DNA of 64,000 nucleotides from Toxoplasma gondii ME49. Taxonomy: Eukaryota; Apicomplexa; Conoidasida; Eucoccidiorida; Sarcocystidae. The notes under the pieces were generated by a model. It had not been told where the DNA came from, did not search any database, and saw nothing but the letters and a program-made list of their open reading frames with translations. Both the position numbers and the translations under genes were made by a program. The stretch is from assembly GCF_000006565.2 (NCBI RefSeq), contig NC_031479.1, positions 4,552,289 through 4,616,288 of the forward strand, given 5' to 3'. This document shows, one piece after another, positions 1 through 64,000 of this stretch. Each line of letters starts with the position of its first letter. Within the stretch, counting starts at the first letter, position 1.

Positions 1-11
1 AAGAAGAGCGA

Positions 12-1387
12 TTGCTGACCTTTTTTGGATCTGCACTCTTCAGACGAAGGTGCTCCGGTCTCCGTGTTGTCCCCTGCTACGCGCAACCTGCCTCTCCTCC
101 ACCAGACACTTTGTCTCCTGACTCCTCTTTTTCACCACGATCCTCGTCGTCTCGTTTGCCTCCGACTGCTTTACCTGGAGTTCCACCTTCTGCGAACTCG
201 TTTTCCTCTTCTTCCTCGTCTTGTTCATCTTCCGTCAGAGTGCCTTCTTCTTGCGGGTCGTCTGCAACGGAAGGTGAAGTAGCACATGCTGAGGCAGCGC
301 CTTCCGAGTCAGGCGAAACGCATGCAGGACGGGACGACACGGCTCGCCAAAATGAAGCGGGTCAATATTTCTTTTCCCTGACTCCTGGAGGAACGCTGAA
401 GGATCGAAAGAGCCCATGCAACACAAAGACGATTTGTGGGCACACGTTTTCAAACTACGGAAGTCACTGCGAAACCTTTCCTGTGCCATATTGCACTGTG
501 GCTGTTGCAATCGGTAAGTGCTGCCTTCTCTGCGAACCCAGAAACCTCAGGAACCGACGAAAAAAACCAGGGAACTGTTCTCTGGATCGGTCAAAGGATC
601 GATGTTTTGCCAAACAAAATATCGATATCGCCATCCTACGCAATCTTCTCAACGGTCGAGACGGAGTTCTGCAGTTCACGATTGACACGCATTTGCTTAG
701 AGTGGAAAACAAGTTAACAAGTCGAGTCTAGAGCAACGAAACGAATCGCATCTCGGATGTGATGTGGCGTTCCTTTCGTGCTGTCTGTAGCTTCCCGTTC
801 TGCTCTGGGGAACTGAACCCATGAGGACGAAAACTCACATGCACGTTTCTGCACCCGTTCGTGAACTCGTGGGCGCACGGCAAGAAAACGGAAATACACA
901 TTCTCGCATCTTATCAACTGAAGTGTATTCACCGGTTCCTCGATCCTCGGAGAGTCCTGCATATGTCTACAGACACCTACGCACGTACATACACATATAC
1001 AGTGATTTGGATATATGAATGTATATACATACCGAGATGAAAGCAAATATATATATATATATGCAAATGGATCCTTCCTGTGTAGTGTGTACCTACGTGC
1101 TTGGTGTGCACATGTTGGTCTCGGAACTTCGTGTACCTTTGTGTGTTATAGATTGTGGGGAAGCACTGTTGAGGCAAGTTGGGCGCGGCGTTTGCCCGGA
1201 ATCTTTGCGAGTTGGAACGTGTAGGCTTGTTCTATCTGTGTTCACTCTTTCCTTGTTTTCTGCTCACTTGTTTGGCTTTTTTTCCTGATGCGTACCAGGT
1301 GCGAAGAAGCAAGAACTCGAAGCCTTCCTGCCTCGCTTTCTCCGCGTCATCGAGGAGACGAAGAAGGCGAAAATCGGGACAAAGTAG
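12..1387 (+). CDS. 3' end of an unrecognised gene, possibly SP-RING-like (partial)
   Basis: The open frame enters from the left edge. It may begin at an acceptor ending at 105 and stops being coding at a strong GTAAGT donor, so the exon ends at 513 (phase 1). A second exon at 1299-1387 follows an acceptor at 1297-1298, restores the phase as a glycine codon and ends in TAG. Its last 28 residues form a helical, lysine-rich tail (AKKQELEAFLPRFLRVIEET onwards). The first exon is Ser/Pro-rich and then turns cysteine-rich, with a Cys-Gly-His at 435-443 and further cysteines before the junction. That spacing faintly recalls the single-zinc SP-RING of NSE2/PIAS SUMO ligases, but the usual Cys-Pro-x-x-Cys part is not clean. 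The splice model is inferred from matched phase. The function is only a suggestion, and the 5' end is outside the window. Confidence 0.4.
1047..1062. repeat. AT dinucleotide microsatellite
   Basis: Short run of alternating A and T inside the presumed last intron of the left-edge gene. A second one lies about 500 bases downstream. Confidence 0.8.
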
Positions 1388-4307
1388 CGGCCCACATGGC
1401 TTGTTTGTGTTTCTGTCAGCCGTCTGTCAGTGAAACTCCACAAGAGTGCTGAAGCTTATCTGAACAACCAACGCGTCAAAGATCGTTCTGCACATGTACA
1501 CATGCAGATGAATCCCGTGGTTCATCCACGCCTCTACATGCAAATATATATATATATATATGTATAAGTATGCATATGTGTATACTTGTTATACATGCGC
1601 ATATGTATACGGGCGGGCATGTTACCAAGACTATGTTGTCTGCCTGAATCAGTCTGCGGAAGATTTTCTGTGGTTTTATTTTGTATCTGCTTTTCCAGTT
1701 GCATGCCCCGCGTAACTAGGGTTGTCGGAGGGTGCTGACGAGGGGACCGTGAGAGGCGACGTCTCCGAATAAAGGATTCTTCAGTTGATCTCGATTCAAG
1801 GTTTGAATCGATCTTTGCGTTACAGAGAAAGTATTACTGGAGTAATTTTGTCGCCAAAGATCCGTTGTCCCGCAACTGTTTCCAGAAAGTCACGAGAAGT
1901 CAACCTATTCAGAATCATCACCTTTGTTCGTTCGGCGAATCTAAGAATGAAGGTCCAGACTCCACACTGTTCTCTGTCGCTGTCGCCTCTACTGAGTCGC
2001 GAAGGCCGCTGTTTACTAGAACATGCATGCACCAGAGGCACGATATGAGCGCAGAATAGGGGAGACATTTTACCGACTTTGCTCTCTGCCCCAGTTGCAC
2101 TTCAGATGTTCACGTGATTGAGAAAATCAAGTCTCGTTCGAAAAACGCAGGCACCTTCTTGCCTCCTCTCTCGTCTCAGCCTGGTTTCGTTGGAGGACTG
2201 GCGCGAACTTTAGCACTTCTCCTTCCACAGGATTACCTGGCATTTGACACGCAGCTCCGCTGTGAAGGCGGCGCGACACCCGCACCAAATATAAGCCAAA
2301 AGGTTTCTACACAGGAACAGGGACGACGGCCGTGGGCTTTTGCTTTGAACCCTTTCGCAGGACAAGGACTCTGCAAAAACAGTCGAGTATGTTTTTGCTA
2401 CACAGTACGTGGTAATCTACTTAACTGTGATGAAGCATGAACTGGTCTCAGTTTTTTTTTCTTTTAGATACAACTATATTTCGCTTCATACGTTTCCGTA
2501 TCCATCCATACCTTCTTTTTCCAACAAGTATGGAGGTGAAGATTTAGTAATGAGACGTTTTGTACTGAAAAATGTACACTTGAATAAACATTTCAGAGCT
2601 TGGCTCAGAGACTATTCAGGAAAAGCTGCTCTATTTGAAAGAACGCCTGTTTCGCCGCATTTCCTTGTTACCATAGTCTATGGTCCATTTAGAAGATTTG
2701 TGTGGCAATGGAGTTTTTATCGTGTTCTCTAGGACACTGAGTTAATGTAGTCGGTGTCACCAGTACCGAATACCCACTTTAAACGGTTAAACTCATTGAT
2801 ATAACTAGTACCGTGTCCCACATTTGCTTGTCTATATCAGTTTGAGTGTCGACTCGACGAGATGCGTTCGCATGTTTGCACCGAGAGAACGGGATATTTT
2901 AGTCATACGTCATCGTTAGGAGCGAGAGGGAGCGCTGAATGTACACTGTAAGCAGTTAGAGAATTTCTTGGAACAAAAGGAGGTGAGCATGTGTAGCTAG
3001 GTGACGTATGTTGTCGGCGAATCGAAAACCTCGAAACCTCAAGAAAACTATGTCGACAAAGTCACCCGCCTACCCCAAGCGATTATTTCATAGCCGAAAG
3101 ACTCTCAATGAGAAACCACAAATGCATTTTCTGATTAGCAAGTCTCGTCGTGGCCAAGGACAATTGCGCCTCTGATCGGGGGGGTGAACGCCTCATGTGC
3201 TCCCGGCGAGTTATGAGAGGGACATGCCTTCCTGGCGATCTGGCGTAAACTCCGATTTGTTTCTCTCTGTCACGCCTAGGAACAGTTCGCGTCTCTCCCG
3301 TGATGTCGCGTTCCCGTTGTTAATTCGGTGACTGCCATGAAAGGAGCTTCACATGTAATCATAATTCCAGTAAATTATCCAGGGCTCTAAACCAGAACAC
3401 TTCCCTTGCTGTAGGTATAGCTGATACTGAGAATGAAAACGCAAAACAAACTATGGCGGAAATAGTCTGTAACCGATAAGCCTCGTTGTTTTTGCAACTT
3501 GAACAGGGCGCTCATCTGCAGGGTTTTCTTGCAGGCTGTTCGGCTGCTCCCTGCGTCGGGTGTCTGTGTCGTTGTGGACCGCGATCACGCGTGAGCGTGT
3601 TCTCTCTTCAAGGTGAAGAAACCGAACTGAACAAAATGGAGACAGAGAGCAGAAATAAGGTGATAGTGGGTGTGTGCTTTCTTCGTGGAGACTCTTGCGT
3701 TGCCTGCATGTGCTCTAACGTTGCGAATGCGCCTGCCTGTCGAACGCACTCAATTAGTATTACGCTTCGTGTTATACCCCAACCGATCTAAAATTGCGAA
3801 CGTTTTCTGCCGTTTACATAAATCTGCTGCCGCTTGTCACGTTCCGTGTAGCCCGTCTGCTCAAATACAGGGGGGCAAGAGATTGGTCGCTGTGGCAGAA
3901 AAACGAAACAGGGAGAGTGTTTAAAGAGACAAACGAGGCGTATTCCTCAGGATTCGAGACATCAGTGGTGCTTGCGTCGTCGTCTCGACCCAAAAAACAC
4001 AGGTGAGACGAAACAAGTTGAGACAAGGGCAGACGCGGTACATGTAAGCTGCATTAGTTTTTCCAAAGACGCGTTTCGCACAACGGCGGGGTTTCCCAGC
4101 GGCTCTTTCGAAGACAGAAAAGGGAGAACATCCTCGCGTCCTCTTTCCCCTGGCAGAAATGCGCAAACAATTGTGACCGATTCATGACACGCTGCGTCAA
4201 GAACGCAAGAACAAACTCCCCCCTTCCACACCCGGCTGTACGACCTTCGCTTCACTCCTGCACGGCCCGGAGCGGTACAAGCGGGGGATCATCGTCCCTC
4301 TCGCCTC
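1388..4307. other. Intergenic region between a plus-strand 3' end and a minus-strand 3' end
   Basis: Convergent 3' flank of the left-edge gene and the giant minus-strand gene. It holds an AT microsatellite at 1544-1562 and a GCATGCA-type word at about 2022-2031. Short open frames exist on both strands (for example 2409-2732) but none has a recognisable domain, matching splice sites or coding-like composition. Confidence 0.5.
1544..1562. repeat. AT dinucleotide microsatellite
   Basis: Run of TA repeats followed by imperfectly palindromic TATGCATATG/GCATATGTATAC words up to about 1610. It lies in the 3' flank of the left-edge gene. Confidence 0.8.
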
Positions 4308-7300
4308 TCATAATTTACTATGTTCGTCCTCTGCATGCAGAACGTTATATCGCCTACATCTCGTTCGTTCGCGCATGCTTTTGCCTCTACTGTCTTTCCA
4401 CTGCGGTGCCTCCGCAACCCGGGCGCTCGACCTCAGTCTCTCGGATCCTTCCCCGCTGTGGCGGCAGGACGCCACCGTGGGGGGGCTGCCAGTGCGTCGC
4501 TTCCTATTCCTTGGCCGAGCATTCGCATGTGTTTCTCTCTTAATTTCATCTGAGTCATCAAAAAACGAATGAAACGAAGTGCCGTGGAGTTTCTCCTGGA
4601 CGAGCCAAGGCGCGTCACTCCGACGCACTTCGACCTCCCGTTCCGGGTGGTTCACGACACTAGCCAGCCTTCTTCCTCGACTCGGTTGCACCGTTTCTTC
4701 TCCCTTTCGCTTCCTCACCAGAACCTCGTCTGCGACCGCAGCTTCCGGCGACGCCGAAATGCGGAGTGTCTTCTCGTTCGGTAGCCCTCCTGGTGTCTCC
4801 ATCGTGGACTGGCGGCGATGCCCTCCAGACTCCTGGTTTGCGTACGAGAACGAGGACGAGACACATGAGGACCAGAGGAAGAACGAGCCTCTTTCGCGGC
4901 GCGCATATTCGAGGCCTTCCACGTATGTGAAGTCGCTCGAACACGAAGAAGACGAGAAACCGTCCACGGTCGTCGCCGTACTTTGACGGCGCACAGGTGC
5001 ATTTTTGCCATCGAGGCTCACGAGCCTTGGCTTCGCCGAAACCGGCGGAGACGCAACGTTTTCTGCAGCGCATGCCTTGGCGGAGTCTTTGACGAGCTGA
5101 ACCTCCTGCCTGCTTCCTGTCGCCCCTCGCACGAGAGCGTCCGGTTCTTCCTCGGGTCCCCACGCGTCGTGAGCATCTTGGAAGAAGGCCTCGCCGTCAT
5201 ACCAGTCTTCCCACAAAGTCGGTTCCTTCCTACATTCTCCGTTTGTCTCCGCCAGCGAGCTTCTATCTTCGTCGCAGGTGTTCTCACTTGCAGTGCTGCC
5301 TCTACGTCGAAGCGAGGTCACATCGGAGCCGAGAGACCCGCCCCTCTGCCTGTAGCTGTCTTGCTGTTCACTCTCACGCTTGACACTGTCGCGCTTTCCA
5401 CTCCTGCGCTTTGCGCCCTTCTCTCGATCTTTCACGCCGTCTTTCCTGGAACTTCTCTTCCGTGCTTCTCTCGCTGCCTTCACAACGCCTGCCCCGTCGT
5501 CAGCTTCCTCGCCTTCCTGCGGTCGCCGCTTGCCGGTGATCCATTCGCGTGCGCCCACAGCCGACGCGAGTCTGGCGAAAATCGAGGAAGAAGAAAGCAA
5601 GTCGCCTAGCCGGCCATGGAAATTGTTTGCATGGGCTGTGTTATGCGTTTCCGTGGAATCCGCATCGGTGTGGACGACCGAATGGCGTCGCGGCAAGTCT
5701 CGGCTCTTGGTGGTCTTGTCCGTGCTTCTAGACGCTGAGTTCTCTGCATGTGAATACGCCGTGGCGATCGACGCCCGCCGACTGCTATCTGGGCTCTCCT
5801 TGTAAGGCTCCGAGGAGTTGCCTCGCGCCCCCATCCACGCCCCAGCCTCTGACGGTCCCCCGCTGGTCTGCTGACGTGAAGCGCGAGAAACGGAAGAAGC
5901 TCGATCGTCGTGGACCCCCGAAAGGCAGGACGCCAAATCGTTGCTGCGGTGTCTGTCGCCGGATAGCGCCTGCACCGAACTCGCGCAGGTCACGCTTCTG
6001 TCTCCAGTTGATAGCATCGACGCACCTCGAGCTGGGACTTCCGCTGCATTGCCTGAGTTGCTGTTGGAGCAAGAGGAACTCGAGATCTTTCTCACTGCCT
6101 GAGCCTCGGAGCGCTGTGTCTCTTCCGTTCGACTTCTCTCTCTGTGTTCGTCGAGAATCGGAAGATCACCCTCAGCTTCCAGTTTCTCCGCGAGCTGACC
6201 AGGAAGTGAGTCGATTTGACGTGCTTCACACCCGGAGGCAGCCACCACGCCCTGGTCAGAAGCAACGCGAGGTCCTGTCGCTTCTTCTCGCCTATGCTTG
6301 CCTCTGATTTTCTCTTTTTTCGTTGCTCTGCTCCCTCGCATCATATCGAGGAATCCCCTGTGACGACGGGTCTTCTCACTTCTTCTTCTCAACCCCTGTT
6401 TCTTTCGCTCTTTCGCGCCTTCGTGCGAGAGCCCAAGTGCCGCGTGCGCATCGTTTTCGCCGTGTCCGGAGATCGCGAAGGCCGCAGATGCGCCAGCGGC
6501 AGACGGCAGAGGCGGCAGGTCCGCCAGAGATGCACTCGAGGCGTCGCTCCCCCCATAGTGACTGCCTTGGACCCGCGATGAAGACCAAGTAGCCACAAAG
6601 GAGAACCTCCACCTGAAGGCGTACGACCTTGTTCGCCCCGCAGATCGAGACCGGGCTGCTGCTACGTCTCCCTCGGTCGTGTGGCTCACCGTGCTCGAGC
6701 TCCCTGTTAGACTGGCCCAAAGGGAGGCCGCCGTGCTTCGCTTGCGTCGCGGAGAGAGGATTGTAGCGGAGGAGACACTCGACCTTTGGCTGGAGAAGCA
6801 GGAACATCTGCGATCGTCTGTGTCCAAAAAACTGGCTCTCCTGTTGCCTCCTGCATGTTCTCGTTCGTCCTTTGCAGAACGGTGAGAACACGCGGAACCT
6901 GCAACCGACCCACAGTGAGAGGAGCCGTGGCGGCTGCTCGTTCCCCGCCAGTCGCGGCGCCACTGCCTGCTCAGACTTTCCTTGCTTTCTCGCGATTTCC
7001 TCCCACCTGTTAAACAGGTAGCAAAGGCCAAGGCACTCTCAGCTCGTCCCTCTTTCAAGGATTCAGGCTCTTCGCGCTTGTTGCTGCGTTCCTGCGACGC
7101 TTGGCTCAGAAGCTCTCGATCTCCTCCCGCCTTGGGAGTCTCACTCGACGCCTCACAGACCATCTCCCCCGATGCCGACCCTGAGCGAGGCGCCCGTTTC
7201 GCCAGTGAAGGCGACATCGCTGAGGCCACCAGGTGACGTTGATGCCACTGCAAAAACGAAGGCCTGAAGAGACTGTGCGTCGGCCCTTGAGGAGCCGGAA

Positions 7301-10300
7301 AGGATGGGTGGGAGGCAACTGATACGTCTGTCTTCCTGCCTCGAAGCGACGGACCCTCTCGCTGGCCTTCGCCTGCCATCGACGCTAATGTGTTTTGTGT
7401 CGCTCCGTTCTCAGTGGCCAGCCTTTTGCCAGCCAACCGTTCCACCATCGGAGCTCTCTCCTTTCCTCCAGATACGAGACTCTTCAACGCCACCTGGGAT
7501 TCTTCGGTCGGTGTCCTTGCCTCCACCTTGTCCACGTCTCCGTTTCGCCGTTTGTCTCCGACGCCAACGGAGACACTCCGGGCGCTGTTCGCCTCTTGTC
7601 TGAGATGCCGGCTGACCGAGCCGCCTCGAGAGCCGCGCGTAGAAGGGACGTAAGTCAAATCGATCACCGCGTTGTCTTCTTCGTCGCGGCACTTGGCCGA
7701 CACAGCGTCCTTCCAACTGAATTTGATTGATTTTTGCGATCCAGACGCAGCGTTCGTACTCTGGGTTGCCGTCTCGAGAAGGTTACCTGAGTCCCCATTA
7801 CCTTGGGTCCGGCCTCCTCCCAGGCTGGCCTCACTCTCACCCACGGCGGTACCTGTCGTGAATGTAGCCTGACTCCTCACGCGGATCTGCTCTCCAGGCC
7901 CCGCAATTGAATCTCCGTCCCTGTCGCCTTCATTAGGGAAGCCATAATGGAGTTCACTGGTTTCTGTCCCTCCAGATTCATGTGCTCTTCTTTGCTCGTT
8001 GGGCTCGGCTCTGCCTTCTCCGTGGTCACTTTGTTTCGCGCCCGAGAGTGAGACGGCTGGCGCTGTCAGAGACAAAGACGCTGCAGAATTGGACGAGCCT
8101 TGGAGACTCGGAGACTCACCGTGTGCGAGAGGCGGTGCGACATCTTTACCTGTGGATATCTGCTCTGTTTTCTCTGCGGGAATTCTCGCTAAATTAGAAG
8201 CCAATCCAGATCCAGAGCTGCTGGGAGGCTGGGAAGGCGAACTCCCGGCGCCGATCGGTAACGCTTGTCCCATCGTATTACGTTGCGCTGGACCTGAAGT
8301 CTCACTGGCAAGCCTTCGCCACAACCACGAACGTCCTGTGCGACCTTCAGAGACGGTCCTGTCCAAATGCGCATGGGGCGACAAAGGCGGCAGTGGGGGG
8401 CTGTGCCTGAGAGGAGGGTTTCGACGTCCTGTCTCGGCTTCTGTTGCACTGCCTTCTTTCCCTTGCATGCCTGCTTCACTCCCGGGCGCTCGGCTTCGAA
8501 CGTACGCATCCGGAGCGTCCGGCGCCTCCTGCCCTGGGACGCATCCGTGGGCACTCCGCTTCGGTTTTCGCGAATCCTTGATACGGCCAGTCGCGCATGC
8601 AGCGAGGAACGATGAGTCGCCTACAACAGAGGCCATCTCGGCTTTCTCGCGTGCTTCAGACGAGAGCGCTCCGTCATCACTCTTGACCGAATCGTTCCCT
8701 CCGAGATCAAAAGCATCTTTGTCTCGGTGGTCCCCAAACTTGGAACTGTCTTCTGGATCCGCCTGCGGGCCTTCTAAAGGCCCCGTCGCCGAGTCTCCAG
8801 GCCCAGTCTCGTCGCGTTCACCCGACGGGGAGCAACCTGTCTCCACACTTATCGGGCCGAGGCTGCCGAAGGCCACTCCGAGCTGAGATGTCTTTGTCCC
8901 GTCCTCTCCATGGTGAGGACTCTTCAGCACCACGCCAGTTCTGGACTGCTTTGCGACCTCTTGACTACCTATGTCGCGTCTCGGGGCTCCAGCCTCGGTG
9001 GCCTCAATGTCTTGGCAATCTTGCTGGAGGCCCTCAGCTCCCGCACTCGCTACCGTTGGCTGGAGGGGCGGAACCACCTGGAACGGCGGCGAAGACAACG
9101 CATGCATTGGCATCCCCTGGGAAGCTGAACACAAAAAGTTCAGCCCACCGCCTATCCGTATGTTACACTCTTGCGTCGGACTCTCGTGTATCCGTGGCTC
9201 TTCGCCCTCGCAGGGCCCAGCAACTCGACTGGCCTCTCGAGTCGCGCTGCCTCCACTGGTCGCGTCTGCGCCGGAGAAAGGATTCATGGGCGTGTCGTGA
9301 ACGCTAAATGACGAAAGGGGAAGTGGTGAAGAAGCAAGGGGCTTCCTGTCAGGGTCCGAGCAGTCGATTTGATTCCGTTCGAGCAGAAAGCTCTGGAAGC
9401 GAGCAGCGCCATGTGGAGTTCGCAGAAACTGCAAAAAAGGTCTGTTGTCGAGGGGCACAGACAGCGGCGACAGCTCATCTCGGGGCTCCCCCTTTCTCCC
9501 ATCGCCGCCTCCAAGGCCAGGCCCACTCTGTCGGCACATGCCCAGATGCTGCCGCAGAAGCTGGTAGAAGCGCTCTTCTCTTCCTTCTGCGTCTCCCTCG
9601 GTGACGAACGCGGGGTATCGCTGGGCGTTGAAGTCAACGCTTTCGCCTTTTCGGTACGGCAGAAACAAGTCCGGATTCATCGAAGTGTGGTCGAATGACG
9701 TGGAGCTTCTGTTCAAACTCGCCTCTGCATGCGGCATGAAAAAGGAGCGCAGAAGCGTGTTCGGGGGCAACGAAGGAAGATGCTCAAAAGCACAGCTGTC
9801 GTGCATCTGACACTCCGACCCTGCGGAGGCAAGAGGTCGGAAGATGTCCACTTGCTGACACAGGGCTCGCCATGTCTCGGATTCGCCATGCTTCACGCCG
9901 AGATCGGGCGCAAGGCCCTGAGTGTTGTCGTATGCCCCGGCGAAGCCCTCAGTGTCGCCGTTGCTCTCCGTGGCGATGCCACCACCTCTCGCGCCCGCGG
10001 GTGAGTTCTCTGCGGTTGAATTCAAAACCACGGAGGAATAGAAGAAATCGAGATGGTCAGAATGAACTGCGAGGCCGTTGACTTCTTCTGTTTTCACATG
10101 CTGAGGGCTAGCTGGAAGAGCAAACAGGGGTAGAGACCCCGATAATATGCCAGCGGATGCGTTGGAGACGGGGTCTCCCCCTGTATTGATTTTGCCTGCA
10201 TGCGGCTCACAAGGCGCGCGCCCTGAAGCCGACAGGGGCAGTGAACTGGGGACATCACATCGGAAAGACGCTTCGACATCTTGCCGCTCTAGGAGGGGTG

Positions 10301-11282
10301 CAGGAACAGAGGGAGCGTACTGTGAACCGGGGGAACAAGAAGAAGTGTCAAGGGCAAAGGAGACAGCAACTGCACCTTGATCGGCGCTGTTGTCCCCACG
10401 TCCCTCGTTCTGACCTTCCGTTATTCCAACGTCTCCTTCACCCGAAACGGCACTCTCATACTGTTCGCCTCTCTGTGGCTCCGTGATGGCCGCAAACGTC
10501 GAGGCATGATGTCTGTCTCTTTCTTCAGGGCGTCTCTGGTAAGAGGAAGCCGGCACTTGGTCCTCGCTTTCCCCTTCAACAGTATCGTCCCTCTGGTATG
10601 TTCCTCCTCTTCGTTCGCCCTCGCCGCGTGTTCGCGAACCACCAGAGAAACTCCCGAGCTTCACCTCTGCTTCTTCTGGACCTTCTCGACCGTCCACACC
10701 TTGAACGTTTCCGCTAATGGCCGCTCCTTCGGGAGGCACATCTGCTTTCGGTTCGGCGTTTTTCGTCTCTGTTCTACCTTCCTCTCTCTCCAAATCTGTG
10801 GTTTTCTCTGCCGCCTCGTTGCGGGTCTCCCAGAGCTGAGAGAACCGTTGGGAAGTAAAGTCAAGACCGGGGGCCAGTGCAGGTGTCAGGGGCAGTGCTG
10901 CGAGGGAAATACCCGCTGTTGTAGAGGAGGCGCAAGGTGAGTGAGATTTCCGCTTCCAGACTCCTTGCTTTCCTCCTTTTTCCACGCCTTCAGGCATATC
11001 TCCTTTCTCCACTCTAAATTCAGCAGGCTGTTCACGCTCTGGATGCGGCGCCTGCAATGAGGTTGAGAAAGGGGATGTGGCCGAGGGCGGAAGCTTCCTG
11101 TCGGTTTCATCGCCGTTCAGTCCGCTTTGGTGCTCGCTTGATTCGAACGAACGATACGAGAAGAACGTTGAGGTCTCTCCTTGATCTCGCGAGTCCTCGT
11201 TGCACGTTCGCTCTTCGCCTCCTTCCTGAGGGTCACCGACTCCTTGAGACAGGGCCGGGTCAGGAGCCGAGGCAGGTGACAA
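4308..11282 (-). CDS. Giant disordered hypothetical protein, single uninterrupted exon
   Basis: I do not recognise a family. The minus frame is open for 2324 codons ending in TGA at 4308-4310. It is dominated by Ser, Glu, Gly, Arg and Ala, with many Arg/Ser-rich stretches resembling phosphorylation clusters. A few less biased islands may be short folded or binding segments, such as an acidic WEDWYDGEAFFQDAHDAW stretch near the C-terminus and an FLQFLRTPHGAARF stretch near residue 650. There is no signal peptide or membrane helix. The codon at 11282 is TTG, not ATG. The frame stays open upstream to a TAA at 11661-11663 with no ATG, and the first in-frame ATG is at 10997. So either translation begins there, or an upstream exon is spliced in; pyrimidine-rich AG sites occur at about 11.45-11.48 kb. 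Long antisense frames inside it are composition shadows. It is tail to tail with the left-edge gene and tandem with the kinase upstream. Confidence 0.75.
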   Translation of the reverse strand: MSPASAPDPALSQGVGDPQEGGEERTCNEDSRDQGETSTFFSYRSFESSEHQSGLNGDETDRKLPPSATSPFSTSLQAPHPEREQPAEFRVEKGDMPEGVEKGGKQGVWKRKSHSPCASSTTAGISLAALPLTPALAPGLDFTSQRFSQLWETRNEAAEKTTDLEREEGRTETKNAEPKADVPPEGAAISGNVQGVDGREGPEEAEVKLGSFSGGSRTRGEGERRGGTYQRDDTVEGESEDQVPASSYQRRPEERDRHHASTFAAITEPQRGEQYESAVSGEGDVGITEGQNEGRGDNSADQGAVAVSFALDTSSCSPGSQYAPSVPAPLLERQDVEASFRCDVPSSLPLSASGRAPCEPHAGKINTGGDPVSNASAGILSGSLPLFALPASPQHVKTEEVNGLAVHSDHLDFFYSSVVLNSTAENSPAGARGGGIATESNGDTEGFAGAYDNTQGLAPDLGVKHGESETWRALCQQVDIFRPLASAGSECQMHDSCAFEHLPSLPPNTLLRSFFMPHAEASLNRSSTSFDHTSMNPDLFLPYRKGESVDFNAQRYPAFVTEGDAEGREERFYQLLRQHLGMCRQSGPGLGGGDGRKGEPRDELSPLSVPLDNRPFLQFLRTPHGAARFQSFLLERNQIDCSDPDRKPLASSPLPLSSFSVHDTPMNPFSGADATSGGSATREASRVAGPCEGEEPRIHESPTQECNIRIGGGLNFLCSASQGMPMHALSSPPFQVVPPLQPTVASAGAEGLQQDCQDIEATEAGAPRRDIGSQEVAKQSRTGVVLKSPHHGEDGTKTSQLGVAFGSLGPISVETGCSPSGERDETGPGDSATGPLEGPQADPEDSSKFGDHRDKDAFDLGGNDSVKSDDGALSSEAREKAEMASVVGDSSFLAACATGRIKDSRKPKRSAHGCVPGQEAPDAPDAYVRSRAPGSEAGMQGKEGSATEAETGRRNPPLRHSPPLPPLSPHAHLDRTVSEGRTGRSWLWRRLASETSGPAQRNTMGQALPIGAGSSPSQPPSSSGSGLASNLARIPAEKTEQISTGKDVAPPLAHGESPSLQGSSNSAASLSLTAPAVSLSGAKQSDHGEGRAEPNEQRRAHESGGTETSELHYGFPNEGDRDGDSIAGPGEQIRVRSQATFTTGTAVGESEASLGGGRTQGNGDSGNLLETATQSTNAASGSQKSIKFSWKDAVSAKCRDEEDNAVIDLTYVPSTRGSRGGSVSRHLRQEANSARSVSVGVGDKRRNGDVDKVEARTPTEESQVALKSLVSGGKERAPMVERLAGKRLATENGATQNTLASMAGEGQREGPSLRGRKTDVSVASHPSFPAPQGPTHSLFRPSFLQWHQRHLVASAMSPSLAKRAPRSGSASGEMVCEASSETPKAGGDRELLSQASQERSNKREEPESLKEGRAESALAFATCLTGGRKSRESKESLSRQWRRDWRGTSSRHGSSHCGSVAGSACSHRSAKDEREHAGGNRRASFLDTDDRRCSCFSSQRSSVSSATILSPRRKRSTAASLWASLTGSSSTVSHTTEGDVAAARSRSAGRTRSYAFRWRFSFVATWSSSRVQGSHYGGSDASSASLADLPPLPSAAGASAAFAISGHGENDAHAALGLSHEGAKERKKQGLRRRSEKTRRHRGFLDMMRGSRATKKEKIRGKHRREEATGPRVASDQGVVAASGCEARQIDSLPGQLAEKLEAEGDLPILDEHRERSRTEETQRSEAQAVRKISSSSCSNSNSGNAAEVPARGASMLSTGDRSVTCASSVQALSGDRHRSNDLASCLSGVHDDRASSVSRASRQQTSGGPSEAGAWMGARGNSSEPYKESPDSSRRASIATAYSHAENSASRSTDKTTKSRDLPRRHSVVHTDADSTETHNTAHANNFHGRLGDLLSSSSIFARLASAVGAREWITGKRRPQEGEEADDGAGVVKAAREARKRSSRKDGVKDREKGAKRRSGKRDSVKRESEQQDSYRQRGGSLGSDVTSLRRRGSTASENTCDEDRSSLAETNGECRKEPTLWEDWYDGEAFFQDAHDAWGPEEEPDALVRGATGSRQEVQLVKDSAKACAAENVASPPVSAKPRLVSLDGKNAPVRRQSTATTVDGFSSSSCSSDFTYVEGLEYARRERGSFFLWSSCVSSSFSYANQESGGHRRQSTMETPGGLPNEKTLRISASPEAAVADEVLVRKRKGEETVQPSRGRRLASVVNHPEREVEVRRSDAPWLVQEKLHGTSFHSFFDDSDEIKRETHANARPRNRKRRTGSPPTVASCRHSGEGSERLRSSARVAEAPQWKDSRGKSMRERTRCRRYNVLHAEDEHSKL

Positions 11283-11663
11283 ATTGTCGGCCTCTACACG
11301 TGACGAAGTGGAACGGTTGTCTGGTGTTCTTCTTGTATTCTCTGAGGCCTCGTCCCGGGGTGTAGAGACAGGGATTTTGATTTTGGTTGGAAGCGCGTCC
11401 TCGTCATCGCGTCGTAAGGGCGCCTCCTTGTGAGAAGAATACCCACCGGCTGAAGCAGAAGTTGACGAAGAAGCTGCTGCAGACAGAGGCGACGCGGGCG
11501 AAGATGACGACGAAGAGGAGGAGGGTACAGATTCAGAACAAGAGGCAAAAGAGGACCGACGAGAAACACACGGGTCTGGACGACCCGTGGAAGCACTGCG
11601 TAGAGGGGAAGAAACATGAGGGAAGTCAGCGTGAGGCGAAGACGCCGGTGGTCTCTGCAGTTA

Positions 11664-12130
11664 CACGAAAGCACACGCAGGCGACCGGGATGGTGATGCT
11701 GTGATGACGAAACACCACGAATGGCGTTGAACCGCTCCAACATGAAGAAGGAAAAATACCATAGTGTTCGTTTCGACAGGACCTGACGAAATATGTTCAT
11801 TGTGCAACTTCAGAGAGAACGGCCTCAACAAGCCTGGCCTGAGTATCTCTACCCGAATTTGTCTGGTTTCGCCTTCATGTCTTCAACCCCACTCCGTTTC
11901 GATGTGCCTGGACGTTCTCCAGCCACTTTTAGTATAGGGTGGAAAACGCAATAAAATACAGTTAATGCTTCCGAGTTGAAAGCCTACGAACGTCATACAT
12001 TCGGTCTTACTGATCCACCAACTCTAAGTGCTCCTCATATCTGTCGTCGTATCGACGGAGTTCCTAACTGAAGGGAGCATTTGTGATGGAATCCGAGACA
12101 ACACGAACTGATTAACGCACGAGGATTTTT
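11664..12130. other. Spacer between the kinase 3' end and the giant gene 5' region
   Basis: Less G/C-rich flank that presumably holds the kinase 3' UTR and the promoter or 5' UTR of the giant gene, both on the minus strand. No open frame, RNA gene or clear repeat was seen. Confidence 0.4.
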
Positions 12131-14637
12131 CTACCACGGGGCATCTTTTACCTCAGTGTGATTGCTCTGTGAAGGAGCCAGTTGGGCGACATCCGGTCGA
12201 ATGGGCGGGGCTCTCGCAACAGACTCTCTAAACGACATGTCTCCTGCATGTGTCGAGACTTCTCCATTTCGAAGACTCCCCCCTTGGTCCACAGTGCGAC
12301 GAGGCGAGGGCCTCCCTTGGCAGGAATCTCGGACTGTCGGCTGATTTTCGACTGACGACGGAAGCTGTTCAAGGGAGGAGCACAACGCATTTCCTCGCTG
12401 ACTTTTGTGGGTTCCTTTTGCCTCGACACCCGAGGCAAACGCGGCCCCGCCCCTCCGTTGCGGCCTTGTCAGCGGTGCCTCGTCTTTTCCGACAAATGAG
12501 TCTCCTGTTCTCAAGTCGCCGTTCCCCTTGCACTCCTCGACCAACTGCGGAGGCGCCAACGAAGGCAGTCCTTGTCCCTCGCGTGCGCCTGGGGTTACGG
12601 AGCCTGGAGGCCTCCCGGCTCTCACTTGGCTACCCGAGAAGGCCCGGTGACCGCCGGAGGGGTGCCTCTCATAGAGCGACAACTGAGTCGCAGCGCTGGG
12701 GTCAGAGTCTCCCCGCGAAGAGAGCGGCGGCGCTGTCTCTCCATCTGTTCTCTTTTCGTGCAGTGGCGCCGATGGCGGCTGGAGGCCTCGATCTCTCCAC
12801 GACGAAACAGCAAGAGACGGGGCCGGATCCACCTGGCTTTCATCTTGGCTTCCGACCTCGCGCCCGCTCTTTCTTCTCGCCACGTTCAGGTCGCCTTCCT
12901 TCGTCCTGTGGCTTTGGATTGTGCTCTCCGGGCCGGTGGAGACGGAGCCTCGCTCGCTAGGCAGCGCGCTGTTTACACGAGACGAATCGCTTGACTGGGG
13001 GTAGAAAGGAGAAGAAGCAGAAGCCGACGAGAGGGGCGGAGGCAGAGGTTTCTGAACCCTATGGAACCAGGGGTGCGTGAGGGCCGCAGAAGCGGCGCAG
13101 CGTTTCTCGGGATTCCGGCAACACATCCAAGCCACCAAGTCCTTGAGAGAGTGGGTCACGTTTGTCCACCGATGGTGTGTGAAATTCAGCTGACACCTCA
13201 AGTTTTTCTTCAAGATTTCCTTCACGTTGGAACCTCGGAAAGGTGTGAAACCCGCAATCAGCGTGTAGAGAATAATGCCGGCGCTGAAAACGTCCACTTT
13301 GGTGCCGTAGGGAAGGTCTTGGAGAATTTCCGGCGCGACGTATCCCGGGGAACCGCAGCGCATGCGCATCGAGGGACTGCCAAGCGTGGAGGCCAGGCCA
13401 AAGTCGATCAGTTTCAGAGTCGTGGGGTTGTCGGGGGCCTCCAGAATCAGGTTCTCCGTCTTCAAGTCTCGATGCACGACGCCCTTCGAGTGGAGGCACT
13501 GAAGCGCCAGCAGTAGCCGGCGCATGCAGTGCCGGGCCTGGTCCTCCGTGACGGGACCTTTCTCGCTCAGATAGTCAAATAACTCGCCGCCGCGAAGGTA
13601 CTCCAACACCAAGCACACGTAGTCCTCTTGTTCGTACGCTGCATAGAGGCGCAGGATGTAGGGGTGCAAAACTTTCCGGAGAACCTCGATCTCCGTGTAC
13701 ACGTTGCTCTCCAAGACCTTCTTTTTGTTGATGGCCTTGACAACGACCTTCTCCCCAGTGAAGAGATGCACACCGATGTACACCTTCGCAAAGCTTCCTT
13801 CACCAATGAAATCCGTGAGGCGGTACAAATCTGTGAACTTGAGAAGGCGACAGCCTAGCTGCTGAAGCGTGTCGAGCCATAGGTTACAGATCCGAGGCTC
13901 CGAGCACTGAAACTCGTACTCGCCATTGCTCGCAATTATGTATACGCACGGGCCCTGCTCTGTGATATTGTTAACGAGCCTTGCGTCGGCCAGAGGAATT
14001 TTGAATTTGGGAGTCGTCGATGTCTTTTCTTTCCAGCACAACAGGTAGAAACCCCGGGGGTCGAATCCATGGTCGCCTGCGTGCGCACCGGGGGCTCTGG
14101 CGCCTCCCGCAAGCAATCCAGGAGCCTTCACGACGAGCTCAAGGAGATTCCTTTCCTCAGACGACGCGGTAGAGAGAGGCCCTGAGCTGACTCCTGGAGG
14201 TGCACCAAGAGATGTGCCGTCCCGCGAGGGCCTTCGGCCGATGGTGTCTCCTTCGTGGGCGCCCGAGTGAGCCGCAGGCGGCACTAGAGCAGAACAGAAC
14301 CCTTCGAGTTCGAAAGAGACATATTTCGTCACTCGCGTCGCCAGAGGAAGAGGCAGTCTCTTCCCCAAAAGCGCCAAAAACTTCTCCATGCTGGCGTGTG
14401 AAAGAGGAGAGCGTGAAGCCGCAGTCCAGGGAGTGGAGGAAAGAGGTTGAACGGTGCTTACTTGAAGACCGAGGACTCCAGGAAACGATGAGGGAAGGCG
14501 TCGGAGACGGAAACAGGTGGAGAACGGGACAAGCTCTGAAATACCTGTTTCATTTGGTACGCGAATTCTTCTCCCGTCGTAGACAGCTCTATCCTCCAGT
14601 TGGCCAAAAAAGGAACGAAGGGAGAAGAGGGAACTGA
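12131..14637 (-). CDS. PH-domain serine/threonine protein kinase (CAMK type, CDPK7-like)
   Basis: The main exon is 14390-12131. Numbered from the ATG at 14389, residues about 18-182 form a PH domain broken by a low-complexity insert at 40-108. Its closing helix carries the usual Trp (NLWLDTLQQLG). The kinase domain spans about 190-442: Gly loop GEGSFAKV at 195-202, Lys218, HRDLKTEN from 306, DFG at 329-331, APE at 352-354. All catalytic residues are present. The C-terminal 300 residues are disordered, and no EF-hands follow the kinase. The ATG sits one base after a pyrimidine-rich AG acceptor. An upstream exon at 14637-14462, with a GTAAGC donor at phase 2, joins in frame and adds about 58 residues. 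The junction segment (VFNMEKFLALLGKRL) resembles the second half of a degenerate EF-hand. EF-hand then PH then kinase is the order known for apicomplexan CDPK7, so a lipid-binding, membrane-recruited kinase is inferred. The true start may lie further upstream. Confidence 0.85.
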
Positions 14638-17600
14638 CTAGAGAGAAACGAACAAGACCTTATTAGTAAGAGGCTCGTCTCTGGGCAACACTGCCCGAGA
14701 TACGAAACGAGTGAGAAGCGCATGCGTGGGGGCGTTTCAATCGCGGGGAGAAAAGACAATCCAGGCACCACGCGGGTGTCGGAGGTGACTCCGGGTGCCA
14801 CACTGAAACTGCACGACTCTGCCACTCACGAAGGTCGCAGGCAGGATGTAGCAAAGTCCTCAAGAGGTCGTTTCGTGAGGTGTATGCCAAAGCAACTCTG
14901 AGCAATGGGGGGAAACCAGCATCACCTGCGTATGCATCACCCACGGAAATAGCGCTGGGTGTATGACATGACGGAAAGAAGGTCCAGACAAAACAGTTGC
15001 GAAAAAAGCATGCCTCGGGATAGGGCGGCAGAGCTGTCTGCTACACCTTAAAGGTGCCTGCTACATATCAGCCCGCGCTTCATGACAAGGTATTAACGAG
15101 ATCAAGAGACAATCGTTTCTCGGGGGAAAACCACGTGACAGCGCGGCTTTAAACGAAACGACGAAGGAATACCGCGTTTCCATCCGACAAAAACTTCGGT
15201 GACAACAAACCTGCAGCAGAGGTGCATCCACTATGCGGCATGGATCTAGAGGTTACAAAAACTCTCGGTGGGGAAAGTAGTCCCGCTGGCGAGGCCGGAT
15301 ACCTGCAGACGCGCGCAGCATAAACTTGAGGCTTAAACAAACGAACATGGGGCCGCTCAAACGGATGTATGGATTGGCAGCGTCACCACGTAATGCGTGA
15401 AAATCCCTGCTCTTACACATGGAATGTTTGGTTCGCAGGGCAAACAAATCCAAGTGCCGACAACTGAAAAACTCCCGGTAAGCCAGACGTGGCTTGACAG
15501 TGCACAAGAAAGCACGCTTTCTTTCGCTCCACAGTGGCCACGATGGAACGACCAGACACGCGGCAAAGTTATCCCTGTGCAGTTACCTCAAGCATCTCAT
15601 GGCCGTCACCCGGCACAGGGCACGAGGCGGGGCTGGTTGAGACCGCTCGCTCTCTAATGGCCCTGTTCCTGTCAGAAAGCTTCTTCATGGAGGTAAGGAA
15701 CGAAATTCGGGACAAAGGCTGCTCGGCGAAACGCGACTTCACGCAGTGTCCCTTGCTCTCTGAAGAAATGCTGTGTTTTACTGACAATGCGGCTACCCCA
15801 GCCAACACAACCTGGCAAATAGAGCTCCGTGAATACAGCCCAATGGCTGCCGTTCTCCAGAGCAACGGCACAGTATATCGAGACAGGAAACTGAGGCGGA
15901 CAAGTCTGCAAGCAGAAATAGCAAATGGCACCGATGCGGAACACTGAGAGAAAGCAAACGGGCTTTCGATGACGAGCTTGTCAAATGTCACAGAAACACC
16001 GTGTGCCTTGCAAACTCGACTCTAGTCTCCGGACGAGAGAAACAAAGCAGACCCCGGCCTCTCGGCCTAAAGGAAGAGCAAGTCTGAAAGATGGCACATC
16101 GAGCATGGCAGGGTATGGAAATCACACAGCGAAACCCGCGGTCGGTCACTGGGAAAAGTGCGCCGCCGGCTCCGTGACGGAAGACAACATGCAGAAAGCG
16201 TGACTGAGCGGGGATGAGAATAGCTGATTACACCACGCCGACTGTCGTGTCGCTTTCTGATGGTTTCTCAGTCACCTGCGAAAGCGACAAGGTGCAGAAA
16301 AGCCACGAACAAGAAGGGGCCTTGATCCGAACAAAAAGCCACATCGGAACGAGTGCATGCGCAGCCTTGAACAAAGGGACCGAAAGGAAGCAAATCGATG
16401 ACGACAAATGACCGCATCAGGACATGAATGGTACAAATACCTCAGGGTTCAACAACGCTGCATTCACTGGCTCTTCTTCCTGGCAGCGACAGGGAAGAGG
16501 CTCGTTCCAGCGAGTGTGGCAAGGAACAGGTGCAGCGCACAAGATCTCCCTTCCCTTCAAGGCAAGCGTTTTTCGAAATATTTCGCAGGATGGTGCGACT
16601 GGAGTTCCTAGCGTATTTCTGTTCACTGCCTTCGTCCAAACCTGACACAGACTCAACGCGGATGATCCAGCCAAAGCGCGCGCGGTTCTCAGGCTGTAGC
16701 CCCCAAATTAGCATGAAGCCTGAGCCCCGAAAAGGACACGAGAGAAACGAGGAGAACGGGTCTAGAAAGACGGGTTGTCGAATCTCTCTAGGGACAACGC
16801 TGGAGAAAGATCGCCTTTACGGTGTCGAGTGCATCAGACGAAAAAATTAAATTTCCTACCGCCAAATCGATTTTCCCTATGGCACTGAGGCAACAAAAAG
16901 AGGCGTCGGGTGGCCGCGCACATGTTTTTCTCATTGGTCCGCAGTTTCTTCCCTGGGTGCTCAGGCGCCCAGAAGAATGGAAAAGCAAACAACAGTCTGA
17001 TTTATTTGCTGAGGAAGAGCAGAAAACGTGGAAGAAAGAAAGATCGCGACGAGGAAATCCACATATCCAGAGAAAGCGCGCAAGGGATGCGTGTTGCATC
17101 CTCTTGCATACGCACCCACGGGGTGCCACAAGTCCCAGAAAGTCTCGGCGATAAATAGCTGTTCAGACGACCGTTTCGCCAAGAATGAGAAGGAGAATGT
17201 ATTTCAGGAAAACGGCCTCCATTACCGGTTTACATGCACTAGATAAGAGAACTCTACACGTTTCTCAGCTACCCCCAAAGGGACGAAGCTAGATTGACCG
17301 GGCCGGCTAGTCACTCGACGTATAGGGAACAGGCCGGGCAGTCTCGCCTCGAGTGCCAGGCTTCCACACTACATGCAGCGGCTGAAGAAGTGCAAAACGA
17401 AGTCAAAAAAGAGTTTATTTGGTGCAGAAAACGTAGTCGGTGACGAAAGGAAGTCTACATGTGCGAGTCTCTTTCGACTTTCTGCTTGTCCTGTGCACAT
17501 GTTCCTTTTCGAGAGAGGCACACAAAGGCTATATATGGCCTGAGGGGAAACAGAGGAGTCGCGGCGGCGTTAAGCTCAAGATTTTTTCGTTGGAGTGTCG

Positions 17601-18584
17601 AACGACAATTTGCACGTTCGTAAAATCTCCGAAGGAGCGTTGTTCGTCCTGCTGAAAAGCAAAGGACTTCTAGGAAAGGGGTGAGAACCGCAAACAGAAC
17701 ATCACACGGGAGGTTTCACACCGTGCGTCTGTTGACACGACGCGGTCGACCAGCAAGCATGCAGCCTGCAAATACTGTTCCTCTTTCAAAAAGTGTTGAC
17801 CTTCCTCCATTTCATGTTTGAAGCCAGCATGTTTTGGCCTGCGGGAGCCAACAGGAGAAGCCGGCGGTGTCCAGCTTTTCTGGAGCGTAGTTCCCTGCTG
17901 GCTTAATGCAATGGCAACAGGGAAAGAGGCAACATCACCTCGTCCTGCAGAGTGTGACACAAATCGTGATGGGCTCGAGACTGTCTGCAGCGTTTTCGGT
18001 GCTAACCATGTTGAACGGATATAAGCGCCAGAAACGTAACTGTTATTGGAACTCTTTTTTTCACGGAGGTTTAACGAGAGTAAAATCGACCTGTCACGGT
18101 CCAGTGTTTTTGCTGATGCTTACACTTAGCGTTGGTGTGTGGAGAACTATTGCATGATATCACCGGGGTCGAGGACACTCTGCCGCCGCAACTTTAGACG
18201 AAGAGAATTCTGAGTCCTTCCCCATAACTCGACAGGTTCGGTGACCCGTGATTGACAATGTGGAAACAAATCTGGCGACAGCATTCGTTTTACGCTGACA
18301 CAGGATCGTCGTAGAGGATAAAACACAAGTGCAGCAAACAACCTAGTCTTTTCCGGTATCGACTGTCGAATCTGTTGTTCACGATAGCAAGGTCTCGACG
18401 GCATTCGTCAGTCGTAGAACGCCAATGCCATGATTGGCTTTAGTCGCACCGCACTCCTGGGACATAAAACAGCCCACATGCGACGCCGTCTTTATTGTGC
18501 GCCATAAGTGGGAACGGCTGGCGCCTCAAATATTTCGTATGCACCGGTAAGACGGATGAAGGTTTTGCAAAGCTCTTAGTAGAA
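14638..18584. other. Long stretch without a convincing gene
   Basis: It probably contains the promoter and possible further 5' exons of the kinase at its left end. One candidate is a short minus frame ending at a GTGAGT donor near 14827, but its phase does not fit the chosen downstream frame. GCATGC words occur at about 14.72, 15.01, 16.35 and 17.76 kb. Overlapping frames on both strands at 15.5-16.0 kb and 17.7-17.96 kb show no domain, signal peptide or splice support. Confidence 0.4.
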
Positions 18585-18656
18585 AGGTCCCACCGGGACT
18601 CGAACCCGGGTTACTGGATTCAAAGTCCAGGGTGCTAACCACTACACTATGGAACC
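18585..18656 (-). tRNA. tRNA-Gln, anticodon UUG
   Basis: Read on the minus strand, the sequence folds as a standard cloverleaf of 72 bases without an encoded CCA. It has a 7-bp acceptor stem with one G-U pair, a D arm, an anticodon stem of CTGGA pairing with TCCAG, a seven-base loop CTTTGAA, a short variable loop and a T arm. The anticodon TTG is at 18623-18621, which decodes CAA and identifies glutamine. The internal B box matches GGTTCGAnTCC (18606-18596), as expected for RNA polymerase III transcription. No intron is present. Downstream there is only a short T run broken by C, a weak-looking terminator. It is the only tRNA seen in the window. Confidence 0.95.
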
Positions 18657-19890
18657 AGTGACCGATGTGGTGCCCCAGGGTAACAAACCAAATTCCACCA
18701 ACGTAGTAATATGGATTCACCGCCACATATCATGGCTTAATTCGGGTTATTCGAAGGCTTCAGCATCCCGGAATTGTTATGTGGGGACAGCGGAAAGCAC
18801 TTGGTCCGTAGACCCATCAGGAAGCAGGATTGTCTGATCGCTGTAAGGCGTCACGCCAGCGATGACGTTCAAATACCACAGCAAAAGCCTGAAGGCATTG
18901 CTAGACTATCAGTGAAATCATTCAGATCAAACGTGTTTCCTTCACTATTATACCTAGTGTCACTTGATATTCAGGAAAACACAGCCGGGAAAGGCACGCA
19001 ATGTTGGTGTCAAGCATGAGTTCAGGCGTAGCCATCGAGACAAGCATACAACAGCCGTGATCTAACGTTTACTGTGTGTGTACAAAGCTTCAAGGAAAAG
19101 CATCCTGACTCTTGGATTGTTCCAGTTCGACATACATCCCTTTCATGTGTGAGAACGCATTCGCCTGTGCGGAATAACGCCTCAGAGCGATCCGGTTACG
19201 CAAGCGAGAGAACTAGTTGCCAGCTGCAGATGCTGTATTAAACAATTCGGCTCTCAAGGATTCTGGGGACGAGGAATCGACGGGTGAGTGACTGAAATAT
19301 GCGCTTTGCTCGGCAGCAGACATTTCTTCAAGCCGGTGACCGGTATGCAGCTGCGTTCTACGTCTTGCCGGTTGAACCTGCAGATCAGCTGTCGCACACG
19401 GCAGACGGTGGTTCTCAGTCAGAACAAAACGTTTCCGGTCTGCATCACATTAGACTTTGGTCACAAGTGCAGCTGTACCGAGCTTCCCCGACGAAGGCGG
19501 CTCCCAAAATGCCCAAAACTTCAACCGTAAAACACATTTCCCATCGTTTGACAATATCTGCCTGGTGCGTGTGTTATCCTCTGCACTTCAGGCTCATCTC
19601 CTGCATTTCCCAAATGAGACGTTTGAAAGGTGCTATTTCCTTTGTTGAGGGTAACATTACTGCTGCCTGCCAACACCATCCCACGAAAGCATAAGACTCT
19701 ACAAAGGTTCTGTATATGCTTCTCACGAAACAAGTGCAAATTCTGCTGCCACATGCAGCGAAGTGGCACTAACCAATTGTTTCGGTTTCCTAGGTGGCGC
19801 TTGTGGCCATCTAGCACCGAAACGTGTATTCAAAAGAAATCGGGGAACGCCATTTGTCCCTTCCAGGCCGCTACTCCCTTTCGTTTCTTC
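18657..19890. other. Spacer between tRNA-Gln and the 3' end of the first LMF gene
   Basis: Presumed 3' UTR and downstream flank of the minus-strand LMF gene. Open frames here (for example 19299-19694 on plus) have no recognisable content. Confidence 0.4.
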
Positions 19891-22800
19891 TTACTGATTC
19901 AGTCTGAAAATTGCTGCTTTCTTGCGGTTGAACAGGGCGGCCGCTCGGAGAGGGACGCCTCCATCTGCAGAAGCTCTGCTCTGGTCAGAGAGTTGTGAAT
20001 TCCTCTCTTGTTCTTTTTCAGCAGCTTCTGCTCTCTTCTTTGCAAGCATTGCTTGTTTCTCCTTTTGTTCTTTACGTCGCAGGGACTCTCTCTGTTCCGC
20101 AAGCTTAGCAGCTTCTTCGTCACGTTTACGTGCCTCCTCTTTACGCAGCTTCGCTGCTTCTTCCTCAGCCGTCCTCTGAGCCTCTTTTTTTCTCTTCTCT
20201 TCTTCTGCAGCCTCGCGTTGTCGCTCCGCTTCCTGTTCTTCTTGGGCACGGGCAATTTCTACCTCCTTCCTCTTCCGCGCCTCTTCAGCTGCTGCCCTCG
20301 CCTTCTCTTCCGCCTCCTGTTTTTTCCGCTGTTCTTCCTCTTGTTTCCTCATTTCTTCTGCCTGCTTCTCACGCAGCTCCTTCTCTTCTTGGATACGCCT
20401 CTTCGTCTCCAACTCTTCCTGAGTTCGCTGCTCCAGTAATTTCTTTCGTTCTTCTTCTGCCACCATCTTCTCTGCCTCGGCTCTCTCCCGAGCCTTCCTC
20501 TGCTCCTCTTTGAGCTCCTTCCTAAGTAGCTCTTCTTGGGCCTTCTGCTCTTGTACCCTTTTTAACACAATCATTTGTTCCAAATGCTGATCGGCGTCAG
20601 GGACATCGCCCGGAGCAACGAACACACTTGTCGTGTTCGGCACAATTTCCCACCACGGGCCTGACAATGCCATAGTACAGAACAGGAGACAAACACATGG
20701 CCCGATTACAAGTCGATGCATGTAATGTGACTCACAGTGAAATAAATATGTATACTTCTACTGACTTGTACAGCAGGCTGAAATTAGGGCCACGGACTTT
20801 AGAGCTATCAAGTTTTCCGTATTCCTCGTGGGCGAAGCCACCGCACAAAACACCCACAGAATGAAGAAGGTACTATCCCGCACTCGACGTCGTTCGTTTC
20901 CGTCCACGAATCTGACTGACATTCTTCGTCCAGGCTGCTTTGATAGACGTAGAGCTTTATTTTTGTCATTCATCACCACATCAGCTATACGGCAAAATTG
21001 TGCTGCTGCGCAAAGGCTGGTTGCGACCTACCAGAACCCCAAAAGGGCCTCTTGGTGAACCGGTACAGCGTCTTAAGCACTCGGACAGCTGTAGGAGGAT
21101 CTTTATTTTTGAATGGGTTGTCCGCTAAAAGCCCAGTAACACTTGGCGAATTCTGGACCACAACAGTTCACGGTTGCACACATGCGCAGGTAACGCTTAT
21201 GTCGGATACAGGAATATCCGTCGACAAAGGTCTGCGTGGGTTTACAAAGTCAGCGTGAGAATTCCGAGTGGAACATTAAACAGAACACAGGATGCCGCTA
21301 TCCTTCATCGTGCACCGATGCGTACATGTCTTCATTCGGATTCTGCCACAAAAGAGCGTGAGCTTGTTCATCCTTCTTCTCTTCCATTCCTCAAAGGCTG
21401 TACATTGCTGGTCTGCAACAGCTGCATCACCGCACCCGCATGCACATATATACTTGAATGTGTATATACCTCTATATTTACACGTTTCGTCTACGCATCA
21501 CTACGAACTGGACCTGTTGTAGTCGGTCCACTGCTGGTTTTTCTCTCGAAGTGGTGTCGTTCGTACTTGAAGCAGCTTGCCGAGAAAACGTGGGAACCAT
21601 GGATGCCGGACGCCAACTATCTCAGGAATGTCCATGGGCACAAACCACTGCAGCAAAAAAGAGAGAGGAATCAGCATATAGAAACGCAGCGCCTGGAGTC
21701 CTCAATCTTCTTTTCACAACTTACCTGTGAACGCATTTTCCGGCTGCTCACAAATGCGAAAACCCACATTTTTACACTTTCTTGAAGAAAAACAAGCGCG
21801 TCTTTAACATGTACCCACCACAGAAAATACGTCTCCGAGTCGACTCTTTTCTTAGGCACCACTGAAGAGTCGCACACAGCTGTCGTCGAAACCGAAAAAG
21901 AGATACGTACCATCAGCCAATCTAGGCGATAGTGGTAAGGCGAGATGAGGCACGGGCGGCGGTTGACATCACCAGGCTTGCATTTGAATTCGTAGTTTAT
22001 CCAGGTGCTGTTCTCGTCCTAAAAACACAATTTTCAGAGCAGCCGAAAGACGATGCAGGTGATTGTCTTTTGTATACGACACTCACAAATCAAAAGAGGA
22101 CGTGAAAAGTGTATGCAGTAAGAAGCAATCTTTCAGAAGCAAAAAAGCAAAAAACGAATGCAAGCAGTTCCGCCAAATGGAGACTGGAGACAAACGCTGA
22201 ATCTCGTGCATCCTGTGCCGGAGACGCCTGTCTCGACCACGCTTTGACGACAGGTAATGCCTTCAAAGACTCTTGGAATACCACTATTTTGTGTTTTATC
22301 AAAGAGAGGCATTGATCTTGAACAGAAGGACGCCTACGGGTGTTGGATCGTCGGTTCCTTGTACAATGAGCTCCCACCGCTCCTGAAGAGAAAGCGACGA
22401 GTAAGGTGGATTTTCTCAATGCAAAACGGATTTCCTGGGTCACCCACTCGTTAAATAACAACACCACATCACGATTTTAGATTGTTTGCTACAGAATGCC
22501 AAACCTGGTACTAATTCACTGCGCTAAATAACAGTCTGAATGGGATTTACTAGCACGTTATGCGGTGTAAAAGGTAACTGCATCCAAAACCGTTGTGTCA
22601 GGAGTTATATGTCATCCGGTATATGTGTAGGAATACTATCTGAGAGTCAAGTTTTGACAACCCGGTTGTTAATTGTTCAACGCTTCATGACTCGAAATGA
22701 AGTCAGTGGATGGATGGTTGGCTATTACTATGATCTTGTTTATTGCAGCTAGTGTCATTCCACAAGCTACATATTTCTTCTATGGTAAACGGCACTTGAG

Positions 22801-25800
22801 AATAATAATATGAACAAGGGTATTTTCTCGCTGAAAAAGAGATTCCTCGATTCACACAGATACATCTCTCCACACGCGCGGTGAAGTGTGGAGGATCTAT
22901 CGGGTACAGAGGAAAAGAGACCAAATGTGCAGTAGGTACGTCCACGAAAGAAACTAAGTTCTTTACAGAACAGCCAACCTCCACCCAGGTCCACTGAGTC
23001 AGGTCCACTCGGTTTTGACGCCTGTGAAAAGCAATTACCGTTGTGACAGTGCCGAACGCCCCATATGTATTCAAGATGTCGAAGGGATTTGCCATGCTGG
23101 CGTTCATGAGCTGAAGAGAAACAGCAGAGAAGAGCTGCAATCGTTGCGAGTGGAATATGAAGGAGCCTAAGACATCCCATATCGCGAAGTATACAGGCGT
23201 ATCGGCCACCTGTCTTCCTTTTTGATATTGGCAGGCCGACGAGTGAAAAACGAAACAGATGCGACAAGCCAGCGGCCGCACACATATGCGTCTTAGTGTA
23301 CGTAGGGAGACGTAGTGATCTCGTAGTGACTTGGGCTGCAAATTTACATAGACGGAAATGGATCAATGCATCCAAGGGCAGTTCCACAAGCATCCTCGAC
23401 GCACGGAAAATGTGGAGTGACATACCGATGGAAATTGAGAAGATAAGAATATGAACACAAACCCAGACTCGAGGTATAGATACTGCTAAACGGATGGATG
23501 TTTGAGACAGACATGTGAAACAAAGTTTTCTGTGATCACTCCTCAGTGTTCATCCCCGAAAGTAGCAACATGGGCGTTTGGTGTCACACGAAGCATTTTC
23601 TACTCGTCGTGTTCTGTATCTGGACACAAGAGAGGGTGGCGTCGCAGTGGGGACATACCTGGTTGGGAGAGAGGAGGTTTGCTACCACTGGCACAGACAA
23701 GCTGATGATGAGGAGAAGTAGGAGTAATTCGACGTGAATTTTATAGACTAAAACCGCATTGGAAATAGTCTTGTAAGAAAATGCAAGAAGAATGGTGAAA
23801 AGAACGATCGTGAGCCAGAGGCACGACGGCAAGGGGCCGTACTTGTATAGCGAAACAGCACTCCACAGAGAAACGACCAGAAGAACTAACTCGGTAAATA
23901 CATTGGATGTGGCAGTTTTCGTATAGAAATGAGACGACGTCGCAAGAGCAAGACACAAGAAAATTATGGCAAGGACACTCAACAGAGACGGAGATTCAGA
24001 GCTCGTCGCGACGGCCATCAACACAAGTACTCCGATGGACACAACTAGTTCGAGCAACATGCTCTTCCAAGATTCCTCCATATCTCGCTTCATTCGATTT
24101 CTTGCACGGGAAGGGAAAATGGTCCGTGGAATCGAGCGGAAGAATTGCAGTATCCTCGGAGAATACCAGCAGCAGCAGGTGCGCGCGGAGGCTTGGTTTG
24201 AATCATCATCAGTGTCCACAGACCACTCCAGCTGACTCCCTGGGGAAACGATATCGACAGAGCAAGCCTCTACAAAGAGTGGAAGACCAAGTGGTTCCAT
24301 TCCGCGAATGTGCCTTTGTACGTTTTAGATCCGAACAGGCATGCAGTTACGTCTTCAAGGATTTACTACGGTTCCTCTCCGCAGCATCACGCGTCGTCAG
24401 AGAAAACCACACACCTATGTTCAAGGCTCCCGGTACGCCTCATGATCTGGCAGTCCAAATCTACACTTACGTGTCTCTATGTCGCTGTTACATTCACGAC
24501 CACAGCTCTGTCTCAGAACGAGGCAAAGCGTGTATCTGCTACCGATACGTCTCTAGATCCCGTCCAGTATGTACTTGTTTAAATCATTTGACTCAATCCT
24601 ACAGGAATGCTAGGGCTTTGTATACGATGAGACGAGACGATGGACAGTGACCCGCAACAGGTGAGCCAGACCGTTCTGCAGCGGCAAGTATCCTGGAAGC
24701 CGTGGCTTTACACAGAGCGTCTCTTTTCGACCGAAGCGCATCTTTTCCCTGTCTGCCGTGAATTCAGCATCACACAACATCGAATGGGGATTGTCTCTTT
24801 TCCGTCCACCAGGCACTAACTCACCTCCATCGTTGAGGAGCGCAGCAGCCTCTGGGTCCTTGACAGAACCCACTCCTTGGTGTTCATTCGTGTGTTCTGA
24901 ACATGAATCGACAGGCCAGGCCTGGTGCTTAGGCAGCGACCAAGCTCCTAAGCATCCCTGAAGGAGAGGCTGAAGCCTCTCCAGTGTTTTGGAAGGGAAG
25001 AGACAAGAGACGAAGTTGTCATCTAAGGTCATGAGAGCCGGCAGTATCGAGAGGTGGTTCAGGAACGAGAAATTTCCTGAGAAAATAATCGCTCCCTGAA
25101 AAAGGATTTGTGTGACGCCACCGACAAGGCGGCACTGGCGAAAAGGAATGAGGAGGAGGAAGGGGAAAACGCACTCAACGACGTGGTTCACAATCACTTG
25201 AAAAGCGTGAGCAGTATGGGACTGATTGTGCATGTACCACGAAAAGGGATTAGGGATCGGCATCGTTTCGTAGTGGTAGTCAAGAGCCGTTAGGTCCGTC
25301 CATAGGTTGTCGTTGCGGAGTTTAATCAGCCCCGCGCCCAGCATGAGCCGAAAAAGCAGCCAGCGGTTTCCCCACACGCAGATTTTCGGCGTGGGCCATG
25401 AGGCAGGAAGGCGGGAGAAACTCCAGAATGGGCATAGCCAAATGGAGAGGAAGCCGATCTCAAGGAGCTCGCTTTCCCAGCCGAAGGCATACCACTCTTG
25501 GCCGATGCTGTTCACGCTCTGGTAAAGTATCCAGAGAAACAGCATCACGAACCCGTTGCTCCCGCCGAGTACGCCTGTCACCAAAGAGACGAGGATACCT
25601 ACGAGAGCACAGATAGTGAGAGGGAAGGAAAGCTGCGAAATCGGTTTCGGTGACGGAGGGAATGGAAACAGATGCGCCGGTATCTTTCTGTTCCAAATGT
25701 CCTATGCTTGCCTTTCCAAAATAAAAACTGGGAGCAAGACGCGATTCACAGGTCACTCACCTAGAAATGGGAGACAGTGTATCCAAAAGTCATTGGCCGG

Positions 25801-27233
25801 GAGGAAGAGAAACAGAGACGGGAAGGCCTTGATTTTTGTCCAGGTGTCTTCCTCCGCCAAGACTTCCCTGATGGAGTCGGCGTGGGTCTGTGCTGGCAGA
25901 ATGCCATCGGAGCCAATAAGCCCTTGCGCCTGCGAAAAAGAGAAATGTGGGGAAAAATCGAAGAATATCGAAGACAGACAGCCGACTCACTGAATGATTA
26001 TCCACGAGTGTTGGGGAAATGAGAATATTCGCTTTGACGTGAATTCGGAAAAGACTGGGACTCTTTGAAGCATTCGAGATGTCGATACAATTCCAGTATG
26101 CAGCGTAAAGAAAAATGTAAATCCGCTTCAACTCACCTGATTGAACGCGACTAGAAAGGCGACGAAGTACACGAAGGACAGCGCTCTGATAAAAACCTGC
26201 CACAAAGAAAAACGATGCACAACAGAAAACAGACAAACACGCAAGTGAGCACGAATATAGCCAGCATTGCTAGGGCAGGTTGTTGGTAGGTGAAACTCAA
26301 ACAGTTCCTTCTGTGTCGGAAGCAGTTGCAAACAAGCGGCCCATTTGTGTGCCTGAAAAATCGTGACTGGCAGTCTGTTGTTGTTCGCCGCAACGAAACA
26401 GGCGAAGCATGTTTGCGATCCCAGAGGAATTTACTAAGTCACAGCATGACTATAATGTTACCGTCTTCCAACAGAAATGGAAAATGACAGGTGGCAGAGT
26501 CTCCCACTTTATTGTCTGGTTTTTGTGACACGCTTCCTGTCTACTGATGAAATCAAGCAACGCTCTCCGCCCCCATCCGCCTCCTCGTCACCAGGCAATG
26601 TGTCTCAACGCATCCGAAAAAGAGAATGAATTTTCATCACAGTATCTAGTGTTGAAGCACAACAGACGCTCTCCCCGTTCCGCCACCTAATTACAGTCTA
26701 GTGTTCTTCCGACGAAGAACATCATGATGAGGGAAAAGTTCCGTTTTAAACCACTCCTTTCCCTCCAGGAGTCAACAAGACTAGCGCAGGAGATTGTACG
26801 TAACAACGAAGCGGTATTGCATTGAGCTTCTGCAGCTAAATCATTCCTCAACAAGGGCAGCTCTGGAAGCAATGAAGCAAGAAATGGGACCTTCACAAAA
26901 GCTGCAGAAAGCAGGCGAAAGCCTTGTTTAAACCCGAGGACCGCTGATAGCCAGAAATTGGTTATGCCTCCAGGCCCTTACGATTCTGGTGAGCCAATAC
27001 GTAGACTTCATTTTCTCCAGCATTCCTGGCTCCAAAGCGCGCCGAGTTTCTCTGCAGGACCACGTAGGGTCTGCCATCTGAAGAAAATGGACGACGCTTC
27101 GACGCCACCAGGACTTTTCCCCGTTGGATAGACCATCAGAAAAGTTCTGAAAAAACCAACGGTCACGAATTGAGGCCCCAAACCCCACCTTTCCCTCCAT
27201 TCCACCCCTGCTTGTCTCTCGCGGTGGTTTCAT
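19891..27233 (-). CDS. Lipase maturation factor family membrane protein with C-terminal coiled coil (paralogue A)
   Basis: Eleven exons: 27233-26982, 26196-26137, 25929-25761, 25598-24825, 24269-23659, 23110-23039, 22382-22338, 22018-21911, 21647-21567, 21152-21032, 20660-19891, giving about 1020 aa. Family landmarks are AFNQAQGLIGSDGILPA (residues 101-117), a multi-pass membrane core with PKICVWGNRWLLFR and GLIKLRNDNLWTDLTALDYH (162-418), further helices (to 622), NPFDILNTYGAFG, and NYEFKCKPGDVNRRPCLISP YHYRLDWLM (exon 8). LMF proteins are ER multi-pass chaperones that help dimeric lipases and other secretory proteins fold, so an ER role is inferred. Exon 11 starts GPWWEIVP and continues as a 200-residue Glu/Lys/Arg coiled coil ending in a DGGVPLRAAALFNRKKA motif. 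The first exon could instead begin at the ATG at 27077, which directly follows a good acceptor (shorter form about 968 aa, or an extra upstream exon). An in-frame TGA lies just before the 27233 ATG. Divergent from paralogue B. Confidence 0.9.
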
Positions 27234-30200
27234 GATTCACAGATAACGTTTTTCTTTAGGTCGATATAGGGTAGCAATGGCAAAGGGCAAGTGGCCGTGC
27301 CGAACACACCGTAAGGAGTCACGGTGGAAAAAAACATAGCTCCCCGGGAGCAGACAGTGGCCTTGCAAGCATCTAGTGCTCCAAAAGCGAGCGATAAATA
27401 GAACTGTGCGACTTCAAGTTCCCGACTGCCAACACTGCTAGCTCACACGTCTTGAACCCGGGTGGCTCCGACAAGACACACGGCAGGCAGCGAAAACGGG
27501 AAGTTCAAAGACGGGTATTTCCGGAGAATTGTAGGCCACACAACTCATTCACTAGACACACGGTGGAAAAGAGTTTATGCAGGACAAGGCCCCCAAAGGG
27601 CGGGTGTGGCATCGTTGATCGAGGCTGAAACATCGTTGGTTGCCTCAAAGAGCTGGTAAGGTGCAAAAATTCGAGAATTCGTGACGCAGTGGATGATCCA
27701 ACTCTAAACGGCATTTTGAAGTGCACACTTCAATGATTGTCCTTTTTTGGGCTATCTGGCCGAAAAACGCGAGAAGCACGCTGAAGGAACACGACGCTTG
27801 AAATGCTAGCCACTACTGGCCATGTCTTCTGCAGCCTCTGTCTAGCGGCCCGCAAAAACGTTGTATGTCTCCCCCGCAGCCGAAAACGTAGAGGCTGAGT
27901 TATTCGGACTGTCGATGGTTGCAAAAGAGGCGGAAAGACGTATCCAGTAATCGCCTCGTAAACATAAAATAATGGTTGCAAAGTACTTCTTTCATCCACG
28001 ATTTCTCTCGTTTTTCGTCTACGGAAACGGCGGACCGCTAGTCCGCCAGTTGACTAAACTCAGACGGAAGGCTCCTGGTCAAACCCATATCCCTCCCTCC
28101 ACACGAACGGTGTGCTGTTTCCCTCAGATACTTACACCGTTTTTTGTGAAGGCTCGAAAGGATTGGAATATGTAATGAATTGCCCATATGGATGTGTTGC
28201 GTGTCAGGGGAGCAGATGTACCCGTCGCGTGTTCCACCTTGACGCAACGAATCAGCCTCGAATCTTTGGCTCTTTGGACTAACTGAGCAAACTGCGTGAC
28301 CAGATCATCTCACACACTGTGGAGAATTGTGATAGGGTACTCATGTACGGAAGAAGAGACAAATCATACCATTGGGCAAGATCGCTTACGATAAACTATG
28401 TTGTACCGTTATCCAGCAGATGCCGACAAGCTGTTTTTGTAGATAAGCACCCGCCGAAAGACGCGGGATGCAACACTTCATCATAATGTGCAGGGCTCGA
28501 AAAGAGATTTTTTTACGATATTCCCCAGATGTACATGAGTAACCAGTTTGAACTATTCACTCCATTGCTGTGGAGGTCATGCGAGAGTTTGGGACTGAAA
28601 ACTCAGGGAACATACAACCTACGTGATACACGAATGCAGCATGGGCTACGCCTGTAGGCAAAAGGTACTCGGTGTCAAAAAAGCCATAGGGGCAGTCTTC
28701 AGGAACTGAAACTCAGCTTCAATAGGAAGGTTCATGCAGTGCAGTTCCCCGAAAAAAACACCGTTGTTATCCTTCGTGCAGGGGACCGCCGATGGTACAG
28801 TAACTGGAGCAATCCACGTGTCGCTAGTGCCACTCATCTGCGTCGGGTGCTGCTACACGCTCCTTATGGGAAGAGCAGCTCTCGTTTTGCCCTGCTTGAT
28901 TTCATGTACCACCTGTTGACAAGAACCGAGGGCACGCGTCAATTGAGGAAGATTCTGTTGCGGAAGCCCGCTTCCCCTGATTGAGGTGGTGGTTAGAACA
29001 TGACCAGGTTGTCGAGGAATCAGTGATGATAGAAACCGAATGTGGCCTGCTGACAAAGGACGAGGCGAGGTAAACAGAAATCCGTGACGGAGGTCTGTGA
29101 TGCCTGTAGCGCCACAGAGTCATTTGTTTCCATGGTAGTATATATTCGGAGAACGCAGTGGCTATACGAAGCAGATATAAAATCAAACCTGTCATCCAAG
29201 AGGTTACAGGCGTCCCGTCGCCGCATTGTTGCCCATTGACCAGGGAGTTACCGAAAATCTCTGAAATACCGTGTGCTAGTCAACACGAAAGTCCTCATTC
29301 AAGTCATCATTTAGGAAACCTCTGAGCCTCTGCTACCTTCTCTAGGGCTATCCGCCTTATGCTGTATCTTTCGCTTCGTCTACTACTGTTGATCTTGTAC
29401 TTCAGCGGCTCGTGTATTGCGGCGGAATCACAATTTCGTGTTACCCGAAGAGGACAAATTCTCCAGAAGGTCGGTTGGTTTCAAATTAATGCCCGATGGC
29501 CTCGGCGGCCTGGAGGGCTCCCGATGTTTCGTCACCAATGGGAAATTGAATTCAATACGGAAAAAAACGGAAAAGCACAAAGGTTCGTTTTTTTGGCACG
29601 CTTTGCCCTTCGGCAGCTCGCTGCATAGAGCCCCGCTGAGAGCTGCCACGGGTAACAAGACAGATTGTCCTAGCCCAGCCGCCAGCTTGTCTTTGGTTGC
29701 TTTCGACACTCCGTTCCACGGCTTAGCGGGAAATTCAGATTTTGTCCGATTCTGTGGAAAGGGTTTTGTGCTTTTCTTTTCCCTCAACGGAGTACTCAAG
29801 GACTCAAAAAGAGGCACTCGACCTGTGTCTCGCGGTCCTGCGGCACGCACCGGTCCTGGCGGCACGAACAGCTCGATGGCCCGACAATCCCGCAACTTTT
29901 TTATCTGTGAACGGTGGTTTTCTTTGGCTCTATTCTCATATCCGATGGCGGAATTTCAACGCATGTGAAGACCATAACCGCACTTTGCGTTACCAGGGAA
30001 TTTGAGTGATCTCCGTGATGCCATCCCGGGCCTTGTCTGGTCGAGGAGCTCGAGAGCCAATGACGTTTGCGTTAGATGAACCGTTGTCATTGATTGTGTT
30101 CCAATTCGACCTCAAGGAGGGATCAAGATTTGGTCGTCGCGCAGTTTCATGTAGACATTCTCCGTCGCTGTGACACAGGGTTCTCGGAAACGCCTGTACG

Positions 30201-30462
30201 TTTGTCTGGCTAGATGAGAGTGAGGGTGCAACGGCGACGCTCGGGCCCCATACCGTTCATTTCGTCGTTTTCTTTTCTTCTTGTTTCACTCGTTCTACTA
30301 CGTAGACTTTATGCTGTCGTGCCCACAGTTTCCATTTTTCGCACACTGACGGCGGTGGTCTTCGCGGCGGCAAAACACCTTCCCGGTTCGGATCGTGCTA
30401 GCGAGCCCACAGATATCACAGAGGCACCGGTAACGTTCTCTCCGTTTCCCTGAATTGTCAGC
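27234..30462. other. Divergent intergenic region between the two LMF genes
   Basis: About 3.2 kb between the two start codons, presumably carrying both promoters and 5' UTRs. No sequence palindrome or obvious inverted repeat joins the two genes, so any duplication breakpoint is old and eroded. A 79-codon frame at 30214-30453 with hydrophobic stretches is in the same frame as LMF paralogue B exon 1 but ends in TGA three codons before its ATG; it could be an upstream ORF. Overlapping plus and minus frames at 29.36-29.97 kb have no recognisable features. Confidence 0.4.
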
Positions 30463-33400
30463 ATGTATTCCTCCCCTCAGTCAGAAGAGGCTAGCCTCGT
30501 GAACAGTAGGGGCATCCGAGATGAAAGTGGGCCTAATGGATTCTCTATTGGATCTGCAACAGACACGGCCCTGAAGGCAGGCTCCCCGACAGGAAAAAGC
30601 TGGAAGCAACTGAGCCTCAACCTTGGGCGGCGCGTGTGGGACGCACTGGATCCAACATGGTCTTGCGCTGAGAAGAGACGCCGCCTGGACCCGGAGACTT
30701 TGAGGAAACTAAAATCAACGTACTGGCTTTCACGGATTGTGAGTAAAGGCCACGCTCAGCAAATTCCTGCCGGACTGGGTTCTGCGACTGGGCTAGTAGA
30801 GTTTCCCTTGTATGGTAAAAAACTGGTTATGACGTGGAATTATATGTTCACTCAAAACTTTTCTTTTCCACAATCACAGCTATCGCAGCCATGAATGGCT
30901 TCAGGGAGCTGTTTTTCCTGTGCTCCATCTTGCGGCGTAATGGGCAACACCTCCCGGTGTAGCCCTCATTCTTGCAAGTGTCCATCATCTCCATATGTTT
31001 TTTCAGACACGCTGTTCCCGCTCGCTGAATTCAGATCTGAAGTGCATGCGTAGGAACCAGAATCGAGGAGTGCCACACTGGTGAATGAATCTTGTGCTCG
31101 TTCTCATATTCTAGGGTCGAAACACCAAGTTTTCACGCTTGAAAGGAGCCGGAATAGACCCGTAGATTTACTTTATGTTATCAAAACCATGCTGGAAATG
31201 GAATCTGGATCCTCGCATACTTGGTTCATGCACCTTGCTCTGACATGTACCTAATGGATTTGATCGCAAAAATAGCGGTCACCATTCAGTAGCAACCCCA
31301 TAAAGACTGCTTTTCTTGGTGCTGTTGTGAACATGCAGGTTTTTCTGCGCGCGTTGGGATTTGTTTATTTCTTCGCGTTTCTTATCGCCTTCAACCAGGT
31401 GAGAGTCAAAGAGACGTTAGACAGGTCTTCGGTTCAGACTGGTTACGTTTTCACTGCGGGAGCAAACGTGTAAATCCCTAACTTTCGAGCCCCATCGACT
31501 CAGCCATTCGGGAAACGATTCTACACGCAATAGAGACAAGGCCAATTTGGAAGTAAGATAACTAGTTCCTACAACTTCCTCACTCTGTAGCACCCGATTG
31601 AGCAACTCGCCCCGGATCCGCGTTGTTCCTCGAACTTGCAAACCACCATCTATTTTTCGCGGAGAGTTGCCAAAAAGGTGACTCAATTTCGCAGCAGGTT
31701 GATCTGAAAAGGATCCTAAGGGGAATTTCGTGTAATTCAGGAATCATTGTTGAATGCAAGCACTTCATGGAAAACTTTATGTTGAGAAGGCATTATAATC
31801 GACCACAGTTTCCCGTGTTCCCCTGCACCCCCATTCCTGCAGTCTCAGGGACTCATTGGGTCCGATGGCATTCTCCCAGCATCGGATTACGTGGCAATGG
31901 TGAAGGACTCGTTTGCCGACGCAGAGGCGTGGCAACGAGTCAAAGCATTTCCTTCACTTTTTCTCCTATTCCCTGCAACGGATTTCTGGCTGCATGCCAT
32001 CCCTTTTGTTGGTACGTCCACTTTAATAGGCATGCTAGTGGATATCCCGTCAGAACAGCTCTGTTGTGGTCAAGTGCGCAGTCACAGACATTTGCGAGTT
32101 TCCTCGACAGTCTCTCAGGAGGTGCAGTTCTGTCGCTGTCATTTGGGTGGACTATCTTATGTGGACAGTGATTACGCTCTATAGTGGCTTCTGGAAATTC
32201 AATTACTTCTTTTGAAGGAGACAGTGGATCGTTTCTGTTTTTGATCTGTCACAGCAGCGGGCCAGCGATGTCCACGACCACTAGTAGCCAGCCTTCCCTT
32301 CTCATTCATCCAACTGTTGATCATGCTTCTGTGCAGGGTATTCTTCGAGTAGTGTCTATCGGACATCACATCACCTCAGTGGCTAAAAAGTATACATCCA
32401 ATCCGTTTCACGACCTGAACAGGGGATCAGAGTATACCAAGTTGCACACTTGAACAGCTGAGCAAGATCCCAATATCCGTTCAGACTGTGGTGAAGACAA
32501 GAGGAGCACCTTGTGGCAAACGCGTTTGGCGGGAGTACTTCCACGCGTCGCCAAAAAGGGCGTTGGGAAACCTTGGTCTGATGGCATTCGTGCGTGTTAG
32601 GTGTGTTCTTGTCTTGCAGGTATGATCCTGTCGCTGTTCATGACCATACAAGGTGCCAGCAACGGTTTCCTTCTGTTCCTCCTCTGGATCTTGTACCAGA
32701 CGGTGAACAGTGTGGGCCAGGCCTGGTTTAGCGTCGGGTGGGAGGCGCAGCTTCTCGAGTTGGGGTTTCTGGCCATCTGGATGGCCCCCTTCTGGAGTTT
32801 CTCGCGTCTCCCTCCTTCCTGGCCGACTCCCAAAATCTGCGTGTGGGGTAATCGCTGGCTTGTCTTTCGCGTTATGTTGGGTTCTGGACTCATCAAGCTC
32901 CGCACAGACAGAGCTTGGAAAGATCTGACAGCGCTCGACTACCACTATGAGACGCAGCCGCTGCCGAACCCATTGTCCTGGTACTTCCAAAACCAGTCGC
33001 ACGGCGTTCATGCGGCGCAAGTTGTGATCACACATATTGTCGAGTGCGTCATTTCTTTCCTGGTCATTCTTCCCTTTCGCCAGTGTCGGCTCTTCGCCGG
33101 CATAGTCCAAATCGCGTTCCAGGTCGGCATTCTCCTCTCAGGAAACCTAGCCTTCCTGAACTACTTGACAATCGTGTCGGCAATCATGTGCCTCGACGAT
33201 CACTTTCTCACCTGCCTCTTCCCGTCGGCAATTCTCAGTCGCCTCCCGGAGCTTGTTCGCGGATGTGCGGGCTATTGGTCGCTCCCTCAGATCCAGGCAT
33301 GGCCATTCCCACAACTGTTTCCTGGCGAGGAGCACGGAAAGGGCAAAGGACGTCAGGCGAACGACAGGCCCGAAGCTGAGGCGTCTTTGCTCGACAAAGA

Positions 33401-36400
33401 TGCAGGTGAGCCTTACATTTCAGGTTGTTGATAGAGTTCACTTGCTCGACATAAAAGCAGGCTGGTGAGGTCACGCCTCTGCCAACTGTCTATGCGTTAA
33501 ACGTGCATGTTCTGCGGTGGTTCCGTCTCCAGAGAGCGCTTTGGTCATTAGCTCAGTGCCAAAACGGACGGTTTTTCCTCGAGTGGCATTTCTTCGGCCC
33601 CCAGTGACTGTGTCACTGGATTCAGAAGAGCCTGTGGCGGTTGAAGAGTATGCAGAGTCGTCGCAGAGAGCTGCCTGAGGGCGACAGTCCACACACGAGG
33701 CTCTACTCATGTGTTGAATTGCGTGTTTGTTTACCATAAATACAAACGAACGATGTGCCTACATCTGTAAAGGTTGACACGCTTCCTCCTTGGCTTTCTA
33801 GAAGAGCTTCCGTAGAGGCAGCTGCTTGCTGTATACTCGGATCACAGGCGTGTGTGTATGTTTGCTCCCAGGCAGAGATGAGACTCTTCCTTTTAATGCC
33901 GCTACAGACGACAGTCTGGACAGCCCCCGAAGCTGCTGCTGCTGGTATCGACCGTACTTTCCCCGGATTGTGCGTTCCCTGAAAATTCCATCTCGCGTGC
34001 GGAAACAAGTGAAGGAGGAGATCAAAGAGAACTGGGGGAAAATGCTTGCTGAGGTGGTGGCATCTGTGGCAATGCTTACATGCATGGCGTTTGTGACCAA
34101 CCCCGCGACTTCGGCTGTTTGGATGGTTATCGCCGTGTTTTTCCTCGCCATCATCCTCTCGGCCTCGTCCACGTTTTTCACAAACACTCTCGTGTCAAAT
34201 GCGTTCACGGAACTCGTCCTTCTTATCGTCACCCTCTGGAGCTGCATCGCCATATACCAGCACGGCCCGGCTGTCTGGTCTGTTTGGCTCACCACCTGTC
34301 TATTTACGGTTCTGATTGCGTTCGCGTACACGACCCTGACGAACGCAGCACTCATATTCAAAATCCATGTCGAAGTCCTGATCTTCCTCCTCATCGCCGC
34401 TCTTTCCGTCCCCGTCGTCGCAAATCTGATTTCACCAGACCAGGTAGTTTCCAACTTTTCAAAGAGTTCGTGATGTAGATGGAACATATTGATTCAGAAA
34501 CAGGTCATGCCGTCAACGCCACGTTTGTGAATGTACGGGACCGTTGCCCTCTGCATTTTTGTACTGAATCTTGTTTCTGTTTTTCTGCGCCGAGCTACTT
34601 CCGTCAGATCGACATCTGGCAGCGCCACTCAAGTACAGGCGAATCTTGGCGTTGTTGCTTCTTTTGTAGGAGTGGTTTGCAGCCGCCTCTTTCCTCGTTA
34701 AATGCACACAGTTAATTTCAACAGCAGGCCGCCGACGGGAACGACTTGAATACCATGTCTGTGTGCGTGTTGTCACCAGGTTATGGATTCAGATCTCGGA
34801 AATCCCTTTTCCGTGGTCAACACACATGGAGCCTTCGGATACATTGGCAAGGTAGGGAGTGAAGCCACGTTGGATGCGTACATTTTCTTCACCTCCTGTC
34901 TTTTTGTTGTCGAAGCATGTGGACATCAATGGGAGCACCGGTGATTCTGGCTTAGGGTCCATTAGCAACGAGCGAACTGCGTCATGAATCGACGGCATCT
35001 TCTCATTTGGCCTCCTGCATTATTTCTCCTCGGGTATCTCTTCTGTCTCATCAAAAGAAGAAAACTTCCATCTGCGTCAACTTTGTTGCCCCTAGGGAAG
35101 GCCGTTTGTATATATTCATGGCCCTCCATTACATGCAGTTGTCCCCATGTTACTGTCGTGTGACAATTCATCACCACATCCCAGCTCCGGTATGTTCCAT
35201 TCTTCTCCTCAGGAACGGTACGAACTCATTATTCAAGGCACCAATGCGTCTTCACCGGTACGCAATATTTTCATCTGTGGCTGGGGCCTCCACAGACAGT
35301 CCTGACCCCATCTCACATCATCCTGCACCACTTTCGTGGCAGTATTCCTTGAGTGCGACGATTGGGTTACTGCGAGAGCACCTTTAGAATTCAAACAGTT
35401 CACTATCACCTTTCTTCTGAGAGGCAGCGGGGGTGTTTTGGAGCACTACTGTCGCACTTGAATTGAATCGATCAGTGAAGTGTACTACCTAGCGAACCTC
35501 CTTCAATGTACACGAATCCCACTATATAGCAAGCTTGCTGTACGCTGTCTGATTGGTCTAGATATTTTCTCAAGGTGAAGAGAGCTCGGCCAATGCGTGA
35601 GCTGGCATTTTTCGGCCCTTCTGTTCGTTGACACTACGAGAGTCGTCATTGTATCGTGTCTCCCAAATATTCAGCCACGGTGTACAACTTCAGCGTATCG
35701 GGACCTTTAGAAAGCATTTGCTACCGAAAAGGTCACATCTGATGATTTCGTGGCAGAACGTGTGTTGTCACCTGAGAGACGAAAGTTCGACGGGGTTGTG
35801 ACACGAAGTTCTAACACTGAAAGCGCCGTCCGATTCTCCTGTATGCTCGTTTCTCTATTTTAAAAAGAGAGGCTTCATTCTGTTTCAGTTCTTGTGACTG
35901 CTTCAATAACCCTTCGTGTTATTCATTTTCGAATTCTGTCCCTCTCACAGACCCAGACCCTGTATTGGCAAAATTACGAGTTCAAGTGCAAACCTGGAGA
36001 TCTCTATCGGAGACCCTGCTGGGCTGCGCCCTATCACTACCGCCTTGATTGGCTCATGGTAAGCGTCAGGCGTGAATAAAAGACGGAAGACGGAATTGAC
36101 GAATCGGATTCTCGTTGGCATGACGCCTGGTGGGTGACTGGAAGACCCCATTGCATGGCTATAGAAGTCCACAGCAGTCTCAGTAGTATCGTAAGCCTTC
36201 CATTCATTGCCACTCGTAATTCTTTGTCTGCCTCATCAACACGAGGGACACTTCCCCATTCACTGTTGAGTCCAGTGACTTTTTGCGAGTAAAGCGTGCG
36301 AACTCGAGACGGACTTCTCATACAGCAAAGATGACGGAGGAGAGCCCTTCGTTCAGGGAAAGCTAAAGTGGCAGTGAGCCACAGAGTGTCAGAGTGACTA

Positions 36401-38490
36401 GGATTACGCCTATCACGGTCAGCATCTCTTTTCTCTGAAATTACTGTCGACATGATGTGGACACACGTGGGAAAACGACTTGGATGACGTAGCAGTGTCA
36501 AAACACCGTCTAGTTTTTTTGCTGTGTGTGCTTGTGTAATTGTGTTCCTAGTGGCTAGCTTCTATGGGTGACAAGGAGACAGTAAAAGATATGCATCCCT
36601 GGCTTTCCAATTTCCTCTCCAGACTGCTTCAGGTGAGAGGTTCACTGTGTGTCTTCCTGATTCTATTTGCATGTTGATCATCTAGGCCATGAAAGAAGCA
36701 CATGTTTGTATTTCTTATTACCCAGGGGTAGTTGTCGAAGCGCACTGTTAGGAACCCTTCATTCAGCAGGAGAATCTCGTGTTGCATTACTTGATGTCTT
36801 GCGCATCTGGTGTGGAATACTTGACATCACCGTTTTCTAGATATTCTTTTGCCGATACACTAATGGCGTGTTAACGAAACAAGCCAGCTATGGAAGCATT
36901 ACAGTCATGTTCGAGGACAGTCTCAGTTCTTATAGGCAGCTACAAGCTGGAGCTAAACGGCTCAGTTATTGAAAGTATCCCAGGCATCGAAACTGAGTAT
37001 TATTTCTCCTTGAAACGACGTGAAATATACTGAATGCATTTTTACGTCCAGAACTCGAAAAGCGTGACAGGACTGTTGGCCCATAATCCCTTCCAGAACT
37101 CCGACCCGCCGACTGCGCTTCGAGTCCTTCGCATTCAGTATAGGTTTACCAAAGGCCCCGTATTTGGAGGAGGTAGGCTAAACCCAAAGCATCAGACTCG
37201 GGTTCGTGTGCGGGTACCGAGCCCAGTTTAACATCAACTGCGTGCTCAGTATTCAGAAAACGGCAGCTCTCTTGCGCTCGAGGTTAACGTCTACCCAGCG
37301 GAGTCGAACAGGTTTATCTTGACAGTTAGAGACAACAATATGAGCATGCAGAAGAACGACCAGCTTAACGCTTTGTTCTGGAAGCGAATGAACGTAGTCT
37401 GTGAGCATAGTATGAAGTCCGGTAAAGTCTGGAAGCTCCAGTTACCGGAAACACATCGGAATGTACGGGGCAAAACGATTTCCATAGCTGCGACACGGAC
37501 GAGTGCCTACGCCGCAAATCCTGGAGTAATCGTTTGGATCAAAACAGTGGAAAGAAGCGATTGTTAGAGCTAACTTGTGCATTTTCCTTTCCAGGACCTT
37601 GGTGGGAGGTCGTGCCTGAGACCAGGGAGCTTTTCGTTGCCCCGTCTCAGGTGCCCGGAGCTGCTGCACACCTCAGGAAACAACTGTTGATTCTTCGCAG
37701 ACGAGAAGAAAAACAGAGACTCGAGCAGAGACGAAAAGAAGAAGCAGAGATAAGAAGAAAGGAGGAAGAGGCCTTCAAACGTCGTAGAGAGAGGGCCATG
37801 AAGGAAGAAGAACGACGAAAGCGCGAGGCAGAGGAAGCCGAGAAAAGGAGGATCGCTGAGCAAGCGCGCCAGGCTGAAGACGAGAAACGCATCAGAGAGC
37901 AGGCGGAGGCAGCCAGAAAAGCTGAGGAAGAAGCGGTGAGGAAACAAATAGAAGAAGAAAAGAAACGCCACGAAGAAGAGGAGAAGGAACGTCAAGCAGA
38001 AGAAGAAAGAGAACGCCGAGAACAACAGGAAGAAGAAGAAAAACGCCGAGCCGAAGACGAGAAGAGACGCAAGGAAAAGGAACAGGCCACGTTGCTGGCG
38101 AGGCAGCGGTCTGAAGAGGCGCTAAAAGAGGCAGAGAAGAAAGCTCGAAAGGATGCGGAAGAAGAAGAGCGGAAGCGAAAGGAAGATGCTTTACAGGAAG
38201 AAAAGAGGCAAAAAGAAGAGAAAGAAGCTGAGGAAAAACGGCGAAAGCAGGCAGAGGCACGCAGGGAAGCAGCGCGCGCCGCGGCTGAAAAGGAGTCTGA
38301 GAAAGCGAGACAGTTGCAAGAGCAAGAGGCGAAAAGGAAAGCATTGGAGGAACAAGAAAGGAGAAAAGCTCGGGAACGGCAGCGCTCTGCTAGCAGTCAA
38401 GTCGCGGTATATACAGCTCAACCCCACGACGGCGGAGGAGTGCCACTACGGCATGCTCCGTTGTTGACTAGGAAGAAGCAAGCGCTGTAG
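30463..38490 (+). CDS. Lipase maturation factor family membrane protein with C-terminal coiled coil (paralogue B)
   Basis: Eleven exons: 30463-30738, 31339-31398, 31843-32011, 32620-33405, 33872-34443, 34780-34851, 35213-35257, 35951-36058, 36552-36632, 37052-37172, 37595-38490, giving about 1061 aa. Every junction has GT-AG ends and matching phase. The exon 1 C-terminus (LDPTWSC...LKSTYWLSRI) leads into a membrane helix (exon 2), then SQGLIGSDGILPA, a multi-pass core with PKICVWGNRWLVFRVMLGSG and DYHYET, a second hydrophobic block in exon 5, NPFSVVNTHGAFG, ERYELIIQG, and YEFKCKPGDLYRRPCWAAP before YHYRLDWLM. These are diagnostic of LMF1/LMF2. Exon 11 begins GPWWEVVP, then about 250 residues of Glu/Lys/Arg coiled coil, ending with DGGGVPLRHAPLLTRKKQ. 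Exons 2, 3 and 6-10 have exactly the same lengths as in paralogue A. Role inferred: ER membrane chaperone; clients unknown. The ATG at 30463 follows an in-frame TGA. Confidence 0.92.
37680..38400 (+). repeat. Low-complexity purine-rich stretch coding for the coiled coil of LMF paralogue B
   Basis: The coding strand is almost entirely GAA/GAG/AAG/AGA/CGA codons, producing an uninterrupted Glu/Lys/Arg heptad-like helix. The matching stretch in paralogue A is about 20600-19990 on the minus strand. The purine bias is a consequence of coding, not an independent repeat element. Confidence 0.75.
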
Positions 38491-40889
38491 GGAGACCCGC
38501 AGTCTCCTAAGAGGGCTATCAAATGTTTCGAGGTTTCCTCTTGCTTGTTTTACCTAATGTGACGAATCTGTTTTATGGTGTTGCCGGCCGAAAAGTAAAT
38601 GCTTACGGCCGGTGTATTGAAAGGTTCCAAGAGGTAGTCTCTGTGAAACGCAACAGAGTGTCTCTCTGCTTGGCAACTTCCAATTTTGTGTACGAATTTC
38701 TCTAGTGTACGGACGACACTCGGGCAAATATGTATTGGGGCCGGAAACACGATGTCCCTTCTCACACGACGGCCTCTATCGTTGACTCTAATGGGTTCAC
38801 GTATTATGGTTTAAACGAGATGGCAGAAACGAAGTCGACTTACTGGGTGTTCTGTTTCCGAACCATAGTGTACCACAGGGAATATTCAGGGATCAGTAAT
38901 CTAGCATTCGAAGGGAGAGTTTTGCGAATGCACCTGAGTTAGTCGTCTAAAATTGCCGCAGATCTGACGAACCACAGCGTGGCAAATGGACAGCAGTCGA
39001 TGCGAGATGTAACATGAGTATTTCACCTGCTCTGTTGTGCGTCACGTTATTTGGTGTTTGATATCTTTCTCTACATTCATCATGGTCTTCTTGTATGGTC
39101 AGGCACGTATCCACACTCTGCCTGTCGCACGTGTTGGACATTCGGCGAGACCACTTCAGGTTCTCGGCTGGAGCCAGTTCCACACGAAAATCCATCTTTT
39201 TCGTCTCCATCGTCTCTCAGATCATATCGTTTTTACAGCTCATTCAATGACTTTCTGGTTGCGATCCCAGTGTTTTCAGGGGCAACACTTTACGTCCGCC
39301 AAAGAAGTAAACAGGGCGGGCTAGAGAAGTGACCAGCTAGCCTGGATAGGCAGGTGACACTTGTGTTTGCATTTGACAATCACGAGTACTTGGCACAGCG
39401 GCAACCTTGAAAAGTTTGATTAACAGCGGTTCAAGGATGACTCTCTCGTTCATGATTGCTTCGTGCCAGAAGAAAGTGTTAGGAGTGGCTGTTCTATGGG
39501 TTGCAAAAAGTAGTCAACGGTTGCGTAAACATGCCTGGCCGGTCCGGCAACGGATACATGAACGGGAAACGCATCATCAGAATTGAAGAATTTTCTTTTG
39601 GAGAGTTGGTATACGTCGCCCCACTCAGTTTACAGGAAACTTCAGCACGTTCTTTTGCGGGTTTAAGGCTGGCTCAGCAAAATACGAAGCAAAGTGGACC
39701 TACGTCTCTCGGAGGTTCATCTAAAGCCTGATTTATGCGGTGTCCAGGGGTTCCCCCAGTAGCACCCCCGAAACTCGCTAGTCCCTATTTGCTAGTACAC
39801 AGCCGAGAAAGCTAGTGGCTGTAGTCAGCAAATATAAAACGGAACCATGCTTCCACGATGTCTAAAAACAGGTAACTCCACTTATATAAACATCAAATCG
39901 TGAGAATAGAAGCACACAAGAATACGAAAGAGGTGGCGCAGCTTTGTCAATCCAAGTCCCCAGGCGAGCTAGTGCTCGCCCAATTGCGACGTGTGTACGG
40001 AAGCGCCGAAACATGGCCCTAGACAAATGAGTTTGGAGAGAAGAAAAAACTCAGAATGGCGTTTTTTCGTCATTGTCGATTTTCGAGTTGTAGGGGAGTC
40101 TTTCGAACGAAAAACTACCCACTGAAATAGGTAATTTCTGCCAAGCCACTGGGTCATCTACATAACGACATGCATCCGGAGACCTTGACGCTGGTCACCG
40201 TGGACACACCACTGCTTGCAAAAGTCTGTGATGTCGGCTGTACCCATGGACGGAGTCCCGGAGCAAAAATGCCTCGTGTTCGCTAGTCGTAACTGTTTTG
40301 CCAGGCTCGACTTCTGTGCAGTGTATTTTACTTCGCCAATAGCTGGCTGGCGGAGCATGCACAGCCAGCATGCACGCGTAGTCCTGGATTTTTGGGGGGT
40401 TGCGGCTTCTTTGAGTTGCGGTGTTTTCTGAATCTGCTTTTCTGCGTGAAAAATTCCCAAGCAACAACATTTCATGCCCTCTGGACCCCGAAAAGTTGCC
40501 TGCTGCATGACAGATGGACGGGCCCTTGGTGAAGCGGGCGCGCTATCACGGGACGCATGCTCATCCAGTGAGGCAATCTTTTCAGAAAATCGAGGTAGTG
40601 AACAGTATTGTTCGCTTGAACTAGTAGTGTTGAGTGAGGCGTCAGACTCAACGTTTTAGTGTGTTTCGCTGTTGTGCATCAGCAACTGCTATTTTGTGAG
40701 CTGTATGCTACGGGTAATCTAGCGTGGTTTCTGCTGTTCTACTAAAATCAGAGTTGTAATCCTTTTCACTATACTGGAGTCAATACGTGTAGATTTATCA
40801 CATTGTTACCCTCCTACCGTCCCTAGTCCTGTGCGGACCCGGCGCCTCTCCCTGTAGCAAACATATTTTTCCGATGTTTTTTGGCAGGA
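38491..40889. other. Intergenic region between LMF paralogue B and the mitochondrial-type protein
   Basis: 3' flank of the LMF gene followed by the promoter region of the next plus-strand gene. The only clear signal is a pair of GCATGCAC words at about 40355-40375. Open frames on both strands are short and featureless. Confidence 0.4.
40355..40375. promoter_or_regulatory. Direct repeat of GCATGCAC, candidate ApiAP2 site
   Basis: Two copies of GCATGCAC separated by six bases, about 520 bases upstream of the ATG at 40890. GCATGC-type words are known promoter elements in Toxoplasma and other apicomplexans and are bound by AP2-domain factors. The regulatory role here is inferred from position and sequence only. 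Confidence 0.4.
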
Positions 40890-42776
40890 ATGTCTACCGT
40901 TAATTCAGTTGGCAGGTGGCCGTTGGCGAACGTGGAGCTGCAGAGCGACGTCGTTCGTGGAATGCGGCAGCGAGCGTGTCCAGATATCGCTACGTATGCG
41001 GGAAACTCACGGTGGTCGCCGACGTTCGGTCGTCGTGATGGAGTACCCCTGGAAGGCGGCTTTTTCGGACAACGGGAATTTGTCGGGTCGGGTACAGCAT
41101 GCAGGCTACGACTCTTTCGCCAGGCCAGCACACCCCTAGCAGCCCAACTAACCAATCGTCCTCAGTGTTTAAGCAGCAGGTACCATAGTTTTTATTCCTT
41201 GTCGCAGGACTTCCTGGCTGCCCACGCAGCAACATTCAGCAGGAATCGTGCGTTTAGCTCGTCCAGCGAGCCGGATGTGCCTACCGCTGGCGAGTTTGCC
41301 AAGCACCTCTCAGATCTTGAATTACCGGAACTGATAGAAGGGCTGCAGGCGTATGATGGAGGTCAAATGCAGCAGTCCTACCGAGGCTTTCGGAGGCTCA
41401 GAGAGACGCTGGAACACGCAGACGAACAGTCAGTCGAGCACAGTGCCAAGGCGCTGGTTCTGGGGTGTATGTACACGGCGTTATTCCGTGTTGGTGAGTA
41501 TAGAGAAGCACGACGATTTGCTGCGGATGCGCGGGATCTCTCCCGTGCTGGTCATCAGAGTTTGGCAGCCGATACAGCCACGGTATGTGACATTCGAGCG
41601 GCCCTCGAGGAGGCGAAAACGGCACGTGGCAAAGGTGGTGTTGCGGAGTGGCTTTTGCAGAGACCTTTGTGGCCGTCGGCGGACGATGCGCCGGAACGAC
41701 CATCTCGACTAGAAGAACTTCGCATCCTTCAGACTTCACTGGCTGTCTATAAAAGAGGTGCAGGAGAAGCAGACATTGGCAAGAGTTGGGAGACCAGAGA
41801 GAACGGCGGCAAGGGAGCCACTGTTGGTCTTCCCGCTTCCTTTTTGGGGCTTATGAAAGAATATAATGATTTTATTTTGAAGTATTTCGCACGTGGGGCC
41901 GAGCCGACACCGTCGGATCCGAGGGATGATCCCGCTGAAGTGTTGCTTGCGGTCGAGAGGATGGCAAAAGAAGCATCTTTATTGCTAAAACAGAACGAGG
42001 CTTTCCTCACCGGCGCTTTGTCGATCGCTGAACGTTCACCGTCTACGGTGTCCGAAACAGGAGGCGCTGGATGCATCGCGGAGCGCATCACGAAAAGAGA
42101 GTTGGGGGCTGAATTAGTGAGGGGAATCGCGCTCCTCCATGAGGGTTTGGGGACAGTGTTGGTGAAACAGTCAAATGGCGTGGAATCGGGATGTGACAGA
42201 ACTACCGACGAGCTGCGTGTACTCGGTGATAAGGTGCTAAAAGACGGACTCACAATCTGCAAGAAGTACGCCCATATCGACACGAAGAATATCTTGGCGT
42301 CGCTACTTTCTGCTCTTGCAACGTCGTTTAAACAACGGCACGAACCCGTCATCAGTGAGGGACTTTTCCGTTCGTCTTTGAATGAGTTCAATACAGCGGC
42401 AGGGCTCAATGTACAGCTGGTGTCGGTCCCTATCGTAGCGGCAGGTGATGACAGTGCTCGAATTGGAGGGGAGTCTCGTGTGGCTTATCCGAGGCAGGCG
42501 ACGCTGGATGCTATTGTCAGCTTCGGAGTCGCCTTGTTGCAGTATAGCGCTTTGTTGAACAAGTGGGATGGACGCGAGGTTGAGGCAGAAATGATATGTA
42601 GGCCGGCGAATCAGATTTTGGAGTCTTTCGGACTTCCGACATCGAAAGACCCACTTGAGAACGTTCCAGCCCGCCTGCACGTGCTCCCTCTTCTTTGGAA
42701 GCCCTCGGTATGCCTGGCTCGCCCCCTTTTGGTTTATGTCAAGGAAAGGGAAGCCGTCAGTGGTGGCGGTGCATGA
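40890..42776 (+). CDS. Hypothetical protein, predicted mitochondrial, with TPR-like helices
   Basis: One open exon of about 628 codons from the ATG at 40890 to TGA at 42774-42776. The ATG lies four bases after a TTTTTTGGCAG that could act as an acceptor, so a 5' exon is possible. The first 135 residues are rich in Arg, Ser and Ala with few acidic residues and end near RNRAFSSSSEPD, the pattern of a mitochondrial presequence. Residues about 140-250 form paired amphipathic helices with TPR-like Ala/Gly/Tyr spacing (ALVLGCMYTALFRVGEYREA). The rest is mainly helical with several long acidic or Gly-rich loops and no membrane segment. I do not recognise a specific family. A helical-repeat scaffold of a mitochondrial complex is a reasonable inference, because such lineage-specific subunits are common in coccidian respiratory complexes and mitoribosomes, but nothing here proves it. 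Confidence 0.8.
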   Translation: MSTVNSVGRWPLANVELQSDVVRGMRQRACPDIATYAGNSRWSPTFGRRDGVPLEGGFFGQREFVGSGTACRLRLFRQASTPLAAQLTNRPQCLSSRYHSFYSLSQDFLAAHAATFSRNRAFSSSSEPDVPTAGEFAKHLSDLELPELIEGLQAYDGGQMQQSYRGFRRLRETLEHADEQSVEHSAKALVLGCMYTALFRVGEYREARRFAADARDLSRAGHQSLAADTATVCDIRAALEEAKTARGKGGVAEWLLQRPLWPSADDAPERPSRLEELRILQTSLAVYKRGAGEADIGKSWETRENGGKGATVGLPASFLGLMKEYNDFILKYFARGAEPTPSDPRDDPAEVLLAVERMAKEASLLLKQNEAFLTGALSIAERSPSTVSETGGAGCIAERITKRELGAELVRGIALLHEGLGTVLVKQSNGVESGCDRTTDELRVLGDKVLKDGLTICKKYAHIDTKNILASLLSALATSFKQRHEPVISEGLFRSSLNEFNTAAGLNVQLVSVPIVAAGDDSARIGGESRVAYPRQATLDAIVSFGVALLQYSALLNKWDGREVEAEMICRPANQILESFGLPTSKDPLENVPARLHVLPLLWKPSVCLARPLLVYVKEREAVSGGGA

Positions 42777-44205
42777 TGCACATCATCGTGATGGAATATT
42801 CGTTTTGTCCGCACTCAGGTCTGTTGTGTCACTTTTTAGCTGTCTACTATCAAAACTGATCCTCCGCTACAAATCTAATTAGGGTCCGTCGGGTCCCTAT
42901 GACTGGATATCTCGTTTTCCTTGCATATGCGAATGTGAAGATGGAGCAAGAAATAAGGACAACGGACCCCCGATAAACGCGTCACATACCATGGCAGCTA
43001 TTGGAAGGATGATCGTATCGCATACTAGCGAACCGCCCGTCTGATTATCTAGAGTCGCAAGAGTCTCCGCTGCGCCTTTCTGGATACATCCAGCGATTCA
43101 GTCGCCGCTGAGGCGCAGGTTGTTCGTGTCCGTCAGGAGATGTCGGCTTGCCTAGAACCCAAGAAACTCCCCAATTCTAGAACTAATAAATCATGGGCAA
43201 CGGTGGAAGATTGTAGAGTTACAGAATTCCAGAATCGAGAGCCGCTTCTCTCAACTGAGGCAACCATAGAACCAATTGAGAACACTCACACAGCAAACTG
43301 ACAAAGGTGGGACGTAACAAAAGCACACGTAAGCACTTTTTTGTATTAACTTCCGACAACATTCATGAAAAACGGAGGATCCAGCGGTCGTCGACGGCGC
43401 TGTAAGATCTGCCAAGAGAATGTTTGATGGTTTCTACAGGAGAAATGTCTACCTGTAGCACCCCATCTACAAGATTCGACATGCTATGGTCTTAATCCAG
43501 AGAGGATTCTCAGGTCTAAAGGAACAGAAGAGAAGATGACATGTAGAACAGCTGTGTGCAGTCTAACATCCTTCGTTGCGGCTTCATCCTGAGCAATAAC
43601 TCGCAAGCCGAACTCCATTTCCTGAATAGATGCGTCGCTGCTTGAAATCAATACTCTTTTTGCCATCTATTTGGAGGCGGTCAGCAGACGGTGAGCATGG
43701 TTCCAAATTCTCTTGCATGGTTATGGTTTAAGGTGAAGTGTTTTTTTGCCAGCTGTCGGCGGTGCGCAGCTCACCACGGGATTCGGAACCTATGGACGAA
43801 ACTGTGCTGATCCGAAATTCCGGTGCCAGGCACCTATCTCACGGGGAGAGACCCTTGCGACTCCTGGGTAGACAGAGCTTGACAGGACAGGGTTTTCACC
43901 TGGCGATTCACAACAGGGAGTGGCGGTGTAGCCGATAGGATAATTGCAGTTTTATTAGTTACGCTCGCCCGAGACCGGCCGTTGCCTTTCAGGTCCTCAC
44001 GGCTAGAGGAGTTACGCTGCATCAAGTTGAACATCGACGGAGTTTGGTTCTCAAACATTACGGCGGCACTCAAGCCGGTCCAGAGACCACACAGTACTAA
44101 AGAAATGTACGGGAGCTTATGCCCGTAGTGATCTGTCATAACGCACATACGTGGTCGAAGGTTTTATCCTGGCGTAGATACGTTTTTTTCTAAAGCTCTT
44201 CGACG
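42777..44205. other. Intergenic region upstream of the secreted-protein gene
   Basis: 3' flank of the 628-codon gene and the promoter and 5' UTR of the next plus-strand gene. No supported gene, RNA or repeat was seen. Confidence 0.4.
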
Positions 44206-45459
44206 ATGGCTCTCAGACGATGTCTTCCGGCGGCCGTTGTGGCGGCGCTCCTTGCTCCAACTACCCTGGTATACTGCTCTCCATTTTCGCAGCAGACTCC
44301 AGAAGACAAGGTGGAGGGTGTGCTGAACTCTCTCTCTTTGCTTAGGATGAAGGCTGCCGTGTTGAGCTCCTCCCCAGATGAGTCGCGGAATCCTCCTTAC
44401 GCGAAGGTCGCCCAAAACAGCGCTCTGATGATCATCGACTGCAAAATGGGTGTGCAGTCACCCGAAATTTGCCTTCTTCACGGTTTTTCCCACAACACGA
44501 GAAGTGTGCCGGACTATGCTGCCGGCTTCTACGGACCCCGAGTCTCTCTGAACATGAATAATCCCGCGGCTCTAACGATTTCTGCATACAAGAGGGGAGA
44601 GCAAGTGTGTGACGACCAGCATGTCAAAGAGAGAATTGGCGATGTTTTGGCAGCACACGCAGCCGAAATATATGATCTTGCCGCCCATGCTGGGTTGCTG
44701 GAGGCCGGGAGGAGCGCCTCTGTCGCATACAACCAAGACGCTCTGCGGGACGTGGCAGAACACTCCAACTCTTTCTGGACGAACTTTCAAAATTTATTCT
44801 CCAAGGAAAGGCATTCACAAGAAACTAGCAGCCTCCCGCACCTGCCACACCAAGGGAAACCAAGAAGGGTACCGGGATATGAAAACCGCATCGGCCTTAA
44901 ACACGACTCCCCCGTCATGTCCGAATCAATAGGAACGTCAGCATCTTCCTTTCCTGGCCCTGATGCCCCAAGCATTCCATTTGATATGGAAGAGGCTAAA
45001 CCGTATGTTCCGAAAAAGGCAGGAGCGGGCGGCAATTTGAGCGAAAAAATTGAAAGGAGTGGCTCCTCGCAGGTCTTGGAAAGTCCTGAAGAAACTGCGG
45101 CACAGATTGGCAACTCTTTTCCCTTCTCTGCCTTCCTTGGCATGATTCCGCCTCCCTTCCTTCCAACAGGCATGAGCTCCATTGGGCTGCAGCAGTTTCT
45201 GATTAACCCACTGGCATTTGGCTCAAGGTTCTTGTTGCCTAGCAGTCAGGCTGGTTTATCACCTTTCTTCCTGTTCAGTCCGAGCACGCTGATGGCCATG
45301 ATGGAGAGCTTCGAGAGTGGGGAAAGTCGACATCCCTCCTCTCTTTCACCAGGCGCCCCCGTATCTTCCTCAGCGGGGATGTCAAACCTCAATTTTCAGG
45401 AAAACGACGTCGATGTGGCTCTCAACAACTTTGCAATGACCGAAGCCGACTTGTTCTAG
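44206..45459 (+). CDS. Secreted hypothetical protein
   Basis: Single exon of 417 codons ending in TAG. The first about 25 residues are a textbook signal peptide: Arg-Arg, then an Ala/Val/Leu core (AAVVAALLAPTTLVYC), with likely cleavage before SPFSQQTPEDK. Residues 26-200 are mixed helical with a few cysteines (IIDCKMGVQSPEICLLHG, EQVCDDQ) that could form disulphides. Residues 200-300 are polar and disordered. Residues about 305-370 form a Pro/Phe/Leu-rich hydrophobic block (MIPPPFLPTGMSSIG...LSPFFLFSPSTLMAMM) too irregular for a standard membrane helix, followed by a Ser/Pro-rich acidic tail. No GPI signal is evident. I know no family. Export to a secretory organelle, the parasitophorous vacuole or an oocyst structure is possible, but only entry into the secretory pathway is supported. 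Confidence 0.85.
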   Translation: MALRRCLPAAVVAALLAPTTLVYCSPFSQQTPEDKVEGVLNSLSLLRMKAAVLSSSPDESRNPPYAKVAQNSALMIIDCKMGVQSPEICLLHGFSHNTRSVPDYAAGFYGPRVSLNMNNPAALTISAYKRGEQVCDDQHVKERIGDVLAAHAAEIYDLAAHAGLLEAGRSASVAYNQDALRDVAEHSNSFWTNFQNLFSKERHSQETSSLPHLPHQGKPRRVPGYENRIGLKHDSPVMSESIGTSASSFPGPDAPSIPFDMEEAKPYVPKKAGAGGNLSEKIERSGSSQVLESPEETAAQIGNSFPFSAFLGMIPPPFLPTGMSSIGLQQFLINPLAFGSRFLLPSSQAGLSPFFLFSPSTLMAMMESFESGESRHPSSLSPGAPVSSSAGMSNLNFQENDVDVALNNFAMTEADLF

Positions 45460-45812
45460 ACGGAGTATCTGCGGTACATAATCCCTTTCCAAGGGACAAA
45501 AACCGTCTCCGTGACAACACGTAGGCGAAGCTGTATGTACTGCGTATAAAGTTCTAAGTGTATGCGTATACGGGTCACGTATAGCGTTACGTTGTGCTCA
45601 TGTGGTCACACACCAGTACGCTGGGATTGCCAGATTGGCCTGGACATGATTTGAAGCACAGAAATATGTAGTGTCAGCTCGTAAGGTGAACTTGACTCGG
45701 CTCTCTCTGGTTGTCCTGTCTCCGTGGTCGAGTTCGGACGGGAAAGGTACTCGTATTGATTGCACCCACGCACTGTATCAGCGTGCGTATAAGGGTGTGC
45801 GGGGGTGATAGA
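45460..45812. other. Short convergent 3' spacer
   Basis: Lies between the end of the secreted-protein gene and the possible small minus-strand gene. Presumed 3' UTR; nothing recognised. Confidence 0.4.
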
Positions 45813-46205
45813 TCAATTTTGATGAATGTAGCTTTCATCCCAGTACAATTTTGAACCACCAATATAGCTACACAGTGCGCTGCTGACGGTGACGTGGGCT
45901 CCCCTTTCGCCGTCATTCAGCATGTACAAGGAGGTCTCCAGTAATAAGTACCGTGAGGTAAACACGGCGCCCTGGTTTCGTGGCCGCCACGGCTCGGCTG
46001 CTGCAGGCCGGGAATACAATTTATTTAGTAACTGGAACAATCTCTGTGGGACAGTTAATTTAACCCTCACTTGAGACCCGAAGGCGACTGAGTGAACTGG
46101 AACGCTAAAACCATTCAAGAGAGAACGGTTGAGCCCCTCATCCCCCTTTACTACCGTCATGACAGCATACACAAGAAGCAGCATGGAAGAAGCCATCCGC
46201 ATCAA
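45813..46205 (-). CDS. Possible small secreted protein
   Basis: A 130-codon frame starting at an ATG at 46205. The first about 21 residues look like a cleavable signal peptide (MMRMASSMLLLVYAVMTVVKG followed by DEG). The mature part has about 109 residues with two possible N-glycosylation or phosphorylation sites, a Pro/Arg-rich middle and no repeats. It runs convergently towards the secreted-protein gene. There is no family match and no splice-site support, so it could equally be a chance frame; the clean hydrophobic N-terminus is the main argument for it. Confidence 0.3.
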   Translation of the reverse strand: MMRMASSMLLLVYAVMTVVKGDEGLNRSLLNGFSVPVHSVAFGSQVRVKLTVPQRLFQLLNKLYSRPAAAEPWRPRNQGAVFTSRYLLLETSLYMLNDGERGAHVTVSSALCSYIGGSKLYWDESYIHQN

Positions 46206-47864
46206 TTCGCTTCTCCAGTGTCTTGTTGTAAGTCAGGTCGTTGGTAGGGATGAAACGGATACCTAAACCCGCCAAGGAAAACTATTTAAGATTTTACTAA
46301 AGTTACGCCTACGGCGTGCTGTGTACTCGAAACGTTTGCATAGAGCAACTTACCGTATCGAACATATCTGATTTTGGCAGGGCAATATGCGCACCAGTAG
46401 GCTAGTTGAATGGAGTATTGTCGCCGATTAGAAACAGAACCACTAGCAGAACTTAGATATCGATGAATACCAATTAACAGCTTTTCACTCTGCACAGCCG
46501 TAGTTTCCCTAGCAGCCGAACAATAGCAGACGATCAGTGAATGGCTCTGTGTTCATCACGAGGCAATGGTCCGTGCCACTGCTGGAATTCTGTTGCAGCC
46601 CAAACACCGGAAGGACTCGCGGAGATACAGTACGTCCCAGCGACGATGGCTGCTGAACAACTCGAGGCTTTCTTGGCGAAACATGCCGGAATTTATAATG
46701 ACTCTACAAGATACACTGAGTAATTCCAGACGCCCAGGAAATCCCACCCTTGCAGTGAGATGCGGTGGATGTACAGGCCAGCAACACTATTCGCGAATGT
46801 CATCCCTGGCGAAATGGACACGCTGTGAACTACCTTACCAGTGTACCCCGCGATGACATCATACCTTTAGCATGGATGATTCGTTAGAAAACGTAGCCGG
46901 AACCTATGCATTTCAGGCGCCCTACAAGGTGCAGTGCCTAAACCGACCGACTGCAAAATGACTCATCATGAGCCTCTCATTTCAGTCAGTCAATACACCC
47001 ACTGATATTCGCAGCTCGGTAGTTTACACTCCACACGCAGGAATGGCACCCCTGATAGCTTCCGCGCCGCTCCTGTTGAAACAGAGCGCATTTCACTGGT
47101 ACTGGATGTTGAGAACCCCTCACACACCACACACAAACACCTACATAAATCGTGCAGTGCAGTGCATTTTTAAAGTTTCGTTTGCCAACAGCGCGTCAAA
47201 TCCAGAGACGTCGAGTGTAATGTCTTGACGCACATCACACACACCTTGCACGGCACGATGCAGCGTCTCACTTGAGAAAACGGCGGAGAAGTCCACAGCG
47301 TCGAATCTGGAAACGATGTACGAAAGAGCAAGGAAACCCGTGCTTGCAAGTGTTCGTTCTCTAGCACAAACCGGCATCCTTCATGGTGAGCGTCGCCATC
47401 GCCATTGCTGCGGACTACAGGTAAAGCAGCCAGGAGACACGAATACGTAATCCAAGCCGAGTAAATTGCTAGCCAGCAGAAAAGTTCGAGGGGCAATGGA
47501 AATATTAAATCCTCTCTCGTAACCACAAGTAACCAAACGTGAGGCCGCGTCACACACTTCAGAGGTAATTGCTCATTCCATAGGACGTCCTATAGGAACG
47601 GCTGCCTACACACGCTCATGTCTATTACATGCCTCAGGAGCACCCTAGAGCTCCCCCACTAGCAAGAAGGCGTATCTGGACTGTCGGTGCCTGATACCAC
47701 CTCTGACAGTCAGCCACATGCATTATTCACATATCAATAGGCGGGTAAAGTGAACGCTTTCACTGATTATTCTCTTGTGGTTGCCTACTTCGCCCAGACT
47801 CCGGGAGTGACATAGAGTTCTGTATACTGAGGCTGTTTGGTCCACTGGATTAAGAAAACCAGCA
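46206..47864. other. Region between the possible small secreted gene and MYG1
   Basis: Contains the MYG1 3' flank. A possible extra MYG1 terminal exon lies at 47844-47785 (acceptor after TTTTCTTAATCCAG, 19 codons, TAG). A 127-codon minus frame at 47170-47553 has no supporting feature. Nothing else recognised. Confidence 0.35.
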
Positions 47865-50834
47865 TTACTGATAAAGATACCGAAAGACAGAAGGCAAGCC
47901 TACCAGCGTCTTTGTACCGCCAATAAAGCCGGTTGCATGGCAATGAATAAAGTCAGAGTCGCTCATGTCCTCCGATTTCTGAGTCCGCTCATCCGTGAGA
48001 ACAGCTTTCCCCAACTCGCTGTCCCTCAGACCTCTCAGCTTCTCTAGCAGCGGCAATCGAGACTTAAATAACTGGTCCTTCTCATTAACCGCATACACAC
48101 GCCAGCCCTCGATAGTTCCGTTCTTCAGGTCGGGATAGAGGCAGAAGAGTATCGGATAATCCAGCTGTAATTCCGCTTCGATCTCGTGAAGGTGTTCCTG
48201 CCGCAGACGGAAAGTAAAAACAGTGCGACATAGTCGGATGTGAATGCTGGCCAAGAAGATGGACGGCTCTGAGCAGAAAACAGAGAGCTGTCAGCCATAA
48301 ATCTTCTTTCATTGGGCTATTCGTAACCCGCTGAAGGAAGGCTAGCGCACGCAAACTTAAAGCCGGATAGACACTCGATGCAACCGGCCTTAGTCGACAC
48401 CACAGCACTGCAACTATCATAAGCAAGATAGAAGAAAATATGAAGAACGGTGCTAGCGTGTGAATCTATGGGCCCGCAGGTGTGTTTTTCGGTGCTTCCG
48501 TCTTTCCACTTATACGGGCGTAACCAGTGTCTGGCATCCAGGGATTAGTGACGTGCAACACATCTGACAGCAGAACCCGGATGAGTTGCCTCTTGTGACG
48601 ATATAGTGGAAGACGTATTGTTGCTTCCTGTCCCACATGGCGCTGACAGGCAGAATGTAGAATCGTCCCCTCACCTGGAATGGGCACCATTGCTTGAGCT
48701 TGACGATTCGTCCAGAAGAATGAACCTTGGTTCTCTCTTGAACTGCGTCAAGTACCACCTGTCTTGCGGGGAGCCACACGTCAACAATGGAGCTTACTGC
48801 ATCTTCGAACTCTGCGTCTACAAGTTTCATGGCTTTTCTGAAGCCGTGAACTTCCTCCACGGATCCACCCTCAACCTCAGCGGGGTACAAATCCGCTTCC
48901 GCAGTTCGCAAGCGCTTTACTTGAGGCCGAGTGGCACGGAGCTCCTCCAAATTCCACGGCGGATAACAACGGGATACCCGAGAGCTTAGGTTGGTGCTGT
49001 CTTTGTACAACAGGGGACTGCCGTTGGACGCAATGGAGACGCCGTTGTCGATTGCATCAACCGCCTCAACGAAGGACGTGTACAGCCTTTCGAAGACGCA
49101 ATCCAACAACTCTGGGCTCGTTAGTCCTGAAACCAACAGCACAGAAACGACAGTGCGGAAACGTACTCCTGCCCGAGCTCGCTCCAACTGGAGCATGAGG
49201 TGTACAGCCGCCTCAAATATGAGTGGGCCTCACTACCTGTGTCCGTGTGAGAGACAGCGGAGCCGCACATCAGTTCGAAAACGAAGGCATCATCGTATGT
49301 CAGTCCCGACAGTCCCTGTGGAATGGCCACTTATATATTATTATTCAGTTGACATCCATTTACAAAGAGCAATCACTGGATTCGTTGGAGGGTAGGCTCT
49401 TCGCCTGCCATCTCAGCGCAGATATGAGCAGACAGTCTGCCGCGCTTCTGACGTGACCTATGATGATGCGTGGTGACTTCACCTATGCTATGCTACGCGA
49501 CGATCTGCACTCTAAGTACACGTTCGATTACTCCGATTGGATAACTTAAATGAACAGATATCTTAAACTTCGTAACGTTTTCTTCCTTGTATTAATAAGT
49601 TAGTTTTTATTTAGAAGTGGGCGCGGTTTTACAACAAGCGCCGAGGGTCTGCAGAGTTAAAACAAATTCTGCCCTCCACAATCCATACCGAATCGATGTC
49701 GCAGAATATCCTTTCCGAAGTGTTTGTAGATTAGGCCTGCACTGCTGAGTTTTGTGACAGCTGCCTTTTTGCAAGCTTTCTCTTCCACTTTCCCGTTTCC
49801 TGCAGCATCGCGCCTCCTTTCCGACGACACTTGACCGCCATCGTCCTTCCCTGCATCCTTGTTCCCGCTGTCAAGCGTGTCTGAAGCTGTCGGGCTCTTC
49901 CCGTAGAATGTCAAGGTAAAACTCTTTTGATGGTGGTCAAACCGACGCTTCTCTGGATCATATTCTGCACCAACATCCACGACGATGTCGCAAGTGGCGA
50001 GGACTGCAGGGTCCCGAGACCGGACAACTCGTGCATTCTGGAACTCGGGCAGACTGAGAAGCATAACTGTCGCGAGCACCTCGTCCTCGTGGAACCTGGA
50101 CAAAAAATACACGGAGTCACAGAGTCTTCAGAACCACGAAGGCACACGGGAAGGAAAGGAGGAGAACTTATAATGTGGCGGATACAATGTATGGTTCAGC
50201 TGGGACCATTAGGTTCGCAATGCCGGTACGGAGAATATGGCACTTATTTGTACCAGTCGACATCGGGGGTTCGGCAGTCTTTTTCAAGAACTAACGCGAG
50301 TAACTCTCTGAAGCAACGCATGTGTACGAAAGGATTAAATCAAACACAAAACACCAACTGCACAGCGCTCCTCTGAGCCTAGTCTAGAGGGGAAAGCACA
50401 AGCCGAGGGCCTCTACGGACACGGCGGAAAGAAATTCTGTCTGTCACTTATATCTCGCAGACATCCTCGGTGCCCGTGTGCTCCGTCACGGTCCCAGGCA
50501 GACACCCTTGTTTCACCTGGCCGTAACAGCTACGTCATGTGTTGTCGAGTCAGCAGCATAACATCCTTTCTCCTCCTAAGAAGCATCGTCACGGAGCTTC
50601 CTTCTGGCCATTTAACGCAAGACTTGATATTGTCTCGAAAGACAGCGCTATGTGCAACAGATCGGTGAGGACTCCGGCCACGCTGCAACACACCACAGCG
50701 CATGATCCGCCGCTGGATAAGCGATCTACCGAACGCTCAGGCTGTGTCGAGGCATCATCGGGAAAATGCAAATATTCTCACTTGCCGCTGTGCGTCCCGA
50801 TTACCGGACGTCGGGGGGCTTCTGCAGTTGTCAT
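47865..50834 (-). CDS. MYG1: MYG1/UPF0160 family exonuclease (DHH-like metal hydrolase)
   Basis: Four exons: 50834-50782, 50095-49689, 49126-48675, 48197-47865, total 414 codons plus stop. All internal junctions fit GT-AG with conserved phase. Landmarks of the family are PVIGTHSGK/FHEDEVLA across the first intron, CDIVVDVGAEYDPEKRRFDHHQKSF, KLSSAGLIYKHFG, FVEAVDAIDNGVS, VWLPARQVVLDAVQER, CPFQEHLHEIE, SRLPLLEKLRGLRD and HCHATGFIGG. MYG1 in other eukaryotes is a 3'-5' RNA exonuclease acting in nucleus and mitochondria. Differences from the usual family: the conserved FHCDE is FHEDE here, and a charged insert of about 40 residues separates the DHH segment from KLSSAG. The frame is open upstream to 51545 (an extra 237 codons, Arg/Ser-rich, possibly a targeting extension), so the start is unresolved. 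The end could instead splice at 47904 to an exon at 47844-47785. Confidence 0.9.
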
Positions 50835-52272
50835 TTTCGCAGGTCGGAAGCGAGGTTCATCGGGCGCCGCCTGGAATTGGGCAAACCGTGAGACATATGA
50901 AAAACTTTGTTTCCGTGGAATCGCAGACGACTGGGAATTTGTGAAGTTGCAGAGAGGAAAGCAAAAAGCAGGATAAGGGCTGAAACGAGAAAACGAGGGA
51001 AGCGCCCACGTGCTGCTCGCTCCTGGTCCGGCTGTGGGGAGGACTCGCGAAAGAGACCCGCGGGAAAGCGAGATGTTCCACGGATTGGACAAAAACAGAT
51101 TTCTGAAGAGAAGGAAGAGACACCAACCACGAAGGCCTATCCTGGCGGGACGCGAAGATCTGCGGCAACTCTCGGTAATGTTTTGTTGGACAGCTGAAGC
51201 AGAGAGAAACGAGGCACGACAGCCACCCCTTCCGAAAAATGGAGACACCTGGACGCGATAATTTGTTGCCAGAGGCATGTGGTAGTGTCTGACGCTCTGA
51301 CCCAGTGAGTATGCTCTGTCAACTCCAGAGGCCCCGGAACAAAGGGGAAAACGCGTAGGCTGTCGATGGGTGGCACATCTATTCATAGGGAAGAAAGGGG
51401 CGTCTATTTCCACTGTCAAACTCCCCTTATCCCCCTTATTACTCGACTGACGCGACGCACGCGACGAATTTACATATTTCCGGTACGAAGGAGCGCGTGG
51501 CTGAGCGCGGTAGCAGCATGCAGCTGTTTGTCTGGGGTATCGCAAAGAGAGTTTTGGAAAAGATGGAAAGCAGTCGACTCAACAAAAAGATCTAAGCCGA
51601 AAAATATCTGAACGAAGGACAAGTAGGTTCGTCAGCTATGGAGATAAAAGAATATGTTTCCTCTCTGGTGGTCCGCATGGCTACGGATGTAGACCATCAA
51701 AATCCTGGCATGCATCGATGCATGCGCCGACGGGGGGGCTCAGTTACGGCTTGCCAATGCTGCCCACCTATGTATGCGTGCCCACTACGAACATCATCAC
51801 TATTTCGTCGCATAGTTTCATTCGTCCAATTTTGTTTATTCAGTGTGTCTCAAGTGAGACGGACAACGAACGGGGCAAGTGTGTCTTGCGAACGAGGTAC
51901 CGTAAGTGGGAAGCAAGAGACGTACGCGCATGCGTTTTCGTCAGTTCAGTGTGACTGTTCTACTCTCTTTGTTACTCTCGGTGTGTTTTCTGCTGTTACG
52001 GAGTCCCAGCTAAGTCCTGTTCTTCACGGGCCGTCTTTTCGTCCAATCAGCACAGTGTAACGTGACACTTCGCGGTTAGTCATCACCGTTTCAGCTCTGT
52101 CGCAAGAGTTCATTGCTGCCCAAAAAGCCGACCTCTTTTTATCAGTAACTCGAGCCTCGTGTCGAATTTCTGGATCTGTGCTGCATCCATTGTGATTATG
52201 AGAGTCCAGTACAACTTTTCTAATTGGGCGGAAAGGTAGTACGGCTGAGTTGTTCTTCCGACAGTTTCCTAA
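50835..52272. other. Divergent promoter region of MYG1 and dephospho-CoA kinase
   Basis: Separates two divergent genes. The left part is open in frame with MYG1 up to 51545 and may be its N-terminal extension or 5' UTR. The most striking element is the palindrome at 51708-51725. Confidence 0.5.
51708..51725. promoter_or_regulatory. Perfect 18-bp palindrome GCATGCATCGATGCATGC
   Basis: The 18 bases equal their own reverse complement and contain two GCATGC words, each part of a TGCATGC-type motif, centred on an ATCGAT. It lies 548 bases upstream of the dephospho-CoA kinase ATG and upstream of MYG1 on the other strand, so it could serve both. GCATGC-type sequences are known cis-elements in Toxoplasma promoters. 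A paired, symmetric copy suggests binding of a dimeric AP2 factor, which is inference. Confidence 0.5.
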
Positions 52273-53136
52273 ATGGCGATCACCGCCGTGGTGTTATTCC
52301 TTTGGCAATGTATCATTCTTCTTCTAGCATTTTGTTCTTCCTTTCTCTCCGGCCTGCTAGCTAGCAAATGTGCACACACGAGCAGACTGTATAAGCGACC
52401 GAGAGTGGTCAGCGCGTTCTTGATTGCCTTCGTGCTAGCAGGCCTTGCTGGAGTGCAACTCTTCGCTCAGACTGGGGTTGCGAAGCTGTGTGCCGGCATA
52501 CTTCTGTTTGGTATAAGCTTGGGAAGCCGATTTTGCGTTTACGGGATCACTGGCGGGATTGCCTCCGGAAAGTCCACCCTTTCCCGTTGCCTAGCAAACG
52601 ATTTGGGGTTTACCATTATAGATGCAGACGTGATCGCACGCGAAATTTTGCATCCCGGTCACGCGGCTCATAGGCAAGTGGTATCTGTATTCGGCCAGTC
52701 CATCCTGGTACCTGGAACGACAGAGATCAATCGAAGTGCGCTGAGAGAAGCAGCGTTTAAAGATGAAGAGGCGAGACGAAAATTAAACCGGATCACTCAC
52801 CGATACATAATCTACGAGATCCTGTGGCATGTGTTTCTATATCGTGTCGTTTACTTGCGCTCTCGTGTGGCTCTAGATGCTGCCTTGCTTATGGAAACAA
52901 GTCTAGATTGGTTGTGCGCCCCAGTTTTTGTGCTTGCCACCAGTCCGGAGACGCAGATTGAACGATTGACAAGACGGGATGGACGGAAATGTAGCAGGCA
53001 AGCGCTAGAGGCAATGACACGCGCACAGCTCCCCCTTACCGAGAAGTGCCAACGAGCCGATGTTGTCTTCGACAACAACGGTACAATCCGCGATCTCCAG
53101 GCGCAGGGCATTGCGTACTTTAGGGGGCGTATATAG
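52273..53136 (+). CDS. Dephospho-CoA kinase with N-terminal membrane segments
   Basis: 287 codons, single exon, ATG at 52273, TAG at 53134-53136. The C-terminal 200 residues are a complete CoaE/DPCK domain that phosphorylates the 3'-hydroxyl of dephospho-CoA to make CoA (EC 2.7.1.24). It has a P-loop GITGGIASGKST at 91-102, IIDADVIAREILHPGH at 115-130, then LNRITHRYI, the ALLMETSLDWLCAPVFVLATSP core strand region, the QIERLTRRDGRKCSR lid arginines, and a terminal ADVVFDNNGTIRDL. The first about 85 residues are extra compared with bacterial CoaE and carry two to three hydrophobic segments (about 4-24, 46-64 and 68-84). These would anchor the enzyme in a membrane or act as a targeting signal. 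A hydrophobic N-terminal extension also occurs in some eukaryotic DPCK proteins. Divergent from MYG1. Confidence 0.93.
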   Translation: MAITAVVLFLWQCIILLLAFCSSFLSGLLASKCAHTSRLYKRPRVVSAFLIAFVLAGLAGVQLFAQTGVAKLCAGILLFGISLGSRFCVYGITGGIASGKSTLSRCLANDLGFTIIDADVIAREILHPGHAAHRQVVSVFGQSILVPGTTEINRSALREAAFKDEEARRKLNRITHRYIIYEILWHVFLYRVVYLRSRVALDAALLMETSLDWLCAPVFVLATSPETQIERLTRRDGRKCSRQALEAMTRAQLPLTEKCQRADVVFDNNGTIRDLQAQGIAYFRGRI

Positions 53137-55070
53137 GCTTCTGCTTTGGATGGCTTTTGTGAGCGCGTGATTTTTTAAGAAACAGGGAGTCGCTACGGTT
53201 GGTGCCGTTGTTGGTAGGCCGTCGGGGAATGCTGCCTTTTCGATAGAGGTATCGTTCTCTGTTGATGTTTTTAATTATGAGGCTGGTTAATCCTCTCGGC
53301 GACAATCGGCGGGGAGTGCGGTCACATACACAGCGAATGGTTCAGTGATTTCTTTTTCATTGTATGAAGTTCCCCCATATCTTCGTTCCTGGATATCTGC
53401 AAGGGATTGTATAAGACGGCATTCGTTTTTCTTCTGGCTTTCTGGTGAGGGACGACGGCAGATTCACGTTGGCAGAAAACGGGTAATTTTCGGCATGCAT
53501 CTGGTCATGAACTTCCGCAGCACGTTACAGGAAACGGGTTCCCCTTTTCTTTTGAATGCGGCAACCTGTGCACACACGAACGGTGACTCCGTCAAAACTT
53601 CACGCAGCAGCACAGAGCAAGAGAGGAAAGCCAATAAAGCGAAATCTAAGACATGACACGAGGACAGACGGAACGACGACTTCAAAAATGTAGTGTTGTT
53701 TTAACAGTCGCTGGAATCTGCGCAGCGACAATTCCTGTCAGGCCGTGGGCTGCTTTTTCCTTGTGACGCCATGTGGGAGTAGGGACAAGGGACAACGACA
53801 AATGGAAGAGAAGTGGGACAGGGTGAAACGAATAGTTGTAAGAAGGGGTACGCAGGACAAAGCAGGACGAATGAAGTGGAGAGCACTCACGAGGGGATTC
53901 GAGAGACAAATATGAAAATTAGAGACAACGACGGATGGGAACGCGTAGAGTATGGTAGAGGATGGAATAATGGGAAGATAAGGAGGAACACGCAGGGTAA
54001 ATTCTACGATGCGCAGAACAAGCATTCCTCCCGTTAAGCAGGCGAGAATTTCGGAAGCAAAAGATGAGACTAGTATGAGAAAAAGGGGTGCACTGCAGTA
54101 CCCGCTACCATCATTATTTTTTTAGGATGTTAGTGCCGGTGCTTTCATAAGAAACTAGAAGCAGCAGGCTGGATTATGTCAGGCAGGGCCGTGACCATGT
54201 ACGACATTGCCCAGAAGATGTGTTCGAACTGGTCACCTACCTGAGTTTGAATGTTGGTGCCGGTACAGCGGGGCTCTACAGCTGTTGTAAATGTAATTCT
54301 GCATTTGCATTGAAGCCTTGGCTTGTGGTCAATTGCGATTGCCCATCGCACCCACGGGTGAAGCCGAAGGCGCGTATGACGGGCGGCCCCATCTCCGTAC
54401 GACGGCCTCTTAACTACCAGCCCGTTCACGCCGATTCGCGAATTTCACCCGTTGTTATCTTTTTGCAACAGCACAGTCCACGTGGGAGTTGGCATTCTTT
54501 CTGTTGTAGTTTGCTACAGGTGCGCCCGCAAAACAGTGTTGAGTCGTTGAACGGAGGAACCAATTCCAGGTTTAGTTGCAAGGTGGTGCTGACGGATCTT
54601 CAGGTTGGTTTTTATCGTGTAAGCCTGAGGTGTAGAGTGAGTCGCAGTTACTTTTACTACGTTGACAAAATCCTTGAATTACACACTTTCACAACACACG
54701 TTGCGTTTGCTCTCACTATTTGAAAATCTCATTCTGGGACGCCGTACTTCTTTCGAGGGTCAGTTGCAACCTGGAATCGCAGTCGCCCGCAAGGACGATG
54801 CCAGATTCAGCCCCGAGTCATGGCGCACGCGTGCCAACGGCGCCATAGAGCATCGAATAGTTCGGGTGGCTGCCCTGTTTACCCTAGTGTCACTACTTGA
54901 CTGCTTATCAGTGCAGTTTTTGGGTAGGTTTTTGGCTGCGAGTGTCTCACGTTACTTCTCATTGGAGTCACGGTAGTTGGTGAACGACGCGGGTCGGAGC
55001 AGTTGGATGTGCGTCCTGGGAAAAAGTGTCATTCTGCAGTTCTTGGACAGTCTCTTGCGAAATTGGAAAA
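53137..55070. other. Intergenic region upstream of alanine dehydrogenase
   Basis: 3' flank of dephospho-CoA kinase and promoter of alanine dehydrogenase. A GCATGCAT word lies at about 53493. Frames such as 54220-54723 (167 codons, plus) have no recognisable domain or splice support. Confidence 0.4.
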
Positions 55071-56642
55071 ATGATTATTGGGTGTCCAGTCGAACGTAAA
55101 CACGATGAGGGCCGAGTAGGACTAGCTCCGGCCGGCGCTCTGGAGCTTGTCAAGGCCGGCCATACGGTTCTTATTGAGAAGGACGCAGGAAAGAAGGCGC
55201 ATTTCACCGATGAAGATTACGTTCAACAAGGGGCTGAGATTGTTGCGTCCGCGGAAGAGCTATATGGACGCTCGGAAATGATAGTTAAGGTACACCAACA
55301 TCTTCCGGTGCCACAGAGCAGTTTCCAGCCTATTTCGCTTGCCCCATGAAATTGGAAAAAGGGTCACTTTCTGCTCTTCTTCATTTTTGCTTCAGTCCCC
55401 TCAGTGCTAAAATAACTATCTATGGTTTGTACACTTGTACTTCCGACCTCTGAGTCAGTTTAGTTCCTGCCTGCATTACGGGTTGTGTTGCCATTTCATT
55501 GAGTTGCTGTATGTAGGAGTAGCGGGGCCTAAGCGCAAGATTTCTCTCGTGCTTCCTCTCGTTGTTGTTAACATGAAAGCCATTTTCTGAAACGTTTTAC
55601 GAAACGAGACGTTGTGCGCTTGTGCTGTGATATGAAAAAATGGTGTCGCTGATGTACACCGTGTGGTGCCCCCGTTTGTGTAACACAGGTGAAGGAGCCA
55701 CAGCCGGATGAATGGAAGCTCGTGAAGTCGGGACAGATACTTTTTTGCTACTTCCACTTTTGCGCGAGCCAGAGTCTCACGGAAGCAATGCTGAACAGTG
55801 GTGCAATATGCATCAGCTATGAGACGGTTCAGAAGGATGGGCGTTTGCCCCTTCTCGAGCCCATGTCAGAGGTTGCCGGCAGAATGTCGATTCAGTGTGG
55901 AATGCACTTCCTGGAAACTCCTCAAGGAGGAGCAGGAGTAATGCTATCGGGATTGCCGGGTGTTCGTCGCGGTCGTGTGCTTATTCTTGGAGGTGGTGTT
56001 GTGGGAGCAAGCGCGGCCTCCGCGGCGGCTGGTGTTGGCGCGGATGTCGTGATCCTTGACAAGAATGTGGACCGCCTTCGAATGCTTGCGAGCATCATGC
56101 CTCCAAATGTGAGTACTCGGTGCGCCGGCGAGGAAGCTCTCCTGGAGGAACTTTCTCTGTGCGACCTTCTAGTTGGCGCAGTATTGCTGCCGGGTCGCAA
56201 AGCGCCCAAGATCGTACGTCGAGAGCACTTGAAGCGAATGAAGCCTGGTTCTGTTATTGTTGACGTCTCCATTGATCACGGCGGATGCGTGGAAACCACA
56301 CGTGTAACGTGCCACCATGACCCGATTTATGAAGTGGATGGAATTATTCATTACGGGGTTGCAAATATGCCCGCTGCGGTGGCGCACTCTAGCACGCTAG
56401 CTCTCACTAACGTCACGCTGCCTTACGTCCTTCATCTGGCGGAGCGTGGTTGGTTGCACGCGTGCCTGGCGGACACCTCCTTAATGTTGGGATTGAATGT
56501 TGCGAAAGGGAAGGTCCTTCATCCAGGCGTTGCAGAGGCTTTCGGCCTCAACAGCGTTCCGCTGAGTGAATTCCTCGAGAGAGCTCAGGCGAATGAAAAT
56601 GAAAAACGTGTTGATGGGCCAAACGAGACACGAAACGCATAA
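55071..56642 (+). CDS. Alanine dehydrogenase (NAD+)
   Basis: Two exons, 55071-55289 and 55689-56642, joined phase 0 across a 399-base GT-AG intron; product 390 aa, close to the about 370 of bacterial enzymes. It interconverts L-alanine and pyruvate plus ammonia with NAD (EC 1.4.1.1). Start MIIGCPVERKHDEGRVGLAP is the canonical N-terminus. Substrate-binding Arg15, Lys75 (in VKVKEP) and His96 (in FCYFHFC) fall at the same numbers as in well-studied bacterial enzymes. The Rossmann loop GGGVVGASAASAAAGVGADV (174-193) is followed by an Asp at 197 favouring NAD over NADP. The DVSIDHGGCVETTRVT and HYGVANMPAAVAHSSTLALTN segments are the family signature. A short charged tail follows after about residue 370. 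No signal or transit peptide precedes the catalytic start, so a cytosolic enzyme is inferred. The family is mainly bacterial, which raises the possibility of old gene transfer, now intron-bearing. Confidence 0.95.
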
Positions 56643-58934
56643 GGCAACCCAGAATTCTGGAATGCACCTACACGGAACTGATGTTTCTGAAGGGGGCGCC
56701 ATGCCATTTGTCGACTTCGAGTGGAGCCGCATCAAATGTTCAGAGATTATCTGAAACCTTTCCGAGAGTAAAGTTGGCACGCTGAATATTAAAAATAATG
56801 CATCTAGCACTGCCTTGAGCTTCGTTCTTCTTCGTTGGTTAAACTCATAACATGATAAGACTTAAACGGTTTCGCAGAGTGTGACATATTAGCTACACCG
56901 GGTAGGACAAACCGTACCCCGTCAGCTGATTTCACCCATTTGCGGCTCCTTTTTGGTTCAACATCTACGTTAACCTTGTAATTACGCGCCAGCCGCCGTG
57001 TCCTATTGGAAGGGAAGATCTCTGTTTTAACGTAGGCGCCACGTTGATGTCGGTAACAGAGAATTACTAGTTTACTGCCAGTACTGCCAGCAACGGAGGC
57101 TTCCACCACGAATGTCGTCTATGCATACAAGAGATCAAACCACTGACGGTTTCTTACCGTTCTGTGGATAAAAAAAAGGAGTGACGCTTGTCAAATCGCA
57201 TGACTACTGTGGAAGGAGCCACTACTTTGGCGTATTATGGGGCACCGTGTGCTACCGACGGGTCGCTGCAGTCCACAACGCTGCCACCAGACACGCTCAG
57301 ACCGATGAGGTTTCTTCCAGGGCTTCCTGGCGGAGAAACTAAACAATCGAGGCGACGGAGGAAGACGACCACGGGATAATTACAGATATCGAGACATATT
57401 CAAAGAAGGAAAAACGTGTAAGGGAGAAAACGGGACATTCGACAGTCACTGGAGGGTTACACAAAGTTGATACTTCCTATTCGAGAAGCTTGAAACGTAT
57501 CAAGTAATGGTGGACTCCCCTTCCTTGGAATAGCAGTCGAAATGCGAGTAGAACTCTGAGATTGCCGTGTTGAAACGAAAATAACACCGTTGGTGTGCCA
57601 CGCCTCGTGCCCCTTAGGATAATCGCCTGCAAGATAGGCGGCTGGACCACTGATGCTCTTTTTCCCCCAGAGGAGCGCCACGACGGATGCACGCACAAGA
57701 CAACGACTACCAAACGGGGTTTCCACTGTCCTGATTCCTTGGAAAACACATGACAACACCACACGAAGAAGTGCCCGGCCGAAACCATTCACAATGCCCA
57801 GTCTTCCTGTGGTACATGGCTTCCTCTTCTTTTAAGACAACCGACTGTTGTGCGACCACTCTCCGCTTCGGCACACGACTGTGCGAAGTGGTAGCTGCAC
57901 CCGCCTACCGAACAGGCACGTCTGTCTGGATAGAGATGAATTAGGGGAACGAGGTACGCTCAAGAAGAAAGAACATCAAACAAGGCGGACAAAAAACGAC
58001 AGCGGGCAGCTTAACGTCTCCTGTTGTGTCGCGTTCGAGACACGCTTTTGGAGACTCCAAGCTGTCGACGATAACAACCGAAACAACCAAAAAGAAACAC
58101 ACAGCTCTTCTGAAATCGCCAACTATAAAAAAACACGAGCATTTACACGGCAACTGCATGTGTGTCTGAAGGCAAGAAACGACCGTTTACGGGAGTGGGC
58201 GTACGATATCTGCGTAAATAACGGAACGGCCCCCGTCTGTTGTACAGGAGACAGATCCGCGCAAGGTCCAAAAAAATGAGACCCCAGACGTGTCTTTCCT
58301 GTCGCCGGCAAAGCGGAGCTCCGACGAGTTCTTGAGGCTGCATTTTCCCGCTTCCCTCACTGCCCTTTCAACGAACACACACATTCTATCAGTCACTCTT
58401 CTGTCCACTGCGTTTCGGAGCGAATATTCGGAGAGGTCAACTGTATACTTCCCCCCCTATCCAATTTCTATTTTAGTTGATAAAAAATAGTGGCGCAGAT
58501 CACGTGTGAGCCGTTGTCAGAATCCTCTTTCAAACAGTAAAACTCAAATCTGCTCTCCTTTCTTTGACTGAAACAGAAAACGCACTTCCGCGCCGAATGA
58601 AAGGACTGCAACCACAGACCTCTCCTCCCGTGAACCAACCGACAAAACGGAGGCGAGACATCGACCAGAAGTTATCTAGACCCCACAAATCTCTCCCTAA
58701 CGTTTCTCGGCAGACCTTTCGCTGCTCCATGGCATCTCGATAACTGAAACGCAGATTTCGAGTTGCCAGAGTCGCTTGTACGCCGTCTGTTTCAGTCTGA
58801 CGTATCTTCTGCCATGCGAAGAAACGCGACGAAAAAACAAACAAAAGCCGGACCTGTTATCGTCAACAAGCTTCTCGCCCAGAAGCGTTCTCTGAATTCT
58901 GTCCCGTCACCGAAAGCTTCAGCTTCCTCCTCAT
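56643..58934. other. Convergent intergenic region
   Basis: Between the alanine dehydrogenase 3' end and the 3' end of the minus-strand gene at 58935. Only short frames without support were seen (for example 56804-57109 minus, 57848-58279 plus). Confidence 0.4.
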
Positions 58935-59479
58935 TTATTTCTTCTTCTTCGTGCTCTTCTCTCCCTCTCGCTTGGGTACCAATGCCTCAATGTCGTAGTC
59001 GTCGTTGTCTTGCTCCTCCTGTTCCTCCTGCAAAGACACAGACACCGCTCGCGAGGGAATGAAATAAAATTCTAGTGTCACGTGTGAACGCTTAGGACGA
59101 CGGAATTCTGGCGCGTACACGAGTAACAATCGACCCAATTTCTTAAGAAACGAAAGCTCTGTTATTTTTCTTCCCCTTTTCCTGCTCTTGATTGCTCTGT
59201 TCGCGTCAGAAAGCGAATGCCACACAAGGGCGTTTGCCTGTATCGTCCGCATGACTCCCTCTTCTCCACTCTCTGAAAAAAAAACAAGACATGTTTTCAC
59301 ATTTTCCCCTTCTTGCTAACCACGAAACGAGATCTTCATACGGGGACCTGCAGCTACATTTTATTAAAACGATAACACCACCTGCACATAGCCGCATAAA
59401 CGTGTTTACTCACTTCCTCTTCCTCTTCCGCATCCGCGCCGGGCAGCTGTCCCCGCAGCCACTGACCCCAGGTTAGGAC
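58935..59479 (-). CDS. 3' exons of an unrecognised gene with acidic tail and terminal lysines (partial)
   Basis: Two small exons with clean splice sites and phase 0. The first, 59479-59414 (22 codons, VLTWGQWLRGQLPGADA then five Glu), ends at a GTGAGT donor. The second, 59027-58935 (30 codons plus TAA), starts after a CAG acceptor and continues the acidic run into NDDYDIEALVPKREGEKS and four terminal Lys. The composition continues smoothly across the junction, which supports the splice. A C-terminal KKKK could serve as a dilysine ER-retrieval signal if the protein is membrane-bound, but no membrane segment is in the visible part. A possible preceding exon ends at a GTGAGA donor near 59540. 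The rest of the gene was not located, and I do not recognise the family. Confidence 0.4.
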
Positions 59480-61751
59480 CTGATGAAGGAAAGGCCCAAC
59501 AGCACAAAGTGTAGCCTCTTAGCATTCTCACTTCTCGACACAAGCGTGAGAACCGCAAACACCGCAGCCCGCGGGTAGAGACGGGGTAACTCCCTTCGAA
59601 TGAAAAAGAAAATCGATGTGCTGTATTCCTGTCCTCATCTCGGACTCCTGTCTTTTCTGTCAGTCCTTTCTTCCTCAGGCTACAGGAGGAGCTGCCCCGC
59701 AGCAATCGAGACGGAAAGTGAAAATGAGCAGAATGGGACTGAAAACACCCGGCTCATGCAATATGAAAATGGGGACCACCGGCACTGCAGCACACAAGAG
59801 AAGAGGATCCTTCTACCGTCTTGGAAAGCAGAATACGTCCACAAAGGCAGCAAGCACAAGGCAGCTCGCCCAGCCGTTTTATAACACAGGGAACTGTTGA
59901 GTCGGCCTTTATCGCAGTGGCGACGCAGACGCCAGCGACCTAACTCAACTCATGATCATGAGAAATTCGCGGGGAACCCCGTGACTGTTCTCCGGTATTG
60001 TTTTTGCTCTTTCCGCTCGACCCATCCCACATGGAGACGCAAGATCAGCGAAAGGGACGCCTGCCGCTGTCTGCCGACTGTACATACGGCAGGCGCGTTT
60101 CAGTCAGACGCCGAGCACGCAACCACCGGCTGGGACTTCCTGCGTGGAACTGTTGCCGAAATCGTTTACGGACGAAACAATAAACCGTAAGAGAAGTGAA
60201 TCTGAATCTAAGAGGAACGGTCACGACACATAAACCCACTGGCAACCGAATGGAACCGAAATATCGACCAACTGGTCAGCAACCGGCGGTAAACGAAACG
60301 CCGATCTCCGCGTATTTCACTGAAAGATGAAATTCACGCAAGGTTCAACGTGGAGCGAATCAGCTCTTGCCACCCAAGATCGAACGTGTTTCCCGCCACA
60401 CATGGCACCTGAATACTCCGTTGGCTTCACCAGATGGACCGTGGGCGATCTTAACAAAGCTTTGTGGTGCCCAGCAGCTAGGATCGACAGCTACAACCGG
60501 CTTCAACGCACCTGGAACAGAACCTCCGTTCGCCCTTCCGTATCATCGTTGTCGTCGTCGAACCACTGAAGCAGATGCAGAACAGCAAGTCACAAACCTT
60601 TTGGCAAATTCACATGTCGGTGGACAGCTGCTTTCTAAGCAACCCTTTGCTGAGGAGGGCAAACCAATATCGCACGCGACCTGGCCAACAACACCTAGTT
60701 CCTTCACCCTTTCCCGCACACTGGAGAACTGAACACAACCCACCGTTCTTCTAACTAAACGCGAAGGCGAAGGGGGGCGTTTACGTAATAGCCTCAGAAG
60801 CATCTTGTGCACGTGCTAGATTTCAACAGCTGATTACAGAAATATCAAGACGAGCACTGAGGATGTTGCACGGCAGAACAGCCGCTTTTGTTTTCTTGTC
60901 TCTCTCGGTTCGCGTGATGCGAGGACTGCATAAATGGAGACGAACAAGAGTTCTTTCTGAGGGTCTCCCTCCGGATGTGAGTCAGTTTTCGCTTGAAAAT
61001 GGTCCAGTGGCAAGAGCCTTGCTGCGGGTGGAGATACCCAATATATCAGCACTAGCTGGTTTTTTAAAAAAGTATCGCCATTCCCATTGTTCCACCACAT
61101 ACCCTGATGAAGGCCGAATCTGAAAGGATCCCGGTTGCGACCATGGAGTCCCAAACGGCCTCGATCACCGCCGTGCACGGAGAAAGTCGAGGGCACTTGA
61201 TAGCTGCAGAGAGGCAACAACAGATAGACGGAAACATGCCTCATCGCTTTTCTTTGCATGCGATTCCAAGAGAGATCTGTCCATGGATCATAGACTCAGC
61301 ACCCCCAACCATGAACAAGTCTCGGCTGACCTTACGGAGACACACTCCTGTTCTAGATATTTTACGGGCCAACTCCCCCGGTAATCCAAATCATAAATTG
61401 ATGTAAATGGCATAAGCGGTTTCAGTGGAGTGAACCAACGATTGGCCCAGGATATCCTGTTGACCTTGAAGACTCGTCTCCGATATGCGGTGATGTCTGA
61501 AAGTGCGAACATCGATTCGCACGAGCAGATAACCTTCCCTCCCGCGTTTCATTTCCCCATCACTGGTTCCCCCTGCAAGTGGCCGACCCCAAGGAAGGAG
61601 TTCGGCAACACATCCAGGCGTCCTCTGCACTGTCTATAGTAGGGGGCACGCATATTTCTGAAGACAGCGCCCCCATCAAGTTGTCTACGTTGCTCAAAGC
61701 ACTTCGAGTTGCCGAAACCATTCCCTTCGATCACGAACCAGAATCGGTGAT
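59480..61751. other. Region with undetermined 5' exons of the flanking minus-strand gene
   Basis: Should hold the remaining exons of the gene ending at 58935 and the 3' flank of the next minus-strand gene. A plus-strand frame after a good acceptor at about 59680 runs to a TGA at 59900 with basic residues, but no partner exon was found. Other frames are short and featureless. Confidence 0.3.
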
Positions 61752-64000
61752 TCACCCGTACCATCGCGTCTGCATTTCCGTTGCACGAGTTCTCTTACCC
61801 TTTATCATATTCACCATTTCCTTGATGAGAACCTGATCCTTGTCCTTGACCTGGCTGTTGTCCAGCAGCACCTTCCAGACGTCCTGGACGCTCTTGACGA
61901 CCTCCAACACGCCCTCCATGTTCTCCTTGCCCATACTTCGTTTGATGACTACCGCAGCGACAACGGCGCTCGGAACGATGCTCGCGAGTTCGTCCTCGTC
62001 TTTGAGAACTGCCACGATATCGTCGACGCCCAGCTTCTTGCTGGGGTCCTTTTCAACTTGATCCAGTCCCTGCTCAAGAGCTTGGACGAGACTGACGATT
62101 TCGTCTTCTTTGTGGGTCAACATCTTGACCTGTTCCTCTCGCTTCCTCCTTTGCTCTTCGAATCGCTCCCGCTCACGGCGTTCCTTCTCTTCCTTCTTCT
62201 TCTGCAGCTCTTCCTGGCGCTTCAGCTCCTCCTCGTCTTCACCGGTGAAGCCGGCACCCGCCGCGGGCGACCCGGAGACACCCGCCGCGGCTTTGAAGAG
62301 TCTCTGGACTTCGGACTCCCTGGGCGCGGAGGCCGGGAAGCTCGGGCTCTGCTGGCTCTGCGCACGAATCCCCGAGGGAACGTACTTCCCGTTCACAAAG
62401 CTGCCTCCAAGCGCGGCATCTTTCCGAGTGCCGAGACGCACCGGCTGGAGAACCTGCACCGGCTCTTCGACTCGAGCCGAAAAGGAGGACGAAGCGTTCT
62501 GGCCCGGACCTGCGCCTGGCTTGTTCTCCTCAGAGAACGCCTGGGCGAGCGAGGCGGCCGGGTGCTGTATCTGCTGACTGGCTTGTGCAGCTCGGGCCAC
62601 CCGTTCTTCTTCTTCCTTCTTCCTCTCTTCCTCCATCCTTTGTTTCCATTTGGGGACGAACCGCGCGCCGCCTCCCGCCTTGGCTGTTTCAGGCGACGAA
62701 GCCTGGAGATCATCCTTCTCGCCGGGCGACGAGAAAGCGGCGCTAACCTCTCTCTCGCCAGGCGACGAAGACGAAGGAGTACAAGCGCCGGGTGCTGCGC
62801 CGGTCACGCTCGCGCCGCCAGCTGCGGGCCTAGGCGCTGTGGCAGGCTCCTTCCGAGGAGAGTCTGGTTCGAGGAACGCAGCGAGACGGTCGTTCTGAAC
62901 TGGCGCGGAGGCGCCCGAAGTCCCGCGAGCAGCGCTCCCCTTCTCGTCCTTCCCAACTGCAGGCGACCGCTTCGAAGGAGGCACATAACGCCCTGGCTTG
63001 CTTTCCAGCGCCGACTGAGACTCCAGGGGGCGGGACGAGGGCGGAGACGGAGACGCTCCATTTTCGGGGGACACGTTCTCTCTCTCCACTTTCTTCAGGC
63101 GGCTACGCAGCGATCGAAGATGCTCCGGGCGTGAATCCGACGATGGTGCAACAGATTCTGAACACGCGAAAGAGAAGAGATAAACCAAAACAAATCCAGT
63201 TCCTCAGCATGCATACACGTACAGTTCCACCTGTCTGCCGCACCTGCTCGGCTCGACGGCCTCAAGCCAAAAATGAGGGAAGTCTGGATACCAGCTGCAA
63301 AATACAAGCTGGGGTTTCCTGAGACGACCCCTTTCCAGCCCCAAACTGTTACACTGGCATCAAGAACGCATTTCGAAAAAAACAGGCATCTTCATCAGTG
63401 GAAATCGCTGCTACGAAAAATGCAAATTCCCCTCGTCCGCGCCTTTTGTACCTCCAAAACGTCCGCCCTCACCATCTCTCCCGCCCTTCAGTGGTGTGGT
63501 TGTTGGTCTACCTGCTCCAGAACCCATGCCACCTCTTGTCCGGTCCCTGACGGCAGCGAAATCAAGATCTTCGTCGTCTTCTCGAGGCGCCCTGTGGCCT
63601 GGGAAGCTCCCTTCTCTTTGTGGAGTTGCTTTTCGTACTTCCGCGAAGTCCAAGTCTTCCTCCTGCTGGCGAATTGCTGCAGTCTCTCCGCGTCCACCTC
63701 GACCTAAATCACCTGAACCTCCAGCCGGAGGAGTGTTCGCTGAACAACCAGGGACACAAATGTGAAGTCTTAATCAGCTATCAGTTTGCACTTCCTGTAC
63801 AGCGAACCGGTTTTGTTCCAGGTGTAGTACATGGATTACTGTTACTACTTGTCTTAACAGAGAGGGAATCAAGTCTTCAGATGCAAGCATGATCATTACC
63901 ATCGTACTGGCAGTCATCACCTCTGATACAGGATGCCTGTTCTCTCTTGGCACCCCTGTGTATATGTTCTACCTTGGCCCACTCTTCCTTCCTGGCGTTC
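61752..64000 (-). CDS. Disordered and coiled-coil hypothetical protein (partial, runs off right edge)
   Basis: Visible exons: 64000-63973 (partial), 63739-63452, 63157-61752, with GT-AG junctions and matching phase (both introns phase 1). Exon 63739-63452 is Gly/Arg-rich and contains two copies of a DLDFA(E/A)VR motif preceded by acidic residues. The last exon encodes about 468 residues: a Ser/Pro-rich part with GRYVPPSKR and RFVPKWKQR motifs, a Glu/Lys/Arg coiled coil (EEELKRQEELQKKKEEKERR), then a compact helical C-terminal region of about 110 residues (DEIVSLVQALEQGLDQVEK...VKSVQDVWKVLLDN...MVNMIK). The helical end and the xYVPPxxR motifs vaguely resemble features of translation initiation factors, but I cannot assign a family. 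No signal peptide or membrane helix is visible. The 5' end is outside the window. Confidence 0.75.

Follow-up and report, generated by a model that had tools for sequence, protein, structure and literature searches.

Two divergent genes in the window (the whole analyzed stretch of 64,000 nucleotides of Toxoplasma gondii ME49 DNA) form an inverted duplicate, in which gene B is a paralogue of gene A whose ten introns match those of A in mirror order. On balance, our data favor the interpretation that A, which is the rhoptry protein ROP14, and B, a copy made after the Eimeria/Cyclospora line had split off, are tailed, paired rhoptry membrane subunits derived from the lipase maturation factor (LMF) family. 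The genes, the stretch between them, and their exons are located as follows:

30463..38490, plus strand: gene A, TgROP14 (TGME49_315220, DQ096565.1), 11 exons, 1061 aa
19891..27233, minus strand: gene B, TGME49_315210, "rhoptry protein, putative" (by gene order), 11 exons, 1010 aa
27234..30462, no strand: stretch between the start codons, 3229 bases, presumed shared upstream region
Exon 1: A 30463-30738 (276 nt); B 27233-26982 (252 nt)
Exon 2: A 31339-31398; B 26196-26137 (60 nt each)
Exon 3: A 31843-32011; B 25929-25761 (169 nt each)
Exon 4: A 32620-33405 (786 nt); B 25598-24825 (774 nt)
Exon 5: A 33872-34443 (572 nt); B 24239-23659 (581 nt), or from 24269 (611 nt)
Exon 6: A 34780-34851; B 23110-23039 (72 nt each)
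Exon 7: A 35213-35257; B 22382-22338 (45 nt each)
Exon 8: A 35951-36058; B 22018-21911 (108 nt each)
Exon 9: A 36552-36632; B 21647-21567 (81 nt each)
Exon 10: A 37052-37172; B 21152-21032 (121 nt each)
Exon 11: A 37595-38490 (896 nt); B 20660-19891 (770 nt)

All 20 introns of the two spliced models, on both strands, begin with GT and end with AG, and the two stop codons end at positions 19891 and 38490. The spliced model of A has an open reading frame and agrees with the deposited ROP14 (P0001) at 1056 of 1061 residues; its length of 1061 aa, the published numbering of aa 619-1061, and the cDNA primers all fit TgROP14. Splicing of A is supported by a published TgROP14 cDNA primer that spans codon 619 at the E5/E6 junction and does not occur in the genomic plus strand. 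When exon 5 of B begins at 24239, as in the deposited protein P0005, the product has 1010 aa and five mismatches to P0005. B was identified by gene order with TGME49_315260 (alanine dehydrogenase, at 55689) as the anchor. The original prediction of equal lengths for exons 2, 3, 6, 7, 8, 9, and 10, unequal lengths for exons 4, 5, and 11, and agreement of all intron phases was borne out, as all ten introns agree in position and phase on the protein alignment; exon 1, which it did not mention, is also unequal. In the pairwise alignment made with the longer exon 5 of B, intron 4 was offset by 8 columns in a gappy stretch.

The two proteins are related and well diverged, as had been proposed, with 526 of 1000 aligned residues identical (53%). 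Nucleotide identity at codon positions 1, 2, and 3 of the pre-tail region was 0.64, 0.76, and 0.37, respectively, and the NG86 synonymous distance was undefined, so that synonymous divergence between A and B is saturated and not estimable. The introns had looked unrelated by eye, and blastn of 28850-42000 against 28850-15000 was consistent with this: matches with E <1 were confined to exons, and introns and flanks gave only matches of 13-23 nt (E 1.9-6.5), similar to those in a control stretch. Within the presumed shared upstream region, an extra gene was rejected, as its two ORFs of more than 150 aa have no Pfam domain, and bidirectional-promoter symmetry was rejected with only three weak inverted repeats of 14-15 nt between the starts.

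A third LMF gene, copy C (L005, P0118), lies 0.5 Mb from the pair in the same genome and has seven introns, with splice junctions placed by hand anchors. A fourth LMF locus is L012. It could be argued that the equal exon lengths of A and B reflect an ancient gene structure common to LMF genes, with no local duplication, and introns 1 and 2, hence the 60-nt exon 2, do occur in copy C as well. These are, however, the only positions in common (2 of the 7 in C). The remaining eight A/B introns are not in C, which indicates that the other matching exon lengths are a feature of the pair and not of LMF genes generally; since the intron pattern of C already contradicts a common ancestral structure, and the trees join A and B as sisters, we give that explanation hardly any credence. 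A and B are thus divergent neighbors that share introns beyond the family level and group as sisters.

To refute local duplication, the copies would have to group with different outside species, and the trees came out otherwise: A and B were sisters (support 96/94) adjoining the Eimeriidae, and they were still sisters (93/95) when the columns of A residues 190-360, part of exon 4, were removed. The duplication therefore probably took place in the Toxoplasma-Neospora-Besnoitia line. An earlier event, before the split of Eimeriidae and Sarcocystidae and followed by loss of one copy (B) from the Eimeriidae, would fit the finding that a grouping of A with the Eimeriidae was not rejected (AU p 0.062, or 0.083 without part of exon 4), and also the slightly higher identity to E. 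flavescens of A proteins (49-50%) than of B proteins (45-48%). However, the best trees unite A and B, the grouping of B with the Eimeriidae was rejected (p 0.005, or 0.024 without part of exon 4), and one ROP14-type protein per species was present in four eimeriids among the matches listed (that of E. necatrix being partial), which makes the earlier date rather improbable. The estimate best supported by the trees places the duplication after the divergence of the Eimeria/Cyclospora line and before that of Toxoplasma and Besnoitia. Besnoitia, another coccidian genus, also has both copies (P0003, P0004), each from a contig of 4,743,155 and hence presumably from one contig; the divergent layout is that of the T. 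gondii pair. An identical tract of 88 residues in the two Besnoitia copies is a candidate trace of gene conversion. These results support the proposal that an LMF-family gene was duplicated locally, in inverted order, long ago in a coccidian; all ten introns are shared, and third codon positions are saturated.

Family membership was established by a Pfam scan of the first 795 residues of each protein. A scored 212.2 bits for LMF1 (PF06762) and 130.4 bits for LMF1_C (PF25179), and B scored 219.8 and 141.7 bits, against cut-offs of 27 and 34.2. "Lipase maturation factor" thus stood as a family assignment and did not stand as a working identity, as A is ROP14 and B is annotated as a putative rhoptry protein. 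A, B, the eimeriid rows, copy C, and all seven animal LMFs compared retain the LMF1_C Cys pair (C673, C683). ROP14 was already known from the rhoptries, and its homology to LMF has been published, stated for the Plasmodium orthologue in the literature excerpts consulted. Those excerpts describe TgROP14 as a multi-spanning rhoptry antigen and as a possible transporter or predicted complex member; they contain no mention of a head-to-head paralogue, a helix tail, or an end motif.

ROP14-type proteins differ from animal LMFs in several additions, which are listed here with the LMF1 domain:

32730..33212, plus strand: LMF1 domain (PF06762) of A, residues 206-366
33928..33948, plus strand: membrane-proximal Cys cluster R-S-C-C-C-W-Y of A, residues 450-456
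24163..24183, minus strand: Cys cluster R-T-C-C-C-W-Y of B, P0005 residues 438-444
33991..34335, plus strand: four extra helices of A (AlphaFold2), residues 471-585, probably membrane-spanning, before the last LMF membrane helix
37702..38433, plus strand: single-alpha-helix (ER/K) tail of A, residues 800-1043
19963..20553, minus strand: single-alpha-helix tail of B, P0005 residues 791-987
38434..38451, plus strand: GGVPLR C-terminal motif of A, residues 1044-1049
19945..19962, minus strand: GGVPLR C-terminal motif of B

The Cys cluster, written as R[ST]C[CF]C[WY]Y, and the GGVPLR terminal motif were each present in 10 of 10 ROP14-type proteins and in none of 264 other retrieved proteins, counted among the matches listed (for one search, the best 120 of 357). 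No Plasmodium, Sarcocystis, or Cystoisospora protein was among these matches, which does not imply absence from the genomes. The tail of ROP14-type proteins is a predicted single helix of 197-269 residues, and AlphaFold2 gave a helix at low confidence. In A, the residues E, K, R, Q, and A make up 86% of the tail, and pairs of E with K or R at i+4 numbered 43 compared to 23.9 +/- 3.4 in shuffled sequences; in B, the corresponding values were 85% and 28 compared to 16.4 +/- 2.9. The i+4 count was at least 2.6 SD over the shuffle mean in all ten tails. A coiled coil was rejected, as the hydrophobic heptad signal was not above shuffles in A (attained by 159 of 500) or B (471 of 500); it was strongest, and borderline, in E. 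necatrix (30 of 500) and E. stiedai (56 of 500). The tails of A and B thus have the sequence features of a single alpha helix (ER/K), namely richness in E, K, and R, an excess of i to i+4 charge pairs, and no hydrophobic heptad.

The AlphaFold2 model of A places the extra helices at residues 471-505, 512-534, 537-561, and 565-585. This region has no aligned residues in the seven animal and two bacterial LMFs compared, is filled in A, B, the Eimeriidae, and copy C, and is partly filled in the two chromerids. Copy C scored 53-61 in this region against A, B, and Eimeria, values matched by 0 of 1000 shuffles in all four comparisons. Homology of the region in C with that in A, B, and Eimeria is nevertheless only modestly supported, because C against Vitrella also scored 40 (attained by 46 of 1000 shuffles). 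Like A and B, copy C belongs to the LMF family and has the extra helices; it differs in lacking the tail, GGVPLR, and the Cys cluster. The best-supported history is one in which an LMF ancestor gained the four helices, also present in tail-less C, and then the Cys cluster, the long single-helix tail, and GGVPLR. The literature consulted held no description of these additions to a carboxylase-like fold.

Animal LMF1 (e.g. P0018) resembles A and B in having both LMF1 and LMF1_C domains with the same Cys pair, and the core helices follow the same order in the models of Cavia LMF1 and A. It is an ER protein without the four extra helices (which are not in the Cavia model), the Cys cluster, the helix tail, or GGVPLR. 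Vitamin K-dependent gamma-glutamyl carboxylase (GGCX) came out as the same fold in a same-fold test, at 13% identity, and a PDB search by sequence gave no solved-structure relative at E 0.01. The likeness to GGCX is one of fold only, and carboxylase activity of A or B is not claimed. Among the papers listed in a literature search (12 of 51), none had both terms (LMF together with GGCX or HTTM), which does not imply that the link is unpublished.

In the interpretation that we favor, A and B would be polytopic proteins of the rhoptry membrane and would act, as a heteromer, as paralogous subunits of a single complex that also includes RON1. The carboxylase-fold core would bind a client or partner protein in the way that LMF1 and GGCX do, the Cys cluster may anchor a cytosolic loop, perhaps via palmitoylation, and a lumenal rod of ~30-40 nm with the end motif could dock a partner. 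Retention of the pair may reflect the change from an ancestral single-gene assembly to one made of A and B, or the adoption of separate partners by the two proteins. Rhoptry location of the B product is putative, based on its annotation and on ToxoNet Table 1, where both proteins, detected by proteomics, fall in one co-elution cluster. Two retained copies had suggested different clients or life-cycle stages; the clients may differ, and different stages found no support: tachyzoites and sporozoites both express ROP14 (PMC5376300, PMC3261165), and 315210 has a ratio in a proteomics table of infected cells and shares the ToxoNet cluster of ROP14 (PMC8158437, PMC11219001).

If A and B were instead two ER-type folding factors, LMFs proper with different clients or stages, the strong domain scores and the conserved Cys pair would be expected, and LMF1 loss gives a more oxidising ER in the part of PMC9114485 consulted. 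The published rhoptry location of ROP14 makes lipase maturation in the ER unlikely as the main role. According to the excerpts consulted, the published TgROP14 orthologue of Plasmodium (PFF0645c / PF3D7_0613300) is in the rhoptry bulb, has at least 7 predicted membrane helices, and surrounds the parasite after invasion; the Cys cluster and end motif set these proteins apart from the 264 others, and tail-less copy C could fill an ER role. We therefore regard a pair of ER folding factors as unlikely. A channel formed by ROP14 and its paralogue in the vacuole membrane after secretion, a published proposal (cited in the consulted parts of PMC3458004 and PMC6176090), agrees with the many membrane helices and the late release in Plasmodium; the excerpts consulted name ROP14 as a candidate vacuole-membrane pore and give no mechanism, and we consider this role improbable. 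For the favored reading of paired rhoptry subunits, the LMF/GGCX fold with the shared helical rod and end motif opens concrete, cheap tests of ROP14 and its neighbor, in which single-gene removals may be masked by the paralogue.

A more elaborate version, which we offer tentatively and regard as doubtful, is a rhoptry-adapted branch of the LMF/GGCX fold whose rod, capped by GGVPLR, would serve as a spacer or tether, either within the organelle or in the newly formed vacuole. In the Toxoplasma group, the ancestral single-gene assembly would have given way to an obligate A-B heteromer whose genes still exchange sequence through gene conversion, and the "ROP14" of free-living chromerids would be an ordinary LMF and no rhoptry forerunner. 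The chromerid proteins (P0107, P0229) belong to the LMF family and differ in lacking GGVPLR and the Cys cluster. Vitrella fills the four helices at 74, 100, 52, and 19% of the alignment columns, and a hydropathy scan of its extra-helix region found no membrane stretch besides the last LMF helix. The chromerid "ROP14" proteins of the literature may be ordinary LMFs, and their reading as rhoptry forerunners is put in question.

Gene A on the plus strand and its head-to-head paralogue, gene B, on the minus strand were spliced in silico. The window corresponds to G000:C13:4552289-4616288, and C13, at 6,623,461 bases, has the size of T. gondii chromosome XI.

19891-38490, both strands: A and B, two divergent 11-exon genes

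Every intron in the two models has GT-AG borders. The predicted match of exon lengths and intron phases was confirmed by the spliced models, with seven exon lengths exactly equal and the positions and phases of 10 of 10 introns coinciding. Two acceptors are usable for exon 5 of B. The deposited protein follows the downstream acceptor (24239), and the resulting model encodes 1010 aa, with 5 mismatches to that protein.

Gene A is TgROP14, and its model agrees with the deposited ROP14 (P0001) at 1056 of 1061 residues. In a paper on a TgROP14 test strip, aa 619-1061 of DQ096565.1 were produced (PMC9367252); the forward primer given there spans the A exon 5/6 junction at codon 619 of the spliced model and is missing from the genomic strand, and the spliced model ends at residue 1061. 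In published work, ROP14 is TGME49_315220, TGME49_315260 is alanine dehydrogenase (PMC5376300), and a dephospho-CoA kinase gene is reported upstream of the alanine dehydrogenase gene (PMC8764084). Two domain matches were located in the window:

52273: CoaE
55689: AlaDh_PNT

These positions, with ROP14 as 315220, indicate that gene numbers increase rightward, so that B, the left neighbour, should be TGME49_315210 by gene order. ToxoNet Table 1 gives 315210 as "rhoptry protein, putative" in cluster 76, to which the ToxoNet text assigns two hypothetical proteins besides ROP14 and RON1 (PMC11219001), and a proteomics study of infected cells lists a ratio for TGVEG_315210, "Putative rhoptry protein" (PMC8158437).

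The A and B proteins are 52.6% identical, and third codon positions are 37% identical, i.e. saturated. The introns had been described as unrelated by eye, and the introns and flanks of the two genes indeed had no similarity beyond chance-like matches. Beyond A and B, genome searches yielded a third lipase maturation factor (LMF) gene at a distance of 0.5 Mb, as well as two weak matches on contig C3.

G000:C13:5083000-5092999 (L005), exons 2553-8833: gene C, tail-less LMF gene, 8 exons, 1063 aa (P0118)

C has only introns 1 and 2 in common with A and B, and shares the extra helices with ROP14. In T. gondii p89 it, too, is labelled "putative rhoptry protein". The C3 matches (L010, L011 and L012; G000:C3:1125743-1126710) are to the LMF1 domain, at 31.3 and 27.6 bits against a cut-off of 27, and are possibly a fourth LMF gene.

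Trees were built on 23 of the 274 retrieved proteins. The ROP14-type proteins formed a single clade (100/99), within which the eimeriids (4 rows) formed their own (100/100). Two chromerid LMFs that were compared differ from the ROP14-type proteins in lacking the Cys cluster, GGVPLR and the long tail. Separate origin predicts that the copies group with different outside species; A and B were sisters (96/94), also after removal of the columns of A residues 190-360 (93/95). Forcing B with the eimeriids was rejected (p 0.005 with all columns, 0.024 without A residues 190-360), while forcing A with them was not (p 0.062 and 0.083, respectively). The placement of C was weak with all columns (48/78); without those of residues 190-360, C joined the ROP14-type clade as its sister (95/96), and Vitrella branched next (86/89).

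The two Besnoitia besnoiti copies (P0003 and P0004), whose contigs are equal in length and presumably one and the same, have 88 identical residues in exon 4, starting at A residue 197, and over that stretch these paralogues are more alike than orthologues. Elsewhere the longest identical run was 15 for A against B in Toxoplasma; between Toxoplasma and Besnoitia it was 22 for the A proteins and 34 for the B proteins. None of 20,000 shuffles reached 88, the longest shuffled run being 30. The simplest reading of the tract is recent gene conversion, and an assembly error may instead account for it. A B orthologue of 951 residues (P0006; 79% to T. gondii B) lies on a 4093-base contig; since 951 residues are encoded within 4 kb, the record is probably a spliced transcript of a related species.

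The fold family, architecture and pairing of A and B are established. Published work already describes ROP14 as a protein located in the rhoptry and homologous to LMF; for the pair, tail, motifs and GGCX fold, no description was found in titles, abstract openings and passages, which does not prove novelty. The Plasmodium orthologue occupies the rhoptry bulb and is not released until after invasion (PMC3458004), and proximity labelling recovers it together with PfCERLI1 and PfCERLI2 (PMC8828742). A cytosolic N-terminus and six membrane-spanning modelled helices before the loop would leave the Cys cluster cytosolic, and five further spanning helices would put the rod and the C-terminal domain in the lumen, the location that the conserved Cys pair in LMF1_C would suggest. 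The membrane stretches counted by a plain hydropathy scan number 10 in A, 8 in B and 9 in Eimeria, so this topology is tentative. Inside the rhoptry, a part in redox chemistry or in the folding of clients may be considered, and the predicted ToxoNet cluster suggests that ROP14, RON1 and 315210 form one complex.

Many bacterial or unnamed LMFs (e.g. P0055 and P0070) carry an extra PF04134 domain (DCC thiol-disulfide oxidoreductase), a hint that the family may originally have had a redox function. In a eukaryotic protein of 1310 aa (P0232), PF05057, a lipase-like domain, is fused to an LMF, perhaps uniting lipase and maturation factor in a single chain. Other features of the window were as follows:

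4308-11282, minus: frame of 2324 codons without interruption, low-complexity and Ser/Arg-rich in appearance
12131-14389, minus: protein kinase (kinase domain 255 bits)
48510-50112, minus: two parts of a MYG1-type exonuclease gene (PF03690)

A PH-like stretch before the kinase domain is borderline (24.7 against a cut-off of 25.1).
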